Assembly (NCBI RefSeq): GCF_011038975.1
Contig: NZ_JAAKEC010000005.1
Coordinates: 62,001 to 126,000 of the forward strand
Length of the DNA: 64,000 nucleotides
Source: Adlercreutzia sp. ZJ176
GTDB lineage: Bacteria; Actinomycetota; Coriobacteriia; Coriobacteriales; Eggerthellaceae
Reading direction: 5' to 3'
The notes below the pieces were generated by a model that did not search any database, had not been told where the DNA came from, and worked only from the letters and a program-made list of their open reading frames with translations. Made by a program: the position numbers and the translations under genes. Below are positions 1 to 64,000 of the stretch, piece by piece (the first letter of the stretch is position 1; each line of letters opens with the position of its first letter).

Positions 1-795
1 CCGGGCGAGATCGTGCGCGTCAACGCCGACGAGTACGAGACCATCGCGCCCGCGGGCGAGGACATGAAGATCTGCGCGTTTCTGTGGGTGTACTACGGGT
101 ACCCGAACTCGAACTACGAGGGGCGCAACGTGGAAGTCATGCGCTATCACAACGGCGAGATCATGGCGCGCAACGAGGCCACGGCCGGCACCCTGCCCGA
201 CGTGGACTACGTGGCCGGCGTGCCCGACTCGGGCCTGCCGCACGCCATCGGCTACTCCACCGCGAGCAAGAAGACCTTCGCGCGCCCGTTCATCAAGTAC
301 ACGCCGACGTGGTCGCGCTCGTTCATGCCGTCTGACCAGCGCATCCGCGACCGCATCGCGCACATGAAGCAGGTGCCCGTGCCCGAGCTCATCGACGGCA
401 AGAAGCTTCTGTTCGTGGACGACTCCATCGTGCGCGGCACGCAGCTGCGCGAGACAGTGGACTTCCTGTACAGCGCCGGCGCCGCCGAGGTGCACATGCG
501 CAGCGCCTGCCCGCCCATCATGTTCAGCTGCAAGTACCTGAGCTTCTCGCGCGGCAAGTCCGACATGGACCTCATCGCGCGCCGCGTGGTGCAGGAGCTC
601 GAGGGCGACGAGGGGCAGAAGCACCTCGACGAGTACGCCGACAGCTCCACCGAGCGCGGGAAGTGCCTGCTCAAGAGCATCTGCGAGCAGATGGGCTTCG
701 ACTCTCTGGGCTACCAGTCGCTCGAGGGCATGATCGAGGCCATCGGCATCCCCCCGGAGAAGATCTGCACCTACTGCTGGAACGGCAAGGAGTAA
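1..795 (+). CDS. purF: Amidophosphoribosyltransferase, C-terminal part (5' end outside window)
   Basis: This is the phosphoribosyl-transfer half of glutamine PRPP amidotransferase, the committed step of purine synthesis in the cytosol. The reading frame is already open at base 1, so the N-terminal glutamine-amidohydrolase domain and the start lie upstream. The PRPP-binding motif LLFVDDSIVRGTQL lies at about bases 406-447. The preceding VPDSGLPHAIGY and the following EVHMRSACPP are also typical of PurF. The tail ends in ICTYCWNGKE. The next gene is convergent, and the 107-bp gap holds a short inverted repeat (CGACAAG/CTTGTCG) without a T-run. Function is confident. An alternative would be a divergent PurF paralogue. 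Confidence 0.9.
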   Translation, partial: PGEIVRVNADEYETIAPAGEDMKICAFLWVYYGYPNSNYEGRNVEVMRYHNGEIMARNEATAGTLPDVDYVAGVPDSGLPHAIGYSTASKKTFARPFIKYTPTWSRSFMPSDQRIRDRIAHMKQVPVPELIDGKKLLFVDDSIVRGTQLRETVDFLYSAGAAEVHMRSACPPIMFSCKYLSFSRGKSDMDLIARRVVQELEGDEGQKHLDEYADSSTERGKCLLKSICEQMGFDSLGYQSLEGMIEAIGIPPEKICTYCWNGKE

Positions 796-901
796 GAGGC
801 GAAGGCGGAGCGACAAGCCGCCCCGCCAGCTTGTCGGGTGACGGAGCGAGGAGCCGCGCCGCTGCCCCCGCCTCCTCGCACGCCGCCAGCTTGCCGAAGG
901 C

Positions 902-1519
902 TTAGCGGCTCGCGGCGCCCAAGGCGCGCATCACGGCGAGCCGCCCCTCGTCATCAGGCGCGATGCGCGCCACCCCGTCCCAGGCTCGGGCGAAGCGCTC
1001 CTCCGCGAGGTCAACGAGCTCGGGCCTCACCACCACCAGCGCATGCTCGCCGCCCGAAAGCGGCCCGTCTGCCACGGCAGCCACCGCCTCGGCCAAGCCG
1101 CCGCCGCGCAGGAGCTCGAGCGGACCGAGCTCGTCCACCACCAGAAGCCCTCCCCGACCGCGCCGCACGTCAGCGCCTGCGCCCGCGCCCCTCAGATTCG
1201 CGAAGCACGCGTTCACCTGCCGCAGGGCGTCGTCGGAGATCTCCCAGCCGAGGTTCGCCGCAGCGCTCTCGCTCGACGGGCAGAACGCCCCCGCAGCCTG
1301 CGCCAAGTCCCTCCTCAGCGCGAAGGAAAGGCGCCTTCCACTGGGAAGGAGCAGGTTGTCGATGCCCCGCTTCTCAAGCGACCCGTCCGGCCTCTCCTCC
1401 CACACGCCCGGCGCCACCACGCCCCAGCACGTGACGCCCGCCGCACCAAGGTCGCCCAGCAGCCTCTCGAGCCATCGGGTCTTCCCCGCTTGGCGCGGCG
1501 CAGTCAGAAGGAACAGCAT
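902..1519 (-). CDS. THEP1-like P-loop nucleoside triphosphatase
   Basis: A 205-residue protein opens directly with a P-loop, LLTAPRQAGKTRW (about residues 4-16), and has a Walker B strand LLVVDELGPLEL (about 125-136), the pattern of the THEP1/NTPase_1 family of small nucleotide-hydrolysing proteins. The start at 1519 is chosen because GAGAGAGGTG lies 7-10 bp upstream and the P-loop would otherwise be preceded by an unconserved tail. A longer frame to 1576 exists. The physiological substrate of this family is poorly known. The gene stands alone, with a spacer upstream that carries repeated GTCGTTAGA-like sites. Confidence 0.7.
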   Translation of the reverse strand: MLFLLTAPRQAGKTRWLERLLGDLGAAGVTCWGVVAPGVWEERPDGSLEKRGIDNLLLPSGRRLSFALRRDLAQAAGAFCPSSESAAANLGWEISDDALRQVNACFANLRGAGAGADVRRGRGGLLVVDELGPLELLRGGGLAEAVAAVADGPLSGGEHALVVVRPELVDLAEERFARAWDGVARIAPDDEGRLAVMRALGAASR

Positions 1520-1682
1520 GGACCCGACACCTCTCTCTCTGCAGACAAGCAACGGGGGGGCGCCCAGCTCCGCCACCAGCTTCGCTCACATTATTCTCAA
1601 TTGCATATTATAGCGCTTATCCCTCTGAAAGAGCCCTAGACGCGCCGCGGGCAACCTCACGCCAAACTAACGCCACTTTCCC

Positions 1683-1741
1683 GTCATTAGAGCACCAGCA
1701 TCAGCTCTAACGACATTTTAGAGCCGAAAAGTGTCGTTAGA
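1683..1741. repeat. Cluster of GTCRTTAGA-type repeats
   Basis: Three related 9-11 bp sites occur within 60 bp: GTCATTAGAGC (1683-1693), the inverted GCTCTAACGAC (1704-1714) and GTCGTTAGAC (1733-1742). The last two form a perfect 10-bp inverted repeat (1706-1715 and 1732-1741) with a 16-base loop. They lie between hicB and the THEP1-like gene, upstream of the latter, so they could be regulator sites or a weak hairpin terminator for hicAB. No T-run follows. Confidence 0.4.
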
Positions 1742-1789
1742 CGTTTCGCAAAGCAAAAGCCCCGACCCAATGCGAAAAGCAAGCGACCC

Positions 1790-2110
1790 TCAGATACGCG
1801 AGACAAGCAGTTGGTTGATGGAGACATGCTGCTCAGCAGCTTCGATGGCTACGCGCCTGTGTTGCTCGGGGGACATGCGCAGCGCGTATTTCCCTGAGTA
1901 TTTCCTTGAGCCAAGCGGAAGAGGCGGATCTTCCCCGCTTTCCTGCATGTCGGCTAAAACGGCACACACGAGATCAACCATGCCGAAGAAAGCCGCCTCC
2001 TGCGAGCCCTCGACATTCGACAGGCTGGGGAATTCGGCGACCGTTGCGACGTAAGTCCCATCTTCCTCTGACCAAAAAACGCGATAAGTGTAATCTTGCG
2101 CTCTAATCAC
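1790..2110 (-). CDS. hicB: HicB-type antitoxin
   Basis: A 106-residue HicB-family protein. The N-terminal half (YRVFWSEEDGTYVATVAEFP, then AFFGMVDLVCAVLADM) is the partly degraded RNase-H fold that blocks the HicA toxin. The C-terminal segment from about residue 75 (KYALRMSPEQHRRVAIEAA, SINQLLVSRI) is a ribbon-helix-helix DNA-binding domain. The start is GTG at 2110 and overlaps the end of hicA by 8 bp, the usual toxin-first HicAB order with translational coupling. It probably represses the operon through the palindrome at 2371-2398. Confidence 0.88.
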   Translation of the reverse strand: MIRAQDYTYRVFWSEEDGTYVATVAEFPSLSNVEGSQEAAFFGMVDLVCAVLADMQESGEDPPLPLGSRKYSGKYALRMSPEQHRRVAIEAAEQHVSINQLLVSRI

Positions 2111-2351
2111 GTTGCGCCTCCATTCTCTCTATTGCAGAAAGAACTTGTTTCACCTGATAAGGAGCCACATAGCCGCTTTTGTTCTGAATGTTCACACGAG
2201 GATCGCCTCTCCACGGAGTCCGAAACACGTAGTGGGACCCGTGGACTCTCGGCTTTCCGAAGTAATGCTCGCAAACTCTCTTGACATCAAGAAAGCGAGC
2301 CGCCTTTGGATTGGCGCGAAACGACTCAAGAAGCTCCTCGACACTAGACAT
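2103..2351 (-). CDS. hicA: HicA-type mRNA interferase toxin
   Basis: An 82-residue HicA-family toxin with a double-stranded-RNA-binding-like fold. The catalytic histidine lies in the family motif, here GSHYVFRTPWRG, and the C-terminal stretch PYQVKQVLSAIERM is also conserved. Such proteins cleave mRNA when HicB is lost. The ATG at 2351 is preferred because GGAG sits 6 bp upstream. A TTG at 2363 in the same frame has its SD too close. The gene is first in the operon, directly downstream of a perfect 12-bp inverted repeat. Confidence 0.85.
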   Translation of the reverse strand: MSSVEELLESFRANPKAARFLDVKRVCEHYFGKPRVHGSHYVFRTPWRGDPRVNIQNKSGYVAPYQVKQVLSAIERMEAQRD

Positions 2352-2370
2352 CTTCGTCTCCAAGTCCTTC

Positions 2371-2398
2371 TTAATAATATCATATCTGATATTATTAA
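2371..2398. promoter_or_regulatory. Palindromic operator of hicAB
   Basis: A perfect inverted repeat TTAATAATATCA / TGATATTATTAA with a 4-base centre (TATC) lies 20 bp upstream of hicA. Its position and AT-rich core fit autoregulation by the ribbon-helix-helix domain of HicB. Inference from position; no binding data. Confidence 0.65.
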
Positions 2399-2592
2399 TG
2401 ACACCTATCAGGTCGAAGTGCAGTATTGCCCTTTAGCAGATGAGACATCGTTTTCAAGTAAGTCCAGACTAAACCCAACGCGACCCCAATGCAAACCAAG
2501 CACAGGGCAAGCGCAAGACTCTTCGCACATGTAAAGACAGCAGGATAATAAATATCGCTTTCGGGACGAGCCGGGCGCGTGCCCTCCGCCAC
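2395..2592 (-). CDS. Possible small single-span membrane protein
   Basis: A 65-codon frame with a GTG start begins 6 bp after the glycosidase stop. It contains one hydrophobic stretch, about residues 24-46 (SLALALCLVCIGVALGLVW), followed by a basic tail. No clear ribosome-binding site is visible and the 3' end runs into the hicA operator region, so it may be spurious. I do not recognise a family. Confidence 0.25.
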   Translation of the reverse strand: MAEGTRPARPESDIYYPAVFTCAKSLALALCLVCIGVALGLVWTYLKTMSHLLKGNTALRPDRCH

Positions 2593-2597
2593 CGCGC

Positions 2598-3854
2598 CTA
2601 ACCGGCGAAATACTCTGGCATCGCGGCGGCCTTCGCCTTCAGGATGCGGCGAACCGACTGGTCGATGCGCTGCTCGGTCAGCCGCCCGCTCGCCACGGCG
2701 GCCAGAACGCCCTGGTAGGCGCCCTCGAAGTCAGCCGGCATCAAGGGGATGTCGCACCCCGCCTCGAGCGCGCGCACCGCGCATTCCGCCGAGTCGTACA
2801 GATCTGCGGCGGCGCTCATGGCCAGCGAGTCAGTGGTCACGACGCCGTCGTACCCCAGCTCGTCGCGCAAGATGCCCTGCACGATGTCGCGCGAGATGGA
2901 CGCCGGCGTGTCGTCCCCCGTGATGCTCGGCATCGACAGATGCCCCACCATGACAAGCGGCACGCCCGCCTCCATGGCCGCCCTGAAGGGGACGAGCTCC
3001 ACGTCCTCGATCTCCGCGCGCGTCTTGTACGAGTAGATGCTCTGGTCGTGGCTGTCGCCCACCGCCGCCCCGATGCCGGGGAAGTGCTTGGCGCAGCACA
3101 TGATGCCGCCGTCCGAGAAGCCCTCCACCTGGGCAGACGCCATGCTCGCGACCAGCTCGGGCGTGCTGCCGAACGAGCGGAGCGCCATGGTGTCGCTTGC
3201 GGGGTTGTTGGCGATGTCGCACACGGGTGCGAAGTCCACGTTGAATCCCAGCGGCGTCAGATAGCGCGCGATCTCCTGCGCGACCGCATACGCCTGGTTC
3301 GCGTCGCCCGTCGCGCCCACCGCGCACATGTCGCCGACGTTGGCGATGCCGAACCCCGCGTTTCCGCCGATGCGGCTGACCGTCCCGCCCTCCTCGTCGA
3401 CACCCAGAAACGGCGGGATGCCGCCGGCCTCCACCGCGTAGGCGAACGTGCTCGAGAGCATCTCGGTGGTCTGGGCGGTGTCCAGCAGGTTCTGCGCGAA
3501 GTAGACGAGGCCGCCCACCGGCCTTCTCATCAGGGCAGACCTCGTGGCCTCCCCCGCCTGCGTGACAACTTCCACGCCCGTGAGCGACTCGGGCCGAACG
3601 ACGAACAGCTGCGCGACCTTCTCCTCGAGCGTCATGCTCGCCAACCGCGCATCCACCGACAGTGCGGACGGGCCAGGATCGGAGCCAGACCCAGGGCTTT
3701 CGGGAACATCCGAGGGGTCGGGCAGGCCGTCTTCGTGCGAGGAGGGCTTCTCCTCCTTCGAGCAGCCTGCGAGCAGCGCGGCCGAAGCGGAGCCGCACAA
3801 GACGAGAAACACCCGGCGCGACATGGCGCCACGAAGATCGAGCATCGAAGCCAT
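2598..3854 (-). CDS. Lipoprotein glycoside hydrolase family 3 (beta-N-acetylhexosaminidase type)
   Basis: A 418-residue exported enzyme. A basic stretch, a hydrophobic segment and the lipobox LLAGC (about residues 27-31) mark a lipoprotein signal. A Ser/Pro-rich linker follows, then a single family-3 TIM-barrel domain. The NagZ-type loop KHFPGIG...DSH (about residue 255) supplies the catalytic Asp/His pair, and the nucleophile Asp lies in VVTTDSLAM (about 341). These enzymes release GlcNAc from muropeptides or other glycans at the cell surface. GAAGGGAG 6 bp before the ATG at 3854 fixes the start. It is divergent from the aldo/keto reductase. The exact substrate is not readable from sequence. 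Confidence 0.88.
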   Translation of the reverse strand: MASMLDLRGAMSRRVFLVLCGSASAALLAGCSKEEKPSSHEDGLPDPSDVPESPGSGSDPGPSALSVDARLASMTLEEKVAQLFVVRPESLTGVEVVTQAGEATRSALMRRPVGGLVYFAQNLLDTAQTTEMLSSTFAYAVEAGGIPPFLGVDEEGGTVSRIGGNAGFGIANVGDMCAVGATGDANQAYAVAQEIARYLTPLGFNVDFAPVCDIANNPASDTMALRSFGSTPELVASMASAQVEGFSDGGIMCCAKHFPGIGAAVGDSHDQSIYSYKTRAEIEDVELVPFRAAMEAGVPLVMVGHLSMPSITGDDTPASISRDIVQGILRDELGYDGVVTTDSLAMSAAADLYDSAECAVRALEAGCDIPLMPADFEGAYQGVLAAVASGRLTEQRIDQSVRRILKAKAAAMPEYFAG

Positions 3855-4027
3855 GAGGGCTCCCTTCTCTCAGCGAAGCGCAGCCTGCGAACGCGTTCCC
3901 CGTACTATAGCATCGTTGCGGCCCGATTCGCCTCTCCGCGCAGGAACTACCCGCCATACGCTAAACTTTCAACATCGGCACATGCGCCGGAAAACGCATA
4001 CGCCAAAAGCTGGACCAGGAGGAAAGG

Positions 4028-5197
4028 ATGCAAGGCATGACGTTCGACGTGAGCAAGATAAGCCCGCTGGGGTTCGGGTGCATGCGCTTTGAGGGGCGCG
4101 AGACGAACACCGTCGACATCGACTACACCGCGAAGATGATCGACCGCTACCTGGAGGCAGGCGGCAACTACTTCGACACCGCCTGGGCCTATCCCAACAG
4201 CGAGGTCACGCTGCGCGAGGCGCTCGTGAAGCGGCATCCGCGCGACTCGTTCTTCCTCACGTCGAAGTGCGTCACGTGGACCCACTGCACCTGCGAGGAG
4301 GACCTCGAGCGCCAGCTCCAGGAGACACTTGAGAACTTGGGCGTGGAGTACCTCGACATGTACCTCATGCACAACCTCGGCGGCAAGCGCACCGCGACGT
4401 TCGAGCAGTTCAACGCATGGGAGTTCGTGAAGCGCGCGAAGGAGCGCGGGCTTGCGCGCCACATCGGCTTCTCGGCGCACTGCACGCCCGAGGAGCTCGA
4501 GCAGCTCATCGCCGACTATCCCGAAGCCGAGATGGTCCAGCTGCAGGTGAACTACAACGACTGGGACAGCCCGTCGTTCCGCGAGCGCGAATGCGTGGAG
4601 GTGGCACGCCGACACGGCAAGCCCGTCGTGGCCATGGAGCCGGTCAAGGGCGGCCTTCTGGCGAACCCGCCGCGCGCGGTGCGCGAGATCCTCGACGCCG
4701 AGATGCCGAACGACTCCTACGCCACCGCCGCGCTGCGCTTCGCCGCCAGCGCCGAAGGGGTGTTCTGCGCGCTCTCGGGCATGAGCACGCTCGAGCAGGT
4801 GGAGGACAACTGCCACGCGTTCGAGAGCTTCCAGCCGCTGACCGCGGCCGAGCACGCGACCATCAAACGCGCGCAGGAGGCGATGCACTCGAGCAGCATC
4901 GTGCCCTGCACCGGCTGCGACTACTGCGCGAAGGTGTGCCCCGCGGGCATCGGCATCTCCGGCTCGCTCACGGTGCTCAACCACTTCATCAACTACGGCG
5001 ACCCCGCCGAGGCGCACTACCAGCTCGGCTTCGTCGTGCGGTTCAACGGCGGCAAGAAGCTGCCCAGCGAGTGTCTCCGCTGCGGCGCCTGCGAGGAAGC
5101 CTGCCCCCAGGGCATCAGCATCCTCGAGTGCTTCGACCGCATCAAGCAGGAGATCACGTCCCACGCCCCCGCTGCGAAGGTGCTGATGAAGCCGTAA
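4028..5197 (+). CDS. Aldo/keto reductase with C-terminal ferredoxin domain
   Basis: A 389-residue fusion. Residues 1-280 are an aldo/keto reductase barrel with the catalytic tetrad visible: Asp about 50 and Tyr about 55 in FDTAWAYP, Lys about 72 in LTSKCV, His about 115 in LMHNLGG. Residues from about 290 carry two 4Fe-4S motifs, CTGCDYCAKVCP and CLRCGACEEACP. This iron-sulfur subfamily is common in strict anaerobes and probably couples carbonyl reduction to low-potential electron carriers; substrates are unknown. AGGAGG just before the ATG supports the start. The gene is monocistronic, with a hairpin (GCTTGCGC 5225-5232 / GCGCAAGC 5247-5254) after the stop. Confidence 0.9.
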   Translation: MQGMTFDVSKISPLGFGCMRFEGRETNTVDIDYTAKMIDRYLEAGGNYFDTAWAYPNSEVTLREALVKRHPRDSFFLTSKCVTWTHCTCEEDLERQLQETLENLGVEYLDMYLMHNLGGKRTATFEQFNAWEFVKRAKERGLARHIGFSAHCTPEELEQLIADYPEAEMVQLQVNYNDWDSPSFRERECVEVARRHGKPVVAMEPVKGGLLANPPRAVREILDAEMPNDSYATAALRFAASAEGVFCALSGMSTLEQVEDNCHAFESFQPLTAAEHATIKRAQEAMHSSSIVPCTGCDYCAKVCPAGIGISGSLTVLNHFINYGDPAEAHYQLGFVVRFNGGKKLPSECLRCGACEEACPQGISILECFDRIKQEITSHAPAAKVLMKP

Positions 5198-5335
5198 GGA
5201 ACTTGGAGCTGACGTGGGGCTTGAGCTTGCGCTCGTCAACACGCGGGCGCAAGCCCTGCGTCGGCGCAAGGCCCACGCTCCACGCACGCAAGACGGCATC
5301 GCTCACTCGATGCGCCATCACTCAATCAACTTTCC

Positions 5336-5370
5336 TTTTTCACTCAACTTGATCACTTAACTTTGAGTGA
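5336..5370. repeat. Direct repeat copy A flanking the AlbA_2 gene
   Basis: Thirty-five bases match 7037-7071 with a single mismatch, and weaker similarity continues for about 20 bp. Copy A covers the stop codon and last codons of the AlbA_2 gene. It contains TCACTCAA-type half sites in both orientations, and another TCACTCAA lies at 5318-5325. Confidence 0.75.
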
Positions 5371-6920
5371 CCGGTGGCGAAAGGCTGGGAAGCCAAGAGG
5401 TACTTCCTGTTCTTGCTCGTCGGGGAAGCAGTGGCTAACACCGCGCCCTCCTCAACAAGCACCTTGACGTAGCTCCTCGTGTTTTCGGGCTGTCTGCCAA
5501 GTGCTTCGGCGATCTCGCGAATTCCTTGGGGCTTGTCTGGATCGAGAACGGCAAGGATGCGCTGACGCCACTCCTCGCGAGACCATCGGGGCTGCCGGGC
5601 CTGCTCGTGCGAGACAACGTAATAGGCAACTTCGCTAGACCGCCACTCGCCTTCGGCAACTCCAACACCGCCCCTTGCAAGGATGACTTTGAAGCTGTCG
5701 AAACCTGCAATGAACTGGGGCTCCGCAAGTGCGCGAGACGCCATGGCGCTCTTCATGAGGGGAACGCCGCTCCCGTTCCCCTCGGCAGACACGCCGCTGC
5801 CACCCGGGAGGGGCATCAACGACATGAGCTTCATGAGAGCAGCGTTGCGGCAGGCGGAAATGCCGTCACTGATGTTCTCCAGGGTCTTTCCGCCCCAAAG
5901 GCCACCCGGGTTGGTTATCTCAACCCTGTCGGGGTAAATGTCAACCGAAACCGCCTGCCCTATGAAGTACTCCCCGTACTCGCGGTGAACAACTGCGTTC
6001 ACAAGCGCCTCTCGCAGCACCTCCTCGGGTATCTCGAGCTCGTCAACGCGCCCCACGCCCCGCACGACCGAGTGCGTCCTGAGGTTCTTCGCGATGGCCC
6101 TAAAGGCATCTTCTATCGCCTCCCCAACAGGACCTTCGCATATCACGCGGTCAAGGAAGCGCGCCGGTGCAGCCGGATCAGACTTCTGCGCCCCCGGATG
6201 GGCAGCAACGTCCACAACGAGCTTTGGGAAGAACTGCTGGGGATAGCTCCCGCACGCGAGAAGGCCGGCGAGGCACACATCGCCTTTTTCATTGGTGATG
6301 CCAAGGCGCGTCATCTTGGCATCTCTCGTCTTCGCACCGCGCAGCGCCCGCGAGTCCTTTTCGTGGTCGAGCAGGCTGTTGACGAGCTTTGACGACAAAT
6401 CACCTTCGGTTGCCGCCTCAACTGGCTGCCTGTCAGCACGCGAGGGCTTGAGGAAGTTCGCGAGGGAGTAGATCTCCGTCGGCGAAAGCCTGATGTCCTT
6501 GTCATCCACGCGCTTGTAGCTTCCGCCCACGAGGCCTCTTCCGACTATATAGCAGGGCTTCTTGTCCGCTTCAAGCTCCTCGATCTCAACCGCAAGCACA
6601 GGAGATCCCTCGAACGCAAATCTATGGAGGTGGTAGGCAGGAGGCTGAGCCACGCGAGCGCCATCTGGATCGCCATCGCCCATGCCAGTAACGAACTGGT
6701 CGAGAACCTTGTCTATGGCAAAGCCCTTTGCAGGCCCGAAACCGCTGCTCTCGTCGAGACCGAGGAGGATGAGGCCCCCAGCGGTGTTTGCGAAAGCGCT
6801 CACGGACTCCCATATATCCCGGGAGAGTTGCTGAGCGCTCGCCTTCACCTCGATGAACTCATCATCAGAGTGCTGGGCACGGAGCCTCTCGACTATGGGA
6901 TTCAGATCCTGTTCCTGCAT
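5340..6920 (-). CDS. AlbA_2/HATPase_c_4 putative transcriptional regulator
   Basis: A 526-residue protein of the COG2865 type. The N-terminal Schlafen AlbA_2 domain (about residues 10-130) shows FIEVKAS and NTAGGLILLGLDE. A central GHKL ATPase-like domain (about 260-400) shows LREALVNAVVHREY and VEITNPGGLW. A C-terminal winged helix follows (REEWRQRILAVL, IREIAEALGR). These are thought to be ATP-linked DNA-binding regulators, often near defence genes. ATG 6920 has GAGGTG 5 bp upstream; an in-frame TTG at 6983 is less likely. Upstream lies a 14-bp inverted repeat of TCACTCAA half sites, a candidate autoregulatory operator. Its last residues (HSKLSDQVE) recur upstream in repeat copy B. Confidence 0.8.
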   Translation of the reverse strand: MQEQDLNPIVERLRAQHSDDEFIEVKASAQQLSRDIWESVSAFANTAGGLILLGLDESSGFGPAKGFAIDKVLDQFVTGMGDGDPDGARVAQPPAYHLHRFAFEGSPVLAVEIEELEADKKPCYIVGRGLVGGSYKRVDDKDIRLSPTEIYSLANFLKPSRADRQPVEAATEGDLSSKLVNSLLDHEKDSRALRGAKTRDAKMTRLGITNEKGDVCLAGLLACGSYPQQFFPKLVVDVAAHPGAQKSDPAAPARFLDRVICEGPVGEAIEDAFRAIAKNLRTHSVVRGVGRVDELEIPEEVLREALVNAVVHREYGEYFIGQAVSVDIYPDRVEITNPGGLWGGKTLENISDGISACRNAALMKLMSLMPLPGGSGVSAEGNGSGVPLMKSAMASRALAEPQFIAGFDSFKVILARGGVGVAEGEWRSSEVAYYVVSHEQARQPRWSREEWRQRILAVLDPDKPQGIREIAEALGRQPENTRSYVKVLVEEGAVLATASPTSKNRKYLLASQPFATGHSKLSDQVE

Positions 6921-6993
6921 CAAGCACCTCGCTTCAACATCGGCGGCAGCGGTAACGGCGAAGGTCCGCAAAGTCTCACTCAATGATACCCGT

Positions 6994-7027
6994 TATCACT
7001 CAATTTATCCTTGTAAATTGAGTGATA
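6994..7027. promoter_or_regulatory. Inverted-repeat operator upstream of AlbA_2 gene
   Basis: Perfect 14-bp arms TATCACTCAATTTA (6994-7007) and TAAATTGAGTGATA (7014-7027) are separated by 6 bp. Further TCACTCAA half sites lie at 6977-6984, 7041-7048 and 7055-7062, and TTGAGTGA at 7064-7071. The cluster sits 75-150 bp upstream of the AlbA_2 start, as expected for an autoregulated promoter. Confidence 0.6.
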
Positions 7028-7041
7028 GTCTCGTGGTTTTT

Positions 7042-7097
7042 CACTCAACTTGATCACTCAACTTTGAGTGATGGGCGGCGAAGGATGGGGATCTCAT
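7042..7097 (-). pseudogene. Remnant 3' end of a second AlbA_2-type gene (repeat copy B)
   Basis: Copy B of the direct repeat (7037-7071) reads on the minus strand as a tail ending HHSKLSDQVE and stop, against GHSKLSDQVE and stop in the intact gene. An ATG at 7097 overlaps the nnrE stop as ATGA, giving an 18-residue frame. It is most simply the leftover end of a duplicated or replaced gene copy, or one end of a small integrated cassette. Confidence 0.5.
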
Positions 7098-7813
7098 ACG
7101 TCGCATCCGAGCGGGGCCAAGAAGAGCCTGCCTGTCTGGGCCTTCCCGTTTGCCATGAGCAAGCCTGGCTTTGCAGCGAGCATGGTCACCGTGACATCGG
7201 CCTGTACGCAACTGTCCGCCTGCTCCCCTGTCTGCGCATCCAACCCGCTGGGCACATCGACCGCGACCATCCGCATGCCCGTGTCGCGGCGGGCGCGGTT
7301 GGCAGTGTTGATCCAGGTTGCATAGGGTTCACGCACCGCGCGATGGGCGAATCCCGTGCCGAGGATGGCGTCGACGGCGATGTCTGCCCGGGAAAGAAGC
7401 GCATCGAGCTGCGCGGTGTCAGGGTTGACGATAATCGCGAATCCCGGCACGTCGGCATCGGCGTCGGCGCATGCGTCATGCGCAGCCGTGCCCGCCGGCT
7501 CGGCCCGTACCTGGTCAGCAGGCGTCTTCGTCACCAGCGTGACATTCACGCCGCGGTTCGCCAGAAGCGAAGCGGCCACCCAGCCGTCCCCGCCGTTATT
7601 GCCGCTGCCTGCCAACACCACAACCGACGAAGGTTCCGAAGCGGCCTCAACGGCATCCGTTTCAGCGCATACGACCTCGACAACCGCTGCGCCCGCGCGC
7701 TTCATGAGCTCGTAAAGTGACGTCCCCTCGGCGGCGATGCGCTGCTCAAGCGCCACCACTTGGCCAACATCAAGAACCGGCAGCTCCGCCGCGTCATCCC
7801 AAGGTATCACCAT
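7094..7813 (-). CDS. nnrE: NAD(P)H-hydrate epimerase
   Basis: A 239-residue YjeF_N-domain protein that interconverts the R and S epimers of hydrated NAD(P)H so that the dehydratase can repair them. Family signatures are AGSGNNGGDGWVAA (about residue 69), AVDAILGTGF and VDVPSGLDAQTG. Bacterial Nnr is usually a fusion with the ADP/ATP-dependent dehydratase (about 500 residues). Here only the epimerase half exists, and the frame stops at the edge of the AlbA_2 repeat, so the dehydratase half is either encoded elsewhere or was lost at this junction. AAGGGAG 8 bp before the ATG supports the start. Confidence 0.85.
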   Translation of the reverse strand: MVIPWDDAAELPVLDVGQVVALEQRIAAEGTSLYELMKRAGAAVVEVVCAETDAVEAASEPSSVVVLAGSGNNGGDGWVAASLLANRGVNVTLVTKTPADQVRAEPAGTAAHDACADADADVPGFAIIVNPDTAQLDALLSRADIAVDAILGTGFAHRAVREPYATWINTANRARRDTGMRMVAVDVPSGLDAQTGEQADSCVQADVTVTMLAAKPGLLMANGKAQTGRLFLAPLGCDV

Positions 7814-7898
7814 GCCGAAACTCCCTTTATCTCCAATTTACCCCAATCTGAACACCACCGATTCCCGCAAAAGACATATAGAAGCTCGTTTCATCATT

Positions 7899-7934
7899 AA
7901 CCCAGCTCAAAACCCTCCCTTGTCATGCTGGGTT
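7899..7934 (-). terminator. Weak hairpin after the DISARM operon
   Basis: Inverted repeat AACCCAGC (7899-7906) / GCTGGGTT (7927-7934) lies 38 bp past the last gene of the drm operon. No strong T-run follows, so it is a weak or Rho-assisted terminator at best. Confidence 0.35.
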
Positions 7935-7971
7935 GCAGTTGTTGCCAAATGCACTCGCGTAATAGTCTTGC

Positions 7972-9696
7972 CTAGCGCACCAGCTTAGCATTCAATGTTT
8001 TGGCAAGGGCCTGAAACGGTTTTCTCTTCGCTTTTGAGCCCAGGGACTCCAAAACATCAACGCACTCCACCTCAGTCAAGCTGCAAACTATTCTCAGCTC
8101 ATGTCTCGCACGAGAAGCGCCTGTGTAGAACAGAAGCCCGCCAGGTGCAGCATAAGGCGCACTGCTTGCATCAGATGCCCACGTGTCAACATCGACATCC
8201 ACAAGGATCACCGCGTCGGCTTCAAGCCCTTTGAACTTGCGACACGTATAGAACGGAACTTTCGTCTTTTCCCAGAACCCGTTTGCCACATGGCCACTCA
8301 ATGCGGATTTCGACTCCGTGGAGCAGGTCAGAACTACTATATCGTCAACCCCATCCGCTCGTAATGAAGCTATCTCTCTGTTGATAAAATCAGCCTGGTC
8401 ACTTGCATCGGTCGATACGAACAGCTTGGGAACAGAGCCTGACGTGGCAGCCTCTTTGGTGATACACCGTCTTTCGCCTCCCAAAGAATTAATCGAGCTC
8501 ATGGCTATGTTCTTCGTGTTCCTACAGTTGACGTACAAGGTTAGCTTGCAGTCGGCATCGTCAATGAGTCGAGGAAGCCCTGATCCCTGAATGAGCTGGT
8601 TTTTGTCATAGAATAGATAAAATGTCCCCTCGTTCATTTCAGCCAATTCGCTCAACGCTGTGAGAATATCTGCTTGCTCGACCGCCTCAACTCCAAAGTC
8701 TTGCCCCTCGTCCACTATGACATGCTTGTACGGAAATGCACCCGCATCATAATATTCCACGAGCTTAAGGGCCATCTGCTCATAATCGACCAACTTTGAA
8801 TTGCACGTCTTGCATGCATATCCAGCAATTGTATAGACATCGACATTGGAATAATCACCACACCTTTGTCGCAAATCGTCTCGAAGCATGGCGTTATAAC
8901 AGAGGAGAAGCACTTTATCACCATGTTCAGACAACCTGCGAGCTCGTTCTACGGCGATGAGCGTCTTTCCAGATCCCGCAACACCGTTGATAACGGCAGT
9001 TCGCTGATCCTCAAGGAAGTCCAGTATCCGCTTCTGCGATTCAAGCAAACGAAGGAATGCCAGGTCGGCCAAATCGTATTTCAAACGCCTGCTCGGGACA
9101 AGATCGAACGCTGGACACAAAATGCGCTCGACCAGCGCATCAGCCTCTTTCTCTGTTAAGCTCGTGTCTACGCCACCAATCTCGATACTCATAATTTCAC
9201 GAATTCTGAGCTCTGGCTCAATTAGGTCTTCCGCGAGGAGAAGCAACCCCTTCTCCGCCTCTGGAGCCAGCGATATGCCCTTCATCTGAGCTTTGCTTAT
9301 CGACGGAAACCACACTGCATGGTGCATCCTGCATCTCTGAAGCAAACCGTCGAGACCTTTTGCGCAAAATGCATCTCTAATCCTGTATTTTGCATTTGCC
9401 GCCTGGTTGAAAGGTCCTCCATGAGGCATCGGCGCTCCATTGCCGTAATACCAGTCACCCCCGCTATACGACACTCGTCCAGCTTTTGCCTCAATACACA
9501 ATAACCCAAGATTCTTATTGAAGATTACGAAGTCAGCCTCGTTGTCTTTGAGCGCCCCGTTCGACAGGGCCACCAATCTTAGAGAATGAACCACTATGAA
9601 CTCATCGGGCAAGTGATTCAACGCAGTATAAATCTCACCCTCTTTGCTGCTCGGGTTATATTCTCTGGGACCACTAATCGGAATCATTCGAGCCAT
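7972..9696 (-). CDS. NERD nuclease-SF1 helicase (Nhi-like) in the DISARM operon
   Basis: A 574-residue protein. Residues about 15-140 form a NERD domain with the restriction-endonuclease-like D...ExK pattern (NEADFVIFN, then CIEAKAG). A UvrD/Rep-type SF1 helicase follows: Walker A GVAGSGKT (about 237), Walker B HVIVDEGQDFG (about 324), motif VI GASRARHELRI near the C-terminus. Nuclease-helicases of this plan, such as staphylococcal Nhi, act alone against phage replication. Here the gene is last in a drm operon and its ATG shares one base with the drmB stop (TGATG), so it is translationally coupled to it. It occupies the place of the PLD gene drmC, which is absent. A role as the DISARM effector nuclease is inference. 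Confidence 0.85.
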   Translation of the reverse strand: MARMIPISGPREYNPSSKEGEIYTALNHLPDEFIVVHSLRLVALSNGALKDNEADFVIFNKNLGLLCIEAKAGRVSYSGGDWYYGNGAPMPHGGPFNQAANAKYRIRDAFCAKGLDGLLQRCRMHHAVWFPSISKAQMKGISLAPEAEKGLLLLAEDLIEPELRIREIMSIEIGGVDTSLTEKEADALVERILCPAFDLVPSRRLKYDLADLAFLRLLESQKRILDFLEDQRTAVINGVAGSGKTLIAVERARRLSEHGDKVLLLCYNAMLRDDLRQRCGDYSNVDVYTIAGYACKTCNSKLVDYEQMALKLVEYYDAGAFPYKHVIVDEGQDFGVEAVEQADILTALSELAEMNEGTFYLFYDKNQLIQGSGLPRLIDDADCKLTLYVNCRNTKNIAMSSINSLGGERRCITKEAATSGSVPKLFVSTDASDQADFINREIASLRADGVDDIVVLTCSTESKSALSGHVANGFWEKTKVPFYTCRKFKGLEADAVILVDVDVDTWASDASSAPYAAPGGLLFYTGASRARHELRIVCSLTEVECVDVLESLGSKAKRKPFQALAKTLNAKLVR

Positions 9697-11930
9697 CAGT
9701 CAAGCGCCCCCAGAAGCTCGACAAGCTTATCGGGCGTGCCAAGATCATCTATCGTGACAAATTTCCATGAGCTGGAGCTAGAGTATTCGTCGCCGAATGA
9801 TTGCCTGAATTCGTCCGCAGCCCTTCGCAGCAGAAAGACGACTCTGCTATCAGCCCAAACGAGCGATGCTACCGCCTCGGCGCCGCCCTTAGCGAAGCTC
9901 GCGTCGACCGCAGGTTTTTGCAGACTCAACTCGATTCCGCGCTTTACTAGTTGGTCAATGAACACCCCTTCTTCTTCGTCGGCATCGTAGAGGGCGAATT
10001 CGCAGACACCCCCGAAGTCCTCGTCACTTAAGTCATAATCCTCGAATACAACTTCGTAGTCATCTTTTTGAGGCTCAGAGGCTTTTTGGGCTGTCATCGG
10101 GATGGGCATCCCTTCTCCTCTCAAAGCCTTGCCAAGCAAACCCGTCTCAGGATTAGAGAGCGTTCCAACAAGCAATGCCCGATCGATAAACCTGTTACCC
10201 GTCTCACATGAGGTTTCTGGAACGAGTGCACAACTGTAGCACGCTGCCAGGTTACAAGAGCCAGGACCCTGCCCAGGAGACTCGATGCATACTGGATCAG
10301 ACGAGCACCAGCAGGCACTTCGGAGGGCGTTGTCGAATATCCGCTCGAAGCGCCCTGGTCTACCAGCCCGCACAAGACCACCAAGAGAGCCCTCGCTGTC
10401 ATCCGATGCGGTGTAGACAAGCAAACCGAGCATGTCTTCGTGGCGATCATCCTCAGCGAGAAACTTGTCGCAGTAGATGCGCTCTTTCACCGAAGCCGTG
10501 CTGTAGCCGCACTCCTTCGTAAGCCCGAGCATGAGCACATGGGAGAGGGTGTGTATGAGCGCATATTCTGGGTTTAACTCTCTAGGATCACGGTCGCGCT
10601 CTTTGTTTGACCTGTTAAAGTTGCGCTTCATCTTTTCAAAACGTCGACGTGCTGAACGGCTCTGACGCCACTGATTCAGAACGTCCCTTTTAAAGGCAAG
10701 GAAGATCCCCTCTCCTGTCGCTTGCATACCGAGCGTCCAGTCGAGCGGCTCGACTGAGAGCATTTTTCTGCGATCCCTAAACTTTTTCTCTTCATTGCCG
10801 TCTGGATACAATCGGGTAAAACCAACGAGAGCCCTCGTTTCCTTCAGGGTGGTAACCAGCGTAACACTCTCGATCATCGACCTGATGAGGCTGGATTCGT
10901 ATTCTCGGACATCAATTCTCTTGCCTTCGAATGTTCCCTTTTGTCGGTTAGACTCACTCGCCTGCTTAAGGGTTCTATATTCTGCTTCTCGATAGTCACT
11001 TTCGGTCTGATCACTCGCAGACTCCTCGCTCTCCAGATCAAAGAAGACAGCTTTTATCTCACTCGCGGTATACTTGCATTTCTCAACAAGTGAATCTTCA
11101 ATGAACTCATCGAGCTGCTCCTCGCCCCTTCCAGCATATTTTTTGAGCTTGTCATGATTCTTTTGCACAAACGCCCCGAGCTCTGCGTCAACAGTTTCAG
11201 GGATGTAGATTGAGCTCACAACGTCCGAATACCAGACGTTGGTTCCCCCTCTCTGTACAACGGCGAGCGATTCGGGATCCGCAGTGCACGTAGAGTTCCA
11301 TTGGTCCAGCCATGGCATACCGCCCTTGCATGTATATCCACATTCATGCAATGCCGAAGGCCTGGTTATGCCTTTAAGGCTGCGAGACTTGCCGCAAGTA
11401 ATACACTTGTACTCGATGTCACCCAGCGACGCACTGCCGCCCTTCGTAGTCCTCTGCATCACATGACCCTCGGGATTGGAAACCCGACCGCCATGCACCC
11501 ATTCGAGTATAGGAAGATCGTCGATATGCCCTTCAGGGCACACGACCACAAAACGCTCGGGCACGAGCAGGCGCCTTTTGGAATCGCATGACTCGTTCGT
11601 GCAATAAAGGTTGGCCTGTTGATTGTTTTTGCAATAGTAAACCCTTTTACACGAAGGGCAGTACAGCCAATGGGGGAAACGCACTGCGGGGACGGTTTCT
11701 GCTCCTATAGGCGGTGCCAACAGCCTTTTCGCACCAATGTAGCGCGTAAGCCGCTTATCATAGACGCTTCGCATGCGATCCCCGTTGTACGGAAACGCAT
11801 CAAGACCAGCTATCATGACGGATGACCCATCTGGACAAGGCAGTATCGCGCCAACTCCCCACGGACCGAAAAGCTGACCTTGCCGTATGCCATATCGTTT
11901 GCCCTTGGGCTGGCTTTCCTTCTTAGTCAT
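9696..11930 (-). CDS. drmB: DISARM protein DrmB (DUF1998)
   Basis: A 744-residue protein with the cysteine-rich C-terminal DUF1998 domain: ACWCSSDPVC, then CNLAACYSCALVPETSCE about residues 560-600. N-terminal zinc-binding pairs (YCPSCKRVYYC, then YKCITCGK) are also visible. DrmB forms a complex with the DrmA helicase in DISARM and is needed for phage restriction. The ATG at 11930 has GAGGAGG 8 bp upstream and lies 2 bp after the drmA stop. The longer frame to 11987 overlaps drmA and is not used. Confidence 0.88.
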   Translation of the reverse strand: MTKKESQPKGKRYGIRQGQLFGPWGVGAILPCPDGSSVMIAGLDAFPYNGDRMRSVYDKRLTRYIGAKRLLAPPIGAETVPAVRFPHWLYCPSCKRVYYCKNNQQANLYCTNESCDSKRRLLVPERFVVVCPEGHIDDLPILEWVHGGRVSNPEGHVMQRTTKGGSASLGDIEYKCITCGKSRSLKGITRPSALHECGYTCKGGMPWLDQWNSTCTADPESLAVVQRGGTNVWYSDVVSSIYIPETVDAELGAFVQKNHDKLKKYAGRGEEQLDEFIEDSLVEKCKYTASEIKAVFFDLESEESASDQTESDYREAEYRTLKQASESNRQKGTFEGKRIDVREYESSLIRSMIESVTLVTTLKETRALVGFTRLYPDGNEEKKFRDRRKMLSVEPLDWTLGMQATGEGIFLAFKRDVLNQWRQSRSARRRFEKMKRNFNRSNKERDRDPRELNPEYALIHTLSHVLMLGLTKECGYSTASVKERIYCDKFLAEDDRHEDMLGLLVYTASDDSEGSLGGLVRAGRPGRFERIFDNALRSACWCSSDPVCIESPGQGPGSCNLAACYSCALVPETSCETGNRFIDRALLVGTLSNPETGLLGKALRGEGMPIPMTAQKASEPQKDDYEVVFEDYDLSDEDFGGVCEFALYDADEEEGVFIDQLVKRGIELSLQKPAVDASFAKGGAEAVASLVWADSRVVFLLRRAADEFRQSFGDEYSSSSSWKFVTIDDLGTPDKLVELLGALD

Positions 11931-11932
11931 CG

Positions 11933-14900
11933 CTAATCCTCCTCGTCGACACCCGAGGGATACCACCCAATGATCGACACCTTGCACTCCTCATCGACAC
12001 TGCGCATCGATGTGGGCACTTCGAAACTTCGACCGAGCCATTCTTCGTGCTCCTTGCCACCGAGCGGATGCATGAGTGGTAAAGGTGCATCAGGAAACTC
12101 TTTTAGGCTTTCCCAGGCGCTGTAATCCTGGGACTTCCACTCTTCAATGATACCTGCGAGTTGAGATGCTGCTTTCTCCTTCTCGGCGACGTCCACCCTG
12201 CCAACTCTGCACTCTATCCTTTTGCAAATGTCATCCAAAATCGCAGGATCGGGATTGTTGGGGTTTTTCGCATCAGGTCTTTCAGCTCGATACATGCCGA
12301 AAAGCACCCCTGGAAGAGCCCTCTCGCGTACCTGTTCGCAGAACGCCGTTGCGCTGGACGGCTCAACGTGCTGATAGAAGCTCTCATGATAGTTCCTAAA
12401 ATTCTCATAGTGAGATCTATCACGAGGCCTGGTCGTACCATAAAGGGTGAGCACAACGCCTTTGGCATCGCCGCGTCCAACGCGACTCGTCGCCTGTATA
12501 TACTCGGCAGTTTCTTTTGGCTGGCCGGCAACGACCATCACGCCGAGTCTGGGAACATCCAAACCGACTGAAATCATATTTGTCGCCAGGCACAGATCGA
12601 TGCTCCTGTTGTTTTGCTCTGTGAATTTTATCGTCAAAGAGCTAAGATCCCGTCTGACTTCAGGTGCGTCCTTTCTCCCCGTCAGCTCAACCACCCTATC
12701 GAGATATCTTTTCCTACCGTCTGGATACGTACGCCGCTTCTCATAGAGTCGCTCAGGGATATCGCTTGTCGTCCACGTAAGAGCCTGACCCAGCTCTCTC
12801 GTTGTGCCATAGTACCCGATAATTGTCCAATAAGGATCTCTCTGCTCGCTGTCCTCAAGCTCCCACGAATTCGACTCCCAAAGAAGCTGGGTGTAAAGCT
12901 TGATGCTCGCCGTTGCAAAAGAGATATTCGGTGCGTAAAGGCCAATGTAACGTCTTCCGCGCCCAACCGCATCAAGCCTAGCGAAAAACGAGTCGTCATG
13001 GCTAATGCCAGATGGCGGGAACTGTTTCACGTTCTCCTTGCCGCACGCGAAAAGCTCGTGACATTGCTCTTTGGCTCGGCTTACGGTAGCCGTAGAAGCG
13101 ACGATCTTGGGTTTTCTCTCCTTGCCTCCATAGTCGCGAATAGTGCAGAGCTCGCTTATCAGTGTTTCGTAGCTTGCGACCATTGACCCCAAGGGTCCCG
13201 ATATGAGATGAAGTTCATCTTGAATGATGAGTTTTGGAGCATGTTTTCTTTCTCCATCTTCGCTTATGCCGAATATCCGATACGACTTCGGCCGATAGGG
13301 AATAATAGCAAACTTGTCAACAGTTCCCAGAAGCAAGGATGGCGGCTCGTGGTAGATTTCGTCATCTACAACTTTCAGAGGCAAGTCAAAGTCTTTTGAG
13401 CTGAAATCGCAATTCGAATTCATGCATACGAATTTCAGGTACTTATCTCCATCGCGGCTCTTATCTCTGTTGCGAGTGATCTGATAACCTTCTCCGCGTT
13501 CGCCCATTCGGCGCCCGCACCATGGACACTGAACTACAGGGATACTCTTCTCCATCTGCTTTCCGCTCCGCAAATCCTTGTAGATCTTGAGCGCTTCGCT
13601 CCAAGAGTTCGGTGAAGCAGCGGCCCCAACCCAGAATCCAATGGAGAAACGCTTGGCGCCGAGCAAATCAGGGTTATCCCTGCGCATGACTTCCAGCGCA
13701 CAAATGAGAGAAGCCGCCCTGGAGAACTGCTGCGATGAGAGCAACCTCAACGTGTAACGCATCAGAATCGTCGCACCTTCACAGACCTCACCGTTGAGGC
13801 GCTCAAGGATGAGCGTGAATGCCGACAGACCGAGATAAGCTTCCGTCTTGCCGCCACCTGTGGGGAACCAGATTAGATCGAGAAGCCCTCTGTCTTCTGA
13901 ATCGGAATCGACCATAGAATTCACGTTCATGAGCAGGAAAGCGATCTGGAATGGTCTCCAAAACCTCTGTCCATCTGCTGGCTTGTCGATCTCGTCTGCC
14001 TCATTTGCCACAACTCGATAATGTAAATACTGATTCAACATCGCTTCGTTTGCCAGATGAAAAGCCATCCGCGCTTTTCGGTTGATTTTCAGCGTATCGA
14101 ATCCAACATCGATCCGGTTAAGGCACTGTTGGCAGTTACTGACATTGCGCTCTGCCGCTACCTTCCTCCAGTCATCAAATTCTAGTGCTTTTTCTTCGAG
14201 ACCCTCGATCCACTTCCGATATGCATTAATAAGAGAGCTGATCGATCGTTCCGCCTCGTCCCATCGGCCAGGGTTTGCCAGCATGTTCATGTCAAAAGCC
14301 TTCGGGTCTAGCTCAGAAACACTTGACATTGTGGGCCGGACTTCCGACTGAGGTATCATCTCGGTCCTTATCGTGATTGGCCGCGGTTCCTCATCGCTCC
14401 AATCAGCCGCACATCCGTGACCGATCGCGTAATTCGCAATGCCTGAGTATATGAGTTTGCTTGATAGCTCCTCTTCGGTAAGAGCCTCGGCACCATCATC
14501 AGAAGGTAAGGGCTCGAATCCTAAGTTCGATTTTAATGAAAACCCGCATTGAAAGTAACAGTCTTTGGTATCACACGACTTCGGATTTGTCGACTTCTTC
14601 GAATTCCGCAACGCTACCGTTATGACAGATGAGTTCTCGTTTATGGCGTAGCGATAGACCATCATTACGACAAGCATGGTTTTGGGGATATCGATGCTAG
14701 TAACTTTCTTGCGCTCAGAAGGCAACTCAAAACCCGAAACGGACCACATGATGGGCTCTCTCTTGAAAACCAGCTTCTCGCCAACGAGTTCCTTGCCGTA
14801 TCTTCCTGCAGACACTTCTATATTCAGCAAGTCTTTGTTGTTTACCCTAATTGTGAGACTGATTGCCGATTGGTAATCTGCGTTCGATAACGCAATGGGT

Positions 14901-15166
14901 TCCTCTTCGTCCGAAAGGGACTCCATCTTGGAGCCCATCGCGACACCCTGAGCTTTATCCCCAGTTGCAACTTCGCCACCCGAAACGCTCTCATCCTCAT
15001 CAGGAATCTCACTGAATTCGCTCCCGACCGGATACAGAACGCCTACCGAATACGCATTTTTGGGTCGAACCCATTCGAGGGTTTCCTCTGACAGCGGATC
15101 CATTGGACCAGCGAACTCTTCATGCACTGCTCTATATAGAGCGTCTCTCATTTCATCGTCGCGCAT
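11933..15166 (-). CDS. drmA: DISARM helicase DrmA
   Basis: A 1077-residue SF2-type helicase. Walker A is PTGGGKTEAY (about residue 433). The DEAH-box position reads IIQDELHLISG (about 648). The C-terminal RecA domain shows TNMISVGLDVPRLG and the arginine-finger motif QATSRVGRGD. In DISARM, DrmA with DrmB loads on DNA with 5' overhangs and blocks incoming phage. The ATG at 15166 has GAGGTGA 5 bp upstream, inside the drmE stop region (gap 10 bp). The AT-rich codon use contrasts with the GC-rich flanks, consistent with transfer of the whole operon. Confidence 0.9.
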   Translation of the reverse strand: MRDDEMRDALYRAVHEEFAGPMDPLSEETLEWVRPKNAYSVGVLYPVGSEFSEIPDEDESVSGGEVATGDKAQGVAMGSKMESLSDEEEPIALSNADYQSAISLTIRVNNKDLLNIEVSAGRYGKELVGEKLVFKREPIMWSVSGFELPSERKKVTSIDIPKTMLVVMMVYRYAINENSSVITVALRNSKKSTNPKSCDTKDCYFQCGFSLKSNLGFEPLPSDDGAEALTEEELSSKLIYSGIANYAIGHGCAADWSDEEPRPITIRTEMIPQSEVRPTMSSVSELDPKAFDMNMLANPGRWDEAERSISSLINAYRKWIEGLEEKALEFDDWRKVAAERNVSNCQQCLNRIDVGFDTLKINRKARMAFHLANEAMLNQYLHYRVVANEADEIDKPADGQRFWRPFQIAFLLMNVNSMVDSDSEDRGLLDLIWFPTGGGKTEAYLGLSAFTLILERLNGEVCEGATILMRYTLRLLSSQQFSRAASLICALEVMRRDNPDLLGAKRFSIGFWVGAAASPNSWSEALKIYKDLRSGKQMEKSIPVVQCPWCGRRMGERGEGYQITRNRDKSRDGDKYLKFVCMNSNCDFSSKDFDLPLKVVDDEIYHEPPSLLLGTVDKFAIIPYRPKSYRIFGISEDGERKHAPKLIIQDELHLISGPLGSMVASYETLISELCTIRDYGGKERKPKIVASTATVSRAKEQCHELFACGKENVKQFPPSGISHDDSFFARLDAVGRGRRYIGLYAPNISFATASIKLYTQLLWESNSWELEDSEQRDPYWTIIGYYGTTRELGQALTWTTSDIPERLYEKRRTYPDGRKRYLDRVVELTGRKDAPEVRRDLSSLTIKFTEQNNRSIDLCLATNMISVGLDVPRLGVMVVAGQPKETAEYIQATSRVGRGDAKGVVLTLYGTTRPRDRSHYENFRNYHESFYQHVEPSSATAFCEQVRERALPGVLFGMYRAERPDAKNPNNPDPAILDDICKRIECRVGRVDVAEKEKAASQLAGIIEEWKSQDYSAWESLKEFPDAPLPLMHPLGGKEHEEWLGRSFEVPTSMRSVDEECKVSIIGWYPSGVDEED

Positions 15167-15176
15167 CGCAATCACC

Positions 15177-17849
15177 TCAACCCATGCACCATCCAAATCG
15201 ACCAGCTGGGACCATCGTAAGATCACCTATATATTCGACGAACAGCAGATCCACCGATCCCATATCCCCGTGTTTGCGACAAAAATCATCCGCGGCTTCT
15301 TCGAGACTTCCCGCCGCCCTTGCGTCTTTGACGAAAGCCTCAGCGATCTCCTGGATCAACTTCCTGCCACTGGTAATCCGATCACCCCTGATAGTTGATG
15401 CAGCCTTCATTATTTCATTGATTTCGGAATCAGTGAATTCCCTGTTGAGAGCTTTACCTATTATCGCGATGTCTTCTTTTTCGCTGGGGGCAATGATCGA
15501 TGAGTCGTTAACCCACCTCGCAATAGTGGCGAGATTTCTTTTGCAGCCCGCCTTGGAAATCCTATCCCTGATACTTCTGCGACTCATGAAGCGCAAAGCT
15601 TCGTCTATTGGTTCGCGCCAGGCTCGCGCCCGCGACGCCACCTCACGTAAGCCATGAGCATTACAAGCCTCATCAAGCGCATCATCATCCGATTCCGTCC
15701 GTAGCACAATATCGCCCTCTTGCAGACCAGCTACCGTCTTTCTGCAATAGCCTATTTCAGGATCGAGGGCATCAGTGACCACAATGAGAGAGTCTCCACC
15801 CTCTTCGCGAACACGAAGCCATCGGCACACGCCAGAAGTGAACCATACCGGACGGCCCCGATAAGCCTCTTCACCGTTGCGGTTTGTACGGCACCACTCA
15901 TTCCTTTCGCGCTCCATTGACCGCGCAATACCAGAAAGCGACTTATCTTGCACCCGTTTTGCATCCTGCTCGGGTTCCGCTATTGGTTTCGGAATAGTCA
16001 CCTTGATTCTCTCGAGGGATTTTCGATACCTCGATTTCTGCGACTTGTGGTGCCTCTTCCAGTAATCGTCGGCACTCAAATACCACTGAGTTTCTAGCTC
16101 GATGGGACTTATACCTCGGTACATGAACACGGTGCACGTACCCGCTAGCCCGGAACCCAGCAGTCGCTCCATCTCCTCACGCCGAAACCACCCAGAAATG
16201 AACACTTCTTCGTCCTCGGGAATAGAATCCTGTTTCAAGAACCTGCGCGGAGCAATTACCCTGATGGCGTCTGGCGACAACCCATCGTACGCGAGCGCCT
16301 CTTTCCAATATTCGCTAGCCGTTCTCTCGTTGACCCCGTTCGAAACCACGAGACACACTTTATGGTGAACGTTTTTCACCGCTCGAACTATCGCACCGTA
16401 CACAGCATTTTCTTTGGGCAGAGCTACATCTGGAAGCGACAGGCTGCGAAGTATCTTCGCAGCCTCCTCGACCTCATGCATCTCTTCCTTCGTAAGCGAG
16501 TAGTTGCTGCTCTCGCCAGTAAGCACGGCATTCGCACCGTCGATCCTATTTCGCAATTCGCTCGACGCGCTCTCGTCAAGCATTTCGGTTTGTCTTAGAG
16601 CCTGTCCCAGCACTCGCGTCAACGTCAACAAAGCCACCTGCTCGCCTTCGGAAAGCTTGTTTCGCCGATCGGCGAGGCCGTACAGTATTCGCGCGGCTTC
16701 CGAGAACCTGCCGTCATCCTCTACGGGCTGGCATCTTATCACTGAATTTGCGGCGCATAATTCCCTCCGCGTTAACGAAAGATGACTCTCGCCACAATAC
16801 CCAGATACGTCTAAGAGCTGCGATTTGCCCCATATGAATACCGGAAAGCCTAATTCGTCAAACACATTGGTGCGTCTTAGAATGCCCTCTTCGCAGAAAA
16901 CCGCGACGGGCACTCCAAACTCATTAATTATGTCCTCTAAGAGTCCACGCATAGAGTCTATGCACTCAGCAGTGGGGGCTTCGAGAACTATCGAGTCAAG
17001 CGTACCGCCCTCATCGAGATATTCATAGAGGTCAAGCAACTCGGATATGCCCTCTTCAGTTCTGCTCGTCACAACGATAGACGGCTCTCCTACAGCGGGA
17101 TAACTGTTACCTCTTTTTATTTCGCCGTCAGAAAATCTTCCCGTAGTCAGGCATTCGGCAAGGGGCAAACCTTCGTTTCCGAAGAATATCTCAGCTGACT
17201 TCAAAACAGTAGGCGGAATGTTCAGATAGGGAGAGGCCGACGTCGCGACCGCCACAGGAGAGACAACGGAGGAGCTCCTATTCCTGAGCATTTGCGCAAT
17301 CTCAGGAAGAGCAGAAAAAGCCACGGCTGTATCTTTCAAGGAACCGCGTGTCCTCAAAGTTGGGACTGTCCCTTCAATGCATCTGTGGAGCGTCGGCAAT
17401 CGGTCTAGCGAGTAATAGCTCTTTACTGGCGACTTTTGATCTTGCCTACGATCTGGCTGCCTGTATTCCAGCATTTTTCCGAGTTGATCGCGCTCCGAAA
17501 TCCCCAGATACTCGACCACCGTCTGACCGATGCAAATTGGCGTTCCTTCACTCAGTTCGTCTTTTTCGATATCTAGGTCAGGATCCAAGCCAAGGACGTT
17601 CTCTATCGCTTTGCTGACGGCAAACGATAATGCCTCCCTCGTATAGTCGCATACGGCAATCACAACGCCCGGCAATTTGGCCTCAATCGCCCTATCCAGA
17701 AAACCTCTGCTAACAGCTGTCACTGCGCTGGGCTTCACGGAACCTAGCTCTTTGTATCGCAGCTCGAAGTCGGGCACAGTCCAAGCCTTAAGACTGCTTT
17801 TAATAAACTCATCGTAAGTCAGCTCTTGGCCTTCGTGTTCTTGAGTCAT
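15177..17849 (-). CDS. drmE: Class 2 DISARM protein DrmE (unknown function)
   Basis: An 890-residue protein. Assignment rests mainly on its size and on its place between the cytosine methyltransferase and drmA, the layout of class 2 DISARM, whose extra gene is drmE. I see no Walker motif. Residues around 480-610 (KVCLVVSNGVNERTA, then EEVFISGWFRREEMERLL) look like an alternating alpha/beta domain reminiscent of a degenerate second RecA fold. The C-terminus is helical. ATG 17849 is preferred over GTG 17858 because GGTGG lies 6 bp before it. A 240-bp spacer with a large hairpin precedes it. Confidence 0.75.
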   Translation of the reverse strand: MTQEHEGQELTYDEFIKSSLKAWTVPDFELRYKELGSVKPSAVTAVSRGFLDRAIEAKLPGVVIAVCDYTREALSFAVSKAIENVLGLDPDLDIEKDELSEGTPICIGQTVVEYLGISERDQLGKMLEYRQPDRRQDQKSPVKSYYSLDRLPTLHRCIEGTVPTLRTRGSLKDTAVAFSALPEIAQMLRNRSSSVVSPVAVATSASPYLNIPPTVLKSAEIFFGNEGLPLAECLTTGRFSDGEIKRGNSYPAVGEPSIVVTSRTEEGISELLDLYEYLDEGGTLDSIVLEAPTAECIDSMRGLLEDIINEFGVPVAVFCEEGILRRTNVFDELGFPVFIWGKSQLLDVSGYCGESHLSLTRRELCAANSVIRCQPVEDDGRFSEAARILYGLADRRNKLSEGEQVALLTLTRVLGQALRQTEMLDESASSELRNRIDGANAVLTGESSNYSLTKEEMHEVEEAAKILRSLSLPDVALPKENAVYGAIVRAVKNVHHKVCLVVSNGVNERTASEYWKEALAYDGLSPDAIRVIAPRRFLKQDSIPEDEEVFISGWFRREEMERLLGSGLAGTCTVFMYRGISPIELETQWYLSADDYWKRHHKSQKSRYRKSLERIKVTIPKPIAEPEQDAKRVQDKSLSGIARSMERERNEWCRTNRNGEEAYRGRPVWFTSGVCRWLRVREEGGDSLIVVTDALDPEIGYCRKTVAGLQEGDIVLRTESDDDALDEACNAHGLREVASRARAWREPIDEALRFMSRRSIRDRISKAGCKRNLATIARWVNDSSIIAPSEKEDIAIIGKALNREFTDSEINEIMKAASTIRGDRITSGRKLIQEIAEAFVKDARAAGSLEEAADDFCRKHGDMGSVDLLFVEYIGDLTMVPAGRFGWCMG

Positions 17850-17978
17850 GCTAACCACCGCTCCGCTTAGCTTAAATAATTACCGCACTTTCCGCCACTA
17901 GGTACATTCCTCACGTTCTATCATTGCAATCCCTAAGACATATTTATTTTATTACCGTGAGCGTAAAGCTCTGAAATA

Positions 17979-18033
17979 AATTCGAGAGCTTAAGAGCGCG
18001 CAGGCCGACATCCAGCTCCTAAGCTCTCGAATT
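17979..18033 (-). terminator. Large hairpin between drmMII and drmE
   Basis: Perfect 14-bp arms AATTCGAGAGCTTA (17979-17992) and TAAGCTCTCGAATT (18020-18033) enclose 27 bases. On the minus strand the stem is followed by TTTATTTC. It probably ends or attenuates the methyltransferase transcript and separates it from the drmE-drmA-drmB-NERD unit, which would then have its own promoter in 17850-17978. Confidence 0.5.
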
Positions 18034-18091
18034 CTCTAGCACCTTTCGAAAGTCCGTGAAACCCAAGCTGTTAACACTCGACACACGCACC

Positions 18092-19111
18092 TTATTCCAC
18101 ATCATCAAGCACTTCCTTAATCCTTCCAGCAATAGCTTTGATAACAGGAACCGTGACCGAATTGCCAAGCTGCTTGTACAGCTGCGTATCAGGTAAAGTC
18201 AACTTATAGCTATCGGGAAATCCCTGAAGGCGCGCCCATTCACGAGGCGTCATTTTGCGAATGTCATCCTTGTTAATCTCGCCTTTGATGTTAGTAACTG
18301 GGATCATTGAGTGCTCACGATGGTCAACGATCAGATTGCGCTCGCGCCCCATTCCTCCACAAACAATAGTATCTGCAATCGAATCCCATTCTCGAATTTC
18401 ATAGCCAAAACCATGACCAAGGGCCTCATGTCGCGCTCGATGACGTCTTAACGTCTCCATATACACATCGGATAAATAGTATTTCGAGCTTATGGGTGCG
18501 TCCTCAAGTATGTCCCGAATGACCTTTTTCTTGCCAGCATGCGTAGGGAACTCGAAGGCCTTTGGCGCAATATCGTTTCGAAATGCAACGATATAAATTC
18601 GCTCACGATTCTGCGGAACGCCAAAGTCTCTGGAATTAAGCACGCTATAGAAGGGCGTATAGCCACCCTCCTCTAAAGCACCGAGAATCACCCTGAGCGT
18701 ACGTCCCTTGTCGTGAATAGGAAGGCCCTTCACATTTTCGCAAAAAATAACTTTGGGCTTATTTGCTCGATCAGCGCACACGCGAAGCATGTCGAAGAAC
18801 AATGTGCCCCTAGCTCGCCCCCTATAATCATCATCGAACCCTTTGCGTCTCCCTGCCAGACTAAATGCCTGGCAGGGAAAACCCGCGAGACAAATATCGA
18901 AATCAGGGATCTCTTCTGCCTCTATTTTTGTGATATCGCCTGCGATTTCAAAGCTGTCTTCGAAGTTCGCTTTGTACGTTTGACATGCGGACTTATCAAG
19001 TTCGCTAACGAAAACCGTCTCCATGCTCCCGCCAAACGCCTGGTCAAATCCCATGCGAATTCCACCGATACCAGCAAAAAGATCGATGGCTCTGTACGCT
19101 CGCCCAACCAC
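18092..19111 (-). CDS. drmMII: DISARM DNA cytosine-5 methyltransferase
   Basis: A 339-residue C5-methyltransferase with the usual ordered motifs: motif I AIDLFAGIGGIRMGF at the N-terminus, motif IV with the catalytic Cys in GFPCQAFSLAG (about residue 78), motif VI FCENVKGL (about 125), QNRERIYIVAF, and motif X near the C-terminus (YKQLGNSVTVPV). It marks host DNA so that DISARM spares it. The GTG at 19111 is chosen because motif I would then start about seven residues in; no good SD is visible, and it overlaps the stop of a small upstream frame (TAGTG). A longer frame to 19213 is unlikely. Confidence 0.88.
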   Translation of the reverse strand: MVGRAYRAIDLFAGIGGIRMGFDQAFGGSMETVFVSELDKSACQTYKANFEDSFEIAGDITKIEAEEIPDFDICLAGFPCQAFSLAGRRKGFDDDYRGRARGTLFFDMLRVCADRANKPKVIFCENVKGLPIHDKGRTLRVILGALEEGGYTPFYSVLNSRDFGVPQNRERIYIVAFRNDIAPKAFEFPTHAGKKKVIRDILEDAPISSKYYLSDVYMETLRRHRARHEALGHGFGYEIREWDSIADTIVCGGMGRERNLIVDHREHSMIPVTNIKGEINKDDIRKMTPREWARLQGFPDSYKLTLPDTQLYKQLGNSVTVPVIKAIAGRIKEVLDDVE

Positions 19112-19359
19112 TATGCACCCAGCTCCCCAAGTGGCTCTTCTTCGACAAGAAGCTTGTCTGACGCAAGCAAAGCCATCACCAAAAAAATGCCAGTGTTGTT
19201 TTTCCGCTGACAAATTCCGCAGTAATCCCCGCCTTGGAAGAGCACGTCGCCCTCCCCTCTTGCTGATGAGCGCATATCTCCCTCGCCTGACTTCTTTCTG
19301 CTTGAATAATGTCTTTCTTGCACAATTGTTCGTTCTAGCCTCTTCGCAAATTTTATCAT
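19111..19359 (-). CDS. Unrecognised 82-residue ORF leading the DISARM operon
   Basis: A frame from ATG 19359 to a TAG that overlaps the GTG of drmMII (TAGTG), which suggests translational coupling. The N-terminus is basic (MIKFAKRLERTIVQERHYSS), a CGIC motif and a hydrophobic GIFLVMALLASDKLL follow, and the end is acidic. No family is recognised and no strong SD is seen. It could be a leader peptide, a small regulator or chance. Confidence 0.35.
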   Translation of the reverse strand: MIKFAKRLERTIVQERHYSSRKKSGEGDMRSSARGEGDVLFQGGDYCGICQRKNNTGIFLVMALLASDKLLVEEEPLGELGA

Positions 19360-19563
19360 AGACGGTATCTTCGCATTATTTCTGGAAGCGGCGGGTTTCT
19401 GGATGCTGGAAGCCCAACAACGACGTTGGTGCACCAGGGCATTATCAAATGGCCTCAACATAGGTAGGTGCAGCATTGGAGAAGGCAATTATCCTCGACA
19501 GGGCAGCGAAGGGCTGGGAATCTCGCGCATATTCGCAGTATTGTCCCCTCATACCCTCCGCCC

Positions 19564-20748
19564 CTATCTTGCTGCCATCCTGCGGATGCCTTGGGTGCTT
19601 GACGCCTCCTCGAGTATCTCGATGAGGTCGCTCGCCTGGTAGAAGGCGCCCCTCCTGGCATTGCCCATCCTCGACAGGATGCCCCGCTCGCATGCGACCT
19701 CAACGAGGCTGCGCGCGGCCCTCTCCGAGATCTCGAGCTTCTCGGCGACGTAGGCGACGCTCACCACGGGCTGCTCCACCAGAAGCGCCGGCAGGCGATG
19801 AGCCGCAGATCCCTTCCTCTCTTTCGTGGCCTCGCGCCACCTCGCAAGCACGACGTCCACGTCCGACGCAATGCGCGCCCCCACAACCACGGACAGCTCA
19901 AGAGCGCTCACCACGCGCTCGATGATGGGCTCCACCTGGCCGTCATGGTAGACGGCGAGCGCCTCCATGTAGGAGTCCACGTCGTGCAGCAATCCCGCCG
20001 ACAGGGGGAGGGTCGCGTGGGGCAGCACCTCGTCACGCGCCAGCATGCGGTGCAGCAGCGCGCGTCCCGTGCGGCCGTTGCCGTCCGTGAAGGGATGGAT
20101 CGTCTCGAACTGGGCGTGGAACACGGCCGCTTTGACCACGGGAGAGAGGTCCTCGCGCCCTCCGAACGAAACGAGGTCCCCCAGGCATGCCGTCAGCCGT
20201 GACACGTGCGGCGGGACGAAGGACGCTCCGTGCGGGCTGTAGGGAGTGCCGCCGATCCACATCTGCTCCTCGCGCAGCCCCTTGGCTTCCCCCGTGCCGG
20301 CCATGAGCACGTCGTGGACTTGACACAGGGAGACAACGTCAACGGGGCCGCCCTGCTCCAGGACCTCGCGCATGGCGGCAACGTTGCCCGCGATGAGCTT
20401 GGCGTTCTCAGGAGCCTTGTCGGACAGCTCGGCCAAGGCGACGTTCCGCACGCTGGAGGTGAGCCGCTCTATCTGGGAGCTCGACGACGACTCGCTCCTC
20501 AGCATGAGCGCGGGAAGGTCATAGCCCCTGCCGACTTGCGCCTGGTCAAACCTGATCGCAACCGCACAAGCCTCCGCAGCGCGCCGCGCAAGCTCAGCCG
20601 GAACCTCCACAGGCAACGAGGAGATGGGAGCGGGAACCGCCGCCTCGTAGGAGGACGTGATCTTGCGCCTCCTGCTTTTGGGAATGAGCAGGAGATCTTC
20701 CTCGTCGCGGTTCCACCTGTATGTCTCATATTCGACGCGCGGCCACAT
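19564..20748 (-). CDS. fic: Fic family AMP-transferase with C-terminal winged helix
   Basis: A 394-residue Fido-domain protein. The active-site loop is HPFTDGNGRTGR (about residues 220-231), where the His is the catalytic base for moving AMP or another nucleotide to a protein hydroxyl. An N-terminal TSSYEA resembles the inhibitory helix (S/T)xxxE(G/N) with Ala in the last place. The last 90 residues hold a winged helix (VSVAYVAEKLEISERAARSL), the common Fic-HTH architecture that often autoregulates. AAGGAGG 5 bp before ATG 20748 fixes the start. The longer frame to 21024 is a shadow of the uvrA-like gene. It is divergent from that gene across a perfect palindrome. Confidence 0.88.
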   Translation of the reverse strand: MWPRVEYETYRWNRDEEDLLLIPKSRRRKITSSYEAAVPAPISSLPVEVPAELARRAAEACAVAIRFDQAQVGRGYDLPALMLRSESSSSSQIERLTSSVRNVALAELSDKAPENAKLIAGNVAAMREVLEQGGPVDVVSLCQVHDVLMAGTGEAKGLREEQMWIGGTPYSPHGASFVPPHVSRLTACLGDLVSFGGREDLSPVVKAAVFHAQFETIHPFTDGNGRTGRALLHRMLARDEVLPHATLPLSAGLLHDVDSYMEALAVYHDGQVEPIIERVVSALELSVVVGARIASDVDVVLARWREATKERKGSAAHRLPALLVEQPVVSVAYVAEKLEISERAARSLVEVACERGILSRMGNARRGAFYQASDLIEILEEASSTQGIRRMAAR

Positions 20749-20792
20749 GAAAGCCTCCTTCGCCGCCTTGCTCGCTTCCCTCAGTATAGCGT

Positions 20793-20824
20793 TAACGGAA
20801 GTGAAATTGATTTCACTTCCGTTA
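20793..20824. promoter_or_regulatory. Perfect 32-bp palindrome between fic and uvrA-like gene
   Basis: Arms TAACGGAAGTGAAAT (20793-20807) and ATTTCACTTCCGTTA (20810-20824) with a 2-base centre lie in the 95-bp divergent promoter, 45 bp from the fic start and 20 bp from the uvrA-like start. It is a probable operator for the winged helix of Fic or another dimeric repressor controlling both directions. Confidence 0.7.
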
Positions 20825-20843
20825 GAATGGCAAAAGGCGGATA

Positions 20844-23564
20844 ATGGCGAGAAGACAGAGCTCGAATCAGGATGAGGGGCGAAGAAACGTGCAGCAGCGA
20901 GAGCAGGAAGAGAAGCAACGTCGGGAGCAGGCGCCCGTGCAGGCGCAGACGCAACCACACCCAAACCCGCAACCGCAGGCACACCTGCAGCCACCATCGC
21001 AATCGCAACCGCCATCTCACCCACACCCGCACCCGCAGGCAGCCGACGGCGGAGCCCCCGCCAGGATACAGGTGCGCGGCGGGCGGGTGCACAACCTCAA
21101 GAACATCGACGTCGACGTGCCGCTCAACAAGATCGTCGGCATCGCCGGCGTCTCCGGCTCGGGCAAGTCCTCCTTGGCGCTCGGGATCCTCTACGCGGAG
21201 GGCTCCCGGCGCTACCTGGAGTCCCTGTCGACCTACACGCGCAGGCGCATGACGCAGGCGGAGAAGGCGCAGGTGGACGAGGTGCTGCACGTCCCGGCGG
21301 CGCTGGCGCTCAGGCAGCGCCCCGGCGTGCCCGGCATCCGCAGCACGTTCGGGACGGGCACGGAGCTGCTGAACAGCCTGCGCCTGATGTTCTCCCGCCT
21401 CGCCTCGCACCGCTGCCCGAACGGCCACTACGCCGAGCCCTCCCTGAACGTCGCCGCCGACCTCCCGATCATCTGCCCCGTCTGCGGCGAGCGCTTCCTC
21501 GCGCCGAGCGCGGAGGAGCTGGCCTTCAACAGCCAGGGCGCGTGCGCGCGCTGCGACGGGACGGGCATCGTCCGCACCGTTGACGAGTCGACGCTGGTGC
21601 CCGACGAGTCCCTCTCCATCGACGAGGGCGCGGTGGCGCCCTGGCAGACGCTCATGTGGTCGCTGATGAAGGACATCGCCCGCGAGATGGGCGTCCGCAC
21701 CGACGTGCCGTTCCGGGAGCTGACGCCGAAGGAGCGCGACATCGTCTTCCACGGCCCCGCGGTCAAGAAGAACATCATCTACCAGAACAAGACCAGCGGC
21801 GCCGCCGGCGACATGGACTTCACCTACTTCAACGCCACCTACACCGTGGAGAACGCCCTGTCGAAAGTGAAGAACGAGAAGGGCATGAAGCGCGTCGAGA
21901 AGTTCCTGAAGCAGGGCGTCTGCCCCGACTGCCAAGGCACGCGCCTCAGCGACGCGGCGCGCGCCCCCCGGCTTCGCGGCATCTCGCTTGCGCAAGCCTG
22001 CGCGATGACGCTCTCTGACCTCATGCGATGGGTGGACGGCGTCCCGGCCTCGCTGCCCGAGGAGATGCGCCCAATGGCGCAAAGCATCTGCGCGTCGTTC
22101 GAAACCGCCGCGAAGCGCCTCGTTGACCTGGGACTTTCATACCTCACGCTCGACCGCGCCGCCTCGACGCTCTCCACCGGCGAACGGCAGCGCATGCAGC
22201 TGGCCCGCGCAGTGCGCAACCGCACGACCGGCGTCCTGTACGTCCTCGACGAGCCGTCCATCGGCCTGCACCCCTCCAACCTGGAGGGGCTGACCGGGGT
22301 CATGCGGGACCTGATCGCAGACGGCAACACCGTCGTGCTGGTGGACCACGACGTCAACGTGCTCTCCGAGGCCGACTGGCTCATCGAGCTCGGACCCGAG
22401 GCCGGCGCAAGCGGCGGCACCATCATCGCGCAGGGGCCCTTGGGGGACGTGGCGCATGACCCCCGCTCGCGGATCGGCGGCTTCCTCACGGGCGAGACGG
22501 CCGTCAACGTGAGGGAGCGCGTCGCGGCGGACGAGATGTTCGCCCTCGGGACCATCCGCCTGTCCACGTCCGCCATCCACACGGTGAAGCCCCTGGAGGT
22601 GGACTTCCCCAAGGGGCGGCTCATCGCGGTGACCGGCGTGTCCGGATCGGGGAAGACGACGCTGATCCTGGAGAGCCTGGTCCCGGCGCTGGAGGCGTCC
22701 GTTCGGGGCGCCCAGCTCCCCGCGCACGTGAGGGCCCTCTCCGCCGACGGCATCGCCCACGTCAAGCTGATCGACGCCACGCCCATCGGGATCAACGTGC
22801 GCTCCACCGTCGCCACCTACGCCAACGTGCACGACGAGCTGCGCAAGGCCTACGCCAGGACGCCGGACGCGAAGGCGCGGGGCTGCAAGGCGGGCGACTT
22901 CTCCTACAACACGGGGAAGCTGCGCTGCCCCACGTGCGATGGGACAGGCTCCATCAACCTCGACGTCCAGTTCCTGCCGGACGTCGAGATCCCCTGCCCG
23001 GACTGCGACGGCTCGCGCTACGGAAAGGACGCGAGCCTCATCCGACGCGTGCCGAAGGACCAAGGACGCGCGCATTCGCTTCCCGAGCTCATGGACATGA
23101 GCGTGGACGAGGCGCTCGACGCCTGCGCCGACCTCCCGCTTGTCGCACGAAGGCTCGGCGTGCTCAAGGAGCTGGGTCTGGGATATCTGACCCTGGGAGA
23201 GGAGACGCCGAGCCTCTCAGGCGGCGAGGCGCAGCGCCTGAAGCTCGCCAGCGAGATGGGGAAGGGCCAGTCCGACACGGTGTTCGTGTTCGACGAGCCC
23301 ACCATCGGCCTGCACCCGCTCGACGTCGAGACGCTGCTCCACGTGTTCGAACGGCTGATCGAGCGCGGGGCGACCGTCATCGTCATCGAGCATGACCTGG
23401 ACGTCATCAGGAACGCGGACTACGTCATCGACATGGGGCCGGGCGGCGGCGTCCACGGCGGCGAGATCGTCGCGGCCGACACGCCGGAAGGGCTCTGCGC
23501 CTGCGAGGCCAGCAAGACGGGGGCGTATCTGAAGCGGATGCTCCCCGACCGAGAGGAGCGCTAG
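20844..23564 (+). CDS. UvrA2-like excinuclease ATPase
   Basis: A 906-residue UvrA-superfamily protein with two ABC ATPase modules: Walker A GVSGSGKSSLAL (about 100) and GVSGSGKTTLIL (about 600), signatures LSTGERQRMQLA and LSGGEAQRLKLA, and several CxxC zinc pairs. After the first zinc pair it passes almost directly to ELAFNSQGACARCDG, so the UvrB-binding and insertion regions of housekeeping UvrA are reduced, as in UvrA2/drug-resistance forms. Residues about 20-67 are a Gln/Pro/His repeat tract of unknown role. It may remove DNA adducts or intercalating drugs without UvrB. The glycosylase gene follows after 2 bp. The start is supported by AAGG 6 bp upstream. Confidence 0.85.
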   Translation: MARRQSSNQDEGRRNVQQREQEEKQRREQAPVQAQTQPHPNPQPQAHLQPPSQSQPPSHPHPHPQAADGGAPARIQVRGGRVHNLKNIDVDVPLNKIVGIAGVSGSGKSSLALGILYAEGSRRYLESLSTYTRRRMTQAEKAQVDEVLHVPAALALRQRPGVPGIRSTFGTGTELLNSLRLMFSRLASHRCPNGHYAEPSLNVAADLPIICPVCGERFLAPSAEELAFNSQGACARCDGTGIVRTVDESTLVPDESLSIDEGAVAPWQTLMWSLMKDIAREMGVRTDVPFRELTPKERDIVFHGPAVKKNIIYQNKTSGAAGDMDFTYFNATYTVENALSKVKNEKGMKRVEKFLKQGVCPDCQGTRLSDAARAPRLRGISLAQACAMTLSDLMRWVDGVPASLPEEMRPMAQSICASFETAAKRLVDLGLSYLTLDRAASTLSTGERQRMQLARAVRNRTTGVLYVLDEPSIGLHPSNLEGLTGVMRDLIADGNTVVLVDHDVNVLSEADWLIELGPEAGASGGTIIAQGPLGDVAHDPRSRIGGFLTGETAVNVRERVAADEMFALGTIRLSTSAIHTVKPLEVDFPKGRLIAVTGVSGSGKTTLILESLVPALEASVRGAQLPAHVRALSADGIAHVKLIDATPIGINVRSTVATYANVHDELRKAYARTPDAKARGCKAGDFSYNTGKLRCPTCDGTGSINLDVQFLPDVEIPCPDCDGSRYGKDASLIRRVPKDQGRAHSLPELMDMSVDEALDACADLPLVARRLGVLKELGLGYLTLGEETPSLSGGEAQRLKLASEMGKGQSDTVFVFDEPTIGLHPLDVETLLHVFERLIERGATVIVIEHDLDVIRNADYVIDMGPGGGVHGGEIVAADTPEGLCACEASKTGAYLKRMLPDREER

Positions 23565-23566
23565 CG

Positions 23567-24349
23567 TTGCGAACGAACGAAGATGCGAGCTGGGAGCTGA
23601 TCGGCGCGCACATCGCCGCGGAGTCCAGCGGCAAGAGCCCGCGGCTGTTCTCCTCGCGCCGGACGCTGTTCGGCATCCCCTCGGCGCTCGACGAGGAGCT
23701 GGCGAAGCTCGACCAGGAGGTTGCGAAGCAGACGGCGACTCACGAGGCGCAGGAGGCGGCAAGCGAAGCGGCAGCCTCCCCCACGTCTGAGCGAGCTTGG
23801 GCGCCCAAGCCGGCTGCCGCGCCCAAGCCGGCTGCCGTGCCCGGGTCGGCGCAGCAGCACGTGGTCCACCCCCTGGCGCCCGTGTTCGACGAGCGCTCCC
23901 GCGTACTCATCTTGGGCACGATGCCCTCGCCGAAGTCGCGCGAGACCGGCTTCTACTACAACCATCCGCAGAACCGCTTCTGGAAGGTGATGGCTGCCCT
24001 CTTCGACGAGCCGATCCCCGCCGCCAACCAGGAGAAGAAGGCGCTCGTGCTCGCGCACGGCATCGCGCTGTGGGACGTGCTGGCCGAGTGCACCATCAAG
24101 GGAGCCAGCGACGGCACCATCGCCGAGTGCGTGCCGAACGACATCGCGTGGCTGCTCGGGCAGGCGCCCGTCGAAGCGGTGTTCTGCACCGGTGCGAAGG
24201 CCGCTGAGCTCTACGGGAAGTACTGCGAGCCCTCCACGCGCATGCCCTGCACGCGGCTTCCCTCCACGAGCCCCGCGAACGCCGCGACCTCCCTCGACCA
24301 GCTCATCGAAGCCTACCGGCAGATCCTCCCCTTCTGCGCCCAAGCGTAA
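23567..24349 (+). CDS. DNA-deoxyinosine glycosylase (uracil-DNA glycosylase superfamily)
   Basis: A 260-residue protein. The C-terminal 165 residues match DNA-deoxyinosine glycosylases: ILGTMPSPKSRETGFYYNH with NRFWKV, and RLPSTSPANA. These excise deaminated bases. The first 95 residues are not part of the usual enzyme and include a repeated AAAPKPAA linker. The start is TTG 23567 with GAGAGGAG 8-10 bp upstream, inside the end of the uvrA-like gene, so the two are co-transcribed and probably co-translated. Together they form a DNA-repair pair under the palindromic promoter. An internal start nearer the core domain is possible. Confidence 0.8.
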   Translation: MRTNEDASWELIGAHIAAESSGKSPRLFSSRRTLFGIPSALDEELAKLDQEVAKQTATHEAQEAASEAAASPTSERAWAPKPAAAPKPAAVPGSAQQHVVHPLAPVFDERSRVLILGTMPSPKSRETGFYYNHPQNRFWKVMAALFDEPIPAANQEKKALVLAHGIALWDVLAECTIKGASDGTIAECVPNDIAWLLGQAPVEAVFCTGAKAAELYGKYCEPSTRMPCTRLPSTSPANAATSLDQLIEAYRQILPFCAQA

Positions 24350-24461
24350 GCGCAGGTAGCGAAACTGGCGGATCGGCGGGGCATCAGGGCCTGCTAGCGG
24401 GGCCGGCGGGATCTGCCGGCGAGGCCAGCCGGCGAAGCCCACCTCACCCGCCGCCCGTGCC

Positions 24462-25349
24462 TTACGCGAGCCTGCTGTCCCCAGTCCTGTAGTCGATCTC
24501 GACGCCGGCCTGCACGTTCGGGATGTAGACCTTGAAGCAGACGCCCTTGCCGCCGTCCTCGACGGAGAGCGCCTCCATGAGCACCCCGCGCGCGACCAGC
24601 TCGCCGCCTCGGAAGTCAGGGGTCACGCGGTAGCAGACGTGGCCGCCCGTGGCGTCCATATGCCTGGCAACCTGCTTCTCGAAGCGGGTCATCGTCTCGT
24701 TGAGCTGGCGCGTTCCTGCGATCAGGTTTCGCTCGTTCGCGTTCTCGGCGCCGAGGCTCCAGGCTATCAGATGACTGCGGTTGAAGAGGGCCCCGTTGCT
24801 GGCAGCTATCAGCTCAGGGTAGTAAGCCTGCTTCCATCCGCTCGGGCGTATCGAGGATATGCTCCCGCGCTCCTCGCCCGCAGCCGGGGCGGTCTCCTCG
24901 CCGAGGATGGCCTCGGCGGTGCCGCACCGCCCGAGCGCGTCCAGCTCGCTGTAGCTCTCGTACCCGAACGCCTCGCCTTCGATGGCGGAGAAGTCAGGGA
25001 GTTCGTCGTAGGCGTAGTAGGTGCCGTCCGCGCTGATCTGCGGTTCGGCGGGCGCGGTTGCTTGCGGGCCGGAACCACCCGAGCCGTCTTGCGGGCCGGA
25101 GACGTTCGCAATGTCGCCACCCTGCAGATCGGCGCTGCCCGAAGTGCCGCCGGCTTGCGAGCCGGAGCCACCCGCAGTGCCGCTGCCCTCAGCTGAGGCA
25201 GCTCGGCTCGACGAAGACGCGTCGGAGGCGCCGCCGTCCGATACCGCGTTAAATACGCACCCGCCGAACGCAAGGCACAGCGCGACCAGCAGCGCCGCGA
25301 GCCACCTTGTAAACCCAGGATGCTTCGTATGACCAGCTTCGTTGTTCAT
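24462..25349 (-). CDS. Lipid-anchored DNA/RNA non-specific endonuclease
   Basis: A 295-residue protein with an N-terminal membrane segment ending LAFGGC (lipobox-like), a Ser/Gly-rich spacer of about 90 residues, then a beta-beta-alpha-metal nuclease of the NucA/EndA kind: FNRSHLIAWSLG followed by NERNLIAGTRQLN. The Arg-Ser-His replaces the more usual DRGH with the catalytic His kept. It probably degrades extracellular DNA for nutrition or uptake. The start at ATG 25349 has no SD, but a TATAAT lies at the exact spacing for a leaderless mRNA. A longer frame to 25454 would lack a signal at its N-terminus. Confidence 0.8.
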   Translation of the reverse strand: MNNEAGHTKHPGFTRWLAALLVALCLAFGGCVFNAVSDGGASDASSSSRAASAEGSGTAGGSGSQAGGTSGSADLQGGDIANVSGPQDGSGGSGPQATAPAEPQISADGTYYAYDELPDFSAIEGEAFGYESYSELDALGRCGTAEAILGEETAPAAGEERGSISSIRPSGWKQAYYPELIAASNGALFNRSHLIAWSLGAENANERNLIAGTRQLNETMTRFEKQVARHMDATGGHVCYRVTPDFRGGELVARGVLMEALSVEDGGKGVCFKVYIPNVQAGVEIDYRTGDSRLA

Positions 25350-25355
25350 AACCCG

Positions 25356-25361
25356 ATTATA
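25356..25361 (-). promoter_or_regulatory. -10 element for a leaderless transcript
   Basis: TATAAT on the minus strand is followed by 6 bases and then the ATG of the nuclease gene, so a transcript would start at or within a base of the A of the start codon. No SD is present, which agrees with leaderless translation. Confidence 0.45.
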
Positions 25362-25454
25362 TTCCACCAGCTTCAAGGCCGGCGCATGACACACGACAAC
25401 GGCTCCATCTTCCAGGGCTTGAGCGCTCTTCGCCTCCTCGATGCCACTCGTCAC

Positions 25455-25835
25455 CCGTCACGCCTGCCACCTTCCAGTCGTAGCCGATAAAACAGCTCAG
25501 CCCTTTGATAGTGCGCCCATGGTTGGTGTTCGGCGATCTCGATAGTTGTTAGGGCCTGCTGGCAATTGCGCGGAGTCGCTGCATGATTCTTCCGGACGGC
25601 GATTCTCGAACGCCTTCTTGATCGACGAGCCCTTGAAGCAGCGGCAAGCCACCCGGTCTTCGCCCCTCTTCGCCGAAGCAGCTTCCACGAGTCGCGCAAG
25701 AGAGTTGACAAGAAAAAGGCCTTACCGCTCGAGACTTAGCTTTATCTCCCCTGTTAAGCTGCCTATGGGGTAATCTATGGACGTCTAATTCTGTTATTGC
25801 ATTTCTAATTTGAGTTACCGATTGGCGTTATTGAG
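25455..25835. other. 380-bp spacer without a supportable gene
   Basis: Several short frames on the minus strand overlap here (for example KGSSIKKAFENRRPEESC), but none has an SD or a family I recognise. They may be decayed coding sequence. AT content rises toward the HNH gene. Confidence 0.4.
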
Positions 25836-26990
25836 ATGACCTTGCTTTCCCGAACAGAAAACGCAGCATATGCTGGATTGCTCGAACAGATGGCCTCCAA
25901 CAACACGGCAAGCTACAAGCTGTATTTCTTAAATGCCCTTGTTGCCGAGATCGCTTCCGGCGCAAACTGCATACCGCTTCAACGACTATCAGCAAAGATG
26001 GTCGCAGGCGCATGGTATCCCGTGGTGTTCTTTCGCCTTTCGTTTGGCAAAAGCGACTCCCTCTTCGATGTCGTGATATCCGTCAAGGAGCGCTTTGGGC
26101 TTTCAGATAACGCAACCGAAAAGGAGATCGTAGAGGCAATAGAGAGCTTGGACAGGGAGGACAGGCTCGCGAAGAAGGTTCGCTCCTTGTTGAAGTATGT
26201 TCCTTTCCGCCTCGTGCGTCCGGTGTACGAAAAGCGCCTTCAAGAAGAGCGAGGGAGGCGAGGAAAAGCCATTCCCGATCAGGAGATCAATGGGCTGATA
26301 ATGAGCTATATGGCCGACGGCAGATTGCCAGCGTTTTACCGGCTGATCGGCGATAACGCCGTTGTCGATGACGACTGGGCTTCCTTTATTCGGGATAATG
26401 CGTCCCTTATATACGGCTGGCTTGATTCGAAGCTCATCTCCTTCATCCAAAAGAAAAACCCTAGCGTTCCTGCGATCCCGATGAAGCTCCACATGCCTAT
26501 CAAGCGCGATTTGTCTTCAGCGCGAAGATACTGGGAAGACGCAATATCAGGCTGTCGGCTGAAGGAGGTCTACTCTGGCGCTCCGCTCGCTTCCGCCTCC
26601 TTTGATCGTTGGGGCCAGCTGAGCATCGACCACTTCATTCCCTGGAGTTTCGTAATGCACGATGAGCCGTGGAATCTCGTGCCCATGTTCAGGAATGCGA
26701 ACAGCAGCAAAGGGGCGCGTCTCCCCGATCTGAGCAAGTTCTTTGTTCCTTTTTGCGAGCAGCAGCTGGAAGCATACGTTTTCACGCGCAACGAGGGAAA
26801 GCATGACAAGATCTTAGAATCGTACCTCGCAATCGATGACGAAATGACGAACTATGATCTATCGGATCGCAGCAAAAAGTCCTTTGGGAGGTCTTTGCGA
26901 AAAGCGATTGTTCCGCTTTATCAAATCGCGTTGAACCAAGGGTATCCCCTTTGGGACAACTCATGCACCTATGAGATCATCAGTCTATAG
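25836..26990 (+). CDS. HNH endonuclease domain protein
   Basis: A 384-residue protein. The nuclease motif is around residues 258-292: LSIDHFIPWSFV, then WNLVPMFRNANSSKG, with the His of DHF and the Asn residues typical of the HNH fold. No CxxC zinc pairs are seen. The preceding 250 residues are mostly helical and unrecognised, possibly a recognition or sensing module. GC is clearly lower than in the flanks. It sits among defence genes and may be a stand-alone restriction or abortive-infection nuclease; this is inference. Only a weak SD (TTGAG) precedes the ATG. Confidence 0.7.
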   Translation: MTLLSRTENAAYAGLLEQMASNNTASYKLYFLNALVAEIASGANCIPLQRLSAKMVAGAWYPVVFFRLSFGKSDSLFDVVISVKERFGLSDNATEKEIVEAIESLDREDRLAKKVRSLLKYVPFRLVRPVYEKRLQEERGRRGKAIPDQEINGLIMSYMADGRLPAFYRLIGDNAVVDDDWASFIRDNASLIYGWLDSKLISFIQKKNPSVPAIPMKLHMPIKRDLSSARRYWEDAISGCRLKEVYSGAPLASASFDRWGQLSIDHFIPWSFVMHDEPWNLVPMFRNANSSKGARLPDLSKFFVPFCEQQLEAYVFTRNEGKHDKILESYLAIDDEMTNYDLSDRSKKSFGRSLRKAIVPLYQIALNQGYPLWDNSCTYEIISL

Positions 26991-27221
26991 CTGCCAATCG
27001 TCGCGAAAGGCCAGCTGCGGCTTTGCCAATACGCAGCCCAGTGCAAGGTGCGAGCTTAGCGCTCACCCGTACCTGCAGAAACCCTTGGCGGGTCCCTTTG
27101 CTACTTAAACCTACTAGGACCCACTCGGACCGCCTGGTCCCGCACAACGCGATTTGCGCCTACCTATAGCGAGGCAGCACCGGCAGTGAGATAATGTTAG
27201 CCCGGCCACAGAAAGGGCACC

Positions 27222-28232
27222 ATGAACGAAGTCGAGACCACGACCTGCGAGCGCCTGCTCGACAAGTCCCAGGAGGCATTCCTGCTCGCCGTAGAGCTCT
27301 ACAACCGCCCCACGATCCGCTACCACGCAGAGGGGTGCTGCTTCTTCCTGTGCAACGCGTGGGAGCTCATGCTGAAGGCGTACATCATCCGCACGATGGG
27401 CTACGAGGCCGCATACTACCCAGGCAGCGACCGCACGCTCTCGCTCTCGGACTGCCTGAAGAAGGTATTTACCAACGAGAACGACCCGCTGCGCCTCAAC
27501 ATGGAGGTCGTGGGCGAGTTTCGCAACACCAGCACCCACTTCGTCACCGACGAGTACGAGCTGTTCTACGGCCCCATATTGCAGGAGTGCGTGAAGTTCT
27601 ACGAGAAGAAGCTGCGCGAGCTCCACGGCATCGAGATCAGCGACCGCATCCCCGAGAACTACCTGGCGCTGTCGGTGCGCCGGGGTGACGTGGACTACGA
27701 CGTCATCAAGGCACGCTACCCGCGCGAAGTGGTGGAGAAGATGCTTGAGCTCGGCTCCTCGATCGTCGCGAGTCGTCCAAGTGGTGCGGGCATCGGCTAC
27801 GCCACAGAGCTACGTCTCACCAAGAAGAAGGGCGAGGGCATCCCTGTTCGCCTCGCGAATGACGCAGACGCGGCGGTGTCCATCCTTCACTCGCTCACGG
27901 ACCCCATCAACAAGTACACATACCGTACGAAGAGGGGCGCGGGCTTCATCAGACGCAAACTCGGCAAGGAAGGCATCACTCTTCTAGTTAAGGGGAAGCC
28001 GAAGGAGTTCAACACGTTCCATTTTGGCGTGTTCGTCGACTTCTATAACATGAAGGGCAACGACGCATATTCATACAACCTGTCCCTCAGCGACGAGCAG
28101 CCCAGCTGGGGGTACTCGCAGCAGGCCATCGATCTAATGCTCCAAGAGATTAGACGAGACCCCGAGTATGTCATTGACAGCATGCGCGTCGAGCTATCCA
28201 AGCGTAAGTCAAGGGAGAAGAAGAGCCGCTAA
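27222..28232 (+). CDS. DUF3644 domain protein
   Basis: A 336-residue protein whose N-terminal 200 residues match DUF3644 (LDKSQEAFLLAVELYNRPTI, then CFFLCNAWELMLKAYIIR). The family is all-helical, HEPN-like in appearance and frequent in defence islands; its role is not established. I see a possible HEPN-like Rx4-6H element (RNTSTHF at about residue 101), which would suggest RNase activity, but this is speculative. The C-terminal part is unrecognised and ends in a basic Lys/Arg tail. AAAGGG 6 bp before the ATG supports the start. It is transcribed alone. Confidence 0.75.
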   Translation: MNEVETTTCERLLDKSQEAFLLAVELYNRPTIRYHAEGCCFFLCNAWELMLKAYIIRTMGYEAAYYPGSDRTLSLSDCLKKVFTNENDPLRLNMEVVGEFRNTSTHFVTDEYELFYGPILQECVKFYEKKLRELHGIEISDRIPENYLALSVRRGDVDYDVIKARYPREVVEKMLELGSSIVASRPSGAGIGYATELRLTKKKGEGIPVRLANDADAAVSILHSLTDPINKYTYRTKRGAGFIRRKLGKEGITLLVKGKPKEFNTFHFGVFVDFYNMKGNDAYSYNLSLSDEQPSWGYSQQAIDLMLQEIRRDPEYVIDSMRVELSKRKSREKKSR

Positions 28233-29316
28233 GCAGCAGGAAAGCCGACCCCAGGAGCAAGGGAATTCTAAGCGATCCGAAGATGCCTACCCCCATTCGG
28301 GAACCCAGCTTTATTCCACCCAAGTCGGCTTCACTGTAGCAGGATTCTACCACGCAGAATCGCACTTTAGAACCCTTGCTGAAGTATTGTCATCCTCATC
28401 TCCATAAGCGGCCAGCTGCTCGTTAGCGCTCTTCCTCGGCCCGTTCGTCCACACCTTGACAGTTTTCGCTGTTTAGTTGGTTGCTGGTGCCGAACCCTTG
28501 AAGTTTACTCTGCCCCCAAATTACCCCAAGTCCCCAAGAAGCTGTCCCAAGGAAAAAGAAGCCATGTAACAAGCCGATGACCTAGCATCTACTCAGACAT
28601 CGGCCCCGACACCAAGAAGGCCGCGGTTGCCAAAGTGCAGGACTGCTTCAATATGGACTTCTTTGCTCTTCCAAATTAGAAGAGCAAAACCGGGGAGACG
28701 CGGTAGCAGGCGAACGCCGCCTTACGCATATAGCGAGCAGGGCGTGGCGATGCTCTCGACGGTCCTCAAAAGCGAGACGGCCGTGACGGATCCCAGGGCC
28801 AGACAGAAGGGGACGACCCACAGGCCGTCCCCAGAGAGCTCGTGCGCCGTTGCGCCTGACATACGTCAAGGGCTTCGATCTAGATACCGGATAGATGATG
28901 GTCAGCCAGCAGAGGGGCTACTTCCGGTGCATTCTCGTGCCTCCTGACGCTTCGCATCAGTGCGGAGTTGTCGCTCGGCACCTTCGTAGCCGTCTTGACG
29001 TGCCCGGTGTTGTTGAAGTCGAAGCATGCAAGACCGAGCCCGCACAAATCGCCGAGCAGCTGAAGCGGAACGCGAAACGCCTGAAACACGTCGAAGCGAC
29101 CTGCGACAAGACGAAGGCGCCATTCTCGGTCACCCAGTCCAGGCGCGGCGTTCGCGCCTCCTTCATCGCTCGGAGGGCACTGCGGCTGGCAGCACGCCGA
29201 TTGACGCCAACGAAGCCCCGAAGGGCTCCGAAGAGGTTCCGAAGAACTCCCAAGCAGACTGTCTAATCTTCTTTGACTGCCGAATGGGTAACTCAAAGAG
29301 ACAGCGCTTCGGCTCT
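28233..29316. other. 1.1-kb stretch of gene debris
   Basis: No intact gene can be supported. The middle holds an ORF6N-domain fragment (listed separately). The part from 28895 to 29266 has an open plus-strand frame with basic content but no SD or recognisable domain. The stretch probably records past insertions between the DUF3644 gene and the DUF5674 pair. Confidence 0.5.
28669..28785 (+). pseudogene. ORF6N-domain fragment
   Basis: The translation contains RTPPYAYSEQGVAMLSTVLK, the core signature of ORF6N domains of phage antirepressor-type proteins, preceded by a degraded RRGSRR. No intact start or C-terminal domain is present. It is a remnant of a prophage or mobile-element gene. Confidence 0.6.
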
Positions 29317-29679
29317 TCACTCACGCTGCTCCTCCCGATCATGATCTTCGCTCGTTCCCTTGCGAGCAGCTATGGCGAAGCTTGCGAAATAGCGCTCAAG
29401 AGCGTCAGCGTCTTCGTCAAAGGCCCCGTCAGAGAATAAGCGCGCGAACTCTTCCCGAGCAAGCAAGACCTCTCGCAGGCGGGGCGACTGTCGATCAGCA
29501 AGGCACTCCACGGTAGCGTCAAAGAGGTCGAAGGCCCGATCCATCGCGCCTTGCCTCCGCTTATCATTACCCGACCTATGCGCCTTGATCGCGCGACCCA
29601 CCTCGGAGCCGATGTTGCCCATCTGCTCGAAGATGGTATAGCGGCCCCAAGCCCCCCGGTCAACCTGATAGCTAGCCAT
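29317..29679 (-). CDS. Small helical protein paired with DUF5674
   Basis: A 120-residue, mostly helical, unrecognised protein (YTIFEQMGNIGSEVGRAIKA, then GAMDRAFDLFDATVECL). The ATG at 29679 overlaps the stop of the DUF5674 gene by 8 bp, so the two form a coupled pair, the layout of a toxin-antitoxin module or a two-subunit complex. The function is unknown and the pairing is the main clue. Confidence 0.6.
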   Translation of the reverse strand: MASYQVDRGAWGRYTIFEQMGNIGSEVGRAIKAHRSGNDKRRQGAMDRAFDLFDATVECLADRQSPRLREVLLAREEFARLFSDGAFDEDADALERYFASFAIAARKGTSEDHDREEQRE

Positions 29680-30013
29680 TGACGACGCCATCCACGATGT
29701 CGCGAATGCGCACCTGAAGCGCTTCGTCGTCAACGCCGCGCGACCTGTTATTCTGAGCAGGCCGTATGTTGATCATGGAGTCGAACTCCACGAAGTCGTC
29801 CGTTCCATAATCGTCAGGATAGAGATTGATGCCCCAGAGATTCTCCTGAAGGGACCCCCGCTCAAGCAGGAACTGCTCCTCGTCAACATGCATAGGCGCA
29901 TCGACGACCAGCAGACCCTCCTCGACATCGACAACAGCTTTCACAAGCTCGTCGTACATGCTTTGCGCCATTAGGCGAAGTTCCTCGATCGTGATGGCTT
30001 CAGCGAGCTTCAT
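29672..30013 (-). CDS. DUF5674 family protein
   Basis: A 113-residue protein whose family features are ELVKAVVDVEEGLLVVDAPM and LLERGSLQENLWGINLYPD. AGGAGG 5 bp before ATG 30013 fixes the start; the longer frame to 30073 is not used. The function of DUF5674 is unknown. It is first in a two-gene operon, and lies next to the attL end of the integrative element, downstream of the old tRNA terminator. Confidence 0.8.
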   Translation of the reverse strand: MKLAEAITIEELRLMAQSMYDELVKAVVDVEEGLLVVDAPMHVDEEQFLLERGSLQENLWGINLYPDDYGTDDFVEFDSMINIRPAQNNRSRGVDDEALQVRIRDIVDGVVNG

Positions 30014-30061
30014 GAAGACCTCCTGAAAATCAGGCATAAAAACGAGCTCGTTGTATAAAAA

Positions 30062-30087
30062 GGCTGGGAGCAAAAAGGCTCCCAGCC
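30062..30087 (-). terminator. Original terminator of the tRNA-fMet gene
   Basis: GGCTGGGAGC / GCTCCCAGCC stem (10 bp, 6-base loop), followed on the minus strand by TTTTTATAC. It lies just past the 3' end of the truncated tRNA copy, so before insertion of the element it must have ended the tRNA-fMet transcript. Confidence 0.8.
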
Positions 30088-30097
30088 CTGAAGTCTT

Positions 30098-30142
30098 TGG
30101 TCGCGGGGGCAGGATTTGAACCTACGACCTCCGGGTTATGAG
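30098..30142. repeat. attL: 3' part of tRNA-fMet
   Basis: 45 bp match the 3' end of the intact tRNA-fMet gene (40998-41042) with two differences (30111 and 30123) that together exchange one base pair of the T stem. It marks the left end of the integrated element, next to the integrase gene. Confidence 0.9.
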
Positions 30143-30188
30143 ATAAAATAAAGTCGTATTATTGTAGTCGTCGGCTTCATTATAATGG

Positions 30189-30203
30189 TACAAATATATT
30201 GTA
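30189..30203. promoter_or_regulatory. Putative RHH operator in the int promoter
   Basis: TACAAATATATTGTA is a near palindrome that closely matches TACAATATATTGTA at 37169-37182 upstream of the element's ribbon-helix-helix gene. It lies 140 bp before int, so the same regulator may control both integration and its own operon. Confidence 0.5.
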
Positions 30204-30251
30204 TGAACTGGGGTTTGTCAAATCGCCTACCTGGGAGGCTATGTTATATTG

Positions 30252-30292
30252 TTCGCCCCATTTTCGCCCCAATATCTCCTTTGTTCGCCCCA
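30252..30292. repeat. Left arm-type integrase sites
   Basis: Three direct copies of TTCGCCCCA (30252-30260, 30263-30271, 30284-30292) lie between attL and int. The same motif recurs at the right end (40903-40951). This is the pattern of arm sites for a two-domain tyrosine recombinase. Confidence 0.65.
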
Positions 30293-30343
30293 TTTTTGAT
30301 AAAATAAGGTCGTTGATAAATATGACCAAATCGGAGCGGCAAA

Positions 30344-31807
30344 ATGAGCAGACGGATAGAGATACTTACCGACCCGGAGATACGAAAACTCAAAAGGGGC
30401 GGCTATTCCGTGAGGTTTCGCATTCCCCCACATCACGGACTGCCGGAGAGCAAAAGCCCCAGGCGAAAACTCCAAGTGAGGAGTATCGGTGCTGCTCGCA
30501 AAGAGGCGGAGAACTACCGAAGGGAACTCGAAGACGAGATAAACGATTACAGGAACATAACCAACATCACCTTCGGGGATTATCTGAAACGATGGCACGA
30601 AGACAGGGTCGAGATGGGCGAAAGAGCCATCGGAACTTTGGAAGTCGAAGAACTCTACATCAGGCAAATAGACGAAACAGCCCTCGCAAGGATAGAACTC
30701 AAGGAGATTGACGAGAACGACCTCGACAACTTCAAAAAGGAGAACAAGAGGCTGGGACGGTCAAATGACAGGCAGGACAAACTGCTGAAACTGGTGAAGC
30801 AGGTGCTGAAGCACGCCGAAGTTCGGAGGGAAATCAAACACAACCCGAGCGGAGCGGTCGAGAACATAAAGAGAGACATCAAGGACAAGCGGAAAGCCCT
30901 CACACGGGAAGACCAGCAACGCCTGATAGAGGCATTGGAAAGCGAAGACATTACGGGCAAGACCGTCGTGGTTCGCATAGCGTTCTCAACTGGTTTCAGG
31001 CGCGGAGAGTGCTTGGGACTTCAATGGGGAGACATCGACTTCAAAAAGAAGACGATAAACCTCACACGCCAACTGACCTCGAAGGGCGAATACGCACCCC
31101 CGAAGTTCGGGGGAAGCGGGGTCATACCCATCGGAGACGGTCTCGTTCGCTATCTTCGCCGTTGGAAGGAAAAGACCTCGAGGCAGTTCTACAGAGGCGG
31201 GCGTGTGCCGAAGGAAAGCCCCGTGTGCCGGAACAACAACGGCAAGCAACTACAAGCGGCGAACTTTGACAAATGGCGGCGTGATTGGTTCGTAGAACAC
31301 GGGTTGGGAGAATACACCGAGATAAGGGTGAGTTGGGACAGCAAGGGACGCAAGCGATACCACAAGACCGGCTATAAGGGCTATCGCCTACACGAGTTGC
31401 GGCACACTATGGCAACCGAACTGGTGGGCAATGCCGACCTGAAGACGGCACAGACGATTATGAGGCACACCAACATAAACACGACGGCGGGATATGTTCA
31501 CGAGATAGACGAGAATGTCCGCAATGCCGCCAACCTGCTCGATGATATGAGGGAGAGCGGAAGCGAGCCAAAGCGCAAAGAAGACCAGGTGGCAAAAGAC
31601 GAGAAAAGGTTCAAGGAGGACAGAATAGGCGCTATGGAAAGGGCTTACAAGCGCCAGCACGGCAAATGCGCCGAATGCGGCAAGCGTTTTGAAAAGAGTG
31701 AGATGGTCGGGGGCTTTATTACCTCTTTGTCCAAAGACGGCATTCAGACAACCGGAAACTTCCAACTGCTCTGTAAGGACTGTAATATGAAAATGGCTGT
31801 TCGCTAA
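30344..31807 (+). CDS. int: Tyrosine recombinase/integrase with C-terminal CxxC domain
   Basis: A 487-residue phage-type integrase. The N-terminal arm-binding segment is followed by a SAM-like core-binding domain (ITFGDYLKRWHEDR). The catalytic domain shows Arg in STGFRRGECLGLQW (about 220), HELRHTMATEL (about 350), His in TIMRHTNINTT and the nucleophile Tyr in AGYVHEI. After the usual end, an extra 60 residues hold KCAECGKRF and LLCKDCN, a treble-clef of HNH type that seems to lack the catalytic His. GGAG 8 bp before the ATG supports the start. It should join the element to tRNA-fMet through the 45-bp att core. Confidence 0.9.
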   Translation: MSRRIEILTDPEIRKLKRGGYSVRFRIPPHHGLPESKSPRRKLQVRSIGAARKEAENYRRELEDEINDYRNITNITFGDYLKRWHEDRVEMGERAIGTLEVEELYIRQIDETALARIELKEIDENDLDNFKKENKRLGRSNDRQDKLLKLVKQVLKHAEVRREIKHNPSGAVENIKRDIKDKRKALTREDQQRLIEALESEDITGKTVVVRIAFSTGFRRGECLGLQWGDIDFKKKTINLTRQLTSKGEYAPPKFGGSGVIPIGDGLVRYLRRWKEKTSRQFYRGGRVPKESPVCRNNNGKQLQAANFDKWRRDWFVEHGLGEYTEIRVSWDSKGRKRYHKTGYKGYRLHELRHTMATELVGNADLKTAQTIMRHTNINTTAGYVHEIDENVRNAANLLDDMRESGSEPKRKEDQVAKDEKRFKEDRIGAMERAYKRQHGKCAECGKRFEKSEMVGGFITSLSKDGIQTTGNFQLLCKDCNMKMAVR

Positions 31808-31870
31808 CAACCATTTCTGGGAAGGACAGCGATGGACAGCAGGGAGAAGTGAGAATGCGAAAGGCGCTCG

Positions 31871-32743
31871 CTACCCGTCGCCCGACTCGTTGAACCACTC
31901 CTTGAACACGGTGGTCTCAAATCCCGCCTTGTCGTTTCTAACCGTCTTGGAAGACGAGAAGGTCTGCTTATGGGACTTCCTATAAGCATTCGCCTCCCGC
32001 TCGCTCATTTGGCGTTTGGTGGGTCTCTTCACGCCTCGTGAGCAACGGTAGATGTTGAAGCCGGCAGGGTATAGGTGAAGCCTCCCGCCCTTGATGACCG
32101 CTTTCTTCTCCCCGTTGACTTCCTTCACATCGTCCCCGCAACCGTCATCGACGAGCACATCGGACAGATAGGCTGAAAGGTATGCCCCAAGGTTGTCCAC
32201 ATCGTCGACCTTGGAGACCTTCGTAAAGCCGTGCCGCCATATCCGCCCAATGTCGTCGTTGGGAAGGAACGGGGCTTTGCCCCGGTAGAAGAGAAGCAGA
32301 TGGAAATGGAAGCGCTGCTTCCCGTCCGGCGTCTCGCTCGGGGCGTTCGGCTCGCACACGACGAGGTATTCGGGCTTCTCAAAGCCGTTCTTTGAACTCC
32401 ACCTGACGAACCTCTTCCAAAATGCGGAGAAGTCCTTGTAGAGTCGTTCCGTGTCGTCCTGCGGCTCGGCGTAGGTGAGCGTGATGAACCGCACCTTCCC
32501 AGGGTCAGCCGAGTTGGCGTTGACTATGCCCCTGATGGTGGCGAAGGTCCTCAACAGGGAGCGATGGCATTGGGAACGGTTGACGCTTCTCTCCCCGTAT
32601 TCGCATATCTCGCCGGTCGTAAGGTTCACATACTCGTTCGCTGAAATCTTCTTCGCCCTACAGGTTTTGTTCGCTTTCGTCGTTTGGGTGATTATCGTTA
32701 TGTTCCCCTGTCGCTCAAATGTGGTGTATAGCGTGTCTTCCAT
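31871..32743 (-). CDS. Rolling-circle replication initiator (HUH endonuclease)
   Basis: A 290-residue protein with the three HUH motifs in order: FITLTYAEP (about residue 95), the metal-binding FHFHLLLF (about 155) and YLSAYLSD with candidate nicking tyrosines (about 200). This is the REP_ORF2/G2P-like rolling-circle replication family. In an AICE it would copy the excised circle or provide the strand for transfer. It lies opposite to int, with its end near the int stop. An imperfect hairpin region upstream (32782-32829) is a candidate origin. Confidence 0.8.
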   Translation of the reverse strand: MEDTLYTTFERQGNITIITQTTKANKTCRAKKISANEYVNLTTGEICEYGERSVNRSQCHRSLLRTFATIRGIVNANSADPGKVRFITLTYAEPQDDTERLYKDFSAFWKRFVRWSSKNGFEKPEYLVVCEPNAPSETPDGKQRFHFHLLLFYRGKAPFLPNDDIGRIWRHGFTKVSKVDDVDNLGAYLSAYLSDVLVDDGCGDDVKEVNGEKKAVIKGGRLHLYPAGFNIYRCSRGVKRPTKRQMSEREANAYRKSHKQTFSSSKTVRNDKAGFETTVFKEWFNESGDG

Positions 32744-32781
32744 TTGAAACGGCGCAATCTGTGTAGGTAATCAAGTAAAGG

Positions 32782-32829
32782 GAGCGGCTTGCTTCGGACT
32801 TGGCTTCGCCGCCCTGCGCAACCGCTCCA
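32782..32829. repeat. Inverted repeat upstream of rep
   Basis: GGAGCGG (32782-32788) and CCGCTCC (32823-32829) enclose 34 bases with further local pairing, in the 92-bp gap before rep. It could be a replication-origin hairpin or a terminator for the upstream small gene. Position only. Confidence 0.35.
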
Positions 32830-32835
32830 AGAAGC

Positions 32836-33033
32836 CTATCTATGGCTTTCAATCCAGTTCTCGCACTGCTCTTTCGCCCCAACGAACTCGACCCTTCCGG
32901 TGTCGTTGTCTACGACCTCGCAATATCTATCGTCTGCGGTTTCAACAATGCTGTATTTTGGTGGTGTCCTCTTGCCTCCAGAGCAAGCCCACAGAAGCAG
33001 TATCAGGGCTATCGCCCCTGCCAGGTATTCCAT
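32836..33033 (-). CDS. Small membrane or lipoprotein-like protein
   Basis: A 65-residue protein: residues 3-17 are hydrophobic and end in WACSGG, which may act as an anchor or a lipobox; the rest is a small soluble domain (KYSIVETADDRYCEVVDNDT). It starts 4 bp after the HTH gene with AGGA/GGGAG upstream, so it belongs to the translocase operon. Family not recognised. Confidence 0.55.
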   Translation of the reverse strand: MEYLAGAIALILLLWACSGGKRTPPKYSIVETADDRYCEVVDNDTGRVEFVGAKEQCENWIESHR

Positions 33034-33037
33034 AGTC

Positions 33038-33208
33038 CTACGCTCCCTTCATAAGCCTTTTCACGGCGGAGATGGTGGCGCTGCTGGTGCTCAACTCCTG
33101 CTCTATCTCCCTGTATGTCTTTCCTTCGTTGATTGCCTTGGCAATCGCCTCCCTCTTTACCTGCTTATCCACCTCGTGTCTGTATAGGTAGTCTCTCTTC
33201 TTTTCCAT
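33038..33208 (-). CDS. 56-residue helix-turn-helix protein
   Basis: The frame encodes a short Lys-rich protein whose second half, EAIAKAINEGKTYREIEQEL followed by STSSATISAVKRLMKGA, is a typical helix-turn-helix of the TrpR/sigma-like kind. AAGGA 9 bp before ATG 33208 is a good SD. It overlaps the 3' end of the translocase gene by 44 bp. A small HTH at this place may be the excisionase or a transfer regulator. Confidence 0.65.
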   Translation of the reverse strand: MEKKRDYLYRHEVDKQVKREAIAKAINEGKTYREIEQELSTSSATISAVKRLMKGA

Positions 33209-34514
33209 AGTCGGTGTCCTTCGGTCTCAAATGCCTTGTCTCCTCGGCAATCCTCTTTTCCGTCCTCTCGTCTATGTATGCCGCCTTGAACAGGCGGGGC
33301 TTCTCCATATGCCCCTCGCAAAAGATGTAGCCGACCCCTTTTGACGAGATGGGTATCTCACAACTCGGCGCTTCGTCCGCCCTCGTGTCGAAGAGCATTT
33401 CGTCGCTCCTTGCGTCCCCGCTGCTGAACCCCAGCAGGTTCGAGGTCAAAAGAGAGCGGGTTGTGGTGTCGACGAGACCCGACATAAAACGCTGGGTGAT
33501 GAGGAATATGCTCATTCCGTATGCTGCGTTCCTGCTCGCCGCCCTGAAGACCGCCCTGTCGACCTCGTCCCCGACCTTGCGGGGCTTCTTGCCGTCCGGG
33601 TCTTCCACTACCGAGGTTCGCAAGATGGCGTATTCGTCGATAATCAGCGTTATGTGGGGAAGGTCGTCGGAGAACTGCTCAATCTTCTTCAGCCCGTGCT
33701 CCAGGCAGTAGGCTTTGCGCCTCTCCGCTTCATCGTTCAGCGAGTTTACGACATTGAGGACATCTACCGGGTCGTCGTGTAGTTCCGCCCTGTCCTCGTA
33801 TGCCCTGAAGTCCATTATCTTGTTCGAGCAGACTATCAGGCGCTCGTTCTCCAGCCGGGAGAGCATTGCTATGAAAGACGAGGTGGCAGCCGACTTCCCG
33901 CTGCGGGACTGCCCCGCTATCATTCCGCCCACAACGCCGTCGAGGGTCATATAGGCGGTCTCGCCGGTGGCATACAGCCCTATCGGTATCCTCTCCCTCG
34001 TCGGCTCTTCCCTCAAGTCGTCGAAGAGGACGCTCATAGCCGTAAGCGTCGCAATCTCGGTCTCGGTGTAGAAGACGACCTCGTAGCCGAAGAAGCCCTC
34101 TTCGTTCGGGGGAAGGCGCTCGACATCTGCCCTGACTGCCTTGAATGCGGGCAGGCTCGCCTCGACGATACGCTCCAACCTCTCCTTCGTCGAGCCATAC
34201 CTCATCGGGTGGTAGACGAAGCGTATGGGGTTGTCGTTCAGGCAGTCGAACTGCTCCTCGTCCTGCGGCTCTATGCCGCCCTCTCGCAAGCACTCCGAGA
34301 ACTGCTCCTTCAGGCGCTTCCTGTGCCTGTCCCTCTCGTCTTGCTGTATGGACACCTCGCTTTCGGGGTGTCTGACCGAGTAGTAGATAATGCCGAGCGA
34401 CAGCCAAAGGGGAGCGATGGCGACGGCGTATAGCCCGAAGAGAAGCGATACGCCGCCAACGATAGAGAAGAGCAGGAGGACGGAGAGGCGCAAGTGGTCC
34501 TCAACCCACTCCAT
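33165..34514 (-). CDS. FtsK/TraB-like DNA translocase
   Basis: A 449-residue protein. Two hydrophobic segments (about residues 9-45) anchor the N-terminus. The motor follows with Walker A GMIAGQSRSGKSAATSS (about 200), Walker B ITLIIDEYAIL (about 287) and a later LITQRF strand. One membrane-bound FtsK-like ATPase moving double-stranded DNA is the transfer machine of actinomycete AICEs and Streptomyces plasmids. It fits with the rolling-circle protein and the small OB-like protein encoded just upstream (gap 4 bp). Confidence 0.85.
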   Translation of the reverse strand: MEWVEDHLRLSVLLLFSIVGGVSLLFGLYAVAIAPLWLSLGIIYYSVRHPESEVSIQQDERDRHRKRLKEQFSECLREGGIEPQDEEQFDCLNDNPIRFVYHPMRYGSTKERLERIVEASLPAFKAVRADVERLPPNEEGFFGYEVVFYTETEIATLTAMSVLFDDLREEPTRERIPIGLYATGETAYMTLDGVVGGMIAGQSRSGKSAATSSFIAMLSRLENERLIVCSNKIMDFRAYEDRAELHDDPVDVLNVVNSLNDEAERRKAYCLEHGLKKIEQFSDDLPHITLIIDEYAILRTSVVEDPDGKKPRKVGDEVDRAVFRAASRNAAYGMSIFLITQRFMSGLVDTTTRSLLTSNLLGFSSGDARSDEMLFDTRADEAPSCEIPISSKGVGYIFCEGHMEKPRLFKAAYIDERTEKRIAEETRHLRPKDTDYGKEERLPIQTRGG

Positions 34515-34518
34515 AGCC

Positions 34519-34848
34519 CTACTCCTTCATCTTGCCCATCTTCTCTGCGGAGAACGCAAGTTGGGCTCGGTTGCCGCTGTTGTAGGCGAGGGCGGTCAAT
34601 CCAACGAAGCCGACAGGGGAGAACTCCGGTATCTGCGGCTCTTGGGGAAGGGCAATCTTCACCGTGATGGTCTCGGGCTTCGTCGCCCCCTTCTGCTTGG
34701 CGAGGCACACGACGCCGTAGAGCGGCGTGCCGTTCTCGTCCCTGTCCTGCTCGTTCGTCGCTTCGCCGTCAACATACCTCACTCGTGGCTCTGCGGATAG
34801 GTAGCGGATATAATCAAACCCGCTCTGGTCAACGAATACCCTGTTCAT
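34519..34848 (-). CDS. AICE-type small conserved protein (SCO3933-like)
   Basis: A 109-residue protein. The pattern DRDENGTPLYGVVCLA, then TITVKIALP, VGFVGLTALAYNSGNRAQL and AFSAEKM resembles the short conserved proteins encoded beside the FtsK-like gene in Streptomyces AICEs (annotated as SCO3933-family regulatory proteins). The beta-rich layout suggests an OB-like fold. GGAAGGAA 8 bp before ATG 34848 fixes the start. Similarity was judged by eye only. Confidence 0.5.
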   Translation of the reverse strand: MNRVFVDQSGFDYIRYLSAEPRVRYVDGEATNEQDRDENGTPLYGVVCLAKQKGATKPETITVKIALPQEPQIPEFSPVGFVGLTALAYNSGNRAQLAFSAEKMGKMKE

Positions 34849-34870
34849 CGTAGTATTCCTTCCAATCGTG

Positions 34871-34923
34871 GCAGGGCTTATTCCCTGCTCGCTTTTTGAG
34901 TTTATGGTCCGAAAGCGCTTTCG
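34871..34923. promoter_or_regulatory. Palindromes in the divergent region before the nuclease gene
   Basis: A hairpin GCAGGG-CTTATT-CCCTGC (34871-34888) followed by CTTTTT, and a perfect 14-bp palindrome CGAAAGCGCTTTCG (34910-34923). Both lie in the 236-bp gap between the divergent small protein and the CdiA-CT-like nuclease. Possible operator and attenuator. Confidence 0.4.
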
Positions 34924-35084
34924 CACGAATGGTCGGATTTTGGTTTCAGGTTTGAGCGAGGACGACAGCGAAGCGCTCCTTTCAGGTCCTCCCCAATCGC
35001 ACGAACGCCAGTCCGAAGCCCATTGCCTCCTTCTGCCGGCGAGAGTCCCCTTGCCTATGCGGGGAGGCGGGGTAGAATAAGCGT

Positions 35085-35474
35085 ATGAGCGATAAGACAG
35101 GCGAAATAATCATCAAATCCGGCATAGATGTCTGGGAGCACGAGCGTAGGACAGCCCAGGCGTTGGCTAACGCCGGCTTCGTCGTCCTCTTCATCAAAAG
35201 GAGCGATGACGAGTATGTTCGCACCCCGGATGTGGTCATCGACGGCATTCTCTGGGAGATGAAGTCCCCCATAAGCAACAGGCTGCCGAAGATACAGAAG
35301 ACGCTGCGCCAGGCGATACACCAGTCCCCGAATGTAATCTACGACAGCCAGAGGATAAAGAACCTGAACGACAACCAGATACAGAGGGAACTTGAGAAAT
35401 GGGCTGTTCAGTTCAAGGCTATGAAGCGGCTCATCTTCGTAAACAAGAAGCGTGAGGTAATCGTCATCAAGTAG
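35085..35474 (+). CDS. Stand-alone CdiA C-terminal-like nuclease
   Basis: A 129-residue protein that resembles the tRNase domain at the tip of CdiA contact-dependent toxins (CdiA_C family): WEHERRTAQALANAGFVVLF, then RTPDVVIDGILWEMKSP with a PD-(D/E)xK-like D...ExK pattern, and SPNVIYDSQRIKNL. Here it has no secretion or carrier part and no immunity gene beside it. Small free homologues occur on mobile elements; whether they are toxins, interference factors or DNA-processing enzymes is unknown. The SD is weak. A bidirectional terminator follows. Confidence 0.65.
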   Translation: MSDKTGEIIIKSGIDVWEHERRTAQALANAGFVVLFIKRSDDEYVRTPDVVIDGILWEMKSPISNRLPKIQKTLRQAIHQSPNVIYDSQRIKNLNDNQIQRELEKWAVQFKAMKRLIFVNKKREVIVIK

Positions 35475-35515
35475 GGGTTATGCCATAGTGAATTTGATGT
35501 TATAATAACAACATC

Positions 35516-35558
35516 AAAGCACCGGCACGGGGCGTATTGCTCCTACCGTCGGTGCTTT
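35516..35558. terminator. Bidirectional terminator between convergent genes
   Basis: AAAGCACCG (35516-35524) / CGGTGCTTT (35550-35558) followed by TGCTTTTT on the plus strand. A second overlapping inverted repeat TTTGATGTT / AACATCAAA (35493-35518) gives a T-rich exit on the minus strand. It separates the nuclease gene from the convergent acidic-protein gene. Confidence 0.65.
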
Positions 35559-35584
35559 TGCTTTTTCCCTGCTCTACACCAAAG

Positions 35585-35914
35585 TCAGAACACGAGAAGC
35601 ATATAGCCGCCGTTCTCCAAGCGGGTAATCGAGGTCCTGTATTCCAACTCGTCCACCAGCGCCTCAATCTTCTCCTCCTGGTCGTCGAAGGTCTCGCCCC
35701 GCTCGTCAAGGAGATAACCATAGTCGTATAGCAGCGCTTCCCCGTCGTCGTATTCGGTGAAGTCGCAACAGACGGCTATGACATCGAACTCTGCGTCCAA
35801 CTCGTCCAATGTCTCGTAGAGGTAGTCGTAGCCAGCGGTCGAGTAGTAGTCCCTGCCCATATCCTTGAAGCCCCGCTCGAATGCGTAGCGGTCAATCGTG
35901 GTGTGTAGCGCCAT
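35585..35914 (-). CDS. Small acidic protein, paralogue 1
   Basis: A 109-residue, strongly acidic protein. Conserved-looking parts are YETLDELDAEFDVIAVCCDF with TEYDD, and ITRLENGGYMLLVF at the end. It shares plan and ending with the protein at 37284-37616. Proteins with a DVIA-CC-(D/E)(F/Y)-(S/T)EY core are common in phages and conjugative elements; their acidity suggests a nucleic-acid mimic or anti-defence role, which is unproven. The TAGGAG SD 8 bp before the ATG is buried in a 12-bp hairpin. Confidence 0.6.
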   Translation of the reverse strand: MALHTTIDRYAFERGFKDMGRDYYSTAGYDYLYETLDELDAEFDVIAVCCDFTEYDDGEALLYDYGYLLDERGETFDDQEEKIEALVDELEYRTSITRLENGGYMLLVF

Positions 35915-35920
35915 AAGAAA

Positions 35921-35952
35921 ACTCCTATACAGTCGGTGTCCTGTATAGGAGT
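35921..35952 (-). promoter_or_regulatory. Hairpin burying the SD of acidic protein 1
   Basis: Perfect 12-bp arms ACTCCTATACAG / CTGTATAGGAGT with an 8-base loop. On the minus strand the second arm contains TAGGAG, the SD of the gene at 35914, and is followed by TTTTC. It could hide the SD, act as a terminator for the upstream operon, or both. Confidence 0.55.
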
Positions 35953-35985
35953 TTCGTTCAGTCGTCGCTGGTTTTGGGAATGCCG

Positions 35986-36462
35986 CTACAAGCCGTCCCC
36001 CAGCGCCTTGTCTAAAGCGGATTGCTTTCCCGTCTCGGCAGCAGCCCCGATGTCCTCAATCAGCCTCTTCGCCTGCTCCTCTATGCGTTCCACCGCTTTG
36101 TTTATCCGGTCTTCGTTTTCGCATATGAAGTCGACAAGACCCCTCACATCGGAGTAGTTCTGGTAATCGCCGCCTTTGCTCAACTGACGATAGACGCTGA
36201 ACATCTTTGTCTTGCCGCCATATTCCAACCTGAACGCTCTCACGGTCAGGTCTCCAAGAGGCTCGTCATCGTCCGACCAGCGCTGAACGAGGTCGTATAT
36301 CGGCACGAGCGGCTCTCGGTTGCCGCATATGCCCTCCCGCTCGCCCTCGTCATAAGCGCCCTCGCAATAGGAGCAAGCGCTTTCCCGCCTCTGCTCTCCT
36401 ATGGCATAGCCGTTGGAGTTTGGGATTCTGCTATGTCCGTCTTTGTACAAGGTGAGTTTCAT
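35986..36462 (-). CDS. Hypothetical protein with CxxC site
   Basis: A 158-residue protein. An early SACSYCEGAY and a nearby CGN suggest a small metal site (about residues 29-46). The middle (FRLEYGGKTKMFSVYRQL) is beta-rich, and the end is a long helix (RINKAVERIEEQAKRLIEDI). ATG 36462 is chosen because upstream sequence belongs to the zinc-ribbon gene in another frame; its SD is weak. Function unknown. Confidence 0.5.
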   Translation of the reverse strand: MKLTLYKDGHSRIPNSNGYAIGEQRRESACSYCEGAYDEGEREGICGNREPLVPIYDLVQRWSDDDEPLGDLTVRAFRLEYGGKTKMFSVYRQLSKGGDYQNYSDVRGLVDFICENEDRINKAVERIEEQAKRLIEDIGAAAETGKQSALDKALGDGL

Positions 36463-36524
36463 CTTCGCTACCACGCTGACCCCAAGGACCGGCGGTATCG
36501 CTCCCGCCAGCCCAATCCGTGCCG

Positions 36525-36713
36525 TCAATCGCCAATGTCGTCGAAATAGCAGGTGAACACGGCTGCTCTCTGGTCCGTCCCGGTCCACCCGCAATCCGAG
36601 CACTCTGCCTGGTATACAACGCTGTCTCCGTCGACATCGCAAGGCTCGTAGTCCCGCTCTACCCGTCCTCCGCACTTCGGGCACACGCCCTCTCGGCTGT
36701 CATCGTATATCAT
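36525..36713 (-). CDS. Small zinc-ribbon protein
   Basis: A 62-residue protein with paired CPKC (about residue 11) and CSDC (about 38), a classic zinc ribbon, and an acidic tail. AAGGAGG 7 bp before ATG 36713 is strong. It lies between the RHH gene and the preceding CxxC protein on the same strand, so all are probably one operon. A DNA- or protein-binding adaptor is likely but not shown. Confidence 0.65.
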   Translation of the reverse strand: MIYDDSREGVCPKCGGRVERDYEPCDVDGDSVVYQAECSDCGWTGTDQRAAVFTCYFDDIGD

Positions 36714-36765
36714 TCCGCTGCCTCCTTGCCGTGATTGTCGTCGAAAGAAACCGTCGGCTCTTGGT

Positions 36766-37089
36766 CTATTCCAGCGCCTTTAGTTTCTCGTTTATAGCCT
36801 CTTGGACGGCGTTCTGTATGAAGGTCATACACTCGCCCCTGCTCGGCTTCCAATCCTCGTCGGAGAACGGCGGGGGGTCTTTGCGCAATGTCCCCTCGAC
36901 TGCGTGAAGCATATGGCGAAGACTAACCCCCTCGTTTATCGCTTCTACGATGTAGTCGGTTTGGCTCACCCCGTTAGCCTTTGCCCGCTCTTCTACCTTT
37001 TTCTTCACGCCCACAGGCATACGGATACTGACCATAACCGTAGCCGCCGTCCCTCGCGCCGTCTGGTCCAGTTCGTCAATCTTGCCCAT
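36766..37089 (-). CDS. Ribbon-helix-helix regulator
   Basis: A 107-residue protein. Residues 15-55 (VMVSIRMPVGVKKKVEERA, then SQTDYIVEAINEGV) are a ribbon-helix-helix DNA-binding domain; the C-terminal half is helical and probably mediates oligomer formation. AAGGAG 6 bp before the ATG fixes the start. The divergent AT-rich promoter in front carries TACAATATATTGTA palindromes, repeated before int, so this is the likely master repressor of the element. Confidence 0.75.
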   Translation of the reverse strand: MGKIDELDQTARGTAATVMVSIRMPVGVKKKVEERAKANGVSQTDYIVEAINEGVSLRHMLHAVEGTLRKDPPPFSDEDWKPSRGECMTFIQNAVQEAINEKLKALE

Positions 37090-37117
37090 ATACGAACTCC
37101 TTCACAAATCCCACACA

Positions 37118-37215
37118 TTACAATATTTTATATATCACCTGGTAAATATAGCATAAATCATTTTTCATTACAATATATTGTATTCAATATATTATGTATA
37201 TTATATTGTATTGAC
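37118..37215. promoter_or_regulatory. AT-rich divergent promoter with repeated operator sites
   Basis: A 14-bp palindrome TACAATATATTGTA (37169-37182) is flanked by partial copies: TTACAATATTTTA (37118-37130), CAATATATTATG (37185-37196) and TATATTGTATTG near 37202-37213. It separates the RHH operon from the rightward operon that begins with acidic protein 2. Confidence 0.6.
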
Positions 37216-37283
37216 ACTTGTATTTACGACCTGTATTATGAAGATGTCATTTTGAGACATCGAACTGTAAGGAGGTGATTGGA

Positions 37284-37616
37284 ATGTTGATTTACAAAAG
37301 AATGGACGCAAGGGATATGGAGTGCTTCTTTGAAGACAGAGCCGGCTACGAGCACAAGTTCTCAAGGTCGGGTTTAGAGGCAGTCGTTGGCTTCTACGAA
37401 GACAACGACATTGACACCCTGTTTGATGTCGTAGGTTTTGCCTGTTCGTGGCGCGAATACGGCTCTAATGGCGAACTGTTCAGCAACTACGAGTATCTAC
37501 TCGAAGAGGAATACGGCGAGCCGGACGGCGCATTTGAAGACCTCGTTCAAAAACTCCGAGACCGAACCGTCCTGTTGGAAACCGAAAGCGGCGGCTATGT
37601 CGCCGGGGTCTTCTGA
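37284..37616 (+). CDS. Small acidic protein, paralogue 2
   Basis: A 110-residue acidic protein: FSRSGLEAVVGFYEDND, then TLFDVVGFACSWREY, and a C-terminus LLETESGGYVAGVF. Its order of elements and its ending match paralogue 1 (LENGGYMLLVF). ATG 37284 follows AAGGAGG at 37269-37275 at normal spacing; a GTG at 37275 overlaps the SD itself. It is the first gene of the rightward operon, so it would be made early when the RHH repressor is released, as expected for an anti-restriction or establishment protein. Function is inference. Confidence 0.6.
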   Translation: MLIYKRMDARDMECFFEDRAGYEHKFSRSGLEAVVGFYEDNDIDTLFDVVGFACSWREYGSNGELFSNYEYLLEEEYGEPDGAFEDLVQKLRDRTVLLETESGGYVAGVF

Positions 37617-37695
37617 AAAGAGAGCGGCAGCCGCTCAAAGCAAAGCCGCTCTCCCAAATGTAAACGCCAATCCGACTCAAGGAAGGATTAGCACG

Positions 37696-38016
37696 ATGAG
37701 CATAGTTCAAAGAGCACTCAATGCCAAGCCGTATGACGAAAACGAACTTCGTTGGTGCGTCTTCGGGACGAACCCCGAAACGGGAAAGGTTGACTACCTC
37801 GAAACGGTCGACCGGGGATTGGCGGAAGCGGTTCTCGCCCTCATCAACTCTTGCGGGTGGGACTGCCGACTCCGGCAGATGACGAGGGGCGAGGTGCGCC
37901 GTCGCTTCGGAAGCCCCGACTGGGTTAACTGGCACGACACAGAAACCGACGAATACCTCTTCACGAGCATAGGGGGCAACGGCGGCTGCGTCATTGCCCC
38001 CAATCCCATAAGGTAG
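37696..38016 (+). CDS. Hypothetical protein of the rightward operon
   Basis: A 106-residue protein with no family I recognise (ELRWCVFGTNPETGKVDYLE, then VNWHDTETDEYLFTSIGG). GGAAGGA 9 bp before ATG 37696 supports this start; the much longer upstream frame is a shadow of the previous gene. It is followed after 9 bp by the next gene. Confidence 0.55.
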   Translation: MSIVQRALNAKPYDENELRWCVFGTNPETGKVDYLETVDRGLAEAVLALINSCGWDCRLRQMTRGEVRRRFGSPDWVNWHDTETDEYLFTSIGGNGGCVIAPNPIR

Positions 38017-38025
38017 GTGTTTCCG

Positions 38026-38289
38026 ATGAAGAAGCACGACGCAAGGGCAAGGGACAAGCCTCCCAGCGTCTTGAGGTCAGACGACAATGCCGACTTGATA
38101 CAGGCAGAGCGTCCAATGGAAGACCTCGTAGACATTCACCGAGCCATCATCAACGGCTTTGAAGTAGACCGTCAAGGCAGGGCGAAGCGCTCTGCGAGAA
38201 TTCGAAAGGATACGAGGAATGAAGCCCATAGAACAACCCCACGATATGACCACCTACGCTCTTGGCTATATGCCGATAGTGAGCGATGA
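38026..38289 (+). CDS. Hypothetical basic/acidic small protein
   Basis: An 87-residue protein with a basic, Arg/Lys-rich start and end and an acidic centre (SDDNADLIQAERPMEDLVDI). AGGTAGGTG about 8 bp before ATG 38026. Its 3' 71 bp overlap the next frame, so one of the two may start or end differently. Not recognised. Confidence 0.45.
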   Translation: MKKHDARARDKPPSVLRSDDNADLIQAERPMEDLVDIHRAIINGFEVDRQGRAKRSARIRKDTRNEAHRTTPRYDHLRSWLYADSER

Positions 38290-38578
38290 GCCGGTTTTCT
38301 ACGACAAGCATTGGGAAATGTATGTCCCCGAACTTCTCCCCTACACAACAGGTCGTGTGTTTTTCGAGCGGGACAACGGAACGGGAGAATGGTCGGTCGC
38401 AACGGAAACAGGGGACTGCGGCTGCGAGCAACTATCCAGCAGCCCCTGCCCCGTATGCGCTATCACGGAGGCAATCAAAAAGGCACGCTTCAACATCACT
38501 TGGTATGACAGCGTGGACAGCGTCAAAGGCTATCTCCGAGAAGCAGAAGAAGTTGTCTGGGGAAGAAGAGAGCGGTAG
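38219..38578 (+). CDS. Hypothetical protein with Cys cluster
   Basis: A 119-residue protein with a beta-rich first half (LPYTTGRVFFERDNGTGEWS) and the cysteine pattern GDCGCEQL...PCPVC at about residues 66-80, possibly a metal site. AAGG 9 bp and GAGGA 1 bp before the ATG; a later Met (38246) would reduce the overlap with the previous gene. It ends 2 bp before the stop of the convergent DUF262 gene. Function unknown. Confidence 0.5.
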   Translation: MKPIEQPHDMTTYALGYMPIVSDEPVFYDKHWEMYVPELLPYTTGRVFFERDNGTGEWSVATETGDCGCEQLSSSPCPVCAITEAIKKARFNITWYDSVDSVKGYLREAEEVVWGRRER

Positions 38579-38580
38579 GA

Positions 38581-39663
38581 CTACTTGCCGCCCTTCCTGC
38601 GATTACAGTCCCTACAGAGCATTTGGCAGTTGTCGGCGGTCGTTGCGCCGCCCTCCGACCACGGAGTTATGTGGTCTCCCTCCATCTGCTCTATGGAGAA
38701 ATGACCTCCGCAAGACGGACACACGCCATCTTGCCTCTCGTATGCTTCACGCTTCATCTTGTCAGTGAAAGCACGAATGTTGAGATGGCGCTCGTCTCCG
38801 TCGAGGACATAGGCGTATATGCCCTTCTTGTTGGTAATGTCGTCGTCAATCATCAGGTCTTTTATCCGCTGCTCCAACTCCGTTGGGTTCAAAACCTCGT
38901 CCTTGTGGGCGGCATACAGACCGCCCCAGTCGAGACCCTTCATTTCCCTGCGGTAGTTCGGAAATGTCGCTCTCACCCAGTCGATGACCCTTTGGTAATA
39001 CGCCCACTCAACGCCGGCGTTGCCATCGTGCTGGTGTCGAGCCATATATTCCTCGATGTTGTTGTTGCTTATCCATTTGAGGACAGTCTGTAGGTAGTCT
39101 TGCCGAATGGGGCTGCCCGTCAAGTAGTCCTTGCCCTTGCGATACGCCACACAGTTAGTCTTGGAGAAATACCGCTTTGCGTCGGTAAGCCACTCCCCCG
39201 CATAGACGGCGTTCCTCAACTCTTGGTCGGTCAACTTCTCGCCGGCGATGTTGATGGTGCGAAACCAGTCCAACTTCTCGCTGTCCTTGCCCTCACAGAT
39301 GTAGATGGTGAGGGGATAGTCAAGTATCTGCTTCTGCTCGTCAGCCGTGAGGTTGTGAAACCCCCGATAGTCAACGGTGAAGTTCCCGTCGAGGTATTCA
39401 CAGAAACTGATGGTCCTCTGCTGACCGTCCAGGACCTCATAATAGCCGCCGTCGGTCTTCACCCAATACATCACATTGAGGGGAAAGCCCTTTGTGATGG
39501 TGTCTATGACGGCGTTCCTCTTTGCGTCGTCATAGACGAACTCACGCTGATACTTGGGACGGATTGAGAGTTTGCCGTTGAGAGCATACACTCCCTCTTC
39601 GTCGTCGTTAATATAACCTTGATAGACCTCGCCTACCGTCGTCTCGTGTAGAGTTATCTTCAT
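38581..39663 (-). CDS. DUF262-HNH nuclease (GmrSD-like), partner of the methyltransferase
   Basis: A 360-residue protein. The N-terminal DUF262 (ParB-like) domain shows IRPKYQREFVYDD and YEVLDGQQRTISF, a likely NTP-dependent DNA-sensing unit. The C-terminus is an HNH nuclease: CPSCGGHF, EGDHITPWSEGG and MLCRDCNRRKGG. In GmrSD-type enzymes these two parts form a nuclease for modified DNA. Here the gene follows an EcoRI-family methyltransferase by 8 bp, so the pair looks like a restriction-modification unit. AGGGA 6 bp before ATG 39663. Confidence 0.8.
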   Translation of the reverse strand: MKITLHETTVGEVYQGYINDDEEGVYALNGKLSIRPKYQREFVYDDAKRNAVIDTITKGFPLNVMYWVKTDGGYYEVLDGQQRTISFCEYLDGNFTVDYRGFHNLTADEQKQILDYPLTIYICEGKDSEKLDWFRTINIAGEKLTDQELRNAVYAGEWLTDAKRYFSKTNCVAYRKGKDYLTGSPIRQDYLQTVLKWISNNNIEEYMARHQHDGNAGVEWAYYQRVIDWVRATFPNYRREMKGLDWGGLYAAHKDEVLNPTELEQRIKDLMIDDDITNKKGIYAYVLDGDERHLNIRAFTDKMKREAYERQDGVCPSCGGHFSIEQMEGDHITPWSEGGATTADNCQMLCRDCNRRKGGK

Positions 39664-39671
39664 TGCCGTCC

Positions 39672-40793
39672 CTACTTTTCTGGGCACAGAATGCGAACAA
39701 GAATGCGGAAATACTCTCTGTGTAGAGTAAAGCCTTTTCTCTTGTCTTCATCGGTCAGTTTCCGTGTATAAAACGACAACCCGCCTGTTTGGAATCTCTC
39801 ACTATCATCAACGCAATCTTTGATTGGCTTTGCGTCAAACAGACTTGCTCCAACAATCTCAAACTGGTCAGGGTCATATTTATCCAAAAAGGTGATTGGA
39901 ACGCCCATCACGCCATCGTAGTCAACAGGTATATCAAGCGTCTTATCTACATTTATTGCGTCGTAGTTTTCATAGCAAAAGTACTTTTCGGGAGTATATT
40001 CTTCTACAAGAATAAGCGGTTCGTGTCGTTGCTTGTAGTCCACATTGGTAAACCAGCGAATGCCTTTTACTCTTATGTATTTATTCCCGTCTTCGTCAAC
40101 ACGACAACCAGCAGCATTGAGAGGGTAGTCGTTGGGAACTCTAAACTCCCTATCGCCGCTGTGAATACTTGCTCCCAGCCAAATCTTGTTGTTCATTATA
40201 AGAGGAAAAACCTCTTTGTAAGTAATGGCGTTTTGATTGCCTAAAATGATGAAGTCTTTTTCGTGCTCGACGAGTTGAGCCAAATATTTTCTGAACAACG
40301 AAAAAGGCGGGTTGGTAATAACGACATCTGCTTCGTCAAGTAGCGCCACGCATTCAGGGCTACGGAAATCCCCATCGCCCTCTAAAACCGTGAGGGCATT
40401 CTTCTTGTTCTTTATGAGGTATTCAACATCGGATAAATCTATCTTGCCGTCGTTGTTCTCGTCGCTTACCTCTGTAATCTCTATCTTATAAGGTTGCTTG
40501 GAACTGCCCCCCCCCGTGGAGGATATGTCGTCAAACAAAGACAATTGCGTTTGAGCGACCGGTGAACCAGCGTAGCAAGTCGATATAAGTTTCTTCAATC
40601 CCAGGCGATTGAAGTTCATTGCGAAGTATTTGAAGAAGTTGCTCTCATAGGGGTCATCACAGTTAAGAAAGACTGTCTTTCCTTTGAAGTAATCCCTGTA
40701 ATACTTCATCTCCTTTTCTATATCAACGAGTTGAGTATAGAACTCGTCTTTTTTTGCTTTTGCCGCATTGGATAGGGCTTGATTTTTTGCCAT
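39672..40793 (-). CDS. EcoRI-family adenine-specific DNA methyltransferase
   Basis: A 373-residue enzyme of the M.EcoRI type: DEFYTQLVDIEKEMKYY near the N-terminus, FLNCDDPYESNFFKYF, and motif IV NPPFSLFRKYL (about residue 180), the adenine-modifying N-P-P-F form. It would protect the element's and host's DNA from the adjacent nuclease. Within codons about 92-95 (SSTGGGSS) lies a run of nine G residues; a change of one base would shift the frame and switch the enzyme off. The present length is in frame. The recognition sequence cannot be read from the protein. Confidence 0.85.
   Translation of the reverse strand: MAKNQALSNAAKAKKDEFYTQLVDIEKEMKYYRDYFKGKTVFLNCDDPYESNFFKYFAMNFNRLGLKKLISTCYAGSPVAQTQLSLFDDISSTGGGSSKQPYKIEITEVSDENNDGKIDLSDVEYLIKNKKNALTVLEGDGDFRSPECVALLDEADVVITNPPFSLFRKYLAQLVEHEKDFIILGNQNAITYKEVFPLIMNNKIWLGASIHSGDREFRVPNDYPLNAAGCRVDEDGNKYIRVKGIRWFTNVDYKQRHEPLILVEEYTPEKYFCYENYDAINVDKTLDIPVDYDGVMGVPITFLDKYDPDQFEIVGASLFDAKPIKDCVDDSERFQTGGLSFYTRKLTDEDKRKGFTLHREYFRILVRILCPEK
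40507..40515 (-). repeat. G9 homopolymer tract in the methyltransferase gene
   Basis: Nine consecutive C on the plus strand (G on the coding strand) sit inside the reading frame, at ACG GGG GGG GGC. Such tracts slip during replication and make genes phase-variable. Confidence 0.8.
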
Positions 40794-40902
40794 AGTTCAC
40801 CTCGTATACTCCAATGTTATGAACCGATGGCTTCACAACACAGACTTTCACAGGTCATATTATAAATGGCTGAAATGGGCATTTTGGCACAGACGATAAA
40901 TC

Positions 40903-40951
40903 TCGCCCCATTTTCGCCCCAAAATGAACTATTTGGGGCAATTTCGCCCCA
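40903..40951. repeat. Right arm-type integrase sites
   Basis: TCGCCCCA at 40903-40910, TTCGCCCCA at 40913-40921 and 40943-40951, and an inverted TTGGGGC near 40933-40939. They match the repeats at the left end (30252-30292) and lie just inside attR. Confidence 0.65.
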
Positions 40952-40962
40952 AAACGCAAAAC

Positions 40963-40989
40963 AGGTCGGACAAAAACACTGTCCGACCT
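40963..40989 (-). terminator. Element-borne terminator for tRNA-fMet
   Basis: AGGTCGGACA / TGTCCGACCT stem (10 bp, 7-base loop), with TGTTTTG following on the minus strand, 9 bp beyond the tRNA 3' end. It replaces the original terminator that is now stranded at 30062-30087. Confidence 0.75.
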
Positions 40990-40997
40990 GGTCTTCT

Positions 40998-41074
40998 TGG
41001 TCGCGGGGGCTGGATTTGAACCAACGACCTCCGGGTTATGAGCCCGGCGAGCTACCAGACTGCTCCACCCCGCA
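40998..41074 (-). tRNA. Initiator tRNA-fMet (CAT anticodon)
   Basis: A 77-nt tRNA on the minus strand: GCGGGGTGGAGCAG D-side, anticodon arm GGGCTCATAACCC with the three G:C pairs typical of initiators, T arm GTTGGTTCAAATCCAGC and an encoded CCA end. The first base is U opposite G72, not a Watson-Crick pair, again an initiator feature. It is the target gene of the integrative element, and its 3' 45 nt are part of attR. Confidence 0.95.
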
Positions 41075-41397
41075 TCATCTGGTGCCTTTCAAAAGGCAAG
41101 GATATATGTTACTCGCTCTGGCGAATTGCGCAAGAGGCAAATTTGCGCTCCACCGTTTCTTCACAAGCACGACAGGCCGCACTCGCACTCGCATGTCGGC
41201 GCACACGCTGCGCGCCAACGCACGCACTCACATACCAGCACACGTGCTCGCTCGCATGTCAGCACACACTAGGCCAAACCACGCTGAGCTAGGCTGCAGG
41301 CCCAACCACACCGCGCACATCCGCATGCGCCAACGCCTGCGCGTCTATGCTGCCCGCGCCCGCGCGCTCACGCGCTGCACTTCAACGCACGCGCGCG
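41075..41397. other. Spacer rich in CGCAC/GCACAC words
   Basis: No gene supported. The stretch is built from short words such as GCACAC, GCATGTC and CGCACGC, with CTCGCATGTC occurring twice. It would contain the tRNA promoter next to 41075. Confidence 0.5.
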
Positions 41398-41877
41398 CTA
41401 CTTCACCGTGAGCACGGGGATGTCGGCCTCGTGGAGCACGGCGTAGCTGACCGAGCCGAGCATGCCGCGCAGCGCGCCGAGGCCGCGGCGCCCCATCACG
41501 ATGATCTCGGCTTGCTGTTCCTCCGCGAAGTCGACGATGCCCTCGGCCGTCTTGCCTGCGATGGTGACGCAGTACCGCACGTCGAAGCACGCGCCGTCGA
41601 GCGCGTCGCCGACGCCTTCGCGCAGGCGCTCCTCGGCGCGCATCTTCGCGTTGGCGATCACGCGCTCGTAGGAGTCGACGTCGGGGAACAGCAGCGGCGT
41701 GCCCGCCACCGGGTTGGTGGGTGACTCGAGCTCCGCGGCGATGGCGTTCGCGGGCACCACCGACAACACGCACAGCGTCGCCTCGGCGTCATCGGCGATC
41801 ATCTTCTTGGCAACCGTCAGCGCGTTCTTCGCCGGCTCGGAGCCATCGAAGGGAACGAGAATCTTCTTGTACAGCAT
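41398..41877 (-). CDS. Universal stress protein (UspA family)
   Basis: A 159-residue cytosolic Usp domain. It starts with KKILVPFDGSEPAKNAL and has the ATP-binding signature GRRGLGALRGMLGSVSYAVL (G-2x-G-9x-GS), so it belongs to the ATP-binding branch. Such proteins help cells survive growth arrest and other stresses. AAAGGGG 6 bp before the ATG supports the start. It is monocistronic next to the tRNA. Confidence 0.88.
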   Translation of the reverse strand: MLYKKILVPFDGSEPAKNALTVAKKMIADDAEATLCVLSVVPANAIAAELESPTNPVAGTPLLFPDVDSYERVIANAKMRAEERLREGVGDALDGACFDVRYCVTIAGKTAEGIVDFAEEQQAEIIVMGRRGLGALRGMLGSVSYAVLHEADIPVLTVK

Positions 41878-42220
41878 GGCATACCCCTTTCACTGCGCGC
41901 GTCGGAAGGCGCGCGTCACCTTGAGCGAAGGCGGCCCTGCGCCTCGCTGTCCCCTCGATGATAGCCCCAATCCAGCCGCTTGTGAAGTTTCGCCGCCGTT
42001 TCGCACGCGCGGAGGCGCGTGCCGCCTCGCGACGCGCGCGCGGCCGTGCTACCATGCTTGCTGGCTCGCCTGGCGCGACCGCCGCGCGCAACCGGCATGC
42101 GTGGACCACACCGCGACATGGCACGCACTTGCCGCACGCCGCCGCCATGCTGCGCACCGCACCTGCGGATCCGCCACACGCGAGCCGCAGCTACAAAGCA
42201 CGACCCGAGGAGCACCGCCC

Positions 42221-43015
42221 ATGACCGTCATCGACTGCCACTGCCACATCTACCCTGACAAGATCGCCGCGCGCGCCGTGAAGAGCGTCGGCGACTTCTA
42301 CCTCGTCAGCATGGCCGAGGGCGACGGCTCGGCAGACGGCCTGATCAGCACGTGCGAAGGCTCCCCCATCACGCACCACCTGGTGTACTCGGTGGCCACG
42401 AAGCCCGCGCAGGTGCCCTCGATCAACGACTTCATCGCCGCGCAGTGCGCCGCGCACCCCAGCTTCATCGGCTTCGCCACGCTGCACCAGGACTTTCCCA
42501 ACCCCGAGGCGGAGATCGAACGCATCATCGGGCTCGGCCTCAAGGGCGTGAAGCTGCACCCCGACACGCAGGGCGTCAACATGGACGACCCGCGCCTCAT
42601 GCGCATCTACGAGATCATCGAGGGACGGCTGCCGCTCGTCATGCACACCGGCGACTACCGCTACGACTACTCGCACCCGCGGCGCTTGAAGAAGATCCTG
42701 CACACGTTCCCGAACCTGGTGGTGAACGCCGCCCACTTCGGCGGCTGGTCGATCTTCGACCTCGCGTTCGAGCTGCTCGAGAACGAGCGCTGCTTCCTCG
42801 ACATGTCGAGCGCGCAGACCTTCCTCGGCCCGCGCCGCACCTACGAGCTCACGAAGCTCTACGGCACCGACCGCCTCATGTTCGGCTCGGACTTCCCCAT
42901 GTGGAGCCCCGTGCGCGAGCTCGAGATGTACACCGCGCTGCCCTTCACCGACGACGAACTGGAGAACCTCACCTGGCACAACGCCGAGCGCTTCCTCGGG
43001 TTCAAGGTGGAGTAG
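42221..43015 (+). CDS. Amidohydrolase family metal-dependent hydrolase
   Basis: A 264-residue TIM-barrel enzyme of the ACMSD/amidohydrolase-2 type. Metal-site residues are visible in DCHCHIYP (HxH), GVKLHPD, LVMHTGDYRY and MFGSDFPMW (catalytic Asp). It hydrolyses or decarboxylates small cyclic or acidic molecules; the substrate is unknown. GAGGAG 8 bp before ATG 42221 sets the start; the longer open frame upstream is only GC-rich read-through. No operon partner. Confidence 0.82.
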   Translation: MTVIDCHCHIYPDKIAARAVKSVGDFYLVSMAEGDGSADGLISTCEGSPITHHLVYSVATKPAQVPSINDFIAAQCAAHPSFIGFATLHQDFPNPEAEIERIIGLGLKGVKLHPDTQGVNMDDPRLMRIYEIIEGRLPLVMHTGDYRYDYSHPRRLKKILHTFPNLVVNAAHFGGWSIFDLAFELLENERCFLDMSSAQTFLGPRRTYELTKLYGTDRLMFGSDFPMWSPVRELEMYTALPFTDDELENLTWHNAERFLGFKVE

Positions 43016-43140
43016 CCCAAGGCCGCGCACGCTGCGAGCAGCAGGCCGCGAGCAGCAGGCAGCGGGCCGCCCGCCCACGTCCAGCCCGCCAGCACCCGCG
43101 CCCGCACAACCAGCCTGCCACGCACCCGCACCCGCCGCGC

Positions 43141-44460
43141 CTACTCCTCCTCGGGCTCCTCGGGGCGGTCGATCCGCATGCCGATCTTGTCGATGCGGTG
43201 GCGGTCCATGTCGAACACGGTGAACGTCACCTTCGTGCCGCGGTGCGCGAGCTGCGTCACGTCGCCCTCGGCCGGGATGCGGTCGAACAGCGCGAGCAGC
43301 AGGCCGCCCGCCGTCTCCACCTCGTCGGCCTCCTCGGGCCTGAAGTCGAGGAACTCCGCCAGCTCGTCGATGGCCAGCGCGCCATCGACAAGGTAGGTGC
43401 CGTCGGGCAGCGCGACGATCTCGTCCTCCACGTCGTGCACGTACTCGTCGTCGATGCGCCCCACGATCTGCTCCATCACGTCGGACATGGTGACGATACC
43501 CGCCGTGCCGCCGTGCTCGTCGACCACCACGCAGATCTCGGTGCGCTTCACCTGCATCGTCTCGAGCAGGCGCGCGATCGACATCGTGTCGGGCACCGCC
43601 GGCAGCTCGCGGACGTTCCACTCTTCCATGGACGCGTCAGCCGACACGCCGAAGAAGTCCTTCATGTGCACGAAGCCCACCACGTGGTCCTTCGACCCGC
43701 GGCACACCGGGTAGCGCGTGTAGCGGTACTGGCGGATGGTCTCGAGGTTCTCCTCGAGCGTGTCCTCGAGGTCCAGGCACACCACGTCGGTGCGCGGCGT
43801 CATGATGGCCTCGGCGTCCTTGTCGCCCAAGTCGAAGATGTTGTCCACGAACTCGTTCTGCTCGGGGTTGATGAGCCCGCTCTCCGTGGACTCGTCGATC
43901 AGCAGCTTGATCTCCTCGCCGGTGTACACCTCGTGCTCGTTGGCCGGATCGTGCCCGCACAGGCGCACGACGCTGTTGGTGATGCCGTTGAACAGCAGCA
44001 TCACGGGGTAGGTGATCTTGTAGAACCAGATAAGCGGCGTGGCCGTCATGAGCGCGTACTTCTCGGTGGAGAAGATGGCGAACGACTTGGGGATGAGCTC
44101 GCCCACCACCACGTGCAGCGTGGTCATGATGAAGTAGCCGATGGCCACGGCCACCACGGAGATGGCGGCCTCGGGCAGGTGCAGCATCACGAACAGCGGG
44201 CGGATGAGCTCGGAGAACGCCGGCTCACCCAGCCAGCCGAGCGCCAGCGACGCCAGCGTGATGCCGAGCTGGCAGGCGGACAGGTACGCGTTCACGTTCT
44301 CGGCGACCGTCTTGGCGTTCTTCGCGCCGCGCTTGCCCTCCTCGACTGCGATCTCGAGCTGCGACTTGCGCACACGCACCAGCGAAAACTCGGCGATCAC
44401 GAAGAACGCGTTCATCAACAGGAACAGGACAACCAAGACCAGACTAATCGCGATATTCAT
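43141..44460 (-). CDS. CNNM/CorC-type membrane protein (hemolysin family)
   Basis: A 439-residue protein. The DUF21 membrane domain (residues 1-185) has about four spans, beginning AISLVLVVLFLLMNAFFVIA and including HVVVGELIPKSFAI. Two CBS domains follow (IMTPRTDVVCLDLEDTLEE and CVVVDEHGGTAGIVTMSDV), then the CorC_HlyC domain from about 350, with an acidic tail. Relatives export Mg2+ or Co2+. ATG 44460 begins at the first membrane span; AAGGAGG is 14 bp upstream, which is long, and an in-frame ATG at 44490 is an alternative. Confidence 0.85.
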   Translation of the reverse strand: MNIAISLVLVVLFLLMNAFFVIAEFSLVRVRKSQLEIAVEEGKRGAKNAKTVAENVNAYLSACQLGITLASLALGWLGEPAFSELIRPLFVMLHLPEAAISVVAVAIGYFIMTTLHVVVGELIPKSFAIFSTEKYALMTATPLIWFYKITYPVMLLFNGITNSVVRLCGHDPANEHEVYTGEEIKLLIDESTESGLINPEQNEFVDNIFDLGDKDAEAIMTPRTDVVCLDLEDTLEENLETIRQYRYTRYPVCRGSKDHVVGFVHMKDFFGVSADASMEEWNVRELPAVPDTMSIARLLETMQVKRTEICVVVDEHGGTAGIVTMSDVMEQIVGRIDDEYVHDVEDEIVALPDGTYLVDGALAIDELAEFLDFRPEEADEVETAGGLLLALFDRIPAEGDVTQLAHRGTKVTFTVFDMDRHRIDKIGMRIDRPEEPEEE

Positions 44461-44684
44461 TTGAAGCGGATGATCCTCCTTGAAGTGCATACAGACTTGC
44501 TTCCATCGTAAGGGATCAAGAGGATCAGCGGAGATGGAGGGCGCGAAACCCGCAACACATTCACAGGTGAGGGGGCGAAGGGGCACAGGCGCCGCGCGGC
44601 GGGGCGAGCTGCGGACGGCCGGCGCGCGCTACCGCTACGCCATGCGACGGGCGCTACCGCCACGCCGCGCACGACCAACGCCCG

Positions 44685-47423
44685 CTACACCTCCACGCGG
44701 GCGACCCTCACCTTCGCAAGCGCGCTGTCGTCAAGCGCGCACCCCAGGCCCGCCTCGTGCCCCTCGCCGTTGAGCAGCACGTAGCCGCGCGCCGCCTCGT
44801 AGGGCGGGTCAGTGACGTCGACGTCGAAGTAGCGCGCCGTGGCGCCCACGTCCCCCGGCACGATGACGCCCGGGAGCGTCTCGAACGCGGCGTGCATGCG
44901 CTTCGACACGCCCGTGTCGTACATGCCGCCCATCCACACCTCGCGCCCGCACGCCTGCGCCTGCACGATGAAGCGCAGCGCGGGCTCGATGCCGCCGAAC
45001 TTCGCGATCTTCACGACGATGCAGCGCAGGTCGCGGTAGCGCAGGATGCGCTCGGCGTCAGCCGCGGTCACGTACGACTCGTCCACGCACACCGGCGTCG
45101 ACAGCGTGCGCTGCAGGTTCGCGAGCCGCGAGAGCGCGTCGCGCACGCCGTCGAAGCTCGGGCGGCTCACGTCGAGCGGCTCCTCGATCCAGCCCACGCC
45201 CAGCTCGTCGTAGGCGCGCAGCTCGTCGAGGTCGCGCATCGAAAAGCTCCGGTTCGCGTCGAGCGTGACGAGCAGGTGCGGGTGCGCCTCGCGCACGGAG
45301 CGCACGGCCGCAAGCCCCTGGCCAGGCGCGATCTTGAGTTTCATGCGCTTGTAGCCCGCGGCCACCGCCTCGCGCACAGCCGCGACCACCTCGGGCGCCT
45401 CCCCCATGCCCACCACGGCGCCCGCGCGCACCATCGCCTGGCTGCCCTTCGCCGTCACCGCGCGCGGCAGCTGCGGGAACGGCACGTGCGCGCCTTCCTC
45501 CCACAGCGCGCAGAGGCGCTCGTGCTCCTCGCCGACGAGCTTCCACAGCGGCTCGCCCTGGATGTGCCCGAACAGGTCCCATAGCGCGCTCTCCAGGGCG
45601 CACACGGCCATGGGGTGCGCTTGGGTCCCGCTGATCTGCGAAAACGCGTCGAATGCCTCGCGCGGGTGGACGAAGGCGCGCCCGCGCGCGAACGGCGCGA
45701 GCACCTCCTCCAAAAAGCGCGCGTCATCTGCGAGCGTCTCGGGCAGGTACCAGTCGGTCGCGAACGCCACGCACTCGCCGAGCCCCACGCGCCCCGCGTG
45801 GTCGACCACCTCGACGATGATGAGGTCGCGGTGCGAAAGCGTCGCCTTCGCCGTCTTGAAGGGCGTCCGGAAAGGCAGGCGCACGTGGTGCAGGATGACG
45901 CGCTCCACCTCGACGCGCTGCTCGTAGAGCCGCTCGGCCGCGGCGCGGTCCACCTTCCCGATGCCGGCGCGCGGCAGCTGGTCGACCATCATGACGGCCT
46001 TCGGCCTGGTGAGCTTCGACAGGCTCGCGCGGACGGCGCGCTCCACGTGCTCGGGCTGTACGTCGGCGCGCGAGCGCTCGACCACGGCCACGGGCCGCCG
46101 CCCCCACGTGGCGTCGGGCACGCCGAACACGTGCGCGTCCGACACGCCCTCGATGCGGCGCAGGGCCGCCACGATCTCGGCGGGGTAGATGTTCTCCCCG
46201 CCCGACACGAACATGTCGGACGTGCGCTCCTTCACGAAGAGGAGCCGCCCGCGCAGGGCCGCCACGTCGCCGGTGAGGAAGAAGCCGTCGACCGTGAACG
46301 CCGCGCGCGCGTTGAGGTAGCCCTCGAAGACGCCCGGGCCGCGCACCGCCAGGCGCCCGAAGCCCTCGGCGTCAGGCTCCACGATGCGCGCCTCGTAGCC
46401 GCCCAGAAGGGCGAGCCCACCCGAGAACCGCTGCGTGACCAGGGAACTTGCGATCAGGCTGGAGGTCTCGGTCATGCCGTAGCTCGCATGCACGCGCACG
46501 TGCGCCTCACACGAGCGCTCGAGCGTCCGCGGGTTCAGCGCGCCGCCACCCAGAAGGACGCAGCGGTAGCGCGCGAGCAGGCCGCCGCCCGCCTCGGCGT
46601 CGGCCGCAAGCAGGTCCTGCAGCATCTTGTCCACCACCGAGACGTGCGTGGCGCCCGCCTCGGCCGCATCGCGCAGGAGTCGCTCCGCGTCGAAGCGCCC
46701 GTAGACCAGAAGCGGCGTGCCGCCCTCGATCGAGCGCACGAGCACCTGCAAGCCGCCGATGTGGCAGAACGGCAGGACGGCCTGCCACAGCGCGCCGCCG
46801 CTGCCGAGCGCGCGGTTCGCGGCGCGCGCCGCGTCCGAGAGCTGCCGCCACGTGAGCGCGACCGCCTTCGGGCGCCCCGTGGTCCCCGAGGTGAACATGA
46901 CGACGGCGCGGTCGTCGGCGTCGAACAGGTGCGCGGCCCGCTCGGCAAAGTGGATGGCGTCCTCGACCGCGGTCTGGCGCTCCGTCACCGCCACGCGACT
47001 CACGCGCCCGATGTCGTGCGCGAACGCATCGCCCTCTTCGGAGAACACCGCCTCGATCTGCGCGATCAGCGCAGGGGAGGTCGTCTCGTCGACCGTGTAG
47101 GCAACCTTCACGCCCTCGCGGTCAAGCTCGAGCAGGCGCGCGAGCTTCTCCTTCTCGCCGAGGCGGTGGTTGAGCGTCACGAGCGGGAAGCCGCCGTAGG
47201 CCGCGGCCAGCACCAGCAGCACGAACTCGGGGCAGTTGGGCAGATCGACCACTACGACCGACCCCGCCCGCGCCGCCTTCCGGCGCAGCAGGCGCGCGAG
47301 GGCCGCGGCCGCGATGCGCGCGCGGCGGTACGTGCAGGGCACCTTGCGGCCCGCGGCGTCCGCGAACGTGAAGAACACCTGGTCGGGGTGACGCCGAGCC
47401 GTCGTTTCGAAGGCGTTGATCAT
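44685..47423 (-). CDS. menE-menC: MenE-MenC fusion: O-succinylbenzoate-CoA ligase and O-succinylbenzoate synthase
   Basis: A 912-residue bifunctional enzyme of menaquinone synthesis. Residues 1 to about 500 are an AMP-forming ligase: VVMFTSGTTGRPKAV (about 175), SYGMTET, and FFLTGDVAAL. From about 505 an enolase-fold synthase begins: MKLKIAPG (KxK), LDANRSF, WIEEPLD, VDESYV and VVKIAKFGG give the catalytic Lys and metal Asp/Glu residues. MenC makes O-succinylbenzoate and MenE activates it, so the fusion joins consecutive steps, although in the reverse order along the chain. It is last in the men operon. Confidence 0.92.
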   Translation of the reverse strand: MINAFETTARRHPDQVFFTFADAAGRKVPCTYRRARIAAAALARLLRRKAARAGSVVVVDLPNCPEFVLLVLAAAYGGFPLVTLNHRLGEKEKLARLLELDREGVKVAYTVDETTSPALIAQIEAVFSEEGDAFAHDIGRVSRVAVTERQTAVEDAIHFAERAAHLFDADDRAVVMFTSGTTGRPKAVALTWRQLSDAARAANRALGSGGALWQAVLPFCHIGGLQVLVRSIEGGTPLLVYGRFDAERLLRDAAEAGATHVSVVDKMLQDLLAADAEAGGGLLARYRCVLLGGGALNPRTLERSCEAHVRVHASYGMTETSSLIASSLVTQRFSGGLALLGGYEARIVEPDAEGFGRLAVRGPGVFEGYLNARAAFTVDGFFLTGDVAALRGRLLFVKERTSDMFVSGGENIYPAEIVAALRRIEGVSDAHVFGVPDATWGRRPVAVVERSRADVQPEHVERAVRASLSKLTRPKAVMMVDQLPRAGIGKVDRAAAERLYEQRVEVERVILHHVRLPFRTPFKTAKATLSHRDLIIVEVVDHAGRVGLGECVAFATDWYLPETLADDARFLEEVLAPFARGRAFVHPREAFDAFSQISGTQAHPMAVCALESALWDLFGHIQGEPLWKLVGEEHERLCALWEEGAHVPFPQLPRAVTAKGSQAMVRAGAVVGMGEAPEVVAAVREAVAAGYKRMKLKIAPGQGLAAVRSVREAHPHLLVTLDANRSFSMRDLDELRAYDELGVGWIEEPLDVSRPSFDGVRDALSRLANLQRTLSTPVCVDESYVTAADAERILRYRDLRCIVVKIAKFGGIEPALRFIVQAQACGREVWMGGMYDTGVSKRMHAAFETLPGVIVPGDVGATARYFDVDVTDPPYEAARGYVLLNGEGHEAGLGCALDDSALAKVRVARVEV

Positions 47424-47466
47424 GGCTTGAGCAGGTCCTCTCGCCTGCCGCGCCTCAGCGCGGCTC

Positions 47467-48306
47467 TCAGGGGAACTTCGGAAACTGGGTGAAGTCGGGC
47501 GCGCGCTTCTCCTTGAACGCGTCGCGGCCCTCCTTCGCCTCGTCGGTGGTGTAGTACAGAAGCGTGGCGTCGCCCCCGAGCTGCTGGAGGCCCGCCAGGC
47601 CGTCGGTGGCCGCGTTGAACGATGCCTTCATGAGGCGCAGCGCCGTGGGCGAGAACTGCATCATCTCGCGCGCCCAGCTCACGCACTCCGCTTCGAGCTC
47701 GTCGAAGGGAACCACCTTGTTGACCAGGCCCATCTCGAGCGCCTCGGCCGCGGTGTACTGGCGGCACAGATACCAGATCTCGCGCGCCTTCTTCTGGCCC
47801 ACGATGTCGGCCAGATACCCCGCGCCGTAGCCCGCGTCGAAGCTGCCCACCTTCGGGCCCGTCTGCCCGAACTTCGCCGTGTCGGCCGCGATGGACAGAT
47901 CGCACAGGATGTGCAGCACGTGCCCGCCGCCGATGGCGTAGCCGTTCACCATGGCGATCACCGGCTTGGGCACGATGCGGATGAGGCGCTGCAGGTCGAG
48001 CACGTTCAGGCGCGGGATGGAGTCCTCGCCCACGTAGCCGCCGTTGCCGCGGATCTTCTGGTCGCCGCCCGAGCAGAACGCCTCGTCCTCGTGGCGCCCG
48101 CCGTGGTTGGCTCCCGTGAGGACGATGACGCCGATCTCCGCGTCGTCGCGCGCGACGGTGAATGCGTCGTACATCTCGTTCACCGTGAGCGGCGTGAACG
48201 CGTTGCGGCGCTGCGGTCGGTTGATGGTTATCTTGGCGATGCCGTCGCAGGTCTCGTAGATGATCTCGCGATACTGCTTGCCCGGCTTCCATAGGATGTC
48301 GGTCAT
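47467..48306 (-). CDS. menB: 1,4-dihydroxy-2-naphthoyl-CoA synthase
   Basis: A 279-residue crotonase-fold enzyme that closes the naphthoquinone ring of O-succinylbenzoyl-CoA. Diagnostic parts are the N-terminal [27 protein letters not shown], the oxyanion-hole region [12 protein letters not shown] and [19 protein letters not shown] 5 bp before the ATG. It lies between menH and menE-menC on the same strand. Confidence 0.95.
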
Positions 48307-48388
48307 GGTGCTCCCTATTCAGTTGGCTGCGCAATGATGCCATGATAGCGCTCCGCACGCGATTCGTGCAGCGTGCGGGGCGTTTTAC

Positions 48389-49231
48389 TCAATTATTCCG
48401 AGCGAAGCTCACCAGGGCCGCGACAAAAGATTGAGCCTGCTCCAAGTGTGTGTTGTGCCCCGCTCCCGCGACGAGCTTGACGCGGGCGGCGGGTGCGCCC
48501 TCATCCACGCGGCGGGCGAGGGCGGCGTACTTCTCGTCGAGCTCCCCGGCCAGGTAGAGCACGGGCGTGCCCGCGTCCGCGGCGCGGGCGAGGGCGGCAA
48601 GCGAGGCGGCCTCGTCCGCCTGGCGGTGCTGGCCGAGCTCCTCGAGCTGCCAGACGAGGGCCGCGGGCGCGTTGCTCACGCGCTCGGCCTGCACGCGGGC
48701 GCGCACCGAGGCGGGCAGCGCACGCTGCGAGGCGAACAGCGGAAGATCCGCCCACGCCTCCATGAAGGCCGCGACGCCCTGCTCGCGCACGCTGCGAACC
48801 CATGCGGCGCTGCGGGCCGCGAAGGCCGCGCGCGCGGCGTCGTCGACGGGGCCGAGGCCCGCGCTCTCGAGCACGATCCCCACGACGGGCAGGCCCCTGT
48901 CCCCGGAGCCGCAGCGCACGAGCGCCTCGAGCGCGATGCGGCCGCCCATGGAGTAGCCCACGAGGACGGGAAGGGCGGGGGCGGGGATGCCGCTGGAGCC
49001 GGGAGACGCGGCGGGGGACGCCGGCGCGGGGCGGGCGAGGACGGGAAGGGCAGCGTCCTCGCATGCGCGGGCGACCCGTTCGCAGACGCCCGCCAGGTCA
49101 AGTCCCTCACACGCGCATTCCCCCAGGTCGAAGGCGCACGCCTCGTGTCCTTGCGCCCGCAGGAGACGCGCGACCTCATCCCACGCGCGCGTGCTCTGCG
49201 CGAAGCCGTGCAGCAGAACGAACGTCGTCAT
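48389..49231 (-). CDS. menH: 2-succinyl-6-hydroxy-2,4-cyclohexadiene-1-carboxylate synthase (MenH-like)
   Basis: A 280-residue alpha/beta hydrolase: FVLLHGFAQSTRAWDEVA gives the oxyanion hole, GYSMGGRIALEAL the nucleophile Ser (about 93), YLAGELDEKY the acid region and GAGHNTHLEQ the catalytic His. It removes pyruvate after MenD. About 20 residues of Pro/Ala-rich insert lie before the nucleophile strand. The gene starts 6 bp after menD, so both are coupled. Assignment is by motif and place. Confidence 0.88.
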   Translation of the reverse strand: MTTFVLLHGFAQSTRAWDEVARLLRAQGHEACAFDLGECACEGLDLAGVCERVARACEDAALPVLARPAPASPAASPGSSGIPAPALPVLVGYSMGGRIALEALVRCGSGDRGLPVVGIVLESAGLGPVDDAARAAFAARSAAWVRSVREQGVAAFMEAWADLPLFASQRALPASVRARVQAERVSNAPAALVWQLEELGQHRQADEAASLAALARAADAGTPVLYLAGELDEKYAALARRVDEGAPAARVKLVAGAGHNTHLEQAQSFVAALVSFARNN

Positions 49232-49237
49232 GCGGCC

Positions 49238-51280
49238 CTACCTTCCCTGCCCCTGGAACCTCCCGTAACGCTCGCGCACGCCCCGCAGCGGGGTGCGCAC
49301 CTCGATGAGGCTGATGCCCGGCGTGCCCAGAAGCCCGCGATAAGCCTCCGCGAACTCCCCCACCGTGCGCGCGCGGCGGTACGGGACGCCGAAGGCGCGC
49401 GTCGCGTCCTCGAACCGCACGTCCTGCGGCACGAGGAACAGCCGCTCGAAGTACGCCTCGTCAGACGCCTGGGGCAGCATGTCGAAGATGGCGCCGCCGT
49501 TGTTGTTCAGAAGCACGATCACCATCGAGCGCGCCGGGGCGTGGTGCACCATGAGCTCGCGCTGCAGGGCGAGCGCGCTCAAGTCGTGCAGCAGGGTGAA
49601 GTCGCCCGTAACGAACGTGGTCTGAGCGAAGTGCTGCGCCGCGCCGAGCGCCGTGGAGGTGGTGCCGTCAATGCCGTTCTGGCCGCGGTTGCAGAGCACG
49701 CACAGGGGCTTGCCGCCCTTCGTGTAGAAGGTGTCCACGGCGCGCACGGCCATCGAGTTCGCCGAGAACACGCACGAGCCCGCAGGCGCCAGCTCGAGCA
49801 GCGCGCGCACGTAGGCGCCTTCGAACTGGTCGAGAGCGTCTGCGACGGGCGCGGACACGGGAGCCGTGACGGAGGGGAGCTCGGGCTCGGGTTCGATCGC
49901 AGACACGGAGGTCACGGAAGGCGCGGCGGATCCCGGCGCGCCCACGCTGGCGATGCGATCGCGCTCCGCGGCGTTGCGCGCGACCCACTCCGCGCAAAAC
50001 GCCCGCTGGCCCGCGTCAGGCTCCTGCCTCCACGCGTTGCGCGCGAAGTCGAGCGGCGAGGAGCTCACGAGCAGGTCGGTGGCGAAGTGGAAGTCGCGCG
50101 TCTGCGCCACGTCGACCACCACCGAGAGCGCCGCCTTGCCCGCCATGATGGTCGCGTGCTTGGAGACGGGGTAGCGCCCGAAGCGGATGACCGCGTCGGG
50201 CGCGGGGCAGTCGGCCTGGCGGCAGATGTTGTCGTAGTTGTCGATGACCTCGAGCGCGTCGACGCTGCGCAGGCCCGAGAGCGGGTCGGCCAGAAGCGGC
50301 AGCCCCAGCGCGTGCGCCCACGCGACGACCTCGCGCGCCTCGGAGAGCGTCGAGCACGTGCCCTCGCCCGCGAGCACGAGCGCGCGGCGGCCGCGCAAGA
50401 GCCCCCCGATCCGCTCGAGCGCCTCCGCGTCGAGCACCGTGCGCCCCGCGACCAGCGGCGACGGTACGTCCCGCAGCGCCGGGACGCGGCGCGCCACGGC
50501 GAACGCGTCGCCGCCCGCCACGGCGTCTGCCCCCGGGAAGTCCGGCTTGAGCGGCTCGTCGAAGGGGAAGTTCACGTGCACGGGCCCCGCCATGCGCGCG
50601 CATCCGCGCGAGGCCACCTGCGGGTCGGCCGAGCCTGCGCCCGCCGTCGTCGCGCCCGCCTCCGCCGCACGCGCAACAGCACGCACGCCCACCGTATCCG
50701 CGGGCGCAGCGGCACACGGGCTCGCCGTCGCACCCGCGACCGCCCGCTCGTCCGCCGCCGCGCCGCCGAGCGCCGCCAGGCACGCCTCGCGCGCCGCCTG
50801 CCGCACGAACGCCAGGTCACGCTCACGCGCGCTCGGCAGCGGCATCGCCCGGAACACCTGAACATGGTCGCCGTACGCCTTCAGCTGGTCGGTGGTCTGA
50901 GGCGCGCCGAGGCCCTGCAGCTGCGGCGGGCGGTCGCCCGAGAGCACCACGAGCGGCACCCGCGAGGTCTCCGCCTCCATCACCGCCGGATAGTAGTTCG
51001 CCAGCGCCGTCCCCGACGTGCACACCACGACCGCCGGCCGGCCGCTCGCCTTCGCCAACCCCAGCGCGAAGAAGGCCGCCCCCCGCTCGTCGACGTCGAC
51101 GTAGAGGCGCAGCCGCTCCGGCGCGCGCCGGCTCAGCTCGAACGCCGCCATGGCCAGCGCCGTCGAGCGCGACCCCGGGCTCACCACCACGTCGCGCACG
51201 CCCCAGCGCACGAGCTCGTCGAAGAACGCCGCCACCCACAGCGCGGTTGCCTGCGCATGCGTGATCTCCTGCTTCGCCAT
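49238..51280 (-). CDS. menD: SEPHCHC synthase MenD
   Basis: A 680-residue thiamine-diphosphate enzyme that joins 2-oxoglutarate-derived succinyl semialdehyde to isochorismate. Visible are VVSPGSRSTALAMAAFE at the N-terminus, VVVCTSGTALANYYPAVMEA, GDRPPQLQGLGAPQTTDQ, and the ThDP/Mg region FVTGDFTLLHDLSAL with LLNNNGGAIF. It is longer than usual (about 560), with Ala-rich inserts near residues 170-220 and 455-480. It starts 12 bp after menF. Confidence 0.93.
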   Translation of the reverse strand: MAKQEITHAQATALWVAAFFDELVRWGVRDVVVSPGSRSTALAMAAFELSRRAPERLRLYVDVDERGAAFFALGLAKASGRPAVVVCTSGTALANYYPAVMEAETSRVPLVVLSGDRPPQLQGLGAPQTTDQLKAYGDHVQVFRAMPLPSARERDLAFVRQAAREACLAALGGAAADERAVAGATASPCAAAPADTVGVRAVARAAEAGATTAGAGSADPQVASRGCARMAGPVHVNFPFDEPLKPDFPGADAVAGGDAFAVARRVPALRDVPSPLVAGRTVLDAEALERIGGLLRGRRALVLAGEGTCSTLSEAREVVAWAHALGLPLLADPLSGLRSVDALEVIDNYDNICRQADCPAPDAVIRFGRYPVSKHATIMAGKAALSVVVDVAQTRDFHFATDLLVSSSPLDFARNAWRQEPDAGQRAFCAEWVARNAAERDRIASVGAPGSAAPSVTSVSAIEPEPELPSVTAPVSAPVADALDQFEGAYVRALLELAPAGSCVFSANSMAVRAVDTFYTKGGKPLCVLCNRGQNGIDGTTSTALGAAQHFAQTTFVTGDFTLLHDLSALALQRELMVHHAPARSMVIVLLNNNGGAIFDMLPQASDEAYFERLFLVPQDVRFEDATRAFGVPYRRARTVGEFAEAYRGLLGTPGISLIEVRTPLRGVRERYGRFQGQGR

Positions 51281-51292
51281 GCCGCCCCTCCG

Positions 51293-52684
51293 CTACTCTT
51301 CGCCGAACGCGCTCAGGACGGTGCGCAGCTTGAGGTCGATCTCGTCGTACTCGGCGTCGGCGTCGCTTCCGCTCACGATGCCGCAGCCCGCGTACACCCA
51401 GCCGCATTCGCCGTCGAACACCCCTGTGCGCAGCGCCACCGAGAACTCCCCGTCGCCCGAGCCGTCCACGAAGCCCGCCGCGCCCACGTAGAGCCCGCGG
51501 TTGTACGCCTCGATGCGCCGGATGAGCATCTTCGCCTCGCCGACCGGCGTGCCGCTCGTGGCCGGCGTGGGATGGAGGTCCTCCATGAGCGACCACAGGT
51601 CGACGCCGTCGAGCACGCGCGCCCGCGCGGGGGTGTGGAGGTGCTGCACGTGCGCGAGCGGCATGATCTGGGGCGTGGCGGGAACGTCCACGTCGTAGCA
51701 CGCGCGCGAGAGCACGTTGCGGATGAAGCGCACCACGTAGTCGTGCTCGGCACGGTTCTTCGCGTCGGCCATGAGCTCGGCTGCCAGCCGCGCGCGCTCC
51801 TGCTCATCCGCGCCCGCCGGGCACGTTCCCGCCACGCAGGCCGACTCGACCACGTCTCTGCGCTTGCGCACCAGAAGCTCGGGCGTGCAGCCGCAGAAGA
51901 ACACGTCCGCGTAGCGGTACATGACCACCGTGCCGCGCGCGCTGCCGTCGATGAGGTTCACCAGCAGGTCCTTCGACGAGAACGGGTGCTCCGCCACAAG
52001 CCTGAGGCGCCGCGAGAGCACCACCTTGCTCACGCGCCCCTCCTCGATGGCGGCGAGCGCCTCGCCCATGGCGGCGCGCCACGCCTCACGCGAGTCGGGC
52101 TCGAGCGTGTACGGGATGCGCGTGCGCACACGGCGCGGCGCGTTGGCGCAGAGGCGCGTGAACCGCTCCACGCGCCCGGCGTACACCGGGCTCAGCGAGT
52201 TCACCTGCAGCAGGCGCCCGCGCTCGTTCTCGATGAGCACCACCTCGGGCAGCATGAAGCGCAGCCGCGGGAACGCGCAGAACAGCTCGTCGGCAGGCGC
52301 GGGGTTCTCGGCGTCGAAGCGATTGAAGGAGAAGAACACGGCCGGCTGGTCGACGGGGGTCGCGACGGCGGCGCTGCCAGCCGCGGGACCGGCGGGGGCC
52401 ACGGCGCCCGCGGCGCGCGGGGCGCCCGCGGCGCGCGGGGCGCCCGCGCCGGTCGCTGGGTCAGCGGTGCCCGCGCCGGCCGCCCCGCGCGCGTTCCCGT
52501 TCTCGTACTCGTAATCCACGTCCTCCAGGGAGGGCAGGGCGATGCAGCGCCCGAGCCCCATGTAGCGCGCCTTGCGCTGCTTGTCGTAGTAGACGAACTG
52601 GTCGGTGAAGCCCTTCTGCAGCACGCAGAACGCGTCGACGATGTCAGCGTCGATGGGCTTGGTCAGGGAGAATATCTTGGTCAT
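51293..52684 (-). CDS. menF: Isochorismate synthase (menaquinone pathway)
   Basis: A 463-residue chorismate-utilising enzyme that feeds the men pathway. C-terminal signatures are KVVLSRRLRL, SARGTVVMYRYA, LHPTPATSGTPVGEAK and GFVDGSGDGEFSVALRTG. An Ala/Gly/Pro-rich insert occupies about residues 68-110, encoded by repeated GCGCGCGGGGCGCCCG words. ATG 52684 has GAGG 5 bp upstream; the longer frame to 52705 is less likely. It is first of the operon menF-menD-menH-menB-menEC. Confidence 0.92.
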   Translation of the reverse strand: MTKIFSLTKPIDADIVDAFCVLQKGFTDQFVYYDKQRKARYMGLGRCIALPSLEDVDYEYENGNARGAAGAGTADPATGAGAPRAAGAPRAAGAVAPAGPAAGSAAVATPVDQPAVFFSFNRFDAENPAPADELFCAFPRLRFMLPEVVLIENERGRLLQVNSLSPVYAGRVERFTRLCANAPRRVRTRIPYTLEPDSREAWRAAMGEALAAIEEGRVSKVVLSRRLRLVAEHPFSSKDLLVNLIDGSARGTVVMYRYADVFFCGCTPELLVRKRRDVVESACVAGTCPAGADEQERARLAAELMADAKNRAEHDYVVRFIRNVLSRACYDVDVPATPQIMPLAHVQHLHTPARARVLDGVDLWSLMEDLHPTPATSGTPVGEAKMLIRRIEAYNRGLYVGAAGFVDGSGDGEFSVALRTGVFDGECGWVYAGCGIVSGSDADAEYDEIDLKLRTVLSAFGEE

Positions 52685-52840
52685 GGCACCTCTCGTCCTG
52701 CGCAAACGCGCCCGACCGCGGAAAATGCCGTGCTGCCGGGCTGAATTCTTTGGGAAATTCTACCATGCCCGCTATACTGTTTCGTCGCACCATCGGGGTC
52801 TTCGGCCCTTGCACGACACGCACTTGAAGGAGGAGAGCAC

Positions 52841-53305
52841 ATGAAGGGATTCCTGAACGAATTCAAGGAATTCATCAACCGCGGCAACGTAATGGACCTG
52901 GCAGTCGGCGTCATCATCGGCGGCGCGTTCACGGCCATCGTCACGTCGCTGACCACCAACATCATCAACCCGCTCATCAACGTCATCGCAGGCGGCGGCG
53001 CGGACGCCATCTCGGGCCTCGTAATCCCCGGCACCGAGATCGACTTCGGCGCGTTCATCAGCGCCTGCATCAACTTCCTGATCGTGGCGTTCGTGGTCTT
53101 CCTCCTGGTGAAGGCCCTGAACAAGATCCAGACCGCCGGCGAGAAGGTGCTGCACCGCAACAAGGATGGCGAGGAGGTCGTCGAGGTGCCGCCCACCTGC
53201 CCGTTCTGCCTCGAAGAGGTGAAGGCGGGCGCCACCCGCTGCCCGCACTGCGCCGGCGAGTTCGCCAAGCCCGCCGAGGCCACCACGAAGCCGGCCGAGG
53301 CATAA
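52841..53305 (+). CDS. mscL: Large-conductance mechanosensitive channel with zinc-ribbon tail
   Basis: A 154-residue MscL: FKEFINRGNVMDLAVGVIIG is the hallmark N-terminal helix and first span, and the second span is FISACINFLIVAFVVFLLVK. It opens on hypo-osmotic shock to release solutes. After the channel part, CPFCLEEVKAGATRCPHCAG forms a zinc ribbon in the cytoplasmic end, then an Ala/Lys tail. AAGGAGG upstream and TATACT at 52781-52786 give the expression signals. It is divergent from menF. Confidence 0.92.
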   Translation: MKGFLNEFKEFINRGNVMDLAVGVIIGGAFTAIVTSLTTNIINPLINVIAGGGADAISGLVIPGTEIDFGAFISACINFLIVAFVVFLLVKALNKIQTAGEKVLHRNKDGEEVVEVPPTCPFCLEEVKAGATRCPHCAGEFAKPAEATTKPAEA

Positions 53306-53400
53306 GCGGAAGCTCGCAAAGGCCATCCCTCTTGACGGAGTTGAGTCTACCCTCAAAAAAATGAGTCGAGGCGTAAGGGAGGCTCGCAAAAAAGCAGCAC

Positions 53401-53448
53401 GCATGAGGGAAGGGGGCGCAACCCAAGTTGCGCCCCCTTCCCTCATGC
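53401..53448. repeat. Perfect 22-bp hairpin
   Basis: Arms at 53401-53422 and 53427-53448 are exactly complementary with a CCAA loop; the stem contains GAGGGAAGGGGGCGCAAC. No T-run follows. Probably the core of a dispersed repeat, or an mscL transcript-protecting hairpin. Confidence 0.65.
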
Positions 53449-53525
53449 ACTCATGCCATCCCAAATGGGACCATGTCCCTTGCCATCCCAAGAGAGATCC
53501 CCCTGTTACGAAGACCTTTCCCCGC

Positions 53526-53784
53526 GTCATCCTGAGCGAGCAACCTCATCTCGTGTCATCCTGAGCGAGCGAAGCGAGTCGAAGGATCTGGCCCCAGGCT
53601 CGGCGCACTCGCATGCGCAACGCGGGCTCAGGCTGCGCCCCTTCCCTTCCGCTCGTTTATGTCATCCTGAGCGAGCGAAGCGAGTCGAAGGATCCGGCCT
53701 CGGGCACGGCGCGCCCGCATGCGCAACCTGCTCACGACCAGATCCTTCGACTCCGCGCCCTGCGGGCGCTCCGCTCAGGATGAC
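53526..53784. repeat. Dispersed REP-like repeats
   Basis: Copies begin GTCATCCTGAGCGAGC and continue to AGTCGAAGGATC: partial at 53526-53541, full at 53555-53588 and 53661-53694, and an inverted, diverged copy at 53741-53784. The 640 bp between mscL and the NrdD-like gene contain these repeats and no gene. Confidence 0.75.
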
Positions 53785-53947
53785 ATAGGGTGACGACTGG
53801 CGTCCGGAATGCCGTAGCTCAACGTCCCGTACGCACTCCATTCAGAATAACAGGGAGCATGGCGCTCGCAGATGCGAGCACTTTGCCCAGAACGACAGGG
53901 AGGTCATAGCGCTCGCGGACATAGACACCCTGCAGGCGCCGCAGCCC

Positions 53948-54283
53948 TTAGCGGCAGCAGGCGGGAACGGCGTGCTTCACGCGGTCGCGCTCCTCGGCGC
54001 GCTTGCCGTCGTTGAAGCGGTCGAGCGTCCCCACCAGGTAGCCCGTGATGCGGCGGATGCGGTCGAACTGCGCGGGTGCCAAGCCGTAGTGGATGCCCAC
54101 GTCCTCGCCCTCCACGTCGAGCGTGAGGGACTCCAGCTTGCCGTGCGGGAACTTCTCGTAGCCGCGCTTGAGATAGGCGCGAATCTCGTCGTCGCTGACG
54201 CGGACGTCGGCCTCGCTGGCGTAGTTGACCTCGATGGCAACGCCGTCGAGCGTGATCTTGTCCGTGGTGCACGTTGCGGTCAT
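53948..54283 (-). CDS. Small NrdD-like protein (anaerobic RNR C-terminus-like)
   Basis: A 111-residue protein whose last third (FDRIRRITGYLVGTLDRFND with GKRAEERDRVKH) matches the C-terminal part of anaerobic ribonucleotide reductases, but without the glycyl-radical and active-site domains. The N-terminal half (VAIEVNYASEADVRVSDDEI) is not from NrdD. It ends in CCR. AAGGAGC 6 bp before ATG 54283. It may assist or regulate nucleotide reduction; unproven. A palindrome lies 220 bp upstream. Confidence 0.65.
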   Translation of the reverse strand: MTATCTTDKITLDGVAIEVNYASEADVRVSDDEIRAYLKRGYEKFPHGKLESLTLDVEGEDVGIHYGLAPAQFDRIRRITGYLVGTLDRFNDGKRAEERDRVKHAVPACCR

Positions 54284-54504
54284 GATGGGCTCCTTCTGAC
54301 GGTCCTGATATGAAGCGCGAGCCTTCGGCAAGCCAAGCCAGTCGCCAGACGGGTCACCTGACAGCCCGCGCCGTTGTCGAGGCAGACTGCCTGAGACGTC
54401 GAGCAAGCTGCCTGATCGCCTGACAACCTGAGCGGCTGAGGGGGCTGGCCAAGCCGAGGCATTCGCGTGAATAATCACAGAAGGCACCTTACCACACTCC
54501 CGCC

Positions 54505-54535
54505 CCTAAATGCTACTAATTTTATAGCATTTAGG
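54505..54535. promoter_or_regulatory. Palindromic operator with minus-strand -10
   Basis: CCTAAATGCTA (54505-54515) / TAGCATTTAGG (54525-54535) with 9 bases between. On the minus strand the centre reads GCTATAAAATTAG, giving a TATAAA -10 inside the palindrome, as expected for a repressor-controlled promoter of the NrdD-like gene. Confidence 0.5.
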
Positions 54536-54778
54536 AAACCACCCGGTGAACGGCGCGGCAGACAGCGCAGCGAGCGGCACAAGCACACCGCGCGCAAAGG
54601 AAACGCCCAGACCGACACCTTGTCGTCGCGCACCGAAGAGAGCCGGGGTCGAGGGTGCGCGTCGCATGCACATACGTCTCGTGTTCGCGCGTTGCGTGCA
54701 CGGGAAAACCACTATCAAGACCGTATTGTTGCGCGCAGAAGGAAGCGGCCTTCACGCGGCCATGTTATAATCAGGCTG

Positions 54779-54868
54779 TACTAGCGAAGCCCGTTTGATG
54801 TTAACTGGGGGCGGGCGGAGCGGTACTGACGAACCGAGGGGCTAGTTGCCTCTAGCCCCTCTCTTCTT
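54779..54868 (+). ncRNA. Candidate small RNA overlapping the toxin-like gene
   Basis: A TATAAT at 54767-54772 precedes a stretch that ends in a strong hairpin GAGGGGCTAG / CTAGCCCCTC (about 54837-54862) followed by TCTTCTTC. The predicted RNA of about 90 nt runs into the 3' end of the 44-residue gene on the other strand. No -35 is clear. Confidence 0.45.
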
Positions 54869-54976
54869 CTCCCGCTTCATCCGTCGGTGCTTATAGTCCT
54901 GCCATAGCGTTATGCCTAGGCTAACCAGGCTCGCTATGTTGGCCGCTACGGCCAAGGCAAACAGAATTTCATCCAT
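54842..54976 (-). CDS. 44-residue membrane peptide, type I toxin-like
   Basis: A short gene with a very strong SD (AAGGAGGG, 9 bp before ATG 54976). The product has one hydrophobic span (ILFALAVAANIASLVSLGIT) then a basic tail (KHRRMKREKKRGARGN). This is the shape of type I toxins and holin-like peptides. A convergent candidate RNA overlaps its 3' end, and the two predicted transcripts begin with nearly the same sequence (ACTAGCGAAGYCCG, then GCGGGCGGAGC), because the locus is flanked by an inverted repeat (about 54779-54830 and 54996-55035). Confidence 0.6.
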   Translation of the reverse strand: MDEILFALAVAANIASLVSLGITLWQDYKHRRMKREKKRGARGN

Positions 54977-55223
54977 AGGCATCGCCCTCCTTTGCAGTCA
55001 GGCTCCGCCCGCACGCGGACTTCGCTAGTCACCCGATCTTATCAAATCCGCGCCGCCCTATCAGTAATGCATGTGCCTCATTTCGCGCCAACATGCCACA
55101 CCGTCCAAACGTCAGACTCGCGTGTCGCATAATGCGCTAAGGCTGATGGAGAAGCCCCCGCAAGCTCGCATATGCGAGCTTGTGAACTGGGGTTATGCGA
55201 TTTACGCGATTCGCTTGGCTGCG

Positions 55224-55499
55224 TTAGATCTTGTACATGAACTGGAAGACGTCCTCGCGCTGGATGATTACCTGCACGCCGAGCTCCTCGCCGACGGCGG
55301 CGAGCTTCTCCTGCACGGTGTTGAAGTCGCAGGCCTCGGGGACCAGCGTCACGAGCATGGTCATCGAGAAGATCTCGCCCTCACCCAGGATGGTCTGCGA
55401 GATGTCGTCGATGTTGGCGCTGCACTCGGCCAACGTGGTGGCGACTGCCGCGACGATGCCGCTGCGGTCCTTGCCCAGAACGGAAATGACGCACTTCAT
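55224..55499 (-). CDS. ACT domain protein (UPF0237 type)
   Basis: A 91-residue stand-alone ACT domain: KCVISVLGKDRSGIVAAVAT, then NIDDISQTILGEGEIFSMTM. Such proteins bind amino acids or similar ligands and may regulate partner enzymes. AAGGA 8 bp before ATG 55499 sets the start; the longer frame to 55685 runs across the parS site and is not used. Confidence 0.82.
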   Translation of the reverse strand: MKCVISVLGKDRSGIVAAVATTLAECSANIDDISQTILGEGEIFSMTMLVTLVPEACDFNTVQEKLAAVGEELGVQVIIQREDVFQFMYKI

Positions 55500-55563
55500 T
55501 GGTTGATCCTTCCCTCGCATCCCGAAAAACGGCTGCAACTCATAGTAATCCATCGCGAACGAG

Positions 55564-55579
55564 TGTTTCACGTGAAACA
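55564..55579. promoter_or_regulatory. parS chromosome-partition site
   Basis: TGTTTCACGTGAAACA is a perfect 16-bp palindrome identical to the canonical ParB-binding parS. It lies 65 bp upstream of the ACT gene. parS sites cluster near the replication origin, so this window is probably in the origin-proximal part of the chromosome. Confidence 0.9.
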
Positions 55580-55804
55580 TTCGCAAATGCCCGCCGCGCA
55601 GAGCGAGCGGAGAATCGCCGCACCCCGGCCGCCGCAGGGCGCGGCCTTTGGGCCGCAAGGCGCGATTGTCGATCGCCGAGCGCAAACCAGGCCGCCACGC
55701 GCGACCGCCAAACGCGGGACGTGGCCGCCAGAGCTACAAGGCGCGATCGTCAACCGCGCACCGCACCCGCTAGCCGCAGGACGCGACTGCCGCGCCGCAG
55801 CGAG

Positions 55805-56368
55805 CTACTTGCGCAAGATGAGCGACAGCGCCTCGGCGCGCGTGGCGTCGCTCTTCTCGAAGACGCCGCGCACAGCGCTCGTGGTGGTCTTGCTGCCCGG
55901 CTTCTTCACGCCGCGCATGCTCATGCACATGTGCTCGGCCTCGATCACCACGATGACGCCCTGCGGGTGCAGCTGCTCCATGAGCGTGTCGGCCACCTGC
56001 TTGGTGAGCCGCTCCTGCACCTGCGGGCGCTTCGCGAACGCCTCCACCAGGCGCGCCAGCTTCGACAGCCCGCAAATGCGCCCGTCGGCCGCGGGGATGT
56101 ACGCCACGTGCGCCTTCCCGAAGAACGGCACCAGGTGATGCTCGCACATCGAGTAGAACGGGATGTCGCTCACCAGCACCATCTCCTCGTGATGCTCGTC
56201 GAACGTCGTCTCGAAGTGCCGCGTCGGGTCCTCGGTCAGGCCCGCGAACACCTCCTCGTACATGCGCGCCACGCGCGCCGGGGTGTCGAGCAGCCCCTCG
56301 CGCGTCGGGTCCTCGCCGACGCCCTCGAGGATGAGGCGCACGCCTTCTTCTATCTTCGCATGGTCCAC
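55805..56368 (-). CDS. folE: GTP cyclohydrolase I
   Basis: A 187-residue FolE, the first step of tetrahydrofolate synthesis. Zinc and active-site motifs are [41 protein letters not shown] and [10 protein letters not shown]. The start is GTG 56368, with GAGGAG 9 bp upstream; this gives the usual family length, whereas longer frames add unrelated residues. No folate partner gene is nearby. Confidence 0.93.
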
Positions 56369-56520
56369 AGTCGGTAAACTCCTCACAAAACGGATGCGGA
56401 ACATCATAGCACGGAGCAGCTCCGTGCCGCGCCGCTTCGCGCCCGCGCACGCAACCGCTACAGCTGGAGCTGCGCCCACGCGCCGTCGTCGTCGCGGCAG
56501 CGCTCGCCCTCACCGCAGGC

Positions 56521-56578
56521 GCCACAGCCGCGCGAGCGCACGCGCACCTTCGCCACAGCCGCGCGAGCGCACGCGCAC
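56521..56578. repeat. 27-bp tandem direct repeat
   Basis: Two exact copies of a 27-bp unit beginning GCCACAGCCGCGCGAGCGCA occur at 56521-56547 and 56552-56578 in the 275-bp gap between folE and the next gene. The rest of the gap is similar low-complexity GC-rich sequence; no gene is seen. Confidence 0.7.
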
Positions 56579-56643
56579 CCGCCTTCGCCGCAGCCGCTAG
56601 CGCACGCTCACTCTCACCGCACGCTCGTCCGCGCACGCAGCCG

Positions 56644-57063
56644 CTATAGCTCGACCGGCGTCCACTCCTCGTGCGTGCAGATCCACGCCGAAGGGTTCTC
56701 AACCGAGAAGAATACGAGCGTAGGGTCATCCGGGCCGGCGTAGCGCTCGCCGAGCATGGAGAGGTGGTCGAAGCCCGCCTGGCGCATCGCGGCGCCCGCG
56801 CGGTCCTCAAGCCCCGCCTCGCCGCGCAGGATGAGCCAGCCGTGCCCCGGCCACCAGGCCGTGGCCTCGAACTTCGGGTTCGCCACAAGCTCCTCCCAAA
56901 CGTCTTTGGTGGTGGCCGTGCAGAACCAGATCTTGCCGTCCTGCTCAGCGGCGAAGCTGAACGGGCGCACATGCGGCTGGTCGTCCACGCTCGTGGCCAG
57001 GTACCACGCGGGGATGCTGGTCAGGTACGTGAGAACGGTGCGCATGCCTTCGGATGCCGTCAT
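56644..57063 (-). CDS. Pyridoxamine 5'-phosphate oxidase-fold flavoprotein
   Basis: A 139-residue split-barrel protein: VLTYLTSIPAWYLATSVDDQ, then HVRPFSFAAEQDGKIWFCTA and ATAWWPGHGWLILRGEA. This is the PNPOx-like family that binds FMN or F420 and reduces small substrates; the exact role is unknown. AAAGGAA 8 bp before ATG 57063. It lies 50 bp after ecfT on the same strand, so it may be the last gene of the riboflavin-transport unit, which would suit an FMN protein. Confidence 0.8.
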   Translation of the reverse strand: MTASEGMRTVLTYLTSIPAWYLATSVDDQPHVRPFSFAAEQDGKIWFCTATTKDVWEELVANPKFEATAWWPGHGWLILRGEAGLEDRAGAAMRQAGFDHLSMLGERYAGPDDPTLVFFSVENPSAWICTHEEWTPVEL

Positions 57064-57113
57064 GGGCGGGTTCCTTTCTTCCCCTTCTCGGTCGCTCTCG
57101 GTCGCTCGCGCCG

Positions 57114-57926
57114 TCAGGTCAGGCGGGACGCGAAGTTGATCGCCAGCACGCATGCGGCGAGGGCCGCCACGCTCGCCGCGGCCACGGCGTCGCGCGCGTG
57201 GAACTCGAGCGGGACAAGACGCGTGCGCCCCTCTCCGCCGTGGTAGCAGCGCGCGTCCATGGCGCCCGCCAGCGTCTCGGCGCGGCGGAACGCGCTGGCA
57301 AACAGCGGGACCACGAGCGCGGTGAGCGCGCGCATCCCGCCCGCCAGCGGGCTGGCTGCGAAGCGTGCGCCGCGGCTGACCTGCGCCTGGTAGACGGTGA
57401 CGAGCTCCTGGGCGAATTGCGGCAGGAAGCGCAGCGCGATCCCGAGGATCATCGCGAGCTCGTGCGCTGGCACGCCGACGCGTGCGAGCGGCCTGAGCAG
57501 ATGCTCGAACGCCTCGGTGATGTCGAGCGTGGTAGTGGTCATGGTCACGAGGCTCATGGCCAGGATCATGGTGACCAGGCGCGACGCCACGAAGAGGCAT
57601 GCGCGCACGCCCGCCTCGCTGATCTGGATGAACCCGAGGCTCACGTAGACGGCGCCGCCCTGCGTCACGAACAGGTTGAGCAGCGCCGCGAGCACCACGA
57701 TGAGGGAGAGCGGCGCGAGCGAGGCGGCCGCCTTGCCCACGGGAAGCCGCGCCACCCCGTAGAGGACGAGCACGAAGGCGGCGCACGCGCCCACCGCCAG
57801 GAAGTCAGCGCATAGAAGCACGGTCACGATGAAGGCGCACGCCAGCACGAGCTTGGCGCGCGGGTCGCACCGATGGACCACGCTGTCGCCGGGAAAGTAG
57901 CTGCCAAACGAAAATACGCGTCCCAT
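57114..57926 (-). CDS. ecfT: Energy-coupling factor transporter transmembrane protein EcfT
   Basis: A 270-residue membrane protein of the CbiQ/EcfT family with about five spans (for example LVLACAFIVTVLLCADFLAV). The ATPase-coupling helices are in the region VPAHELAMILGIALRFLPQF and in RRAETLAGAMDARCYHGG. It links the ATPases to the substrate protein. Its ATG shares one base with the stop of the ATPase gene (TGATG). Confidence 0.9.
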   Translation of the reverse strand: MGRVFSFGSYFPGDSVVHRCDPRAKLVLACAFIVTVLLCADFLAVGACAAFVLVLYGVARLPVGKAAASLAPLSLIVVLAALLNLFVTQGGAVYVSLGFIQISEAGVRACLFVASRLVTMILAMSLVTMTTTTLDITEAFEHLLRPLARVGVPAHELAMILGIALRFLPQFAQELVTVYQAQVSRGARFAASPLAGGMRALTALVVPLFASAFRRAETLAGAMDARCYHGGEGRTRLVPLEFHARDAVAAASVAALAACVLAINFASRLT

Positions 57927-59815
57927 CAGGCGCTCCGTCCCAAAAGCGCGGCCAGGTCATGCGCGAGCGCGCGCTCGTCGTACAGAACGCCCGACGCAAG
58001 CGGCAGGCCCTCCGCGCGCAGCGCGTTCGCCATGCGCTGGGCCGCCGGAACGCCCAGGCCGATCGAGCGCAGCTCGTCTGCGCGCATGAACATCTCCTGC
58101 GGCGTGCCGACGGCGAACAGCTCGCCCTCCTTCAGCACCGCCACGCGCGAGCACAGCCGCGCCAGGTCGTCCATGCTGTGCGACGCCATGACCACCGTCA
58201 TGCCCTGCGCGTGCAAGCGCGCGATCAGGTCGAGGAAGTCGCGGCGCGCAGCGGGGTCGAGGCCGGCGGCCGGCTCGTCTAAGACGAGCGTGCGGGGGCG
58301 CATGGCCAAGACGCCCGCGAACGCCACGCGGCGCTGCTGGCCGCCCGAGAGCTCGAACGGGCTTTTCGCGCTGAGATCATCAGGGTCGAGGCCGACCCGC
58401 TCGAGCGACGCGCGCACGCGCCGGCCCACCTCGTCCTCGGGAAGGCCCAGGTTGCGCGGGCCGAACGCCACGTCGTCATACACCGTGGCGGCGAAGAGCT
58501 GCCGCTCAGGGTACTGGAGCACCAGCCCCACGCTGCCGCGCACCTCGCGCGCCACGCGCTTGTCAGCCAGGTCGGCACCGCCCGCCAGCGCGCGCCCCGC
58601 CGTGGGGTGCAGAAGCCCGTTCATGTGCTGGATGAGCGTCGACTTGCCCGACCCCGTGTGCCCCGCGATGCCGAGGAACTCTCCCTCGCGCACGCTGAGC
58701 GACACGTCGCGCAGCGCCCACACCGCATCGGGGCTGTTGCCCCAGTCAGGCGCTTGGACGGGGGCTTTGCGAGCGCGCTTGGAGGCGCGGCTCCGCTTCG
58801 CCGCAGCGGCGTCATAGGCGTAGGAGACGTGCTCGAAGGTGATGAGGGGAGCGCCCGCCGGCTGAGGGGCTGCGGGGTCCACTGCGGCCTCGGCTTCCGC
58901 GGCTCGCGCGCCGCGCGACGTGCCCGCGCCGCCGGCCGCACCGCGATCGCCCGCCGGGCTTCCCACATCCTGCGCATCCTGCGCGCCCGCGCCGCCGGCC
59001 GCGCGCCACCGCGCGACCACTTCGTTCGCTAGCCGCCCCTCGTCGATCTCGAGGGGCACCTCCACGCCAGCTGCGCGCAGGCGCGCGGAGAAGTCGGCGG
59101 CGAAGGGCACCTCCAGGTTCAGCGCGCGCAGCTCGTCCACGTGCGCGAACACCTCCCGCGGCGCGCCCTCGAGCTTGATGCGCCCGCCCTCGAGCACCAC
59201 CACGCGGTCGGCGCGCACCGCCTCCTCCATGAAGTGCGTGATCATCACCACCGTCATGCCCGCCGCGTGCAGCTCAGCGCACACGCGCAGAAGCCCCGAG
59301 CGCCCGCGCGGGTCGAGCATGGCCGACGCCTCGTCGAGCAGGAGCACCTTCGGCTCCATGGCGAGCACGCCCGCGATGGCCACGCGCTGCTTCTGCCCGC
59401 CCGAGAGCGCCGCGGTCTCCTTCTTCTCGAAGCCCTCAAGCCCCACCTCGGCCAGCGCATGCGTGACGCGCCGGCGTAGCTCGTCAGGGGGAAGCCCCAG
59501 GTTCTCCGGGCCGAACGCCACGTCGTTCTCGATGAGGCTGGCCACGATCTGGTCGTCGGGGTTCTGGAACACCATGCCCGCCGTCGCGCGCACAGCATAG
59601 AGGCTCTCGGGCTCGCGCGTGTCCATGCCGTCGACGCGCACGCAGCCCGCATCGGGCATGAGCAGCGCGTTCGCGTGCTTCGCCAGCGTGCTCTTGCCGC
59701 TGCCGTTGCCTCCGAGCACGCACACGAACTCGCCTGCGGCCACGTCCAAGTCCACGCCGTCGAGCACGGGCGCGGCGCCGTCGTAGGTGAAGCGCACGCC
59801 TTCGAAGCTGATCAT
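57926..59815 (-). CDS. ecfA: Fused ECF transporter ATPases (EcfA-EcfA')
   Basis: A 629-residue protein with two complete ABC ATPase domains. The first (residues 1-270) has GGNGSGKSTLAKH, LSGGQKQRVAIAG and VLLLDEASAMLD; the second (from about 325) has GHTGSGKSTLIQH, LSGGQQRRVAFAG and LVLDEPAAGLD. An Ala/Gly-rich linker (about 285-325) joins them. The two ATPases are normally separate genes, so this is a fusion. GAGAGG 5 bp before ATG 59815. It powers uptake together with EcfT and the riboswitch-controlled S protein. Confidence 0.93.
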   Translation of the reverse strand: MISFEGVRFTYDGAAPVLDGVDLDVAAGEFVCVLGGNGSGKSTLAKHANALLMPDAGCVRVDGMDTREPESLYAVRATAGMVFQNPDDQIVASLIENDVAFGPENLGLPPDELRRRVTHALAEVGLEGFEKKETAALSGGQKQRVAIAGVLAMEPKVLLLDEASAMLDPRGRSGLLRVCAELHAAGMTVVMITHFMEEAVRADRVVVLEGGRIKLEGAPREVFAHVDELRALNLEVPFAADFSARLRAAGVEVPLEIDEGRLANEVVARWRAAGGAGAQDAQDVGSPAGDRGAAGGAGTSRGARAAEAEAAVDPAAPQPAGAPLITFEHVSYAYDAAAAKRSRASKRARKAPVQAPDWGNSPDAVWALRDVSLSVREGEFLGIAGHTGSGKSTLIQHMNGLLHPTAGRALAGGADLADKRVAREVRGSVGLVLQYPERQLFAATVYDDVAFGPRNLGLPEDEVGRRVRASLERVGLDPDDLSAKSPFELSGGQQRRVAFAGVLAMRPRTLVLDEPAAGLDPAARRDFLDLIARLHAQGMTVVMASHSMDDLARLCSRVAVLKEGELFAVGTPQEMFMRADELRSIGLGVPAAQRMANALRAEGLPLASGVLYDERALAHDLAALLGRSA

Positions 59816-59970
59816 GGGGTTCCTCTCCGCCTTCCTTCGCCCTGCGCCGACGCGGGCCGCGCGGTTCCCGCGCTTGCGCGCCCGCGCGCCCGCGCAAGCC
59901 GCCCGCACCCGCACCCGCATCGGCCGCCCGAGCCCTCGCTCGCGCCGGCCGCCCGAGCCTGCGCCGGCTT

Positions 59971-60618
59971 CTACTTCCCGGCTACCTGGTCCTTCTTCGG
60001 CGTGATCAAGTTCGACACCGCCTTGTACACCACCAGCGTCAGCACCGCGTTCAGCACGCCCTTCACCAGGTTGAACGGCAGCAGCGCGGGAAGCACGAGC
60101 GCCAGGCCCACGTCGAGCGACCCGTACCAGAACGCCACGCCGATGGTGAGGTTCGCTGCGACGGCGCCCGCGATGGCGCAGAGCACGCTCAGCGCCAGGC
60201 CGACGACGGCCATGCGGTACGTGCGGCGCTTGCGGTACAGCAGCGCCGCGGGCAGCACGAAGCACAGCGTGGCCACGATGTTCATGAGCGAGCCCACCCA
60301 CTCGCCGAGCAAAAGCCCGTGGATGACGGCGGCCATGGCGCCGACCACCACGCCGGCCGCCGGGCCGTACGCGAAGCCGCACACCATCGCCGGCATGAGC
60401 GACGGGTCGTAGGTCAGAAACGGCACGCCGGGGATGAGCGGGATCTGCACGAACTGCAGCAGCGCGGCAATGGCGCACATCAGGGCCATGGTGACCATCT
60501 GACGCGTGCTCCACGCGTTGGTGTTCGAGAACTGGTACGAAGTCTTCGGGGCTTGCGACGTGCGCGACGTTTGTGGTGCTTGCGGCGCGCTCGGCGCCTT
60601 CGGGGCTTGCTCGGCCAT
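59971..60618 (-). CDS. ribU: ECF substrate-binding protein, probably riboflavin-specific RibU
   Basis: A 215-residue membrane protein with about six spans (VTMALMCAIAALLQFVQIP, then GFAYGPAAGVVVGAMAAVIH and LVLPALLPFNLVKGVLNAVL), the ECF S-component plan. A soluble Ala/Pro/Ser tail of about 40 residues precedes it. The FMN riboswitch in its leader points to riboflavin. AAAGGAG 6 bp before ATG 60618. It is first in the operon ribU-ecfAA'-ecfT. Confidence 0.85.
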   Translation of the reverse strand: MAEQAPKAPSAPQAPQTSRTSQAPKTSYQFSNTNAWSTRQMVTMALMCAIAALLQFVQIPLIPGVPFLTYDPSLMPAMVCGFAYGPAAGVVVGAMAAVIHGLLLGEWVGSLMNIVATLCFVLPAALLYRKRRTYRMAVVGLALSVLCAIAGAVAANLTIGVAFWYGSLDVGLALVLPALLPFNLVKGVLNAVLTLVVYKAVSNLITPKKDQVAGK

Positions 60619-60837
60619 GGGGCTCTCCTTTCCCTTCAAGGCGCTGGCTTGGATCGGTCGCGCTTCCCGCCTTGAAAGGAAACGAGCCCGCATGAATTCC
60701 CATTCACGTAGGCTCGAAGAATTGCGCTGCACGCGCTCGGCACCTCGAGGGGCCTCGCATGCCGCGCCGCCTGCTGAGGAGCCCGCGCGGCTCAAGCTGC
60801 CGCGAAGCCCGAAGCGCCCGGCGCGTTCGCAAAATCT

Positions 60838-60990
60838 GCCTCTTCCATCCGGACTATGACCGTTGGTCCTGGAGTTTCACCAGGTCAACCCGCCTCGGCA
60901 TAATGCCTTGGCAGGGTCGCGGACTCCCGGCGCCCGCGCCTGGGCGCGCCGCCGAATACCGCCAGTGAGGACTTCCACCTCGCCCTGAAA
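60838..60990 (-). ncRNA. FMN riboswitch (RFN element)
   Basis: On the minus strand the leader shows the conserved blocks in order: TTCAGGGCGAGGTGGAAGTC, CTCACTGGCGGTA, GGAGTCCGCGACCC, GGTTGACCTGGTGAAACTCC, and AGTCCGGATGGAAGAG. The order and sequence match the RFN aptamer. It lies 220 nt upstream of the S-component gene and would lower expression when FMN is plentiful. Confidence 0.92.
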
Positions 60991-61045
60991 CAGAATTCAT
61001 TACCGCGCATTGTAAGGGCAACCCGCCACCTGCGCAACCCCGCAC

Positions 61046-61831
61046 CTACAGCGCGATCTCCAGGCCCACAGGGCAGTGGTCGCTGCCGAAGACCTCGCTG
61101 TAGATGCTGGCGGTCTCCACGGCGCCCGCCAGCTCGTCGCTCACGAGGAAGTAGTCGATGCGCCACCCCGCGTTGTTCTGCCGCGCCTTGAAGCGGTAGC
61201 TCCACCAGCTGTACGCACCCGTCACGTCGGGATGCAGCAGGCGGAAGGTGTCGGTGAAGCCCGCGCCCAGAAGCTCGGTGAACTTCCCGCGCTCCTCGTC
61301 GGAGAAGCCCGCGTTGCCGCGGTTGGGGCCGGGGTTCTTCAGGTCGATCTCCTGATGTGCCACGTTGAAGTCGCCGCACATGACCACCGGCTTCGGAGGC
61401 GTCGTCGAGCCGTCCGGCAGCGTCCCCTCCTCGAGGCCCTTGACGAAGTCGCGGAAGGCGTCGTCCCACTCCATGCGATGCGCGATGCGCGCGAGCTCGT
61501 TCTGCGCGTTGGGCGTGTACACGTCCACGAACCAGAACGCCTCGAACTCGAGCACCACGACGCGCCCCTCCTGGTCGAGGTAGTCGTTGCCCAGGCCGTG
61601 CAGGACGCGAAGGGGCTCCTCGCGGCTGAACACCGCCGTGCCCGAGTAGCCCTTCTTCTCGGCGTAGCTCCAATGCTGGTGGTAGCCCGGCAGGTCGAGC
61701 TCCACCTGCCCCGCCTGGCACTTCGTCTCCTGCAGGGCGAACACGTCGGCGTCAAGCGCGGCGAACGTCTCGAGGAAGTCCTTCTTGAGCACCGCGCGCA
61801 ACCCGTTGACGTTCCACGATACAAGGCGCAT
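61046..61831 (-). CDS. xthA: Exodeoxyribonuclease III
   Basis: A 261-residue enzyme of the AP-endonuclease/exonuclease III fold for base-excision repair: MRLVSWNVNGLRAVLKKDF, LQETKCQAGQVEL, VMCGDFNVAHQEIDLKNP, and GWRIDYFLVSDEL with GSDHCPVGLEI. All catalytic Glu, Asp, Asn and His residues appear present. It lies 14 bp downstream of rlmH on the same strand, so it is probably in that operon. Confidence 0.93.
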   Translation of the reverse strand: MRLVSWNVNGLRAVLKKDFLETFAALDADVFALQETKCQAGQVELDLPGYHQHWSYAEKKGYSGTAVFSREEPLRVLHGLGNDYLDQEGRVVVLEFEAFWFVDVYTPNAQNELARIAHRMEWDDAFRDFVKGLEEGTLPDGSTTPPKPVVMCGDFNVAHQEIDLKNPGPNRGNAGFSDEERGKFTELLGAGFTDTFRLLHPDVTGAYSWWSYRFKARQNNAGWRIDYFLVSDELAGAVETASIYSEVFGSDHCPVGLEIAL

Positions 61832-61845
61832 GTTTTATTTCCTTC

Positions 61846-62316
61846 CTATTTATGATAGGGCTCGCCGCGCGAGATCTTGAAGGCGCGGTAGACCTGCTCG
61901 AGCAGCACCACGCGGGCGAGGTTGTGCGGCAGGGTGATGGGGCCGAACGAGAGCGTCTCGTCGGCGCGCGCGTACACCGCCGCGTCCACGCCATCCGAGC
62001 CGCCGATCACGAAGGTGATGTCGCTCGCGCCGCCGAGCGTCAGCGCATCGAGGCGCGCCGCGAGCTGCTCGCTCGAGCGCTGCCGGCCCTCGATGGCCAT
62101 GAGCACCATGTGCGAGGAAGGCGCGATGGCCGCCAAGATGGCCGCGCCCTCCCGGGCCCGCGCGGCCTCCACGCCGCCCGCGCGCCCAGGGTCGACGTCG
62201 GCCACCTCGCGTACCGTCACCTTCGCATAGCCCGACAGGCGCTTGAGGTACTCGGCGCAGGCGTCAGCCCAGAAGCGCTCCTTGAGCTTCCCCACCGCCA
62301 CGACGCTGATTCTCAC
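61846..62316 (-). CDS. rlmH: 23S rRNA pseudouridine-1915 N3-methyltransferase
   Basis: A 156-residue SPOUT methyltransferase that modifies helix 69 of 23S rRNA. The start RISVVAVGKLKERFW, the SAM knot FVIGGSDGVDAAVYARAD and LPHNLARVVLLEQVYRAFKI are diagnostic, and the end RGEPYHK is the family terminus. The start is GTG 62316, overlapping the LCP stop as GTGA, hence coupled translation. A longer frame upstream is a shadow of the LCP gene. Confidence 0.93.
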   Translation of the reverse strand: MRISVVAVGKLKERFWADACAEYLKRLSGYAKVTVREVADVDPGRAGGVEAARAREGAAILAAIAPSSHMVLMAIEGRQRSSEQLAARLDALTLGGASDITFVIGGSDGVDAAVYARADETLSFGPITLPHNLARVVLLEQVYRAFKISRGEPYHK

Positions 62317-63884
62317 TGGACGCTGCTCCAGTCCGCGCCGATGACCACGAGGAAGTCCGTGGTGAACAGGTACTCGTTGTTGTTGAGCACCGCACGGCCC
62401 ACTCCCAGGGCGTTGACGATCTCCTGAGCGCGCTCCTGCTGGGAGGCGTCCGCGTAGACGACCACCGTCTCGGCGTAGTCGGCGGCGTCGGCGTTCGCAG
62501 CGTCCACGGTGTAGCCGAGCGCCCCGATCTTCTCGGCCGCCGCCGCACCCGCGCCGTCGATCTCCGTGCCGTTGCGCACCGACACCGTGCCCGAGCGACG
62601 CGGCGTCGTGGTGCCGTCGCCCGAGGCGCTCGCGCTCCCGCCCGTGCCGGCCGTCGCCATCACCGTGCCCGTGGCCTCGTCGATCACGTCCTCCTCGACA
62701 GGCGGCAGGCCCTGCTCCACGCGGCGCAGCATCTCCTGCCACTCGTCCTCGTCCATGATCTCCCACCAGACGCCGTCGATGTACTCCGAGGTGGTGGGGT
62801 TCACACAGCTGTAGAAGTCGGTGGCCATGTCCATGCCGCGCATGCTGCTCGCCAGCGAGAGGATCTCCATGAGGCTCATGTCGGTGGTCACGTACTTCGA
62901 CAGCGTCTCCACCGTCGACACCATGGTGCTCAGGTCGGAGTCGAGGACCTTGCCCGCGATGGCGCTGATCACCATGCGCTGGTTGGCGGCGCGGTACTCG
63001 TCGCCCTTGCCGTATTCGTCGAACGCGTGCCGCGAGCGGCTCAGGATGAGCGCCTGCTCGCCGTTGAGCGTCTGCAGGCCCGCGTCGAGGTGGCCGCCCG
63101 CGTCAGGATCGTTGATCTCGATGGGCACTTCGACCTCGATGCCGCCGATCGTATCCACGACCTCGCAGAACCCGTCGAAGTCGATCTCCGCGTAGTGTGC
63201 GATGGGCACGCCCGCCAGCTCCGACACCACCTCGACCGTGTAGGCCGCGCCGCCGATCGGATACGCCGCGTTGAGCTTCTGCTTACCGTACTCGCCCATG
63301 TCGACCATGGTGTCGCGCATGAGCGAGATGGCCGTGACCTTCTTCTGCGGCGGGTCGATGCGCATGAGCATGATGGAGTCGGCGCGGTAGACGCCATCGA
63401 GCTCGGCGCCGCTCTCGCGCTGCTGCGACTTGTCGGTGCCGAGGAGCAGCATGTAGAAGGGCTCGCCCGGCTCCACGTTGTCAAGCGCGTCGAGCGTCTC
63501 CTGGGTGACGCCGCTTGAGAGGTTGCCCTGGATGCTCATCATCTTGGTGAGGGCGTAAGCCGTGGTGCCGAGCACCGCCACGAGCACCACCGCCAAGCAC
63601 GCGATCAGGATCTTCTTGCGCTTCTTGCGCTTGCGGTCGCGCGCGTAGTCATGCGTGTAGGAGCTGCGCGCGTAAGGGTTGTTGGGATTGCCGCCCGCGT
63701 TCGCGCCCACAGGGCCGGCGGGGATGACGGGACTTACCGGGTTGGCAGGGTCGACGGACGCCGCCACGTCCTTCCTGCGACGAGGACCCGGCGAGGCCAC
63801 CCTTCCCGATCGAGCGGAGGGACGCGAAGAGCCGCCCGCGTCCCGTCCGCTTCCGTATGAGTTTCTGTCAAACGATTTTGCCAT
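62313..63884 (-). CDS. LytR-CpsA-Psr family cell-wall glycopolymer ligase
   Basis: A 523-residue protein: basic cytosolic part rich in Ser/Pro/Gly (1-85), one membrane span (KKILIACLAVVLVAVLGTTA, about 90-112), then an extracellular LCP domain with ADSIMLMRIDPPQKKVTAIS, SLMRDTMVDM and LILSRSRHAFDEYGKGDEYR supplying the phosphate-binding Arg and Asp residues. A LytR_C domain ends the chain. LCP enzymes attach teichoic-acid-like or other glycopolymers to peptidoglycan. ATG 63884 with AGGAG 10 bp upstream. It is followed by rlmH and xthA. Confidence 0.88.
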   Translation of the reverse strand: MAKSFDRNSYGSGRDAGGSSRPSARSGRVASPGPRRRKDVAASVDPANPVSPVIPAGPVGANAGGNPNNPYARSSYTHDYARDRKRKKRKKILIACLAVVLVAVLGTTAYALTKMMSIQGNLSSGVTQETLDALDNVEPGEPFYMLLLGTDKSQQRESGAELDGVYRADSIMLMRIDPPQKKVTAISLMRDTMVDMGEYGKQKLNAAYPIGGAAYTVEVVSELAGVPIAHYAEIDFDGFCEVVDTIGGIEVEVPIEINDPDAGGHLDAGLQTLNGEQALILSRSRHAFDEYGKGDEYRAANQRMVISAIAGKVLDSDLSTMVSTVETLSKYVTTDMSLMEILSLASSMRGMDMATDFYSCVNPTTSEYIDGVWWEIMDEDEWQEMLRRVEQGLPPVEEDVIDEATGTVMATAGTGGSASASGDGTTTPRRSGTVSVRNGTEIDGAGAAAAEKIGALGYTVDAANADAADYAETVVVYADASQQERAQEIVNALGVGRAVLNNNEYLFTTDFLVVIGADWSSVQ

Positions 63885-64000
63885 CGCCCGGAGGCTCCTG
63901 TTCGTGGTCCGTCTGTCATGGCGCACGTTGCCCGAATTGAAAACATGCGAAACTTTATTTTGAGGGGCGCCACCTTATCTGGCAACTGAGAGCCCCCGTT
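63885..64000. other. Upstream region of the LCP operon
   Basis: The 116 bp at the window edge hold AT-rich words on the minus strand (AAAATAAAGTTTCGC near 63949-63962) that probably include the LCP promoter. No gene can be supported here. Confidence 0.35.

Follow-up and report, generated by a model that had tools for sequence, protein, structure and literature searches.

Two acidic proteins of a 10.9-kb integrative element, members of a mainly viral family, as candidate DNA-mimicking anti-defence factors

Two small proteins, here called P1 and P2, are encoded in a 64,000-nucleotide stretch of the Adlercreutzia sp. ZJ176 genome (the window) and, judged from their sequences, belong to a large, acidic and mainly viral protein family. 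We favour the explanation that they are establishment-type, DNA-mimicking anti-defence proteins of the small integrative element that carries them, a reading to which we give a probability of about one half. The family represents a phage gene that is common in viral contigs, yet is without function in PHROGs; were it a family of DNA mimics, this common gene would be explained and a new set of small inhibitors would come into view. Small FtsK-type integrative elements would then also carry establishment genes, as large conjugative plasmids do, and P1 and P2 provide a concrete, testable pair within one element. The features discussed are collected in Table 1.

Table 1. Features of the element and of the P1 and P2 loci, in window positions
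Feature	Position	Strand	Basis or remark
attL core TTGGTCGCGGGGGC	30097..30110	plus	30097-30142: 46 bp identical to the tRNA-Met end of the sister locus
Tyrosine integrase with C-terminal HNH domain	30344..31807	plus	PF00589 77.4 bits, PF01844 27.8 bits
Rep protein (REP_ORF2-G2P)	31871..32743	minus	PF23343 66 bits, cut-off 27.8
FtsK/SpoIIIE translocase, proposed transfer protein	33165..34514	minus	PF01580 30 bits, cut-off 24
SCO3933-like protein (listed ORF to 34926)	34519..34851	minus	31 bits, under NCBIfam cut-off 80
Nuclease-like protein, CdiA_C domain, convergent with P1	35085..35474	plus	PF18451 38.1 bits, cut-off 26.6
P1, 109-aa acidic family member	35585..35914	minus	ORF and family HMM match
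P1 leader hairpin	35919..35954	minus	Perfect 14-bp arms, 8-nt loop; P1 AGGAG in 3' arm
ORF upstream of P1 (start 36462 inferred)	35986..36462	minus	No Pfam match; longer frame likewise
Zinc-ribbon-like small protein	36525..36713	minus	Below Pfam cut-offs
Ribbon-helix-helix (RHH) regulator, divergent from P2	36766..37089	minus	Pfam Arc 18.2, RHH_1 17.7 bits, just under cut-offs
AT-rich repeats	37119-37134, 37169-37184, 37197-37212 (37119..37212)		
Sigma70-like promoter before P2, TTGACA-17-TATTAT	37211..37239	plus	11/12 consensus matches
AGGAGG ribosome-binding site of P2	37270..37275	plus	Direct reading; 8 nt before ATG 37284
P2, 110-aa acidic, divergent family member	37284..37616	plus	ORF (listed from GTG 37275), family HMM, BLASTP
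Small ORFs behind P2	37696-38016, 38017-38289, 38219-38578 (37696..38578)	plus	37696-38016 without Pfam match; 38219-38578 without family match
Type II restriction enzyme (GmrSD_N and HNH, Pfam)	38581..39687	minus	PADLOC REase_II 456.9 bits
EcoRI-type adenine methyltransferase	39672..40793	minus	PF13651 486.8 bits; PADLOC MTase_II 398.4 bits
attR core, in 3' end of tRNA-Met (tRNA 40998-41074, minus)	40997..41010	plus	

An initial annotation of the window had described two paralogous, strongly acidic proteins sharing a Gly-Gly-Tyr ending and had proposed that they counter host defence. Both open reading frames are present, and their relationship is secure: a single BLASTP comparison finds 34 of 102 positions identical (E 2e-6), and the local alignment score of 123 is reached by none of 5000 shuffles (mean 33.4, maximum 73). 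Their acidity is borne out by isoelectric points of 4.05 and 4.19 and by charges at pH 7 of -21.4 and -15.4 for P1 and P2, respectively, and by reading, the C-terminal ends NGGYMLLVF and SGGYVAGVF both follow the form GGY-x4-F. The term paralogous holds as far as homology goes, but the tree points to two old, separate lineages of one family rather than a recent local tandem duplication; that tree rests on few columns, its bootstrap is unsettled and the place of P2 is weakly supported. Because the ribosome-binding site overlaps the listed GTG codon, P2 most likely starts at ATG 37284. Searches with the single sequences returned no close relatives in genome contigs or plasmids and only matches of E at least 0.3 in phages, a sequence search of solved structures gave just two weak matches (E 0.2 and 0.93), and a literature text search found no mention of the string DVIALCC or of phrog_9974.

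The wider family came into view only with a degenerate DNA pattern in which the core of P1 was relaxed in line with proteins of this kind. As pattern counts, two scans of viral contigs gave at least 120 and at least 600 matching stretches, and the genome collection gave 11 with a nearly identical core; tblastn bore out 16 of the 600 when the divergent P2 served as query and 6 of the 11 when P1 did, and a viral member as query retrieved 13 phage records and one plasmid record. A profile HMM of 88 viral sequences, built with P1 and P2 left out, gives P1 58.2 bits and P2 30.2 bits, the best of 10,000 shuffles (2500 from each of four members) reaching 12.6 bits and HMMER E-values assuming a set search size of 10,000. 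Masking the 12-residue core leaves 23.7 bits for P1 and only 9.3 for P2, within the shuffle range. That core, D-x4-C-C-x3-E-Y, has D44, E54 and Y55 invariant in 70 aligned rows, and 90% or more of these rows carry C49 and C50; P1 has both cysteines and P2 has A-C in their place. The family consensus ends in FIIQxF, similar to the endings of P1 and P2. At the E <= 0.01 level 67 of the 70 aligned members match phrog_9974; P1 matches it at E 0.0041 and P2 only at E 0.15, and since this PHROGs entry has no assigned function it names nothing for either protein. Among Pfam and NCBIfam models, none matches more than three of the 70 members. High negative charge is a family property: when each locus contributes one member, the mean over 87 members is -18.9, with values from -28.3 to -10.4 and 93% of them -13 or lower. 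For 393 further ORFs of 80-130 aa, called mechanically on the same contigs, the mean is -0.7, and 6% are -13 or lower.

Both genes are carried by a 10.9-kb element lodged in a tRNA-Met gene, together with an integrase, a Rep protein, an FtsK translocase and a type II restriction-modification pair; the DISARM genes lie outside it. P2 is, as first described, the leading gene of the rightward direction, sharing its upstream intergenic region with the leftward RHH gene, whose product matches the Arc-like repressor family phrog_582 (E 2.8e-6). The small ORFs behind P2 are proposed to be the rest of its rightward operon. Five promoter-like sites occur in the region, against 1.6 (sd 1.5) in shuffles, and the last AT-rich repeat overlaps the -35 hexamer of the P2 promoter; we propose the repeats as operators of the RHH protein. 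In the establishment genes of p576 and pLS20, as set out in section 4.1 of PMC8708921, an RHH regulator adjoins a strong promoter and expression is transient on entry; the likeness to the RHH-repressed establishment promoters of p576 described there lies in the combination of RHH gene, promoter and repeats at P2. The difference from these plasmids is that here the carrier is an integrative element of 10.9 kb and its regulation is read from the DNA alone.

The hairpin in the P1 leader is more stable than in any of 200 shuffles (z -5.3) and leaves the Shine-Dalgarno stretch 99% paired; a related, weaker hairpin is present in the sister element. As a trait of the family such a leader was rejected, Shine-Dalgarno pairing above 0.8 being seen in 1 of 87 viral members and in 9 of 298 background sequences.

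Comparison with the sister element indicates that P1 changes fast while keeping its charge. The two copies are 45% (tblastn) or 53% (pairwise alignment) identical, with dS values near saturation for P1 (1.55) and for int, rep, ftsK, the SCO3933-like gene and the restriction enzyme gene (1.12-1.80); dN is 0.344 for P1 and 0.039-0.114 for the same five core genes, a three- to nine-fold excess. The methyltransferase, with a dN of 0.337, is as divergent as P1, and relaxed constraint is another possible source of a high dN. The charge is retained (-21.4 in P1, -23.5 in the sister copy), 23 of 29 acidic positions remaining acidic. The anti-defence proposal is in part supported, then, by the place in a mobile element, the acidic and mainly viral family, the layout of RHH gene, promoter and repeats, and the rapid, charge-keeping evolution of P1.

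Three other explanations have to be weighed. One, which we regard as unlikely, is that the family serves host takeover, imitating DNA or attaching to basic surfaces on a DNA-binding housekeeping enzyme (RNA polymerase, gyrase, a glycosylase or condensin) and so helping replication rather than countering defence. Acidity would fit this equally well, and most of the members found occur in viral contigs, where the nearest neighbours lie on the same strand in 138 of 158 cases. When 115 of the 154 larger neighbours were compared with PHROGs, 141 families were assigned; in the leading 25 of these, terminase large subunit (a single family accounting for up to 10 of the 115) and genes of replication were the most frequent, and no anti-defence family was among those 25. 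However, a housekeeping target is less likely for a protein with the dN excess of P1, and an RHH-adjacent place in an integrative element resembles that of establishment genes. Slightly less probable is some other phage or element function, such as that of a small structural, assembly or metabolic helper protein, with acidity unconnected to DNA mimicry; the silence of phrog_9974 as to function agrees with it, and the invariant D, E and Y with the near-invariant CC could form a catalytic or metal site, whereas the uniformly high negative charge of the family speaks against it, as does the lack of any PDB fold match at E <= 0.001, although weak matches of this kind exclude nothing. It is improbable that P1 partners another gene of the element, as immunity protein of the CdiA_C-like nuclease or controller of the restriction-modification pair: many immunity proteins are acidic, the P1 gene converges with that of the CdiA_C-like protein and P1 and the restriction genes are kept together in both elements, but the immunity role is disfavoured by the sister element (L289), which has P1 and gives no tblastn match to the CdiA_C-like gene, and DNA methyltransferases near viral members amount to one family with two members among the 115 neighbours (first 25 of 141 families).

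Structure prediction bears on the preferred reading, that of DNA-mimicking anti-defence proteins, through the antirestriction protein ArdA. For both AlphaFold models the top re-ranked PDB chain is ArdA (Tn916 structure 2w82), with weak scores: Z 4.7 and rmsd 5.3 over 96 of 109 residues for P1, top of 103 pre-selected chains, and Z 4.3 and rmsd 4.0 over 93 of 110 for P2, top of 125. According to the notes of the tool, Z below 8 may mean only a common arrangement, and unrelated folds can score so. The aligned part of ArdA runs from residue 47 or 53 to 165, with co-terminal ends, the fold in question being that of domains 2 and 3; as the models have most of their alignment in common, they are not independent. 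Foldseek E-values for ArdA (3.4 and 2.2) are not significant. The PDB fold search gave no match at E <= 0.001 and hence none to an unrelated enzyme, the result that the initial annotation had named as counting against its proposal. In a viral structure library an unnamed entry and an uncharacterised one matched at E <= 0.001, and its antirestriction-labelled entry reached only a non-significant E of 3.0.

Profile comparison does not establish direct homology of the family to ArdA (probability at most 13%). The Pfam ArdA model PF07275 matches neither P1 nor P2 (E up to 1), nor any of the 70 members (E up to 0.1). HHalign of the family against ArdA gave a probability of 1.3% in one comparison and 5.6% in another, for which 61 of 88 collected ArdA sequences passed the length filter; in later comparisons the full ArdA profile reached about 8%, and one truncated behind the DYE motif 12-13%. 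The best scores, 21.2-21.6, correspond to only 8-13%; controls reached 18.2 and 20.2 (maxima of 150 and 60 column shuffles), 12.8-15.2 (reversed profiles) and 16.6 (17 decoy windows, a small set from at most 10 clusters). Circular rotation is of little use as a control, since the aligned block survives in many of the rotations; it showed a second alignment of 20 columns scoring 19.2, so that the alignment is not unique. ArdA resembles P1 and P2 in strong acidity (an average of -33 over the 61 sequences), association with mobile elements and the top re-ranked fold; it differs in an N-terminal YN-x-G...W part and a C-terminal Y-G-R-D, read in most ArdA alignment rows and lacking in P1 and P2.

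Compact relatives of ArdA offer a further comparison. ArdA-like proteins of 88 and 114 aa with antirestriction activity are described in PMC12548430 (sArdN and sArdC, J Bacteriol 2025), and the sArdA proteins of that description share with P1 and P2 the size class, negative charge and chromosomal copies in Actinomycetota. Unlike our proteins they were found as ArdA relatives, the comparison being with their description and one primer; the sArdC mutagenic primer given there reads, by eye translation, AYGR followed by the replaced D40, a motif absent from P1 and P2.

In the mechanism that we envisage for the preferred reading, the RHH protein would repress the P2 promoter in a resident cell, and entry of the element into a cell without repressor would release a burst of P2 until repressor accumulates. 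The acidic surface would imitate DNA, lodge in the cleft with which an enzyme of the recipient binds DNA (most likely one of restriction-modification or a related DNA-sensing defence) and so shield the incoming DNA. P1 may act likewise on another target, controlled separately through its ribosome-binding-site hairpin. A tentative extension, which we think doubtful, is that the whole family is a new and abundant class of compact DNA mimics that take the fold of ArdA domains 2 and 3 but lack the first domain. Many phages, and integrative elements too, would use them against defences that scan DNA, such as restriction, BREX or DISARM, with P1 and P2 as differently regulated members having different targets.

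Should its transfer resemble that of the actinomycete integrative and conjugative elements, the element itself would arrive in double-stranded form. Of two other genomes of the same genus searched for an empty site, one has pieces of the right flank and no useful left flank. The element FtsK has no match in plasmids, and in one genome with a relative of it (G133) the ORFs of locus L161 include no family member. In the sister element the ORF following P2 has no match, and the SCO3933-like protein is 89% identical. The actinomycete elements, as PMC3218068 presents them, resemble ours in the tyrosine integrase, the tRNA 3' end, an FtsK/SpoIIIE-type Tra protein and a Rep; the types given there for Rep are RepSA, RepAM and Prim-Pol, and the Rep of this element matches REP_ORF2-G2P (PF23343).

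P1 and P2, the paired acidic proteins encoded by a 10.9-kb element integrated at tRNA-Met, stand about an even chance of being DNA-mimic inhibitors that are produced on the element's entry into a new cell and block a DNA-binding defence enzyme. Single-sequence searches of genome contigs, plasmids and phages yielded almost no relatives, and viral contigs were scanned with a degenerate pattern of the conserved core (D-[VI]-I-A-x-C-C-[DE]-[FY]-x-E-Y), which matched at least 120 stretches. Against a profile of 88 non-redundant viral members, built with P1 and P2 left out, P1 reaches 58.2 bits and P2 30.2 bits, compared with a maximum of 12.6 bits among 10,000 shuffles. With the core masked, P1 keeps 23.7 bits and P2 drops to 9.3 bits, so that the placement of P2 depends on the core and on the match with P1, which lowers certainty on P2 alone and not on P1 or the family. 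Across a 70-sequence alignment D44, E54 and Y55 (P1 numbering) are invariant and F12, F16, F24, L32, I46, A47, C49, C50 and T94 nearly so; 67 of these members match phrog_9974, a PHROG without assigned function, and each Pfam, NCBIfam or PADLOC model matches three at most. A shorter core pattern occurs in at least 600 stretches of viral contigs versus 11 in the genome collection (six of them confirmed relatives), the two counts coming from patterns one residue apart; tblastn with the divergent P2 as query confirmed only 16 of the 600. Members are present in four of the 376 genomes of the host's class, the window's own included. On these sequence counts, the family is mainly viral.

The initial annotation described strongly acidic paralogues with a common Gly-Gly-Tyr ending. 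Net charges of -21.4 (P1) and -15.4 (P2) bear out the acidity, and both proteins end in GGY, four residues and F (GGYMLLVF and GGYVAGVF, respectively). Acidity is a trait of the family: 87 members have a mean charge of -18.9, with 93% at or below -13, against -0.7 and 6.1% for 393 further ORFs of 80-130 aa, called mechanically on the same contigs. The paralogy holds in part. Homology is above chance (BLASTP E 2e-6; alignment score equalled by none of 5000 composition-preserving shuffles), but P1 and P2 seem to descend from separate, old lineages and not from a duplication in place. In a tree built on 116 rows and few columns, with a bootstrap that has not settled, P1 joins its sister-element copy (support 100/98), P2 joins the copies from two other genomes (99/64, weak on long branches), and P1, P2, their partners, a clostridial copy and one viral copy form one group (89/67). 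Pairs of members also lie in two viral loci and are thus not unique to this element. The P2-like genes of the two other genomes, both of one other genus, overlap an IS110-family transposase ORF tail to tail by 4 nt, as if they were passengers of the insertion sequence.

Coordinates of the features discussed
Feature	Sequence	Position	Strand	Length
P1 ORF	window	35585-35914	minus	109 aa
P2 ORF	window	ATG 37284 to 37616	plus	110 aa
Close family pair	viral locus L035	799-1092 and 1114-1410
Close family pair	viral locus L110	5566-5865 and 6910-7161
P2-like gene	L003 (genome G003)	1489-1875
P2-like gene	L005 (genome G005)	1486-1893
Core at tRNA-Met 3' end	window	40997-41010		14 bp
Second core copy	window	30097-30110		14 bp
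Tyrosine integrase	window	30344-31807
P1 leader hairpin	window	35919-35954		14 bp
Defence genes	window	7972-19213 and 27222-28232
Sister methyltransferase region	L289 (genome G334)	6990-7620

The AlphaFold models are confident (P1 pLDDT 88, pTM 0.76; P2 pLDDT 87, pTM 0.77). Foldseek of both against the PDB gave no significant match, and a viral structure library gave two at E <= 0.001, both proteins without known function. On re-ranking, the antirestriction DNA mimic ArdA (PF07275) of Tn916 came top for P1 (Z 4.7, 96 residues, rmsd 5.3) and for P2 (Z 4.3, 93 residues, rmsd 4.0), 1.0 Z above the next row and with both alignments ending at ArdA residue 165; these Z values are within the range of unrelated folds, and the alignment is largely common to the two models. 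Comparing profiles with 61 ArdA sequences gave one collinear helical stretch that beats shuffles, reversed profiles and decoys, at a probability of only 8% (full ArdA) to 13% (cut after the DYE motif); earlier comparisons gave 1.3% and 5.6%. Because the Z values are weak and the profile probability low, we do not class P1 and P2 as ArdA. That they work like ArdA is a separate claim, and a moderately supported one; their size is no obstacle, since genuine antirestriction activity has been described for small ArdA-like proteins (PMC12548430).

Between the two cores the element encodes the integrase, a Rep protein, an FtsK/SpoIIIE translocase, an SCO3933-like protein, a CdiA_C-like gene, the ribbon-helix-helix (RHH) gene divergent from P2 and a type II restriction-modification pair. 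This module set fits the actinomycete ICEs, which transfer as double-stranded DNA, as outlined in PMC3218068. The integrase bears a C-terminal HNH domain resembling that of the sister restriction enzyme (48% over 48 residues). The window's DISARM genes (DrmA, DrmB and a methylase with a DrmMII match) lie left of the element, outside it; a NERD-helicase-like protein and a PDC-S19 protein are encoded among the defence genes there.

A related element, also in tRNA-Met, is carried by G334, a genome of another family in the same order; 46 bp from window position 30097 are identical to its tRNA end. Amino acid identity by tblastn is 94% for the restriction enzyme, 89% for Rep and the SCO3933-like protein, 86% for the integrase, 83% for FtsK, 62% for the methyltransferase and 45% for P1. 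P2 has just a 33-residue match, within the P1-homologue stretch, and the RHH, CdiA_C-like and zinc-ribbon genes have none. The dS of P1 (1.55) falls inside the range of the integrase, Rep, FtsK, SCO3933-like and restriction enzyme genes (1.12-1.80), while its dN is 0.344 against their 0.039-0.114; the two shortest ORFs have dS 0.59-0.70 and dN 0.115-0.117, and the methyltransferase a saturated dS and dN 0.337. The high dN of P1 could alternatively reflect relaxed constraint. Its dN/dS is 0.22, and purifying selection is therefore still acting; its charge is kept across the elements (-21.4 versus -23.5), 23 of 29 acidic positions remaining acidic. Rapid change with charge preserved would be the pattern expected of an arms-race protein under charge constraint. 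An AG-dinucleotide tract lies within the sister methyltransferase gene, and the MGVPITFL segment recurs in two more ORFs that follow the gene, an arrangement suggestive of phase variation with tandem C-terminal cassettes.

P2 has AGGAGG 8 nt upstream of its ATG and a promoter-like TTGACA-17-TATTAT. Of three related AT-rich repeats here, the third is overlapped by the -35, and the repeats are also overlapped by promoter-like sites reading leftward toward the RHH gene. In p576-type plasmids, according to PMC8708921, an RHH repressor serves to have establishment genes expressed in a burst once in the recipient, a use that the layout here, known from sequence, resembles. From this layout, the element, the family and its acidity we infer the remaining steps: the RHH protein would repress, entry into a new cell would release a burst of expression, and P1 and P2 would then mimic DNA and thereby block the defence enzyme. 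Literature mostly outside subscription journals held no text match to DVIALCC or phrog_9974, and the titles and abstract openings among the topic matches listed named no such family.

The leader of P1 is unlike that of P2: it has a perfect hairpin (z -5.3) in which the Shine-Dalgarno sequence is 99% paired. As a family trait the hairpin was rejected, being seen in one of 87 viral members. In the sister P1 leader the outer arms are retained (12 nt, 92% complementary); the inner part has changed, and the fold is weaker (z -2.3; pairing 0.70; 4 of 200 shuffles fold equally well). The P1 hairpin may act as an attenuator, a translation gate or a single-strand promoter.
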